28,289 nucleotides of DNA from a virus: IMG/VR virus record IMGVR_UViG_3300023313_000025, positions 1 to 28,289 of that record, one strand, 5' to 3'. A program made the translations under genes and the position numbers. The notes under the pieces are model-generated. The model ran no database searches. It saw only the letters and a program-made list of their open reading frames with translations, and was not told where the DNA came from. Below, in pieces: positions 1 through 28,289 of the stretch. The first letter of the stretch is position 1, and every line of letters starts with the position of its first letter.

Positions 1-345
1 TTAAAAATACATTAAGATTTTGTACTAACCTAGGATTTTTTAAAAAAAATAAATTTTTTAATTTTAATCTTTGCTAATATTTTAATTAAACTTCTTGATT
101 TAATTGTTTTCTTACTTATATATTATTTTTTAACTGAACTATTATATACTAAAATTACTTAATAATCTAGTTAATCTTATTAAAAATACATAAAGATTTT
201 GTACTAACCTAGGATTTTTTAAAAAAAATAAATTTTTTAATTTTAATCTTTGCTAATATTTTAATTAAACTTCTTGAATTTAATTGTTTTCTTACTTATA
301 TATTATTTTCTAACTGAACTATTATAACATAAAACTACTTAATAA
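1..345. repeat. Family 1 flanking repeat, left side: two tandem copies of about 179 bp
   Basis: Two near-identical units lie in tandem, starting at 1 and 180. Each opens with an A-rich stretch, then GATTTTGTACTAACCTAGG, a T-run/A-run, and ends near ACTTAATAAT. The same sequence is found in reverse-complement orientation at 15745-16104, on the far side of the structural gene block. The window edge cuts into the array, so more copies may lie upstream. No open reading frame or RNA gene is visible here. About 120 bp of unique AT-rich DNA (346-467) separates the repeat from the first gene. Confidence 0.9.
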
Positions 346-403
346 TTTCTTATTATTGTCTTTAAATTAAAATATTATTAATTACTTAGTATATACTTCT
401 ATT

Positions 404-411
404 TATAAATG
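404..411 (+). promoter_or_regulatory. Weak T4-late-like promoter octamer
   Basis: TATAAATG matches the T4 late promoter core TATAAATA at seven of eight positions. It lies 57 nt before the first start codon. Such octamers arise often by chance in DNA this AT-rich, so this is only a candidate. Confidence 0.25.
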
Positions 412-467
412 TCAAATTAGTAAAATTTAAGTATGTTTAATATATAATAATAAAAAAAAGGAATATA

Positions 468-1040
468 ATGACAAAAGATGAACTAATTAATATTATCAAA
501 AATGCTGATAAATTTGAGGACTTAAATTATCTTGATATATCAGAATTCACAGATTTAAGTAATATTTTTAAAAATTCAAGTTTTAATGGAGATATTAGTA
601 AATGGAATACAAGTAATGTTACTGATATGGAACGAATGTTTAGTAATTCTGAATTTACTGGAGATATTAGTAAATGGGATGTTAGTAATGTTATTGATTT
701 TTATGGAATGTTCGAAAACTCAAAATTTAATTCATCTGATATATCAAATTGGGATACTTCTTCTGTTAAATATATGAATTATATGTTTTATAATTCAACT
801 TATAAATTATCAAATATTAATAAATGGAATGTTTCAAGTGTTATTGATATGAGTTATATGTTTGCTGAATCAAAACAAAAAGAAGATTTTGATATTTCTA
901 GCTGGAACATTTCAAAAGAAACAAATTTACATAATTTCTTAAAATATAAAAATAAACTTTTAAATAAAAAAAGTAAAGCAAAAACAATTAATACATTTAA
1001 TGCTTTTGAAATTTATAGGAATTATAAAAATGAAAAATAA
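468..1040 (+). CDS. BspA/DUF285-like repeat protein
   Basis: This 190-residue protein consists mostly of about 25-residue repeats of the BspA-like / DUF285 type. The recurring core is DISxW(N/D)xSxVxxMxxMF, with five copies between about residues 40 and 150. In bacteria the family is found on surface and lipoprotein-like molecules, where the repeats form solenoid surfaces that bind other proteins. No signal peptide is visible, so export is not supported. The N-terminus (MTKDELINIIK) is a short helical cap and the C-terminal 30 residues are Lys-rich. AAAGGAATATA precedes the ATG. It lies between the flanking repeat and the tail genes, with a degenerate paralogue just downstream. A virion adhesin or host-interaction role is possible but unproven. 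Confidence 0.8.
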   Translation: MTKDELINIIKNADKFEDLNYLDISEFTDLSNIFKNSSFNGDISKWNTSNVTDMERMFSNSEFTGDISKWDVSNVIDFYGMFENSKFNSSDISNWDTSSVKYMNYMFYNSTYKLSNINKWNVSSVIDMSYMFAESKQKEDFDISSWNISKETNLHNFLKYKNKLLNKKSKAKTINTFNAFEIYRNYKNEK

Positions 1041-1336
1041 ATATAATTAATAAAGATTTAAATCATATTAATATTTCAGGACTAACAGATTTAAACGAAG
1101 TTTTTAATTCAGATATATCTGATTGGAATACTTCTTCTGTTACTAATATGAGTTTTGTGTTTTATAATTCAGATATTAGTAAATGGGATATATGTAAAGT
1201 TACTAATATGAGTTTTATGTTTGAAAGTTCTGATTTTAACTTATATAATATTTGTAAATGGAATATAATTGATTATAGATTATATCTTTTATTTGGAAAT
1301 AAAAAAATTATAAAAACAAAAAATGATTTTTTATAA
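1030..1336 (+). pseudogene. Frameshifted second BspA/DUF285-like gene
   Basis: The ATG at 1030 overlaps the end of the preceding gene and has AGGA upstream, but it reads only MKNKYN before a stop. If one A is removed from the A5 run at 1033-1037, translation starts MKINIINKDLNHINIS and stays open to the stop at 1336. That product aligns with the upstream gene (INIIK...DLNYLDIS) and carries two DISxWN repeats. As written, the repeat-bearing frame has no usable ATG until 1148, which would start inside a repeat. The product would be about 101 residues. It could be a decayed paralogue, a phase-variable or frameshift-decoded gene, or a sequencing error in a homopolymer. Confidence 0.7.
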
Positions 1337-1402
1337 TATAAAAGACTTATTTTTTTAAAAAAATATAAATATTTTATCAAGTTTTTTAACCTTTTAATTC
1401 TT

Positions 1403-1410
1403 TATAAATA
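1403..1410 (+). promoter_or_regulatory. T4-type late promoter candidate (TATAAATA)
   Basis: This is an exact match to the T4 late promoter core, 22 nt before the ATG of the tape-measure-like gene. It sits in the noncoding gap after the broken DUF285 gene. A strong ribosome binding site, AAAAGGAG, follows. A gp55-type late sigma factor is encoded in this window at 16563-17636, which makes the match meaningful. Confidence 0.6.
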
Positions 1411-1432
1411 ATATTAAAAGGAGAAATTACTA

Positions 1433-4400
1433 ATGCTTTTAAGTCCAAATCCATCTTCAATTAGACCAGCTGATATTAGAGAAAATAATATTATTGAACT
1501 TCCAGAAAAAACAAATAATAAAATTAAACTTATTCCCTCTGTTTTTTCAAATAGTATAAAACAAATTAAAGAATTAAAGGAAATTTCTTCTTTAAATACT
1601 AAACAAAATAAATCTCTTGCTAATATTATAACAGAAACAAAGAAAAATAGAATTGCAAATGAGGAACAAGTTAAAATTGAAAGAGAGTCACTTGAAATTC
1701 AAGAAGATGCTGAATATGATAGAAAACATTCGTTTTCCCATACTTTTAAAAAAATAGCAGATAGTAATAAATATGTTATTGAAAAAATTAAAGAATCAGG
1801 AAATTCAATAAATAATAAAGTAAAAGAACACGGAGGTTGGCTTTCTTCAATTTTAAAAGTTATTGGTGGTGCTATGCTTATTAAAACTTTTTGGCCTTTA
1901 TTTAAAGAGAAAGTTTTACCTAAAATAATGAACTTTTTTAATAATTCTGTTATGCCATTTTTTAATAATACAGTTTTTCCTTTTATTAAAGATAAAATTC
2001 TTCCCGAAATTAAAAATTCACTTTGGCCATTTTTAAGAGATAAAGCATTTCCTTTTATTAAAGAACACTTTGTTGGAGTTCTTACAACACTTGCTATTAT
2101 GAGTTTTCTTAAAAATCCAATAAGTTTTTTACTTCTTCCTCTTACCCTTGCACTTAAAGCAACTGGAACTATTGGAAAACTTTTATTTAAAGGAGTTTCA
2201 AGTGTTATTGGAAAATCAGCAGGAATTGCAGGAAAATCATTAATTAGTATTTCTCAAATAGCAAAAACAAAAACTTTAAGTGCTATTGGAATTCTTTCAG
2301 AAAAATCTAAAACTCTTATGTCATCTGTAAGTTCAAGATTAACATCTTTTGCTAAAATAGTTAAAGAAAAAACAATTAAATCTTTTGAATTTTTAAGAAC
2401 AAAAACAAGAGGACTTTTAGGAAATTCATCAAGAGTTGGAAATAAAGTTAGAGGTTTAGGAAGAGGTGCAAAAAATGTTGCTGTTAAAACTGTTAAAGGA
2501 GTTTTAAAACTTCTTAAACCAATTGCTAAATTAATTCCTTTTATTGGTTCTTTATTACTTGCTATTGACCTTATAGATACATTATTTCCAAAATTATGGC
2601 CTTATTTAAAAGAAAACTTTTCAGTTGAAAAAATACAAAAATTAGGAAGTAAAATATGGGAAAATATAAAAAAAGGAGTTTTATCTATTTCAGATTGGAT
2701 TAAAAATAAGTTTGCCGGATTTATACAAATATTTAGAAATGGAATTGCTTCTTTTATAGAAAATAAATTCTCTGGATTACCAATTATTGGTAAAAAAATG
2801 AAGTCAATTGCCGAATGGATAAGAGGAGATAAAGATAAAGAAATTCCAATTGAACCACAGAAAATTAAAAAATTATCAATTACAAAATTAGAAGAATTAT
2901 CTAAAAAACATAAAGGTGATAATAAAGAATTTATTGAAAAAATTAAAAATTATAAAAAAGGAATTAAATCTCTTAAAGTTTCCATTGAAAAAAGAAAATC
3001 TAAAATTGAAACAGGAGAAATTTCAAAAGATGATAAAACTTTAAAATCTTTAACTCTTGCACTTTCAAATCTTGAAAAAACACTTTTAAATAAAATAGAA
3101 TTAATTAAAACTCCAGTTGTTACTCCAATAGTTACTAATAAAACAGATAATAATATAACTAATAAAGTTGTTACTCCAATAGTTACTAATAAAACAGATA
3201 ATAATATAACTCCAATAGTTACTAATAAAGTTGTTACTCCAATAGTAACTAATAAAACAGATAATAATATAACTCCAATAGTAACTAATACTCTTACAGA
3301 AAACGAAAAGGAACTTTTATCTCTTTATACAAAAGAAGATCTTGGTGAGGTTTTAAGTGATAAAGAGTTTAAAAGTTCATCTCCTAATTTACTAAAAGCG
3401 ATGAAAGATAAATATAAAAAACTTGGTGGAATAATTATTCTCAAAGACTATAATTCAACTTATTCTTTTGAAAAAATTAAAAGTTCTTCAGAAGTTCCTA
3501 AAATTAAAAGTTCAAGTTCAAGTCCAATTAAAAGTTCAAGTACAGTTATAAGTTCAAGTAATAAACCTGTTACAAAACCTGTTATTACTAAAAACACAGC
3601 TATTTCAAAACCAAAACCTGTTTCTAGTTCAGCAAATAATCCAAGTATTCTTGTTAAAAATTCTAATATTCCTAAAACAGTTAATGCTAATGCTTTAATA
3701 AATGATTTAAAAAGAGATGAGGGGGAAATATTACATAAATATAAAGACTCACTTGGGAATGATACAATTGGAGTTGGACATCTTTTAAGAGGTTCACCAC
3801 TTAAAAAAATTATTGGAGTTAATAAAGATGTTATTTCTTCAGATGAGTCATCAACAATTCTTGCTCATGATGTTTCAAAGCATTCAAGTCAACTTTATAA
3901 AAGAATTCCTTGGTTAAAAGAACAGCCAGAAGTAATTCAAAGACATATGATTAATATGGGTTTTAATCTTGGTGTAAGTGGTTTATTAAGATTTAAAAAG
4001 TCAATAAATGCTATTAAAGATGGAGATTATAATACTGCAGCCGATGGATTTGAAAAATCAAAATGGTATAGACAAGTAAAAGGAAGAGCAGTTAGAATTG
4101 TTAATGATATTCGTTCAGTAGCAAAGGGAACGTATAAATATGTTAAAGGAAAATCAAGTCCTCTTTCTAAAGCAGTTTCAAGTGTTGAAACAATTACAGG
4201 TTTTAAACTTGATGATTTAAATCTTGGAAAATTTGATAAAAATGGAAATTTTATATTTAATTCTAAAGAAACATCAAGTTTTAATATTGGTTCTGTTACT
4301 AAAAATTTTAATTCGGCTTTTAATTCTGTAACAGGTTTTAATTCTGAAAGTAAAATAATTAAAGATAAATCAAAAACTTGTAATAAAATAACAAATAAAG

Positions 4401-4627
4401 AATTTGAAATTAAAAAGTCAATTAATAAAAAGCAAGTTGATATTAATCATAATACAAAAAAATTAGTTACTAAATTAGCAAATAATAAAATTACAGAAAG
4501 TAAAAAGGAAGAAAAAACAGTTAATATTCATAATTCAAGTTCTTCACCTGCTCCAAAAGAATTAAAACTATCAGATATAAATGATAATAATAATTTTATG
4601 ATGGCTCATTTAGGAAAACTAATATAA
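1433..4627 (+). CDS. Tape-measure-like tail protein with C-terminal GH24 lysozyme domain
   Basis: This 1064-residue protein stands where contractile phages keep the tape-measure gene, directly before the baseplate genes. Residues about 30-125 are charged and helical. Hydrophobic stretches lie near 134-155, 209-250 and 356-392. Residues 160-211 show an approximately 11-residue Pro-Phe pattern (VMPFF, VFPFI, LWPFL, AFPFI). A threonine-rich tandem repeat (about 562-620) and a Ser-rich linker (about 685-740) follow. Residues about 755-900 form a T4-lysozyme-type GH24 domain. E763, D772 and T778 match T4 lysozyme E11, D20 and T26 with identical spacing, followed by GVGHLL, and SKWY and GRAVRI match its C-terminal part. 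The domain would cut peptidoglycan during DNA injection. Tape-measure identity is inferred from position, length and hydrophobicity; lysozyme identity is firm. AAGGAG supports the start. Confidence 0.88.
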   Translation: MLLSPNPSSIRPADIRENNIIELPEKTNNKIKLIPSVFSNSIKQIKELKEISSLNTKQNKSLANIITETKKNRIANEEQVKIERESLEIQEDAEYDRKHSFSHTFKKIADSNKYVIEKIKESGNSINNKVKEHGGWLSSILKVIGGAMLIKTFWPLFKEKVLPKIMNFFNNSVMPFFNNTVFPFIKDKILPEIKNSLWPFLRDKAFPFIKEHFVGVLTTLAIMSFLKNPISFLLLPLTLALKATGTIGKLLFKGVSSVIGKSAGIAGKSLISISQIAKTKTLSAIGILSEKSKTLMSSVSSRLTSFAKIVKEKTIKSFEFLRTKTRGLLGNSSRVGNKVRGLGRGAKNVAVKTVKGVLKLLKPIAKLIPFIGSLLLAIDLIDTLFPKLWPYLKENFSVEKIQKLGSKIWENIKKGVLSISDWIKNKFAGFIQIFRNGIASFIENKFSGLPIIGKKMKSIAEWIRGDKDKEIPIEPQKIKKLSITKLEELSKKHKGDNKEFIEKIKNYKKGIKSLKVSIEKRKSKIETGEISKDDKTLKSLTLALSNLEKTLLNKIELIKTPVVTPIVTNKTDNNITNKVVTPIVTNKTDNNITPIVTNKVVTPIVTNKTDNNITPIVTNTLTENEKELLSLYTKEDLGEVLSDKEFKSSSPNLLKAMKDKYKKLGGIIILKDYNSTYSFEKIKSSSEVPKIKSSSSSPIKSSSTVISSSNKPVTKPVITKNTAISKPKPVSSSANNPSILVKNSNIPKTVNANALINDLKRDEGEILHKYKDSLGNDTIGVGHLLRGSPLKKIIGVNKDVISSDESSTILAHDVSKHSSQLYKRIPWLKEQPEVIQRHMINMGFNLGVSGLLRFKKSINAIKDGDYNTAADGFEKSKWYRQVKGRAVRIVNDIRSVAKGTYKYVKGKSSPLSKAVSSVETITGFKLDDLNLGKFDKNGNFIFNSKETSSFNIGSVTKNFNSAFNSVTGFNSESKIIKDKSKTCNKITNKEFEIKKSINKKQVDINHNTKKLVTKLANNKITESKKEEKTVNIHNSSSSPAPKELKLSDINDNNNFMMAHLGKLI
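3116..3292 (+). repeat. In-frame tandem repeat inside the tape-measure-like gene
   Basis: Three in-frame copies of a unit start at 3116, 3167 and 3230 (51, 63 and 63 bp). They encode VVTPIVTNKTDNNIT, with an extra PIVTNK in the last two. Low divergence between copies suggests recent slippage or expansion. The segment probably forms an extended linker between the helical part and the lysozyme domain, so copy number may change protein length between isolates. Confidence 0.9.
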
Positions 4628-4630
4628 ATA
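4623..4630 (+). promoter_or_regulatory. T4-type late promoter candidate (TATAAATA)
   Basis: Exact TATAAATA overlaps the stop codon of the preceding gene and ends 19 nt before the next ATG. The spacing to the start codon is close to that at 1403-1410. Chance occurrence cannot be excluded at this base composition. Confidence 0.4.
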
Positions 4631-4649
4631 ATTATAAAAAGGAGATTTT

Positions 4650-5348
4650 ATGATATATCCAATAAATATTTTTACTCCAGACCCAGTATCTGGAAATATT
4701 AGACCTTTTATAATTTTTGTTGCTCAGGAAATTATGTTTAATTTTAAAAAAGTTCAGTCATTAAAAGATTTTATTAAAGATGGAACTCCACCAATTCCAA
4801 GAGGTGGATTTGTACTTCCAATGCCATCAGGAGGACTTATAGACGGTGTTTCTAATGATTTTGGACCAACTCCTAACTCAATAACTGGAACTTTTGCTGA
4901 AGCATTAAAAGGTAAAAGTATTATGGGAGTTAATATAGCAAATGTTATTTCAGATAAAACTGGAATGGTTATTGATCCCTGGATGACTAATATCTATAAG
5001 GGTTCGACTCCAAGAGTTTGGAATGGTGAATGGGAGTTTTTACCGCAGTCAGTTGCCGAATCACTTGCTGTTGCAGCACTTTTAATGAAACTAAAAAAAT
5101 GGTCAGCTCCACAAAGACATAAAGGTGGACTTCCAATTATGAAACAACCTTATGTTTGGAAAATAATATTTGCTAATCCTTATTTACAGATAATGACAAA
5201 TTATAATACTATGTCTCTTACAAGTTATTCAATAAATTATTTTGCCGATGGTTATGCTGCAACTTATATGGACGGAATGCCAAAACATTTAAGTCTTTCA
5301 ATGTCTTTTGCTGAATTTGGTATAAAATATCAAGACCAATGGATTTAA
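4650..5348 (+). CDS. Baseplate tail-tube cap/initiator protein, gp48/gp54-like
   Basis: This 232-residue protein probably caps the baseplate hub and starts tail-tube polymerisation, the job of T4 gp48 and gp54. The N-terminal half is rich in Pro and Gly (PPIPRGGFVLPMPSGG). The C-terminal half resembles the tube-like beta fold: WNGEWEFLPQS, then YVWKIIFANPYLQ, and a terminal strand LSLSMSFAEFGIKYQDQW that recalls the end of tube-type proteins. It is shorter than T4 gp48 or gp54 (each above 300 residues). It lies between the tape-measure-like gene and gp53, as expected for such a protein. AAGGAG lies upstream of the ATG. The assignment rests on fold impression and position; which of the two T4 proteins it matches is not decided. 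Confidence 0.6.
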   Translation: MIYPINIFTPDPVSGNIRPFIIFVAQEIMFNFKKVQSLKDFIKDGTPPIPRGGFVLPMPSGGLIDGVSNDFGPTPNSITGTFAEALKGKSIMGVNIANVISDKTGMVIDPWMTNIYKGSTPRVWNGEWEFLPQSVAESLAVAALLMKLKKWSAPQRHKGGLPIMKQPYVWKIIFANPYLQIMTNYNTMSLTSYSINYFADGYAATYMDGMPKHLSLSMSFAEFGIKYQDQWI

Positions 5349-5352
5349 TATT

Positions 5353-5871
5353 ATGGAATTAATGAAAAATCATTTTCTAAAATTTGAAAATATAAAAATG
5401 AGTGATGGAACTATTGTAAAAAATATTACAAGATTTAATTTATTACCTGAAATACCAGATAAATTTAAATCAATAGATTTTACAGAAAAAGTTAAAATAG
5501 ATGATAATGAACTTATTGAATTTATTTCTTTTAAACTTTATGAAACAACAGATTATTGGGATATTTTATTATTTATTAATAATATTAAAAATCTTGATGA
5601 ATTACCAGTTGATTATGATATTTTAATTGATAGAGCTCAAAGAGAAATTGATATTTGGAAAAATAAATATAGAACTCTAAGTTTTGAACTTACAGATGAA
5701 GCAATAAATAATAAATATATTAATATACTTGAAGATTTAAAAGTTAAAAATGAGAAATTTAGATTTTTAACTTATATTCCAGTTGAATATATGTCAGAAA
5801 TAATAACTTATATAGATGATAATATTAATTTAGTAAAAATAAATAAAAATATTATTATAAATAAGGATTAA
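5353..5871 (+). CDS. 53: Baseplate wedge protein, gp53-like
   Basis: This 172-residue protein resembles T4 gp53, a baseplate wedge component with a LysM-like fold that bridges neighbouring wedges. The supporting segment is residues about 55-90, ISFKLYETTDYWDILLFINN followed by a DELPVDYDIL stretch. This is the typical gp53/LysM pattern: 'variable or not yet placed element, Y, W, WWxIxxxNN, then a depth-like hydrophobic strand'. The remainder is helical and charged. The start is uncertain: ATG 5353 and ATG 5362 are both possible and neither has a strong ribosome binding site. It follows the preceding gene after 4 nt and precedes the gp27-like gene by 2 nt, so the three are probably translated together. 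Confidence 0.72.
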   Translation: MELMKNHFLKFENIKMSDGTIVKNITRFNLLPEIPDKFKSIDFTEKVKIDDNELIEFISFKLYETTDYWDILLFINNIKNLDELPVDYDILIDRAQREIDIWKNKYRTLSFELTDEAINNKYINILEDLKVKNEKFRFLTYIPVEYMSEIITYIDDNINLVKINKNIIINKD

Positions 5872-5873
5872 AA

Positions 5874-6989
5874 ATGGGTTATATATTTGGCGTTCAAAGT
5901 AATCAATATAAATCACTTAATATTACAATTGATGGGGTTGAAATTGATTCCTCTCAAATTCTTTCACTTACAATTGATTGGAATATGGATTCATTTAAAA
6001 TAATTGGCGGATTAATGATTTCTGATAAAACATCACTTGTTGAGTCAATTCCAATTAGAGGAAATAATATTGTTAATATTAATATTACTGATTTTGATAA
6101 TATAAATTTTAATCAAGAATTTATTGTAATTGATATTTCTTATACAAGAGATGTTACAGATGGTCATATCGCTATTTTAAGTTTAATTGATCCAATAACT
6201 ATTTCGGCAACTCAAATGTTTAATGGAATGTCTTGGAAAAAAGCATCAATTATTGATATTATTGACCATTCAGAAACCTTAAAACCTTTATTAAAAAAGA
6301 AAAAAAAGGATTTCTTTAGTCCAAAAGAAAAGTCAGAAAACTTTGTTATTCCCCTTAATGTTTCCTTTAATGTTATTCTTCATTGGCTATCAGAACAAAA
6401 TAATGTTTTTATTTTTCAGAATAGAAAAAACTTTATTATTCAACCATTAAAAGAATTATTTTCTAGAAATAAAAAAGGAGATAAATTTTATTATAAAACA
6501 CCTAATGCAGCATATAGAAATAGAGTTTATGAATATCATGTTTCTTATGGCTCACTTATTGAAAGAAATTTAGTAAGACCAAATGCTGATATTTCATCTT
6601 TTAGTGCTGAAAATAAAGGAAAAGAAAATATTAGTATTGATGCAAATAAAGCAGGACTTGAAATAAAAAGTAAAGGTAAAACAATTGAAAAATTACCTGG
6701 AACTGGAAATAAACAATTTTATAGAGCTGATAATCATTCAAAATCTGCTTCTGATAATTTATGGCAAAAATCTGCCTATAAAAGTATTTCTCTTCAAATT
6801 CTTTGTGCAGGAAAATTTGATAATAATATTGGTGATATAATTGAAATTGATTTAAAAAAAGATAAAGATGAAACAAAACCTGAACAAAATTTAAATGGTG
6901 AATGGTTAATTCAAAATATAAAAGATATTTTTACTAATAATGAATTTGTTCAAAAAATGGTTTTAGTAAGAAATAAATTTTCAACATAA
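5874..6989 (+). CDS. 27: Baseplate hub protein, gp27-like
   Basis: This 371-residue protein is close in length to T4 gp27 (391 residues), which forms the trimeric ring holding the gp5 spike to the tail tube. It starts with beta-rich sequence (YKSLNITIDGVEIDSS, then LTIDWNMDSFKIIGG). A mid-region follows with the helical WLSEQNNVFIFQNRKNFIIQPL segment and a C-terminal beta region ending GEWLIQNIKDIF and FVQKMVLVRNKF. That layout fits hub proteins of the gp27 / P2 gpD class. It lies directly before the gp5-like gene, as hub and spike genes usually do. AAGGATT precedes the ATG. The call relies on layout and neighbourhood more than on a single diagnostic motif. Confidence 0.68.
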   Translation: MGYIFGVQSNQYKSLNITIDGVEIDSSQILSLTIDWNMDSFKIIGGLMISDKTSLVESIPIRGNNIVNINITDFDNINFNQEFIVIDISYTRDVTDGHIAILSLIDPITISATQMFNGMSWKKASIIDIIDHSETLKPLLKKKKKDFFSPKEKSENFVIPLNVSFNVILHWLSEQNNVFIFQNRKNFIIQPLKELFSRNKKGDKFYYKTPNAAYRNRVYEYHVSYGSLIERNLVRPNADISSFSAENKGKENISIDANKAGLEIKSKGKTIEKLPGTGNKQFYRADNHSKSASDNLWQKSAYKSISLQILCAGKFDNNIGDIIEIDLKKDKDETKPEQNLNGEWLIQNIKDIFTNNEFVQKMVLVRNKFST

Positions 6990-6998
6990 GGATAAAAA

Positions 6999-7823
6999 AT
7001 GTTAGAACATATAGAACACCTTAATAATTTAAAAGGAAAACCTTTTTTTTATAGAGCAGTAGTTGAGGATAATGATGATAGTAAAGAAAAGGGTGGTTCA
7101 ATTAATAGATGTAGAGTAAGAATTTTAGGAATTCATTCTCAAGAAAAAACAAGAACAGGAAAAAATAAAGGAGTTCCAAAAAGTGAATTACCTTGGGCAG
7201 AAGTAATTCAACCTATTACAATGACTTCTGGAAGTGATAGTTTAAGTTCTTCGGCAGTTCCAACAATCGGAAGTTGGGTTTGGATATTTTTTGATGGAGG
7301 AAACTGGAATAAACCAATAATTATTGGACTTATTAAAACTGGGGGAAATAAAAAAAGTAAAAATAAATCTGCTTCAGAAGTTAAAAAAGCAAATAGAGAT
7401 AAAGGAATTCCAACATCAAAAGGTGGAACTTGGGGAGAACTTGAAGATAAAAGTTCAAAATCTAAATATCCGCATAATACAGTTTTTAAAACAACTGGAG
7501 GTTCAATGGTTGAATATGACTCAACAGAGGGAAATGAAAGAATTCACTTTTTTCATAAATCAGGAAGTTTTTGGGAAATTCAGGATAATGGAGATTATCA
7601 ACTTAAAACTGTTGGAGATAGAATTGAAATAGCAAATAAAGATTATAAAAGACTTATTAAAAATAATTTTAATTCTTCTGTTCAAGGAAATGTTGAAATT
7701 AAATATGATGGAAACGAAACAATTTTAGTTGGTGGAACTAAAAAAGAAACAGTTTCGGGTGGAATAAAAACCGATGGAGGACCAGAAATTAACCTATCTG
7801 CTGGAATTATTAAATTAAATTAA
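6999..7823 (+). CDS. 5: Baseplate spike protein, gp5-like, lacking the lysozyme domain
   Basis: This 274-residue protein is the central spike at the tail tip. Residues about 15-110 are the N-terminal OB-fold of gp5-type spikes: INRCRVRILGIHS, LPWAEVIQPITM, then IGSWVWIFFDGG and KPIIIGLI. A short linker rich in Lys and Ser follows. Residues about 165-274 are short alternating strands with regular Gly (YQLKTVGDRIEI, VEIKYDGNETILVGGT, SGGIKTDGG), as in a triple-stranded beta-helix needle. T4 gp5 has a lysozyme domain between the OB-fold and the helix; no such domain is present here, and a GH24 domain instead sits on the 1433-4627 product. AAGGATAAAAA precedes the ATG. Confidence 0.85.
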   Translation: MLEHIEHLNNLKGKPFFYRAVVEDNDDSKEKGGSINRCRVRILGIHSQEKTRTGKNKGVPKSELPWAEVIQPITMTSGSDSLSSSAVPTIGSWVWIFFDGGNWNKPIIIGLIKTGGNKKSKNKSASEVKKANRDKGIPTSKGGTWGELEDKSSKSKYPHNTVFKTTGGSMVEYDSTEGNERIHFFHKSGSFWEIQDNGDYQLKTVGDRIEIANKDYKRLIKNNFNSSVQGNVEIKYDGNETILVGGTKKETVSGGIKTDGGPEINLSAGIIKLN

Positions 7824-7826
7824 TAA

Positions 7827-7834
7827 TATAAATA
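7827..7834 (+). promoter_or_regulatory. T4-type late promoter candidate (TATAAATA)
   Basis: Exact TATAAATA lies in the 30-bp gap after the gp5-like gene, 19 nt before the next ATG, followed by AAAAGGAA. Its placement in one of the few intergenic gaps of the module, at the same distance from the start codon as at 4623, favours function over chance. Confidence 0.4.
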
Positions 7835-7853
7835 AATATAAAAGGAATATAAA

Positions 7854-8495
7854 ATGCTCAATAATAGTTTTTTACAAAATAATGATTGCTATAAAAAAAT
7901 AAATAATTATAATGATTATTTATTAAAAATAAGATCAGCTCATTTTGGTTCAATTGAATTATATAATTTTGCTAAAGATTTATTTATTAACTTATTATAT
8001 TCTGAATATAATATAATTGATTTTGGAGATTTAAATAATTTAAATATAAGTGGAATATTAGAAAAATATAATATTACTGAATTACCAAATGAAAATGATT
8101 TTGATTATTCAATAAATAAAACACTTTATAATTTTTTATCTATGCTTATAAGTAAAAATGAACTCGAATTATTTAAATCTCTAGATATATTAAATAATTA
8201 TTTAAGTGAAACAAATTATATAAATGATATAAATAAATTAAAAGAAATTGATATAACTTGTGATAAAAAATCAGTAATTTCAAGTGATTTTTTGAATATT
8301 AATAAAATAAATTATAATATAGATAATAAAATTAAATTAAATTCTTTTATTACTGATAAAATTACAAGTCAAATAAATAAAGAAATAAGAAAAATAGAAA
8401 TTAGATATAATAAATATTTAATTATTAAAAATGAACTAATTAAGAGAATGAAAAATGAATCAAGTTCTGAATATATTAAAACGAGGTTAAAATGA
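7854..8495 (+). CDS. Uncharacterised protein in the baseplate operon
   Basis: I do not recognise this 213-residue protein. It is helical and Asn/Ile/Lys-rich, with a compact hydrophobic segment near residues 25-50 (LLKIRSAHFGSIELYNFAKD) and a charged C-terminal helix (about 165-205) that could be a coiled coil. No signal peptide or membrane segment is visible. It lies between the gp5-like spike and gp25 and overlaps the gp25 start by 4 nt. It is likely a baseplate structural or assembly protein. Its length is close to T4 gp26 (208 residues, hub), but I see no convincing motif for that. AAAGGAATATA precedes the ATG. Confidence 0.75.
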   Translation: MLNNSFLQNNDCYKKINNYNDYLLKIRSAHFGSIELYNFAKDLFINLLYSEYNIIDFGDLNNLNISGILEKYNITELPNENDFDYSINKTLYNFLSMLISKNELELFKSLDILNNYLSETNYINDINKLKEIDITCDKKSVISSDFLNINKINYNIDNKIKLNSFITDKITSQINKEIRKIEIRYNKYLIIKNELIKRMKNESSSEYIKTRLK

Positions 8496-8848
8496 ATTAT
8501 ATAGATATTTCAAATAAAATTAAACAAGATTATACAAAAAATTCAAAATCAATTGATAATTCAATAAAAAATATACTTATGACAAGAAGAAATTCACTTC
8601 CGGGAAATCCTGAATTTGGTTCAAATTTATATAATTATTTATTTGAAGAAATTGATCCACTTGTAACTCAGTTAATTAAGGAAGAAGTAAATTATTCTTT
8701 AATTAGATGGGAGCCAAGAATAATAATTAAAGAAATATCAATAATTGAAGACCCTGATTATAATAGATTAGGAATAAAAATAAATTATATTATAAAACAA
8801 GAAATAAATAATCCCGAAAGAGATTATATATTAAATTTTAATAAATAA
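8492..8848 (+). CDS. 25: Baseplate wedge protein, gp25-like
   Basis: This 118-residue protein belongs to the gp25 family, the wedge protein that contacts the first sheath ring and is conserved across contractile phages and type VI secretion (TssE). Diagnostic motifs are ILMTRRNSLPGNPEFGSNL at residues 28-46, with LFEEIDP at 50-56, and RWEPRI at 72-77, the EPR signature that engages gp6. A beta strand pair follows with ISIIED and LGIKINYIIK. Length matches the family (T4 gp25 is 132). Its ATG overlaps the upstream stop (ATGA) and GAGG lies just before it. Confidence 0.93.
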   Translation: MNYIDISNKIKQDYTKNSKSIDNSIKNILMTRRNSLPGNPEFGSNLYNYLFEEIDPLVTQLIKEEVNYSLIRWEPRIIIKEISIIEDPDYNRLGIKINYIIKQEINNPERDYILNFNK

Positions 8849-8860
8849 AGGAGATTGAAA

Positions 8861-11800
8861 ATGTTAAATGTAGTACCTTATGAATTTAATGAGATAAAAA
8901 CTGAATTAAAAAAGAAAGCAATTGAAAATCTAGGAATAAGTGATGCCGAATTTGAAGGTTCTTCTGTTTCTCAATTAATAGAATTATTAGCATATGCTAA
9001 TACAATGAATAATTCAAATATAACTTTTGCTATAAATGAAATGTTTATAACTCAAGCACAAGATAGAAGAAATGTTATTAAACATGCAAGTGAAATGGGT
9101 TATACTTATAAAAGAAAAGTTTCATATCAATATAAAATTAAATTACAAGTTACAAAAACAGGAGAAATAACACTTAATAAATATTCAACATTTTCTTCAG
9201 GAAATAATAATTATGTTTTTCTTGATGAAAGTATTTCCGATGTTTATGGAACTTATGCTTATATTAAACCACTTATAAATGAAAATAATAATAATCAAGA
9301 TAATCTTTATATTAGTAAAGATACAGAAAAGGATAATTATATTGTTAATGAGAATAATAGTGTTTATAAAATTCTTAAAAGAGGAAATATTGGTTCAGAA
9401 AAATTATTACTTGAAGTTATAAAAGGAGAAAAGCCAAATATTTTATCTAATATAAATCAAGATGTTTATATAACTGATAATTCAAGACAATTAGGTTATA
9501 GAAATTTAACTAAAATTGGAACTATTGATACTTTTTTAACTGATAATATTAATAATAAATTTAGAATACAAATAACACAATCTGATAATTTTATAAATCC
9601 ATTTGAAACTCAAATTTTACATAATTCATCTATAATATATAAAGATAATAATTTTATTCTAAATATTAATACAGATTTTAAAATTTATTCAATAAATTCA
9701 CTTAAATTATCAAATGATACTAATATTTCACCTTTAAGTATTATTTATAATAATGGAGATACAAATATTATTATTCCAAATGATTTATTAAATATAACTG
9801 AAAATTATAATACAGATATTTCTTTTAAAATTACTTTAAATAATACAGAAATATCTGGAATAAATTCAATTAATATTATTATTGATACAATAAATTATAA
9901 TATAACAGATTTTAATATTATTAATAATATTATAACACTTAATAATAAAATTGAAAATAAAATTGAACAAAATAAATCAATAATAAATGGAGAAATAAGT
10001 TTAAATAAAAATATAGTAAATATAGTTAATATTTTACTAATAAATCAACTTGATAATAGTAATATTATTATTCCTAGTGATAAATATTCATTTAATAATA
10101 ATATTATAACTTTTATTGATAATATTTATGATAATTATAAAGCAGAAATAGATTATAATTATTATTTAGAATTTGAAAAAAGTTCAGAAATAAAAATAAA
10201 TTATGATTATTATGATGATCTTACTAAATATTCAGTAATTCTTGATTATAATTATATTTATGGAAAAGACGGTTATTTATCAAAAAATATTTTCTTTGGT
10301 GATTTTAGAGGAGAAATAAAAGAAAATGAAAATGATTATAATAAAGATAATATGAAAAATGGTTGGAATGGATTTTATGCTTCAAGTTATGATGAAGAAA
10401 CAAATGTATTATTTTTTGATATTTCTGTTGTTGATTCAATTGATGAAAATATTCTAAATAAATCAAGAAATCAATATTATCATAATACATATGTTTCAAT
10501 TAATGGAGAAAATTCTGAAAGAATTGATAAAGTAATTATTTCTCCATTTAAGAAAACAAGATTTTCTTTTTGCTCACCAATAATTGATAAAAGTAATAAT
10601 GAAATAATAGATTATTCAGTTTATAATAAAGATACAACTTTTGCTTCTATTAATTTAATTGAAATTAAAGATACACTTGAAATAATTGTAAAAGAGGGAA
10701 ATTTAAAATTATGGAATGAAGAAACTCCGGAATCAATTGATTTAAGAAATCAGGCAATTTTAAATGGATTAGTAATTCCCGAAAAGGATTATATTAATAA
10801 ATATTTATCAATAAATATAAATCAGGATATGATTGATGCTGGACATTTTAATATTGATAATCTAAATATTGAAAATAATGGAATTGAACTTTTTATAACA
10901 AGATTACTCGAAGATGGGAAAATTGAAGTTGAAAAACCTTGGATTAAAAGAGATTATTTACTTGCTGAAAAAATAAATTCAGATGAAACAACTTTTGTAA
11001 TTATTCCTGATTCGGATTATGAAAATTATTTAAAAATATATACTAAATATGCTGGAACAGGAATTCCCCTTAGTCTTGATATGAAAATAAAATTAAATAT
11101 TCTTGAATCAAATGGATCAAATGGAAAAACAAATAATTTAATTTTATCGGATAATGAGAATTTTAAAACAATAAATTATTATAATGAACCAATAACTCCA
11201 TCTATTTTACATATTGAGGGTTCTGATATTGAAGAAACAGATAGTATTAGAAATAATGCACCTCTTTTTTCAAATACAGCAAATAGAGCTGTAACTAAAA
11301 AAGATTTTCAGACAATTTGTGAAGCACAACCTTATATTAAAAGTTCTGAAATTTGGGGTGGAGAGGAAGAAGTTCCAACTAAAAAACCAGGAATAATATT
11401 TTTTAGTTTTATTCCTTATTCAAAACCAAATACTTTTATAAAAAATGGATTTAGTTATTTATTAAAAGATATTAATAATATTGATTTATTTTTTACTAAA
11501 TATTATCAGATAACGGGAAAAGAAACTTATAGTGATTTAGTAGTAAATTCAAGTGATAAAAATGTTTTATTTAATATTTTAAATAATTATAAAATAATTA
11601 CTCTAGAACTAAATTATATTAAACCAATTTATATTGACTTTTCAATAAATGTTAAAGTTTTAAAATATAAATTTGGACTAACAATTGATCAAACAAATCA
11701 AAATATTTTTAGTTATGCAGAAAATTTCTTTAAAAAAAATATTGAAAAATTTAATTCAACCTTTTTTAAATCTACAATGTTTAAATATCTTGATGAAACT

Positions 11801-12673
11801 CTAGGAAATGATTATGGATTACTTGCTGATGTTAAAATTTCAGTTGATTTATATGATGATTTAAATAATCCTGATAATGGAACTTTTATTAATATTACAA
11901 AAAATGATCTAATTCCAGATAGTTTAGGTATAATTGGAAATAATGATAATTGGCAATTTAAACTTCCACTTGATTATCCAATTGAAAATCTTTTTGAAGA
12001 TGATACAATAGTTAATAATATAATAACAAGAAAAGGAAGAATGTTAATAAATAATATAACAACTTGTAATACAAAGGATTTTATAGTTTCGGGAGATAAT
12101 TTATATATGGAATTAAATGATAATACTTTTAATTCAATTGATATAAATGGAAATATTGAAGAAATTCTTCCAAGTCAGCATTCAACCGAAATTGAAATAA
12201 GTATAATTTATGAAAGAAATAATATTAAATTTAAAGTTGGTTCATATTTAATATATAAAAGAGAAAAAATAATTTTTATTGAAATTAATACTCACTTTAA
12301 AAATAATATTAATTCACAAGCATTTGTAACAGAAAATTATAAAAATAAAACTGTTGAAGATATTGATATAAATGGAAATATAATTTTTAGAGATTATGAT
12401 ATTATAAATGATTTAAATAAAAAAGTATTTTATAATAGTAATAATCAGGAAACACTAATTGAAACAAATAATATAAAATATTTTTATGAAGATTCAAATA
12501 AATTTATGTTTAAAGATATAAATGGAAATGATTTATATGAAGTTATTGATTGTCCATTATCAAGAAGTGATTTTATAAATATTAAAAGAACACTTTTAAT
12601 AAATCCAAAAGATAGTAATATTTCCTTTAAACGAAATGTTTTTTCAAGATTTAAAGAAATTAATTTTATATAA
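8861..12673 (+). CDS. 6: Baseplate wedge protein, gp6-like (enlarged)
   Basis: This 1270-residue protein is the gp6/Baseplate_J-type wedge protein that dimerises to form the inner baseplate ring. The N-terminal region about 1-100 is typical, with QLIELLAYANTMNN, FAINEMFITQAQDRRNVIKHA and EMGYTYKRK. The conserved core returns near residues 800-850 with ANRAVTKKDFQTICEA, then SSEIWGGEEE and a GIIFFSFIP strand. Between them is a long Asn/Ile-rich stretch (about 120-560) not expected from T4 gp6 (660 residues), and the C-terminus is also extended. An in-frame TTG lies at 8855, but ATG 8861 is better placed: AGGAG (8849-8853) is 7 nt upstream. It follows gp25 as in many contractile phages. Confidence 0.88.
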   Translation: MLNVVPYEFNEIKTELKKKAIENLGISDAEFEGSSVSQLIELLAYANTMNNSNITFAINEMFITQAQDRRNVIKHASEMGYTYKRKVSYQYKIKLQVTKTGEITLNKYSTFSSGNNNYVFLDESISDVYGTYAYIKPLINENNNNQDNLYISKDTEKDNYIVNENNSVYKILKRGNIGSEKLLLEVIKGEKPNILSNINQDVYITDNSRQLGYRNLTKIGTIDTFLTDNINNKFRIQITQSDNFINPFETQILHNSSIIYKDNNFILNINTDFKIYSINSLKLSNDTNISPLSIIYNNGDTNIIIPNDLLNITENYNTDISFKITLNNTEISGINSINIIIDTINYNITDFNIINNIITLNNKIENKIEQNKSIINGEISLNKNIVNIVNILLINQLDNSNIIIPSDKYSFNNNIITFIDNIYDNYKAEIDYNYYLEFEKSSEIKINYDYYDDLTKYSVILDYNYIYGKDGYLSKNIFFGDFRGEIKENENDYNKDNMKNGWNGFYASSYDEETNVLFFDISVVDSIDENILNKSRNQYYHNTYVSINGENSERIDKVIISPFKKTRFSFCSPIIDKSNNEIIDYSVYNKDTTFASINLIEIKDTLEIIVKEGNLKLWNEETPESIDLRNQAILNGLVIPEKDYINKYLSININQDMIDAGHFNIDNLNIENNGIELFITRLLEDGKIEVEKPWIKRDYLLAEKINSDETTFVIIPDSDYENYLKIYTKYAGTGIPLSLDMKIKLNILESNGSNGKTNNLILSDNENFKTINYYNEPITPSILHIEGSDIEETDSIRNNAPLFSNTANRAVTKKDFQTICEAQPYIKSSEIWGGEEEVPTKKPGIIFFSFIPYSKPNTFIKNGFSYLLKDINNIDLFFTKYYQITGKETYSDLVVNSSDKNVLFNILNNYKIITLELNYIKPIYIDFSINVKVLKYKFGLTIDQTNQNIFSYAENFFKKNIEKFNSTFFKSTMFKYLDETLGNDYGLLADVKISVDLYDDLNNPDNGTFINITKNDLIPDSLGIIGNNDNWQFKLPLDYPIENLFEDDTIVNNIITRKGRMLINNITTCNTKDFIVSGDNLYMELNDNTFNSIDINGNIEEILPSQHSTEIEISIIYERNNIKFKVGSYLIYKREKIIFIEINTHFKNNINSQAFVTENYKNKTVEDIDINGNIIFRDYDIINDLNKKVFYNSNNQETLIETNNIKYFYEDSNKFMFKDINGNDLYEVIDCPLSRSDFINIKRTLLINPKDSNISFKRNVFSRFKEINFI

Positions 12674-12684
12674 GGAGAAAATAA

Positions 12685-15600
12685 ATGTCAAAAACAGGAT
12701 TACCTTTATTTATTGATAAAATTTCAACTGAAAATATTAAAGAAAATGAAACAATATCTAAATTATTAGAAATTTATGCCGAAACTTTAAATCCTCAAGT
12801 AGATTTAATAAAAGACCCACTAAAAATTATTGATGTTGATTTTTTATTAGATAAAATAAATGAAACAAATAATATTAATTTTGATAATATTAGAAAAGAA
12901 TTATTTAAAATACATCTTGAGGAAATTTATAATACTTTTGAAAAAATAGGAGACTCAGAAGAAATATATAATAAATTTAAAGGTTTATATAAAATTCTAG
13001 GAATTCCTGAAAATCAATTAAAAATAACAGCACAAATTGATAAATCAATTAATTCTCAATATTTAAAAGCAAGTTCATCTTTTAAAAGTAAAAAGGGGAC
13101 AAAAGCTGGTTTTTTCTTTGTTTATGATATTGTAAATAGAGCGGGAATTCAAGCACTTAATAATGATGCTTTTTTTAATTTAATAGAAAATAAAGAAAAT
13201 CCTTATGAATATAAAGTTGAAACTTCGATGTATAAGGAAGTTTTTAAACAGACAATAGTTCCATTAGCACATCCAGTTGGTTTTAATTGGAATTTTATAA
13301 GACTTATTTCAGCTGGTTTTACTGATTATTTTGGACTAGAAAAAAAGGAAACTTTAAACTCTCTTATATTAACTTGTTATGGAATTAATGGAAATACAAT
13401 TACAACTCAAGATTTAATAACCTCTAATATATTTGGAAAAGTTAAAGATTTTAATATTTCAATAAACGAAAATAAAGAAGAGGAAGTAATAATTGATTTT
13501 GATAGTAAAACAAGATTAATAAAGGAATTTTCTGGAAATATATTAACTTATGATAGAGAAATAAATAATATTGAAATTTATAATATAGAATTAATAAATA
13601 AACAAGATGGAATTTTAAAATTAAATTCTGATTTAAATACTTATGATTATCAAGAATATTCAATAATAAATAAAGAATTTATTGAAATTAAATATCAAAT
13701 TAAAAATGATAAAATAGATAAATGGAATACTTCAAGAATTTATAATAATAATAAAACTATTAATAATTTAAATAAAAAACTATTTAATACTAAATTAATT
13801 TCAAAACAAGATATTTTAGAAAATTCAACTGATTTTAATGGAACTATAACAAAAGATAATGGAAATACTTGTGCACTTTCATATAAATCAACTTCAATAA
13901 TAAAAGTAAAAACAGAAGATATAGAAGATTATATAAAAGAAAAAAGAATAAGTGAAATAAATAAAGAAAGAAATATAAATGATATTAATTTAACTGAATA
14001 TAATATAACACAAGAAGATATTAATTTAGAAATAAGTCAAGGAAGAGATCCAAATAGATTATATAATGGAATTTACTCAACTCTTGATCATACTTTTAAA
14101 GAAATTGATTTTCAATCAAATAATGATAATTGGTCAAGATTAGATTATGGAAATGATTATAATAATAATGTTACTATTGGTCAAGAAAATAAATTTATTT
14201 TTAAAGATAATAATTGGTTAATAAGTAAAAATAATATTAATTTTAAAGATGTTGGTTTTAATAGTAATATAGATAATGGAAGATGGGAAAATTATTATAG
14301 ACCTAAATCAGAAGAAGATTTAAATTTAGTAAAAAGAAATCTTAATATTACTTCTCCAAATAATATTACAACCAAAAGATATGAAAATGATAATACCGAA
14401 TATATAGAAAATAATAAAATTGGAAGTAAAAATAATAGAGAATATACAGCTTGGGAATTTAATGTTATTTATCAAAAAATAAATGTTTTTAATAATATAC
14501 AAGAATATGATATTAATTTAACTTCATATTATATTATTGAAAAGGATAAAGCTGATATAGAAAAAAAGATAGGAAATCCAATAAAAAAGTTAAATAATAT
14601 TACTGGAATTTATGAAAATCAATTTGATAATCAAAATAATCTAATAGTTTATAAAACAACTTTTTATATTAGACCAAATAATGTTTTTGAAGATTATTTA
14701 AATCCAAATAATTTTATAATTCCAACTGATATTATAAAAGCAGATCCAGTAAATTTAAGAGCATATACAAGTGAAGTATTTAATATAAAACAAATAAAAG
14801 GATTTACTGATTTTTTAATTCCAAAAGAAATATTAAATCAATCATTTAGAGATAAAGAAGAAACAGAATTTTATTTAAATACTTCATTTATAGATAAAAC
14901 TAAAATTAATGAAGTATTAAATTTTATTACAGATGATTATTCAAAATTAAAACAAGAAGTATTTCTAAATACAAATATTAATTTAATAAACGGAGAATTT
15001 TTTAATAATATTTCAAATAAAATTGAGGATATTTATATTGGCTATCAAATAAGACCAATTGATGGAAAAAATAAAATAAATTATAATTTTAATTTATCTC
15101 CAATTCATAAATATAAATATAATAATATTATTAAAATAGGAACTAATTATAATTATAATACAGATGAATATACTAAAATATATGAATATAATACTAAAAT
15201 TCCAATATTTCTTGGAGATTGGATTATAGGAGATGAATATATAGATGGTAAAAGTTATAGAATATTAAATAATGAGTCCGAAATATATAGAACAGATTGG
15301 GAAAATACAGAAACCGAAAAATATAATTATAAAAGTAGAATAATTGAAAAATATGATATAAAAGATTTAAATAGAAATAAAATTAATGAAGTATTAAATC
15401 TTATTACAGATGATTATTCAAAATTAGAACAAGATTTAAATTTAGGCGATTTTTATTTAAATAAAGATAAAGCAAGTATTGGTTATTTAAAAATGTATTT
15501 TGATAAAAGTAATATAAATGAAAAAATAATTTTAAATAATAAAAATAATTTTCAAAGAAATACCTTTAGTCCAATAAATATAGGAGATTTTAATATTTCG

Positions 15601-15744
15601 GAAATTGATTATATAAATGGAAAAGGTGAAAACTTTAAAATAAATGCTGAAATTTATAGAGATGACTGGAATCCTAAAAATGACGAGTTTGAAAGTTTTG
15701 ATTTTAAAATTTATAAAAAGGATTTAAATGGAAATTGGATTTAA
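12685..15744 (+). CDS. Baseplate wedge protein, probably gp7/gpI-like
   Basis: This 1019-residue protein follows gp6, where T4 has gp7 (1032 residues) and P2-type phages have gpI. The first 230 residues look like the gpI-type wedge region: SKLLEIYAETLNPQVDLIKD with a helical bundle, IYNKFKGLYKILGIPENQL, and a VPLAHPVGFNWNF segment typical of wedge proteins. The rest is very rich in Asn, Ile, Lys, Asp and Tyr and probably beta-structured. The C-terminal third has internal repeats: NKINEVLN(F/L)ITDDYSKL occurs near residues 740 and 899, and EIYR(T/D)DW occurs twice. AAGGAG precedes the ATG. It is the last gene before the repeats and could carry tail-fibre attachment functions. Name withheld because the match is positional. 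Confidence 0.7.
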   Translation: MSKTGLPLFIDKISTENIKENETISKLLEIYAETLNPQVDLIKDPLKIIDVDFLLDKINETNNINFDNIRKELFKIHLEEIYNTFEKIGDSEEIYNKFKGLYKILGIPENQLKITAQIDKSINSQYLKASSSFKSKKGTKAGFFFVYDIVNRAGIQALNNDAFFNLIENKENPYEYKVETSMYKEVFKQTIVPLAHPVGFNWNFIRLISAGFTDYFGLEKKETLNSLILTCYGINGNTITTQDLITSNIFGKVKDFNISINENKEEEVIIDFDSKTRLIKEFSGNILTYDREINNIEIYNIELINKQDGILKLNSDLNTYDYQEYSIINKEFIEIKYQIKNDKIDKWNTSRIYNNNKTINNLNKKLFNTKLISKQDILENSTDFNGTITKDNGNTCALSYKSTSIIKVKTEDIEDYIKEKRISEINKERNINDINLTEYNITQEDINLEISQGRDPNRLYNGIYSTLDHTFKEIDFQSNNDNWSRLDYGNDYNNNVTIGQENKFIFKDNNWLISKNNINFKDVGFNSNIDNGRWENYYRPKSEEDLNLVKRNLNITSPNNITTKRYENDNTEYIENNKIGSKNNREYTAWEFNVIYQKINVFNNIQEYDINLTSYYIIEKDKADIEKKIGNPIKKLNNITGIYENQFDNQNNLIVYKTTFYIRPNNVFEDYLNPNNFIIPTDIIKADPVNLRAYTSEVFNIKQIKGFTDFLIPKEILNQSFRDKEETEFYLNTSFIDKTKINEVLNFITDDYSKLKQEVFLNTNINLINGEFFNNISNKIEDIYIGYQIRPIDGKNKINYNFNLSPIHKYKYNNIIKIGTNYNYNTDEYTKIYEYNTKIPIFLGDWIIGDEYIDGKSYRILNNESEIYRTDWENTETEKYNYKSRIIEKYDIKDLNRNKINEVLNLITDDYSKLEQDLNLGDFYLNKDKASIGYLKMYFDKSNINEKIILNNKNNFQRNTFSPINIGDFNISEIDYINGKGENFKINAEIYRDDWNPKNDEFESFDFKIYKKDLNGNWI

Positions 15745-16110
15745 ATTCTTAAGTTATTTTAGTATATAATAACCTAGATTAAAAACAATAAATATAAGTA
15801 AGAAAACTAGATTATTAAGTTATTTTAGTATATAATAACCTAGATTATTAATATATAAATATAAGTAAGAAAACAATTAAATTCAAGAAGTTTAATTAAA
15901 ATATTAACAAAGATTAATAAGAAAAAATAAATTTATTTTTTTTTAAAAAATCCTAGGTTAGTACAAAATCTTTATGTATTATTAATATATAAATATAAGT
16001 AAGAAAACAATTAAATTCAAGAAGTTTAATTAAAATATTAACAAAGATTAATAAGAAAAAATAAATTTATTTTTTTTAAAAAATCCTAGGTTAGTACAAA
16101 ATCTCTTTGT
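15745..16110. repeat. Family 1 flanking repeat, right side (inverted relative to 1-345)
   Basis: This noncoding block begins directly after the last baseplate gene. A short unit (TTAAGTTATTTTAGTATATA onward) occurs at about 15749 and 15815. A 126-127 bp unit then occurs twice, at 15845-15971 and 15979-16104, each ending TCCTAGGTTAGTACAAAATCT; the copies differ mainly by one T in a T-run. The sequence is the reverse complement of the units at 1-345, so the structural module is enclosed by inverted copies. No gene is visible. Confidence 0.9.
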
Positions 16111-16145
16111 AAAAATCCTCCTTTAAATCCTATCTTAAGTAATCT

Positions 16146-16515
16146 ATTATAACTAATCTAATAATCTTAATCAAGTAAATCTATATCTGATATTCAAACT
16201 AAGAAAAAACAAAAACATGGTTTAGTTTGTATATAGAAGAAAATTACAAGTTTTTTGAAAATTAGATATAAGACTAATTAGATCAGTTTCCTATTTTGAC
16301 TTCTGAACTTTAACCTATAAATCTTATTAATATACCTTTTAAATGCTTATCCTAGCTAATCTAAGCAGTCTTATCTATATTCTTGATATTTATATCATTC
16401 AATATATTTAAACCTCTTATACGCCGACCTGAACAGAGTAAACACTATATAAATCTAGATGTATTATAAGGATATATTATAATGAACTATAATACAATAT
16501 TATAAAGAAAACTAA
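16146..16515. repeat. Family 2 flanking repeat, left side
   Basis: This noncoding block of about 370 bp is the reverse complement, with scattered differences, of about 27636-27990. Landmarks shared by both are AACCATGTTTTTGTTTTTT, AATTTTCAAAAAACTTGTAA, TTTAAATATATTGAATGATA and the unusually GC-rich GTTCAGGTCGGCGTATAAGAGG (given here on the minus strand in pieces around 16411-16436). It sits back to back with the family 1 repeats. The segment from 16111 to 16145 and from 16516 to 16562 holds nothing else recognisable beyond AT-rich leader and a ribosome binding site. Confidence 0.85.
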
Positions 16516-16562
16516 GATATTTAAATAAAATTATAATATAATAATATTTAAAGGATAAAATA

Positions 16563-17636
16563 ATGAAAAGAATAAAATCAATAAGAGAATTTGTTTCTGA
16601 AAGTGAGTTAATTTTTCAGTTATATTTAGGTAAATATTCAAATCAATTAAAAAGAATTGAAGATAAAGATAAAATAGAAATAATTGAAAAGTTTGAAAAG
16701 GATAGAAATAGAAAAGTAAGAAAATTTAAAAAAGACCTTACAAGAGAAAAATTTAAAGATGATATTTCACAAAATGCTATTAAATTAAATATTGATTATT
16801 TAAATAATCTTAAACCACCAATTAATAAAAATATTATAATAGCTAATTTTAATAAAGAAAAAGAAAGATATTTAAAAACACTTACTAAAGAAAGTGAAAT
16901 AAAAAAAATAAAAGGACTTGAATTAACTTCAGATATTTCAACCGAAAGACTTGGAGAAGTCTTAATGTTACTTATTAAAAATCTTGCTACCAAACCATCA
17001 TTTATTGGTTATAGTGATTCTTGGAAAGAGGATTTTATAGGTGATGCTATTGAGAAAACAATTTTATATATTAATAATTTTGATGAAAATCTTGTTTCAA
17101 AGAGAACAGGTAAAAAATCAAAAGCATTTGCTTATGTAACACAAATTGCCTTTAATTCGTTTATAAATGTAATAAATATTAGAAAAAAATATTCAAATTT
17201 TTTAAAAAAAGAAATAGCAAATGAAAATATTAATTTTGAAGGTATTAAAAATCATATGAAAGAGGAAAAGGGGTCTTATAATTTAATAAAATCAACTGAA
17301 TCAATATTTGAAAAAGAAATTTATTCAAATAGTGATTTTATAAAACTTATTAAATATATAGATAGATCAAATGAAATAATTAAATTAAATGATTTAAATG
17401 ATTTTGAACTTGAATTACTTGATAATATTCCGGAAAATGAAAGAACAAAAGATTATTTTAATTATAAAAAAGAAATTGAAGATAAATTAATTAAAACTTT
17501 TGAAAAAAAACTAATAAATACAATTATTATTTATAAAGAAGAAAATATTATTCTTGATAATATTAAAACAGATTATAAAATAATTATAAAACAAAAAATA
17601 AAAAAAATAGATATATTTGAGGAGTGGTATAAATGA
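16563..17636 (+). CDS. 55: Late-transcription sigma factor, gp55-like
   Basis: This 357-residue protein contains the core of T4 gp55, the sigma-like factor that directs host RNA polymerase to TATAAATA late promoters. Residues 147-218 match closely: FIGYSDSWKEDFIGDAIE, INNFDE, then KAFAYVTQIAFNSFINVI and a KKYSNF segment. T4 gp55 has FSGYTQSWKQEMIADGIE, HNFDE, HAYITQACFNAFVQRI and KKYSYF at the same places. The protein is nearly twice the T4 length (185), with a Lys/Glu-rich N-terminal extension of about 120 residues and a long charged C-terminal part. The last residues, IDIFEEWYK, may correspond to the T4 gp55 tail that binds the sliding clamp. The ATG follows AAAGGATAAA. It opens module B and overlaps gp47 by 4 nt. 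Confidence 0.9.
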   Translation: MKRIKSIREFVSESELIFQLYLGKYSNQLKRIEDKDKIEIIEKFEKDRNRKVRKFKKDLTREKFKDDISQNAIKLNIDYLNNLKPPINKNIIIANFNKEKERYLKTLTKESEIKKIKGLELTSDISTERLGEVLMLLIKNLATKPSFIGYSDSWKEDFIGDAIEKTILYINNFDENLVSKRTGKKSKAFAYVTQIAFNSFINVINIRKKYSNFLKKEIANENINFEGIKNHMKEEKGSYNLIKSTESIFEKEIYSNSDFIKLIKYIDRSNEIIKLNDLNDFELELLDNIPENERTKDYFNYKKEIEDKLIKTFEKKLINTIIIYKEENIILDNIKTDYKIIIKQKIKKIDIFEEWYK

Positions 17637-18772
17637 TTGAATTAAAAGGAGAAATAATTCTTGTTGCTGATTTACATTTTGGAATAAATAAATTTAATAT
17701 AAAAACTTTAAAAAATCAAATTAAACTTTTTACAAAACAAATTTTTCCATATATGATTAAAAATAATATAACAACTATTTTTCAATTTGGAGATATTTTT
17801 CATAATAGAACAACAGCAGATATTATTTGGTTTGAAACTCTTAAAAGAGAGTTTTTTGATATTATTCAAGAAAATAATTTTAATTTATTAATTTTAAAAG
17901 GAAACCATGATATTGCACTTAGAGAATCACTTGATATTGCACTTATAGATACAATTCAACAAATATATCATAAAAATATTACTGTTTTTTCTAAAAATGA
18001 AATTATTAAAGTTAATAATACAGAAATTCTTGTTGTTCCTTGGATAACAAAAGATAATAGTTTAAAATTAGAAAAATATAATGTAAATGGAATTTTTGGT
18101 CATCTTGAAATTCAACAGTTCGAAATGTCAAAAGGTTTAAAAGATACTTCATCAATTCTAATTCCAGATTATTTTAAAAAACAAGTTGATTTTGTTTATT
18201 CTGGTCACTATCACTTAAAAAGAAAAGGTGGAATTATTAATTATCTTGGAACTCCTTTTTGGAATGATTGGGGTGATTATAATGAAGAAAAGGGATTTTA
18301 TAAATTTAATGGAAATGATAAAGATTTATTTTTTATTAAAAATATTGTTACAAAAAAATATATTAAAATTAAATATAATGATGATAATAAAAAACCAATT
18401 GAAATAAGTGGTTTAGAAAAAAACTCAATATTTTATGATATAATAGAATTTAAAGAAAATATTTCTATTTTTTCAAAACATCATATTAAAACTTTTTTAA
18501 ATAAATATAAAGATAATAAATTTGAAGAAATGATTTATTTATTAAAGCAAAATAATATAACAACAATTATTACAGATAACCAACATTTATCAGAAATAAT
18601 AGGAACAAATTATATAACCGAATCAATTGAAGAATTATCAACAAAAGAAAAACAAGTTGATTATAATAATTCTTCAATTGATCTTATAAGAGAAACAATT
18701 AAAAATAATAAACCCGAATATTTTAAAATATTTGAAAATTTATTATTAAATATAGATAAAGAGGAAATATGA
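17633..18772 (+). CDS. 47: Recombination nuclease subunit, gp47 (Mre11-like)
   Basis: This 379-residue protein is the metallophosphoesterase nuclease subunit of the gp46/gp47 complex. The complex resects DNA ends for phage recombination-dependent replication and equals bacterial SbcCD or Mre11-Rad50. Metal-binding motifs are all present: DLH at 13-15, FGDIFH at 52-57, GNHD at 90-93, GHLE at 156-159 and GHYH at 191-194. The C-terminal half is a charged capping and ATPase-contact region. Length is close to T4 gp47 (339). The ATG overlaps the gp55 stop, and GAGGAG, encoded by the last codons of gp55, is its ribosome binding site. It also overlaps gp46 by 4 nt. Confidence 0.95.
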   Translation: MIELKGEIILVADLHFGINKFNIKTLKNQIKLFTKQIFPYMIKNNITTIFQFGDIFHNRTTADIIWFETLKREFFDIIQENNFNLLILKGNHDIALRESLDIALIDTIQQIYHKNITVFSKNEIIKVNNTEILVVPWITKDNSLKLEKYNVNGIFGHLEIQQFEMSKGLKDTSSILIPDYFKKQVDFVYSGHYHLKRKGGIINYLGTPFWNDWGDYNEEKGFYKFNGNDKDLFFIKNIVTKKYIKIKYNDDNKKPIEISGLEKNSIFYDIIEFKENISIFSKHHIKTFLNKYKDNKFEEMIYLLKQNNITTIITDNQHLSEIIGTNYITESIEELSTKEKQVDYNNSSIDLIRETIKNNKPEYFKIFENLLLNIDKEEI

Positions 18773-20772
18773 ATATAAACTTTAAAAAACTAAGATTTAA
18801 AAATATTCTTAGTTATGGAAATGAAATACAAGAATTAAATTTTAAAAATGGAATTGATGTAATATCTTCGGGAAATGGCTCAGGAAAATCAACAATTTCT
18901 GAATCATTATTCTTTGTTTTATTTGGAAAACCTTATAGAAATATTAAAAAGAATTCCCTTATTAATAATATTAATAAAAAAGACTTATTTGTTGAATTAT
19001 TTTTTTCTGTAAATGAAATAAATTATAAAATTCAAAGAGGAATAAAACCAAATATTTTTATTATTTTTAAACAAGAAAATGATGATTTTATTGAAATTCC
19101 AGAAAGAGCAACAGTAAAAGAATATCAAGATTATTTTGAAAATGAAATATTAAAAATAAATGAATTATCTTTTAGACAATTAATATCAATTTCAAGCACA
19201 ATGACAAGACCTTTTACAGACCTTACACCAAAAGAAAAAGAAGCATTATTTCAGACAATTACTGATACAATTATTTTTGGAAGACTTGAAAAAACTTCTA
19301 AATTAAAAATAAATGAAGTAAAAATAAAAATAAAGGAAATTGAATATAAAAATAAAATAATTTCAGAAGCAATAAAAACAGAAGAAAATTTAATAAAACA
19401 ACTTGAATTTCAAAATAAAGAATTTATTGAACATAAAGAAAAGGAAGAAATTGATAATTTAAATGAAATAAATTTTAATAAAAATGAATTAAATAAATAT
19501 AAAGATGGAATAGAAAAATTAAAAATAATTAAAGAAAAATATGATAATTTAAATAAAAATAAAAGTGTTTTTGAAAAGAATTTAATATCTTTAAAAAATA
19601 AAACAATTAATTTAATTGAAACTAATTCAAAAGAAATAATTTTAAAATTTGAAACTAATTTAAAAGACATTGAAAATGATTTTTATAATAATATTTCTAA
19701 AATTAATAAACTTTCACAAAATTTTATTAAAAAAATTCAAGTTAATAAATCAAAACTTGAATTTATTTCAAAAGAAAAAACAAATTTAATTAAATGTAAA
19801 AAGTGTAATGAAATAAATTATATTAAAATTGATATTTCTGAAATTAATAAAGAAAATATTTATAAAGAAAATATTATAATTAATGAAAATAAAAATAAAA
19901 ATCTTGAAAATAAAAGAAAACTTTTAAAGGAAAATTATGAAATTCAAGTAAATATTTTAAAAAAAGAAAAAGAAATTAAAATAAATGAAATTAAAAATAA
20001 GGATTATTTTAAAATAGAAATTATTCAAATAAATAAAGAAATTAATTTACTTCTTGATTTACTTGATAAATATAAGGAAAAGTTATTAAAATCAAAACAT
20101 ATTAAAACAACATTTAATGAAATAAAAGAAAAAATAATTAAAATAGAAAATAAAATAAAAATAAATAAAAATAAAAAATTACAAGAAATTGATTATAATT
20201 CAATTATAATTAAAAGAAAGGAAATAAAAGATTTAAAAGAAGAATATGAAATTAGTTCAGTTGATTTAAGAGGACTTGAATATATTTCAAGTATTGTTTC
20301 AAGTAAAGAAGAAGATAATTTAAAATCAAAAATAATAGAAAAAACAATTCCTTTTTTAAATAAATCAATTAATTATTTTCTTGAAAAATTTAGTTTAAAT
20401 GAGTATAATTTTATTATTGATAATAATTTTAAAGATAAAATAATTTCAAGAAATTCAGAAAACGAATTTAATTCACTTAGTAATGGACAAAAAATGAGAA
20501 TTACTTTTGGAATTTTATTTAGTTTTTTAAAATTAATTGAAGAAAAAAATGGAACAAATGTAAATATTTTATTTCTTGATGAAGCACTTGATTCTTCACT
20601 TGACCATATTGGAAGAGATGAATTATTAAATATTTTAAAGGAAGAATTTAGTTTTTCAAAAGATGTTTTAATTATTACACATAATCAAGATATTAAAGAA
20701 AGAAGCGAAATAATTAATAGAATAATAACAATTAATAAAAAAGATAATTTTAGTTCACTAATTATTAACTAA
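18769..20772 (+). CDS. 46: Recombination ATPase subunit, gp46 (Rad50/SbcC-like)
   Basis: This 667-residue SMC-type ATPase partners gp47. The Walker A motif GNGSGKST is at 35-42, the ABC signature LSNGQKMR at 570-577 and the Walker B motif LFLDEALD near 601-608 (D604, E605). Between them are two long Lys/Glu/Asn-rich coiled-coil arms. A zinc hook, C343-K-K-C346, sits at the apex, where two molecules would join through a shared metal. T4 gp46 is 560 residues, so the arms are somewhat longer here. The start overlaps the gp47 stop (ATGA), with GAGGAA upstream. Confidence 0.95.
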   Translation: MNINFKKLRFKNILSYGNEIQELNFKNGIDVISSGNGSGKSTISESLFFVLFGKPYRNIKKNSLINNINKKDLFVELFFSVNEINYKIQRGIKPNIFIIFKQENDDFIEIPERATVKEYQDYFENEILKINELSFRQLISISSTMTRPFTDLTPKEKEALFQTITDTIIFGRLEKTSKLKINEVKIKIKEIEYKNKIISEAIKTEENLIKQLEFQNKEFIEHKEKEEIDNLNEINFNKNELNKYKDGIEKLKIIKEKYDNLNKNKSVFEKNLISLKNKTINLIETNSKEIILKFETNLKDIENDFYNNISKINKLSQNFIKKIQVNKSKLEFISKEKTNLIKCKKCNEINYIKIDISEINKENIYKENIIINENKNKNLENKRKLLKENYEIQVNILKKEKEIKINEIKNKDYFKIEIIQINKEINLLLDLLDKYKEKLLKSKHIKTTFNEIKEKIIKIENKIKINKNKKLQEIDYNSIIIKRKEIKDLKEEYEISSVDLRGLEYISSIVSSKEEDNLKSKIIEKTIPFLNKSINYFLEKFSLNEYNFIIDNNFKDKIISRNSENEFNSLSNGQKMRITFGILFSFLKLIEEKNGTNVNILFLDEALDSSLDHIGRDELLNILKEEFSFSKDVLIITHNQDIKERSEIINRIITINKKDNFSSLIIN

Positions 20773-20806
20773 AATTTAGTTATAATAAATAAAAAGGATA
20801 ATAAAT

Positions 20807-21307
20807 ATGGATATAAAACAAGAAAAGTCAAAATATACAAGAAAAATATATACACCTATATATGAGCCAAAAAATAAAAAACCAAATACAGATGAATTAT
20901 ATAATACAGAAAAAAGAGATGAATTATTAAAAGAAATTAATTTAATGAAAGATTTACCGAACGAATTAAAAAAGTTTTTAATAAGTTCTGCTGAAAGACA
21001 TACTATTTTTCACTTTGAAAAAATAGCAGATTATTATTCACATCTTCCATATAAATATAAAAGATTTTTTGAAGCAAGTGGACTTGTAATAATTGATTAT
21101 GATTCGGCAATAAGAAATGGATTTTTAGCATATGAAAAGGAAGTTGATATTGATAGAATGGATTATTTAGAAAATCAAATAACACTTGAAAATTTAAATA
21201 AAAATAAAAATGAAATTGATAAAAAGAGAACTAAAAAGTTTAAAGAAGAATTAGAATTTATTAAATCTGATACAAATAATGATATAATTATTGAAGAGGA
21301 ATGGTAA
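20807..21307 (+). CDS. Uncharacterised protein with C-terminal acidic EEEW tail
   Basis: I do not recognise this 166-residue protein. Residues 1-35 are basic and probably disordered. Residues about 40-115 form a compact helical region (LPNELKKFLISSAERHTIFH, ADYYSHLPYKYKRFFEASGL, VIIDYDSAIRNGFLAYEKEV) that looks like a defined domain. Residues about 120-155 are a charged helix. The C-terminus is IIIEEEW, whose codons also supply GAGGA for the next gene. It lies between gp46 and a glycosyltransferase in an operon of replication and late-transcription genes, so a DNA- or polymerase-linked accessory role is possible. AAAAAGGATAATAA precedes the ATG. Confidence 0.8.
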   Translation: MDIKQEKSKYTRKIYTPIYEPKNKKPNTDELYNTEKRDELLKEINLMKDLPNELKKFLISSAERHTIFHFEKIADYYSHLPYKYKRFFEASGLVIIDYDSAIRNGFLAYEKEVDIDRMDYLENQITLENLNKNKNEIDKKRTKKFKEELEFIKSDTNNDIIIEEEW

Positions 21308-22279
21308 TTGAAAGATATTAATTATATTAGAAAAGCACATAATGAATTTAAAAATGCAATAATTAGAATTCCAAATAAAAAAATAAAATGGAAAGAAAAT
21401 ATAAATGAAAATAAAAGAATTAGTAATTTTTGTGTTTTTATTTTAAGTTATGGAAGAGAAAACGGAAGAAATGCTACTTATAAAACTTTAAATAAAGAAA
21501 ACGCAGAATATAATCAAGATACTTATATTATTTGTTCTGATGATGATAAAAAATTAAATGATTATATTAAACAATATGGCGATAAAGTAATTATTTTTAA
21601 TAAAGAAAAAATGGGAAAAATGATTGATAAAGGAGATAATTTTGATATTACTAAGGTAACTGTTTTTGTAAGAAATATGTGTTTTGTATTTGCTAAAGAA
21701 ATGGGATATAATTATTTTCTTGAACTTGATGATGATTATTTTAATTTCATGCAAAGAATAATTTATGGAAAGGGAGAAAGATTACTTGTTAATTATATAA
21801 CAGATTTAGATAGATTATTTAAAATTCACTTGGATTTTTTAAAAAATACACCTATTAATTCTGTAACAATGTCTCAAGCAGGAGATTTTATAGGTGGGGC
21901 AAATAATCCTTATGCTAAAAAAGGTTGGCAAAGAAAAGTTATGAATTCCTTTTTTTGTGATATAAATAGACCATTTATGTTTGATGGAACTTTTAATGAT
22001 GATGTAAATTATTATATTCAGTCTGGAAGAAGAGGAATATTAAATTTTAATTTATTTGGATATACACTTAATGCAGCAACAACTCAAGCAACAAAAGGAG
22101 GAATGACTGAAGCATATCTTGATGGTGGAACTTATTTAAAAACCTTTTATAGTGTTATGTTTGAACCAAGTACAACTAAAATCGGAACTATTTGTCATAA
22201 TGAAAATAAAAGAATTCATCATCTAGTAAAATCAAAAAATACTTATCCATTAATTCTTGATGAAAGGTGGTCAAAATGA
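21308..22279 (+). CDS. GT-A-fold glycosyltransferase-like protein
   Basis: This 323-residue protein has the layout of a GT-A nucleotide-sugar transferase. The N-terminal part has FCVFILSYGRENGRNATYK, then YIICSDDDKKLNDYI, RNMCFVFAKEMGYNYFLE and the metal-binding acidic motif LDDDY (D141-D143). The acceptor half contains SQAGDFIGGANNPY and a conserved-looking FDGTFNDDVNYYIQSGRRG segment. The R-N...G...DDD pattern resembles glycosyltransferases associated with phage DNA-base modification (TET/JBP-associated, GREB1-like), but it is not diagnostic. Start is TTG at 21308, directly after the upstream stop; GAGGA lies 7 nt before it and no better start exists nearby. Its role may be sugar transfer to phage DNA or to a virion or host structure. 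Confidence 0.72.
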   Translation: MKDINYIRKAHNEFKNAIIRIPNKKIKWKENINENKRISNFCVFILSYGRENGRNATYKTLNKENAEYNQDTYIICSDDDKKLNDYIKQYGDKVIIFNKEKMGKMIDKGDNFDITKVTVFVRNMCFVFAKEMGYNYFLELDDDYFNFMQRIIYGKGERLLVNYITDLDRLFKIHLDFLKNTPINSVTMSQAGDFIGGANNPYAKKGWQRKVMNSFFCDINRPFMFDGTFNDDVNYYIQSGRRGILNFNLFGYTLNAATTQATKGGMTEAYLDGGTYLKTFYSVMFEPSTTKIGTICHNENKRIHHLVKSKNTYPLILDERWSK

Positions 22280-22515
22280 GTTATTTAAAAAATATTTCTC
22301 CAGATAAATTAATTCAAGAAATTTATTCTTTTAGAAAAAAACTTTCAGAAGATTTTAATATTATTGATGTTTTTATTGAATTTGCACATAGAAAAGATAT
22401 AGATTTAAGAGAACTTGGTGAAATGATTTCTGAATCAAAATATCTTGAAATTATTGAAGATGAATTAAAAGCAAATAATTATTTAAGTATTAAAAAGTTT
22501 GAGGAAGAATGGTAA
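22276..22515 (+). CDS. Late-transcription co-activator, probable gp33
   Basis: This 79-residue protein resembles T4 gp33, which binds the RNA polymerase beta flap and ties it to the sliding clamp at late promoters. Residues about 28-70 (IIDVFIEFAHRKDIDLRELG, then EMISESKYLEIIEDELKANN) follow the same helix pattern as T4 gp33 (YLEATTAFLEENSIPETQF then IEKIQSEAIDENLL). It is shorter than T4 gp33 (112 residues). The C-terminus KKFEEEW may be the clamp-binding tail, and its codons supply GAGGAAG for the next gene. The ATG at 22276 overlaps the upstream stop with AAAGG 8 nt before it; an in-frame GTG at 22267 is less likely. Sharing a module with gp55 supports the call. Confidence 0.62.
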   Translation: MSYLKNISPDKLIQEIYSFRKKLSEDFNIIDVFIEFAHRKDIDLRELGEMISESKYLEIIEDELKANNYLSIKKFEEEW

Positions 22516-23085
22516 ATGATTGGATATAATGACCAATATAATATTTTAGCTGGAGTGTTTTTTACTTTTAAAAATAAAAAAGCAAAAAAAACATTAAAAG
22601 TAAGTCACGGAAATAAAAAAAGAGAATTAATAAGAACAAGATTTCCTTATAGAAAATATGAATTATATTCTAATAAAGAATATATTCTTACTTGTTTATT
22701 TATTTTATTTGAATATAATCCAAGTTCCTTTGATAAAGCAATAGTTTTATTAAAAGATATAAAAAGAACAGAAGTTCTTAACTTTAAAAATAGTATAATA
22801 TATTATAAAAAATATTTAAAAGCTGATATTGAATATATTATGATTAATATTTCAAATGGAATTTCTTTTTATGAAATAACAGATTTATTTAGAGAGAAAA
22901 AAATAAATTGGTTTACTTGGTATTTTTATTTACTTATAAAGGAGATTTCAAAAGATGAGATTTTAAAATCAAAAATAAATGGTGTTTTATATTTAAAAAT
23001 AGAAAAACTTTTAATGTTTATAAGTTTTTCAGACGAAAATATAGAATTAATAAAAGAAGTAATGAAAGAAACAATAATAATATAA
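22516..23085 (+). CDS. Possible clamp-loader small subunit (gp62-like)
   Basis: This 189-residue protein directly precedes the gp44-like clamp-loader ATPase and is nearly the same length as T4 gp62 (187 residues), the non-ATPase clamp-loader subunit. Sequence similarity is not evident to me: it is a mostly helical, aromatic-rich protein with a basic N-terminal part (TLKVSHGNKKRELIRTRFP), helix-forming segments such as NPSSFDKAIVLLKD, and INWFTWYFYLLIKE. In T4 gp62 follows gp44, whereas here the candidate precedes it. The ATG follows the upstream stop at once (TAAATG), with GAGGAAG before it. Gene reality is strong; function is inferred from position and size. Confidence 0.5.
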   Translation: MIGYNDQYNILAGVFFTFKNKKAKKTLKVSHGNKKRELIRTRFPYRKYELYSNKEYILTCLFILFEYNPSSFDKAIVLLKDIKRTEVLNFKNSIIYYKKYLKADIEYIMINISNGISFYEITDLFREKKINWFTWYFYLLIKEISKDEILKSKINGVLYLKIEKLLMFISFSDENIELIKEVMKETIII

Positions 23086-23093
23086 GGAAGAAA

Positions 23094-24050
23094 ATGAAAA
23101 AAGTAGATAATAAGCAATTTATATGGGCTGAAAAATATAGACCTCAAACTCTAGAAGATTTAATTTTACCAAATGAAATTAAAAAAGGAATTGATAGATA
23201 TTATAGTCAGGGAAGATTTCCTCACTTATTATTACAATCTATAAATCCGGGACTTGGAAAAACATCACTTGTAAATGCTATTATAAAAGATTTAGATGCC
23301 GATGTAATGTGGATAAACGCATCAGGAGAAGCAAATATTGATACAATGAGAAATACAGTTAAAAGTTTTCTTTCTTCTGTTTCAATTGATGAAAGTCCAA
23401 AATTAGTAATACTTGATGAAGCAGATAGTTTATCAACGGGAGTTCAACAGCACTTAAGAGGACTTATTGAAGAATTTTCACAGCATTCTTCATTTATTTT
23501 AACTTGTAATTATCCAGAAAAAATAATTGAGCCAATAAGAAATAGACTTATTGAATATAATTTTGATGAGATTTTTTCTAGAAATAAAAAAGAAATGGGT
23601 TTAAAAATAGTAAAAAGACTTAAATTTATTCTTGAAAATGAAGATATAAAACTTGAAGATCCAAAAGTTCTTGGAACAGTAATTCAAAACTTTTATCCAT
23701 CAGTTAGAAAAATGATACTTACTTTACAAAAATATTCTGTTAATAATAAACTTGAACTTGATATTAATTTTGTAAATAATAGTTTAAAATTTACAGAAAT
23801 TTTAAAATTAACTAAAGAAAAGGATTTTACTAAATTAAGAAAAAAAGTTATTGATATTGATGATATTGGCTCACTTTATACTTTTATATTTAAAAATATT
23901 GAAGAATATTTTAAACCTCAATCACAACCTCAAGTTATAATAATGACAGCTAAATATGCCGATATGCATACAAGAGCAAGGGATTTATCAATCGTAGCAG
24001 TTTCTTACCTTATTGAACTTATGGTAACAAACGGAATAGAAATGAAATAA
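23094..24050 (+). CDS. 44: Sliding-clamp loader ATPase, gp44-like
   Basis: This 318-residue AAA+ ATPase matches T4 gp44 (319 residues), which loads the gp45 clamp onto DNA for replication and late transcription. WAEKYRPQTLEDLILP at 11-26 is the clamp-loader box. Walker A NPGLGKTS is at 51-58, Walker B LVILDEAD at 104-111, sensor 1 LTCNY at 136-140, and the arginine-finger region reads IRNRLIE, with R151, instead of the usual SRC. The C-terminal helical collar follows from about 240. AAGGAAG precedes the ATG. The clamp itself (gp45) and the DNA polymerase are not in this window. Confidence 0.95.
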   Translation: MKKVDNKQFIWAEKYRPQTLEDLILPNEIKKGIDRYYSQGRFPHLLLQSINPGLGKTSLVNAIIKDLDADVMWINASGEANIDTMRNTVKSFLSSVSIDESPKLVILDEADSLSTGVQQHLRGLIEEFSQHSSFILTCNYPEKIIEPIRNRLIEYNFDEIFSRNKKEMGLKIVKRLKFILENEDIKLEDPKVLGTVIQNFYPSVRKMILTLQKYSVNNKLELDINFVNNSLKFTEILKLTKEKDFTKLRKKVIDIDDIGSLYTFIFKNIEEYFKPQSQPQVIIMTAKYADMHTRARDLSIVAVSYLIELMVTNGIEMK

Positions 24051-24061
24051 GGAATAATAAT

Positions 24062-25735
24062 ATGAAAATAGTTGTATTTACAGGTGGAAGTGGAAGTCAT
24101 GAATTACAAATTGGTTTAAATAAATATAGAGATGAAATTGATGTTGATTTTATTATAAATGGATATGATAATGGTAAAAGTACAGGTTTAATTAGAAAAG
24201 TATTTGATGGAAAAATACTTGGACCATCTGATATTAGAAAAAATCAATTAAATCAATTTGCTTTACAAACAAATAATATTATTATTTCAAATGTTTTAAG
24301 TCATAGATTTTCTTCAGAAAATCCTTATGAATATATAATAAATTATTTAACAGAAAAAAATATTAATAAGTTTTTTATTGATATTATTCATAGATATTTT
24401 TCTAATAAAAAAGTTTATGAAATTTCCTATAAAGATATGTGTATAGCAAATATAATTTATGGACAACTTGCTTTTGAAAAAAATAATTCACTTCAAACAG
24501 CATCTGATATTATTTCAAAAGTTTTAAAAATTAAAAATAATATTATTATAAATTCTGATAAAAGTTTATTTTTAAGAGGTATAACAGAAAATAATAATAT
24601 TTTATATGATGAAGCTGATATAGTTGAATATAATAATTCGGAAGATAAAATAAATGATATTGAATTTTATGATGATGAAAATGATTGTATAATTTCAGAA
24701 AGTTATTTTTCAAAAAGAGCTCAGGATTCGGTTGAAAGTGCTGATATAATTATTTTTAGTACAGGAACTCAGTGGAGCAGTTTAATTCCAACATATAAGT
24801 CAGCTGAATTTAGAAAAGCAATTGAAAAAACAAAAGCAAAAAAATATTTTATTATGAATTCTACTTTTGATAAAGATATGAAAGGAGTAAATTCAGATGA
24901 AATAATTAAAATAATATCAAGATATATGAATATAAATGATTTAAATATTGTTATTGATAAATCTGCTAAAGAGGGATTAAATAAAATAAATAATTTTGAT
25001 AATAATATTATAAGTGAAGACTTTTCTCAAAAGCACTTTTATAAGCAAAATGGAATAAAACTAATTGAAAGTATTTTATCTGACTTTTATAAAAATCCTA
25101 ATAAAGAAGATTTATTTTTATTTGATTGGGACGATACAATTAAATCAAGAAATTTTCATAAACAAAATATTTCAGATTTAAATATTGAAATGGCAAAAAA
25201 ATTAAATAATAGATTTATTATTTCTGGAAATTCAATTAGAGAAATTAATTTTGATAAAGTATATGCTGAAAATGGAATAAATTATTATGAAAATGGAAAA
25301 TTAATAAAAACAAAAAAAGAATTTCATATTAATAAATTTATAAAACCAGTTATTTCAGAATTAAAAAAGATTAAATTAAGTTCAAGTTTAATAAGTAATA
25401 GGGAAAATGCTTGTATAACAATAAAACCAATTCCAGAAAAGTTTAGACCTTTATTAAAAAGTTATCTAACACTTATTTTAAAACCAAAAGAAAATAATCT
25501 TAAAATTAAAATAACAGGAAAATCAACAATTGATATAATTCATAAAAATACAAATAAAATAATTGCAATTTATGATATAATTCATAATAATACAAAAAGA
25601 GTTTTTTATATTGGTGATGAATATAAAAATGGAAATGATAGTGAAATTTATAAAAATAGAAAAGAATTAAAAATAAATTTTATTAAAATAAATAATATAA
25701 CAGATACACAATTATTTCTTAAGATTATAAAATGA
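24062..25735 (+). CDS. YvcK/CofD-like domain fused to a phosphomannomutase-like HAD domain
   Basis: This 557-residue protein has two parts. Residues 1 to about 335 resemble the CofD/YvcK family: VVFTGGSGSHELQIGL at the N-terminus (YvcK has a GGGTG loop), DNGKSTGLIRK and GPSDIRKNQL (YvcK DDGGSSGRLR and PPGDIRN), NSDKSLFLRGITENN, and ADIIIFSTGTQWSSLIPT. CofD moves a phospho-lactyl group from a nucleotide carrier; YvcK binds UDP-GlcNAc. Residues about 350-557 are a HAD domain like eukaryotic phosphomannomutase: DWDDT at 355-359, ISGNS near 385, YAENGINYYENGKLI, and IGDEYKNGNDSEIY. I do not know this fusion from other phages. The stop overlaps the next start by 4 nt, tying it to the nucleotidyltransferase. 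Substrate unknown. Confidence 0.75.
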   Translation: MKIVVFTGGSGSHELQIGLNKYRDEIDVDFIINGYDNGKSTGLIRKVFDGKILGPSDIRKNQLNQFALQTNNIIISNVLSHRFSSENPYEYIINYLTEKNINKFFIDIIHRYFSNKKVYEISYKDMCIANIIYGQLAFEKNNSLQTASDIISKVLKIKNNIIINSDKSLFLRGITENNNILYDEADIVEYNNSEDKINDIEFYDDENDCIISESYFSKRAQDSVESADIIIFSTGTQWSSLIPTYKSAEFRKAIEKTKAKKYFIMNSTFDKDMKGVNSDEIIKIISRYMNINDLNIVIDKSAKEGLNKINNFDNNIISEDFSQKHFYKQNGIKLIESILSDFYKNPNKEDLFLFDWDDTIKSRNFHKQNISDLNIEMAKKLNNRFIISGNSIREINFDKVYAENGINYYENGKLIKTKKEFHINKFIKPVISELKKIKLSSSLISNRENACITIKPIPEKFRPLLKSYLTLILKPKENNLKIKITGKSTIDIIHKNTNKIIAIYDIIHNNTKRVFYIGDEYKNGNDSEIYKNRKELKINFIKINNITDTQLFLKIIK

Positions 25736-26454
25736 AAGACTTATTAATTATTTCAGCAGGAAAAGGAAGTAGAATGAATTCAAAACTTCCAAAAATTTTA
25801 TTTAAAACAAAAAATAATAAAACAAATCTTGAAAATTTAATAATTGATACAAAAGAATATTTTAAAAATATTTATTTAATAATTGATAAATCTCAGGAAC
25901 AAATTTTTAAAAAACAAAAAAATATTAAATTAATTTGTATTAATTCAGGACTTGGCTCAGGACATGCAATTCTTGAAGGAATTAAAAAAATAAATAAAAT
26001 TTCTTCTGATATTACAATTATTTGGGGTGATGCAATAATAACAGATAAAAATATACTTAAAGAAATTATTAATTATAAAATGTCAGATTGTTCAGGAATA
26101 ATTCCAGTAAAACAAGTTAAAAATCCTTATGTCTGCTTTAAAATAACAGAAGATTTTATTTGTTCTTCTGTTGATTTTAGTAAATATGGAGAAATAAATA
26201 AAAATGGATTACAAGATTTATGTATATTTAGATTTAAAACAAAAATATTAAAAAAACAATTACAAGAATTTCATAATAATACTTTTAAAAATAATTATAT
26301 TACTATTTCAAAAGAATTTGAATTTTTATATATAATTCATTCACTTTATAATTCAAATAAAAAAATAAAATGTTTTAAAGCAGAAAATCCAAATTCAATT
26401 CTTTCATATAATTCTAAAACAGAACTTAAAAATATTATAAATAATATAAAATGA
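25732..26454 (+). CDS. Sugar-phosphate nucleotidyltransferase-like protein
   Basis: This 240-residue protein has the GT-A nucleotidyltransferase signature: SAGKGSRM at 8-15 followed by LPKILF at 19-24, GLGSGHAI at 73-80 (GlmU-like GTGHA) and the metal site WGDA at 98-101. Enzymes of this fold join a sugar-1-phosphate or similar phosphate to NTP. It would act next to the HAD/YvcK-like product whose stop codon its ATG overlaps, and it could supply the glycosyltransferase at 21308-22279. It lacks the left-handed beta-helix acyltransferase of GlmU. An alternative is a CofC-like guanylyltransferase partnered with the CofD-like domain. No clear ribosome binding site is seen, which suggests translational coupling. 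Confidence 0.8.
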   Translation: MKDLLIISAGKGSRMNSKLPKILFKTKNNKTNLENLIIDTKEYFKNIYLIIDKSQEQIFKKQKNIKLICINSGLGSGHAILEGIKKINKISSDITIIWGDAIITDKNILKEIINYKMSDCSGIIPVKQVKNPYVCFKITEDFICSSVDFSKYGEINKNGLQDLCIFRFKTKILKKQLQEFHNNTFKNNYITISKEFEFLYIIHSLYNSNKKIKCFKAENPNSILSYNSKTELKNIINNIK

Positions 26455-26477
26455 CTTTAATAAGTCGGGAGGAAGTA

Positions 26478-26726
26478 ATGATTGAAACAAAGGATTTTTG
26501 GGAAAAACATAACATAAGCACAAGGTTTCTAATAGTAATATTTGGAATTTCATTTTTAATAGTTGTTATAGGTGGAATAAAGGGAATTTCAATATCAGTC
26601 TTAATAATAAATATGGTTTGGTATACTTCAATAATAGCATTTGGAGTTTTAACTCTTGGAGTTAATGGACTTGAAAAACTTTTAAATGGAATAGCAACAA
26701 TTAAATTTGGAAAAAAAGATGATTAA
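26478..26726 (+). CDS. Small two-helix membrane protein, holin candidate
   Basis: This 82-residue protein has a short charged N-terminus, two hydrophobic segments (about residues 17-34 and 39-62) and a basic/acidic tail KFGKKDD. Size and topology fit a phage holin or antiholin, and it stands directly before a probable spanin pair. The ATG at 26478 is preceded by GGGAGGAAG, the strongest ribosome binding site in the area. An in-frame ATG at 26451 overlapping the upstream stop would add nine residues, but has no such site. No catalytic endolysin is seen in the window apart from the tail lysozyme domain. Confidence 0.6.
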   Translation: MIETKDFWEKHNISTRFLIVIFGISFLIVVIGGIKGISISVLIINMVWYTSIIAFGVLTLGVNGLEKLLNGIATIKFGKKDD

Positions 26727-26997
26727 AAATTTATTATTAGGATTTTTAGGATTATTTGGAATTGGCTATATAACAAAATTAAAAGTTGATAATAAAAGTT
26801 TAACAGATAAATTAAATAATCAAATAATTTTAAATATAGAAAATAAAACAGAAATTGAGTTTTTAAAAGAAAAATATAAAGAAAAACAAAAAGTAAATAA
26901 AGAAATAAAAGAAATAAAGGTAAAAATAAATAAAGCAAAGAAAAAAGAAATAAAAGAAGTTATATCTATTTCAGAACCAATTGATATTGGAATATAA
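26719..26997 (+). CDS. Inner-membrane spanin candidate (Rz-like)
   Basis: This 92-residue protein starts with a hydrophobic helix (residues about 4-19) followed by a Lys/Glu-rich coiled coil (about 25-80). That is the layout of i-spanins, which bridge the periplasm and fuse inner and outer membrane at lysis. The ATG at 26719 lies in the 3' end of the holin candidate (8-nt overlap) with GGA 7 nt upstream; a TTG at 26707 is less likely. A lipoprotein gene follows after 1 nt, giving the usual Rz/Rz1 pair. Confidence 0.6.
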   Translation: MIKNLLLGFLGLFGIGYITKLKVDNKSLTDKLNNQIILNIENKTEIEFLKEKYKEKQKVNKEIKEIKVKINKAKKKEIKEVISISEPIDIGI

Positions 26998-26998
26998 T

Positions 26999-27310
26999 AT
27001 GAAATATTTAATAATACCTTTTTTCTTTATTAGTTGTTCACAGCCAATAATTTTACCTAAAGTTAATATAAATTCTTTTAGTTATTCAAAAAAATATAAA
27101 TTAAGAGTTTATATTGAAAAACATAGTGATAATAAAGAATTTATGATTATAGAAAAAAACAGAGCGTTTAAATTTATTAAACATACAAAACAACTTAGAA
27201 GTAATTATAATTTACTTCTATATAAAATAAGAAATTTTAATACAAGGATTAAAAATGAACAAATCAGACTTAATAATAAAAGTAGCAGAGAAATTAAATT
27301 TAGAGAATAA
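26999..27310 (+). CDS. Outer-membrane spanin candidate, lipoprotein (Rz1-like)
   Basis: This 103-residue protein has a short lipoprotein signal, MKYLIIPFFFISC, with the lipid-acceptor cysteine at position 13 and a slightly atypical lipobox (F-I-S-C). The mature part is basic with several coiled-coil-like stretches. Following directly after the i-spanin candidate, it would be the o-spanin. The ATG at 26999 is chosen because the signal peptide starts there. A TTG at 26981 would add six residues before the signal. Its last 56 nt overlap the HU-like gene in another frame, so the C-terminal end serves two coding functions. Confidence 0.6.
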   Translation: MKYLIIPFFFISCSQPIILPKVNINSFSYSKKYKLRVYIEKHSDNKEFMIIEKNRAFKFIKHTKQLRSNYNLLLYKIRNFNTRIKNEQIRLNNKSSREIKFRE

Positions 27311-27533
27311 AGAAGCAAAAAAAATAATTAATATTGTTTTTAATGAATTAAGTAAAGGATTAATAAATAATAAAAAAGCAGTTTTACCAGAAATAGGAAT
27401 TTTATATTTAAAAGAATATAAAGAAAGAAGTGGTGTTCACTCATTACTCGGAGAAAAACTTGCTTGGAAAAAAGAAAGTCATAAAAAAGTTAAATTAAGA
27501 TTAACTAAAAGTGGAAAGAAAATAGGCAATTAA
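27255..27533 (+). CDS. HU/IHF-family DNA-binding protein
   Basis: This 92-residue protein matches the HU/IHF family in length and layout: MNKSDLIIKVAEKL, two N-terminal helices, the strand region VLPEIGILYLKEY, arm RSGVHSLLGEKLAW (R58-W71) and the C-terminal KVKLRLTKSGKKI. It would bend and compact phage DNA or help replication and packaging. The arm lacks the proline of the usual RNP motif that kinks DNA, and the turn reads EIGIL instead of GFGTF. AAGGATTAAAA precedes the ATG. The start lies 56 nt inside the preceding lipoprotein gene. It is the last gene of module B. Confidence 0.85.
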   Translation: MNKSDLIIKVAEKLNLENKEAKKIINIVFNELSKGLINNKKAVLPEIGILYLKEYKERSGVHSLLGEKLAWKKESHKKVKLRLTKSGKKIGN

Positions 27534-27540
27534 TTCTAAT

Positions 27541-27573
27541 TTAGAGTTTCTGAAAGTTATTTAGAAACTCTAA
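27541..27573 (+). terminator. Hairpin, probable transcription terminator
   Basis: A perfect 11-bp stem (TTAGAGTTTCT ... AGAAACTCTAA) with an 11-nt loop begins 7 nt after the last stop codon of module B. A classic T-run does not follow, so it may be weak, two-sided or serve RNA stability. It is the most convincing hairpin seen in the intergenic DNA. Confidence 0.6.
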
Positions 27574-27635
27574 TCTCACATCTATAAATTACAATCTCTT
27601 CAAATTAAAAACTCAAATCATAACAATTTTTCTTT

Positions 27636-27990
27636 ATAATATATCCTTATAGTATATTATTAAATATCCTTATAATACATCTATAATTTATATACCCTTT
27701 AGTCGTTTCAGGTCGGCATATAAGAGGTTTAAATATATTGAATGATATAAATATCAAGTTGATAGATAAAACTGCTTAGAATAGCAGATATAAGCATTTA
27801 AAAGGAATATTAATAAGATTTACTTGATATAGCTAAGAAGTCAAAAACTAAAACTGATCTAAGTAGTCTTATATCTAATTTTCAAAAAACTTGTAATTTT
27901 CTTCTATATTCAAACTAAACCATGTTTTTGTTTTTTTACAGTTTGAATATCAGATATAGATTTACTTGATTAAGATTATTAGATATAGAT
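27636..27990. repeat. Family 2 flanking repeat, right side (inverted relative to 16146-16515)
   Basis: This noncoding block matches the reverse complement of about 16146-16515 over most of its length. Shared pieces include TCCTTATAATACATCT, TTTCAGGTCGGC with TATAAGAGG, AATATATTGAATGATATAAA, TAAGCATTTAAAAGG, CTTATATCTAATTTTCAAAA and AACCATGTTTTTGTTTTTT. It contains a stem (ATATTCAAACT ... AGTTTGAATAT) around 27906-27950. The stretch 27574-27635 is AT-rich with nothing recognisable. Confidence 0.85.
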
Positions 27991-28130
27991 TGTAAGATTA
28001 GTAAATCTTGATATAGCTAAGAAGTCAAAAACTAAAACTGATCTAAGTAGTCTTATATCTAATTTTCAAAAAACTTGTAATTTTCTTCTATATACAAACT
28101 AAACCATGTTTTTGTTTTTTTACAGTTTGA
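27823..28130 (+). repeat. Direct repeat of a 124-bp piece of the family 2 element
   Basis: 27823-27946 and 28007-28130 are the same length and nearly identical, beginning CTTGATATAGCTAAGAAG and ending TTACAGTTTGA; the one difference I noted is TATATTC against TATATAC. The 60 bp between them repeats the ACTTGATTAAGATT motif that also makes up the terminal tandem array. Confidence 0.9.
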
Positions 28131-28143
28131 GTTTTAAGATATA

Positions 28144-28289
28144 GTTATACTTGATTAAGATTGTAAGATTAGTTATACTTGATTAAGATTGTAAGATTAG
28201 TTATACTTGATTAAGATTGTAAGATTAGTTATACTTGATTAAGATTGTAAGATTAGTTATACTTGATTAAGATTGTAAGATTAGTTATA
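28144..28289 (+). repeat. 28-bp tandem repeat array running off the window end
   Basis: Five complete copies of a 28-bp unit (GTTATACTTGATTAAG followed by ATTGTAAGATTA) start at 28144, 28172, 28200, 28228 and 28256, with a partial sixth reaching the last base. A related single unit occurs inverted at about 16151-16180. The array is identical copy to copy and is cut by the window end, so its true length is unknown. Confidence 0.95.

Follow-up and report, generated by a model that had tools for sequence, protein, structure and literature searches.

A YvcK/CofD-phosphomannomutase fusion gene coupled to a GlmU-type nucleotidyltransferase gene: a candidate donor-making cassette for DNA glycosylation in T4-like phages

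Background

Hypermodified bases are a main means by which phages evade restriction and CRISPR nucleases. Phage T4 uses the UDP-glucose of its host and has no donor-making cassette; because it draws on the host in this way, it does not need one. For RB69, in contrast, an arabinosyl-hydroxymethylcytosine pathway has been described in which the phage makes the nucleotide sugar for its own DNA, with ORF53_52c as a nucleotidyltransferase-like protein, ORF055c as a protein resembling arabinose-5-phosphate isomerase, and ORF003c as the glycosyltransferase (PMC6024577). A pentose-cytosine pathway has likewise been described for the Shewanella phage Thanatos, where TH1_063 is a UDP-xylose pyrophosphorylase (PMC12838424). 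Also relevant here is YvcK, a binder of UDP-Glc and UDP-GlcNAc (PMC5482804), whose orthologue in Listeria, GlmR, is a uridyltransferase that converts GlcNAc-1-P and UTP to UDP-GlcNAc (PMC10128056).

Results and discussion

The gene pair and its window

The window, by which we mean the whole stretch of DNA analysed, is a 28,289-base IMG/VR virus record and represents a fragment of a T4-like phage. Its GC content is approximately 15-27% per kb, and its genes include baseplate and tail genes, a late sigma factor, SbcCD-like genes and a gp44-like clamp loader. The features discussed below are collected in Table 1. The original prediction had placed a fusion gene here that is translationally coupled to a nucleotidyltransferase gene, and its positions for both open reading frames, the fusion and the coupling all proved correct: the stop of the fusion gene and the start of the nucleotidyltransferase gene share a 4-nt ATGA overlap. 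The nucleotidyltransferase gene and the next small open reading frame overlap in the same manner, and no further open reading frame of at least 60 aa exists on either strand in the stretch taken up by the pair. A search of PHROGs returned no significant family for the fusion protein or for the nucleotidyltransferase of the window.

Table 1. Positions of the gene pair and of neighboring features in the window
Feature	Position	Strand	Evidence and remarks
CofD/YvcK-like domain (residues ~1-340) fused to phosphomannomutase-type HAD domain (~350-557), predicted	24062..25735	+	557 aa; PF01933, YvcK fold match, HAD profile
GlmU-type nucleotidyltransferase without acetyltransferase domain, predicted	25732..26454	+	240 aa; GlmU profile and structure match
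TAGT-family glycosyltransferase, phrog_842 'beta-glucosyl-HMC-alpha-glucosyltransferase'	21308..22279	+	PF20691 8.9e-26; phrog_842 6.8e-50
gp33-like late transcription coactivator, weak	22267..22515	+	PF16805 0.028, below cut-off; 29% identity to L071 6541-6816, syntenic; context
189-aa protein by the clamp loader, probably gp62-like	22516..23085	+	phrog_12320 1.3e-18; 45% identity to L071 5968-6537, syntenic; context
Clamp-loader large subunit, gp44-like, directly upstream of the fusion gene	23094..24050	+	phrog_168 2.1e-82; syntenic with L071; context, outside the pathway

Elsewhere in the window, two overlapping small open reading frames (26707-27310) resemble a spanin pair, with a weak match to phrog_739 and a lipoprotein-like second member, and a 1019-aa protein that has no PHROG match is encoded between the baseplate and late-sigma genes (12685-15744).

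Domains of the two proteins

The N-terminal domain of the fusion protein had been predicted to be CofD/YvcK-like, and both sequence and modelled structure bear this out. Residues 3-334 match the Pfam family CofD (PF01933) at 2.1e-24 (86.7 bits; the cut-off is 30). An AlphaFold model of the domain aligns with the YvcK/UPF0052 structure 2o2z at a Z of 27.9 and an rmsd of 2.7 A over 286 residues, which puts the domain in the CofD/YvcK fold. The same model gives a Z of approximately 19 with CofD/FbiA, and, one chance match aside, the only PDB entries matched by the sequence are UPF0052 proteins (6e-22). Judged by sequence and modelled fold, the domain is closer to YvcK/GlmR than to CofD/FbiA; in neither comparison was the 2-phospho-lactate transferase CofD/FbiA the closest match. 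The domain is related to YvcK, but by the NCBIfam cut-off it would not be classed as a YvcK ortholog, since it reaches 77.4 bits with the YvcK/GlmR model TIGR01826, for which the curated cut-off is 196. Among the residues tested in YvcK/GlmR, the N217/N218 position appears to correspond to N266, which is invariant in the fusion protein, the DD pair (D40, D41) to D36 together with N37 or D37 in the phage proteins, and N198 to Thr or Ser.

For the remainder of the fusion protein, Pfam gave no match in the window sequence, PF03332 included, and on the homologue from the metagenomic phage LR756500 (described below) PF03332 remains below its cut-off (18.5 bits versus 22.4). A profile of 18 phage homologues, compared with the PDB, matched a phosphomannomutase best (7myv, 4.9e-16), and all 16 significant matches are HAD-type phosphomannomutases or alpha-phosphoglucomutase. 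In 22-23 representatives, D355xD357xT359, R363, G389 and N390 are invariant, while K499, G518 D519 E520 and G524 N525 D526 (GDE..GND) are retained with rare exceptions. Because the structure predicted for this domain in the window protein is poorly folded (pLDDT <50), the assignment rests on sequence profiles, which identify it as a HAD domain of the phosphomannomutase type and a predicted mutase, as the original prediction had it.

The second protein had been described as GlmU/CofC-like. We found the GlmU half of this description to be right: a profile of 12 nucleotidyltransferase sequences matches the N-terminal domain of GlmU in the PDB from end to end (2.9e-32, with the first non-GlmU match at 4e-12), and the predicted structure, with a pLDDT of 89, matches GlmU at a Z of 26. 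The CofC half was not borne out, as no CofC family was among the matches in the Pfam, NCBIfam and PDB profile searches. R14, K21, W98, G99 and D100 are invariant in 22-23 representatives, and N227 occurs in all but one of 22 sequences, the exception having a gap there. In other words, catalytic residues are essentially invariant in both the HAD domain and the nucleotidyltransferase across the 22-23 representatives, rather than lost in all relatives.

The phage enzyme does not score at the level of a GlmU ortholog (58.7 bits versus 366.85), and it is only 240 aa long, with the acetyltransferase domain absent. In GlmU, we take Q76 and Q79 to be the residues that recognize uracil and E154 and N169 those that recognize the sugar, GlcNAc. 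All four positions are replaced in the phage enzymes; a Pro-Tyr pair (132-133), Gly159, Asp162 and Phe166 are common to the phage and bacterial nucleotidyltransferases. With the uracil and GlcNAc positions replaced and a different pocket conserved, the sequences suggest a substrate other than UTP and GlcNAc-1-P.

Relatives of the gene pair

When only the window proteins were used, back-translation scans gave no matches in viral or bacterial contigs. The productive scans of IMG/VR were a two-row alignment scan, which led to a 112-kb contig with both genes overlapping, and then degenerate DNA patterns from the invariant motifs GTQWSSLIP and LGPSDxRKNQ, which led to 36 stretches that all contain the fusion or part of it. 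These two motifs constitute a sequence signature for finding further phages with the cassette. Counting the 112-kb contig, the fusion is present in 33 distinct IMG/VR records besides the window, among them large contigs of 343, 345, 352, 368 and 429 kb. The annotated phage records contained a single full-length match, at 32% identity, in the 462-kb metagenomic phage LR756500.1, where the nucleotidyltransferase gene is found 1.2 kb downstream of the fusion gene; the fusion protein of the 429-kb contig is the same as that of LR756500. Clustering at 90% identity divides the 30 long fusion sequences, window included, into 23 clusters, with 49.6% identity between the window sequence and its nearest counterpart. 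With few exceptions, records that cover the flank have the nucleotidyltransferase gene immediately downstream of the fusion gene; in the 352-kb record (G663, locus L055) it lies just upstream. Recurrence of both genes in 33 IMG/VR records and one named huge phage puts their pairing beyond chance.

Several neighboring features of these loci are recorded here for their own sake. The topoisomerase-type genes of LR756500 (L001, 360-6769) seem to be split, with intein- or homing-endonuclease-like open reading frames between the pieces. The gp44-like clamp-loader gene of L071, the nearest relative of the window, is spread over three open reading frames (3936-5928) with intein- or endonuclease-like sequence between them, whereas the window copy is uninterrupted. 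One phage contig contains an apparent gene for a PstS-like phosphate-binding protein (L004, 18261-19055).

Association with DNA glycosyltransferase genes

The T4-type DNA beta-glucosyltransferase (BGT; PF09198) was found in 31 of the 33 fusion records, which are not independent events because many of the records are relatives of each other, and in none of the control genomes. For comparison, a BGT query has matches in 120 of 50,697 public phage records (0.24%). The BGT gene lies upstream of the fusion gene in 25 records, as far as the DNA fetched extends, and at a distance of at most 100 nt in 14 of these. Because the pair recurs nearly always with the gene for a T4-type DNA glucosyltransferase, it probably makes an activated sugar for DNA. 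The two records without PF09198 are a 28.7-kb fragment that starts near the fusion gene and the 352-kb record G663, which alone among the 33 has TAGT glycosyltransferases (PF20691), two of them, approximately 140 kb from the fusion gene. In the partner BGTs, the T4 residues E22, D100, R191, R195, D258 and R269 are retained in all 21 sequences and E272 in 20, while the position of E163 varies.

Within the 28-kb window fragment we saw no BGT or hydroxymethylase gene. A TAGT gene lies 1.8 kb upstream of the pair with three genes between, giving the order TAGT, gp33-like, gp62-like, gp44, fusion, nucleotidyltransferase. The corresponding series in L071 is hydroxymethylase-type gene, cupin, BGT (9210-10349), fusion, nucleotidyltransferase, gp33-like, gp62-like, gp44. 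Comparison of the two orders indicates that the window TAGT occupies the place of the relative's BGT cassette, and we propose that it is the DNA glycosyltransferase of the window phage. A gene of LR756500 (L001, 22168-23148) that we had considered as another TAGT was dropped, having no match to the window TAGT or to Pfam.

Two further kinds of gene were noted beside the cassette. The cupin protein of L071 (10336-10701; PF07883, with a weak match to mannose-6-phosphate isomerase), encoded between the hydroxymethylase-type gene and the BGT gene, might be an additional sugar-pathway enzyme. A family of SAM methyltransferases adjoins the fusion gene in L004 (8781-9587), L069 (12000-13022), L057 and L079, in the first and last of which it separates the fusion gene from BGT; it might methylate the sugar or the base.

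Hydroxymethylation and nucleotide genes

Genes of the TS family are present in 28 of the 33 fusion records, many of which have two; none was found in the 352-kb G663. At the position of N177 in E. coli ThyA, all 11 canonical paralogues have Asn and all 14 readable divergent paralogues have Asp, as does RB69 ORF048c, which carries the annotation 'similar to dCMP hydroxymethylase'. This Asp is a known mark of specificity for dCMP over dUMP, as in T4 dCMP hydroxymethylase. On the strength of this residue, we assign the divergent paralogues of the relatives to the dCMP-hydroxymethylase type. Thymidylate-kinase-like (dNMP-kinase-like), guanylate-kinase-like, dUTPase and PRA-PH/MazG-like genes also recur nearby. 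A TET/JBP search of seven records was blank, as were its control searches.

A bacterial counterpart

In a tree of CofD domains, the phage sequences form one group (100/99) and, together with a bacterial sister group, stand apart from the YvcK-type proteins (100/99, with long-branch warnings). The sister domains, from Pseudomonadota, carry a C-terminal part that we read by eye as a GT2 glycosyltransferase and that has no Pfam match. In most loci, a HAD protein and a nucleotidyltransferase of the same type, with the motifs WxD, PY[IV] and GxxD, are encoded next to this protein or close by, in surroundings of glycosyltransferases and other glycan genes (L006, L017-L019, L037-L040). Whereas the phage CofD-like domain is fused to its HAD domain, the bacterial one is fused to GT2 and the HAD protein is separate. 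This protein is of the beta-phosphoglucomutase/CbbY type, so that a different HAD fills the place of the phage mutase. We do not press its identity as a true beta-phosphoglucomutase, because its best matches mix beta-PGM with phosphatases. What phages and bacteria have in common is a CofD-like domain paired with a nucleotidyltransferase in a glycan context. In L037-L040 we also noted a B12-binding radical-SAM-like gene, a methyltransferase-like gene and, in some, a large membrane protein, which suggests a complex glycan pathway.

A proposed pathway and its alternatives

We consider it likely that the fusion protein and the nucleotidyltransferase make the donor for a phage pathway that glycosylates DNA at hydroxymethylcytosine. 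From the domains, the conserved residues, the linkage of the two genes and their association with glycosyltransferase and hydroxymethylase-type genes, we infer the reactions, their order and the decoration of DNA as their product. The nucleotide-metabolism genes nearby, the T4 residues retained in the partner BGTs, the nucleotide-sugar binding and synthesis known for YvcK and GlmR, the related module of bacterial glycan loci and the precedents of RB69 and Thanatos also speak for this reading. The phosphomannomutase-type HAD domain would convert a hexose 6-phosphate to the 1-phosphate, and the GlmU-type enzyme would couple the resulting sugar-1-phosphate with a nucleotide. The YvcK-like part of the fusion protein may bind the nucleotide sugar or assist its formation; this is the most doubtful step of the scheme. 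Counting against the DNA-glycosylation reading are the apparent redundancy of two folds that might both handle nucleotidyl groups, the separation of the window TAGT from the gene pair, the lack of BGT and hydroxymethylase genes in the window fragment, and the fact that T4 manages without a cassette of this kind. A DNA glycosyltransferase, of the T4 BGT type in most relatives and of the TAGT type in the window, would transfer the sugar to hydroxymethylcytosine, itself supplied by the dCMP-hydroxymethylase-type enzyme. The activated sugar is probably attached to the viral DNA and hides it from bacterial defences. The original prediction had the pair building and transferring a nucleotide-activated group, and its option of DNA modification gains support from the BGT genes in 31 of 33 records and from the dCMP-hydroxymethylase-type genes; nothing was found in support of its virion-modification and cell-wall options.

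How unusual the donor may be depends on the reading adopted. At the level of the pathway, a sub-case of DNA glycosylation is that the product of the cassette is ordinary UDP-glucose, reached from Glc-6-P through Glc-1-P, for hosts or large genomes whose needs exceed the cell's supply, with no new sugar. A HAD-type alpha-phosphoglucomutase (4bnd) among the HAD profile matches is consistent with this supply role, and D100, D258, E22, R191 and R269 in the partner BGTs fit a UDP-glucose donor. The E163 position is variable, however, the uracil and sugar positions of GlmU have given way to a different conserved pocket that the bacterial relatives share, and UDP-glucose synthesis requires no YvcK-like domain; we regard ordinary UDP-glucose as possible but doubtful. 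We hold as tentatively the idea that the YvcK/CofD-like domain acts as a transferase in its own right, which with the nucleotidyltransferase would build a donor new to phages, such as an unusual sugar or phospho-linked group, and hence give these phages a novel type of base decoration on their DNA.

The logic of CofC and CofD, whose phospho-lactate chemistry the original prediction had offered as an analogy, would have the nucleotidyltransferase activate a phospho-compound and the CofD-like domain move phospho-X to a hydroxyl of a sugar or modified base, yielding a phosphodiester decoration, with the HAD domain trimming or preparing the phosphate. The superfamily fold (Z of about 19 with FbiA/CofD) speaks for it, as does the tie between CofD-like domain and nucleotidyltransferase, which phages and bacteria share, each with a different third partner (HAD or GT2 fusion). 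The analogy is weakened, and this chemistry improbable, because the domain is nearer YvcK than CofD, the nucleotidyltransferase is of the GlmU and not the CofC type, and the substrate of CofD is a small molecule, not DNA. Finally, the cassette could mimic GlmR and alter the UDP-GlcNAc or cell-wall metabolism of the host with no role in DNA, given the role of YvcK/GlmR in regulating or making UDP-GlcNAc in Firmicutes (PMC10128056, PMC7525490). Conserved linkage ties the cassette to genes for DNA glucosyltransferase and hydroxymethylase-type enzymes, and the GlcNAc-binding positions of GlmU are lost, making such mimicry very unlikely.

Comparison with known systems

The cassette is conserved in many uncultivated phages, several of them of 340-460 kb, and, if it is donor-making, as we favor, the modification may differ from glucosyl-hydroxymethylcytosine. 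It also provides natural genetic surroundings in which to test the chemistry of the YvcK/CofD superfamily, a group with roles that remain under debate. In accordance with the claim that no phage system with this set had been described, we found no phage CofD/YvcK set in the open-licence literature.

YvcK/GlmR and the GlmU of UDP-GlcNAc synthesis share the folds of the N-terminal domain and the nucleotidyltransferase; the phage pair differs in scoring far below the ortholog cut-offs, in having no acetyltransferase, in its altered nucleotide/sugar pocket and in the mutase-type fusion. With T4, the cassette relatives share BGT, identified through PF09198 and approximately 31% identical to the T4 enzyme, and the Asp-type TS-family enzyme. 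Like the cassette phages, RB69 is a T4-like phage with nucleotide-sugar genes near dCMP hydroxymethylase for hydroxymethylcytosine glycosylation, and the cassette nucleotidyltransferase has a distant relative in its ORF053c (34 bits). RB69 differs in its isomerase-type gene and in using another glycosyltransferase, and neither the CofD model nor the bacterial HAD models matched any of the RB69 genes tested. Thanatos, similarly, encodes a nucleotide-sugar pyrophosphorylase proposed to serve DNA glycosylation, while the text of the paper describing it contains no CofD or YvcK-mutase fusion (PMC12838424). Nucleotide sugars made by phages for their DNA are thus already known from RB69 and Thanatos, but they are made there by different genes.
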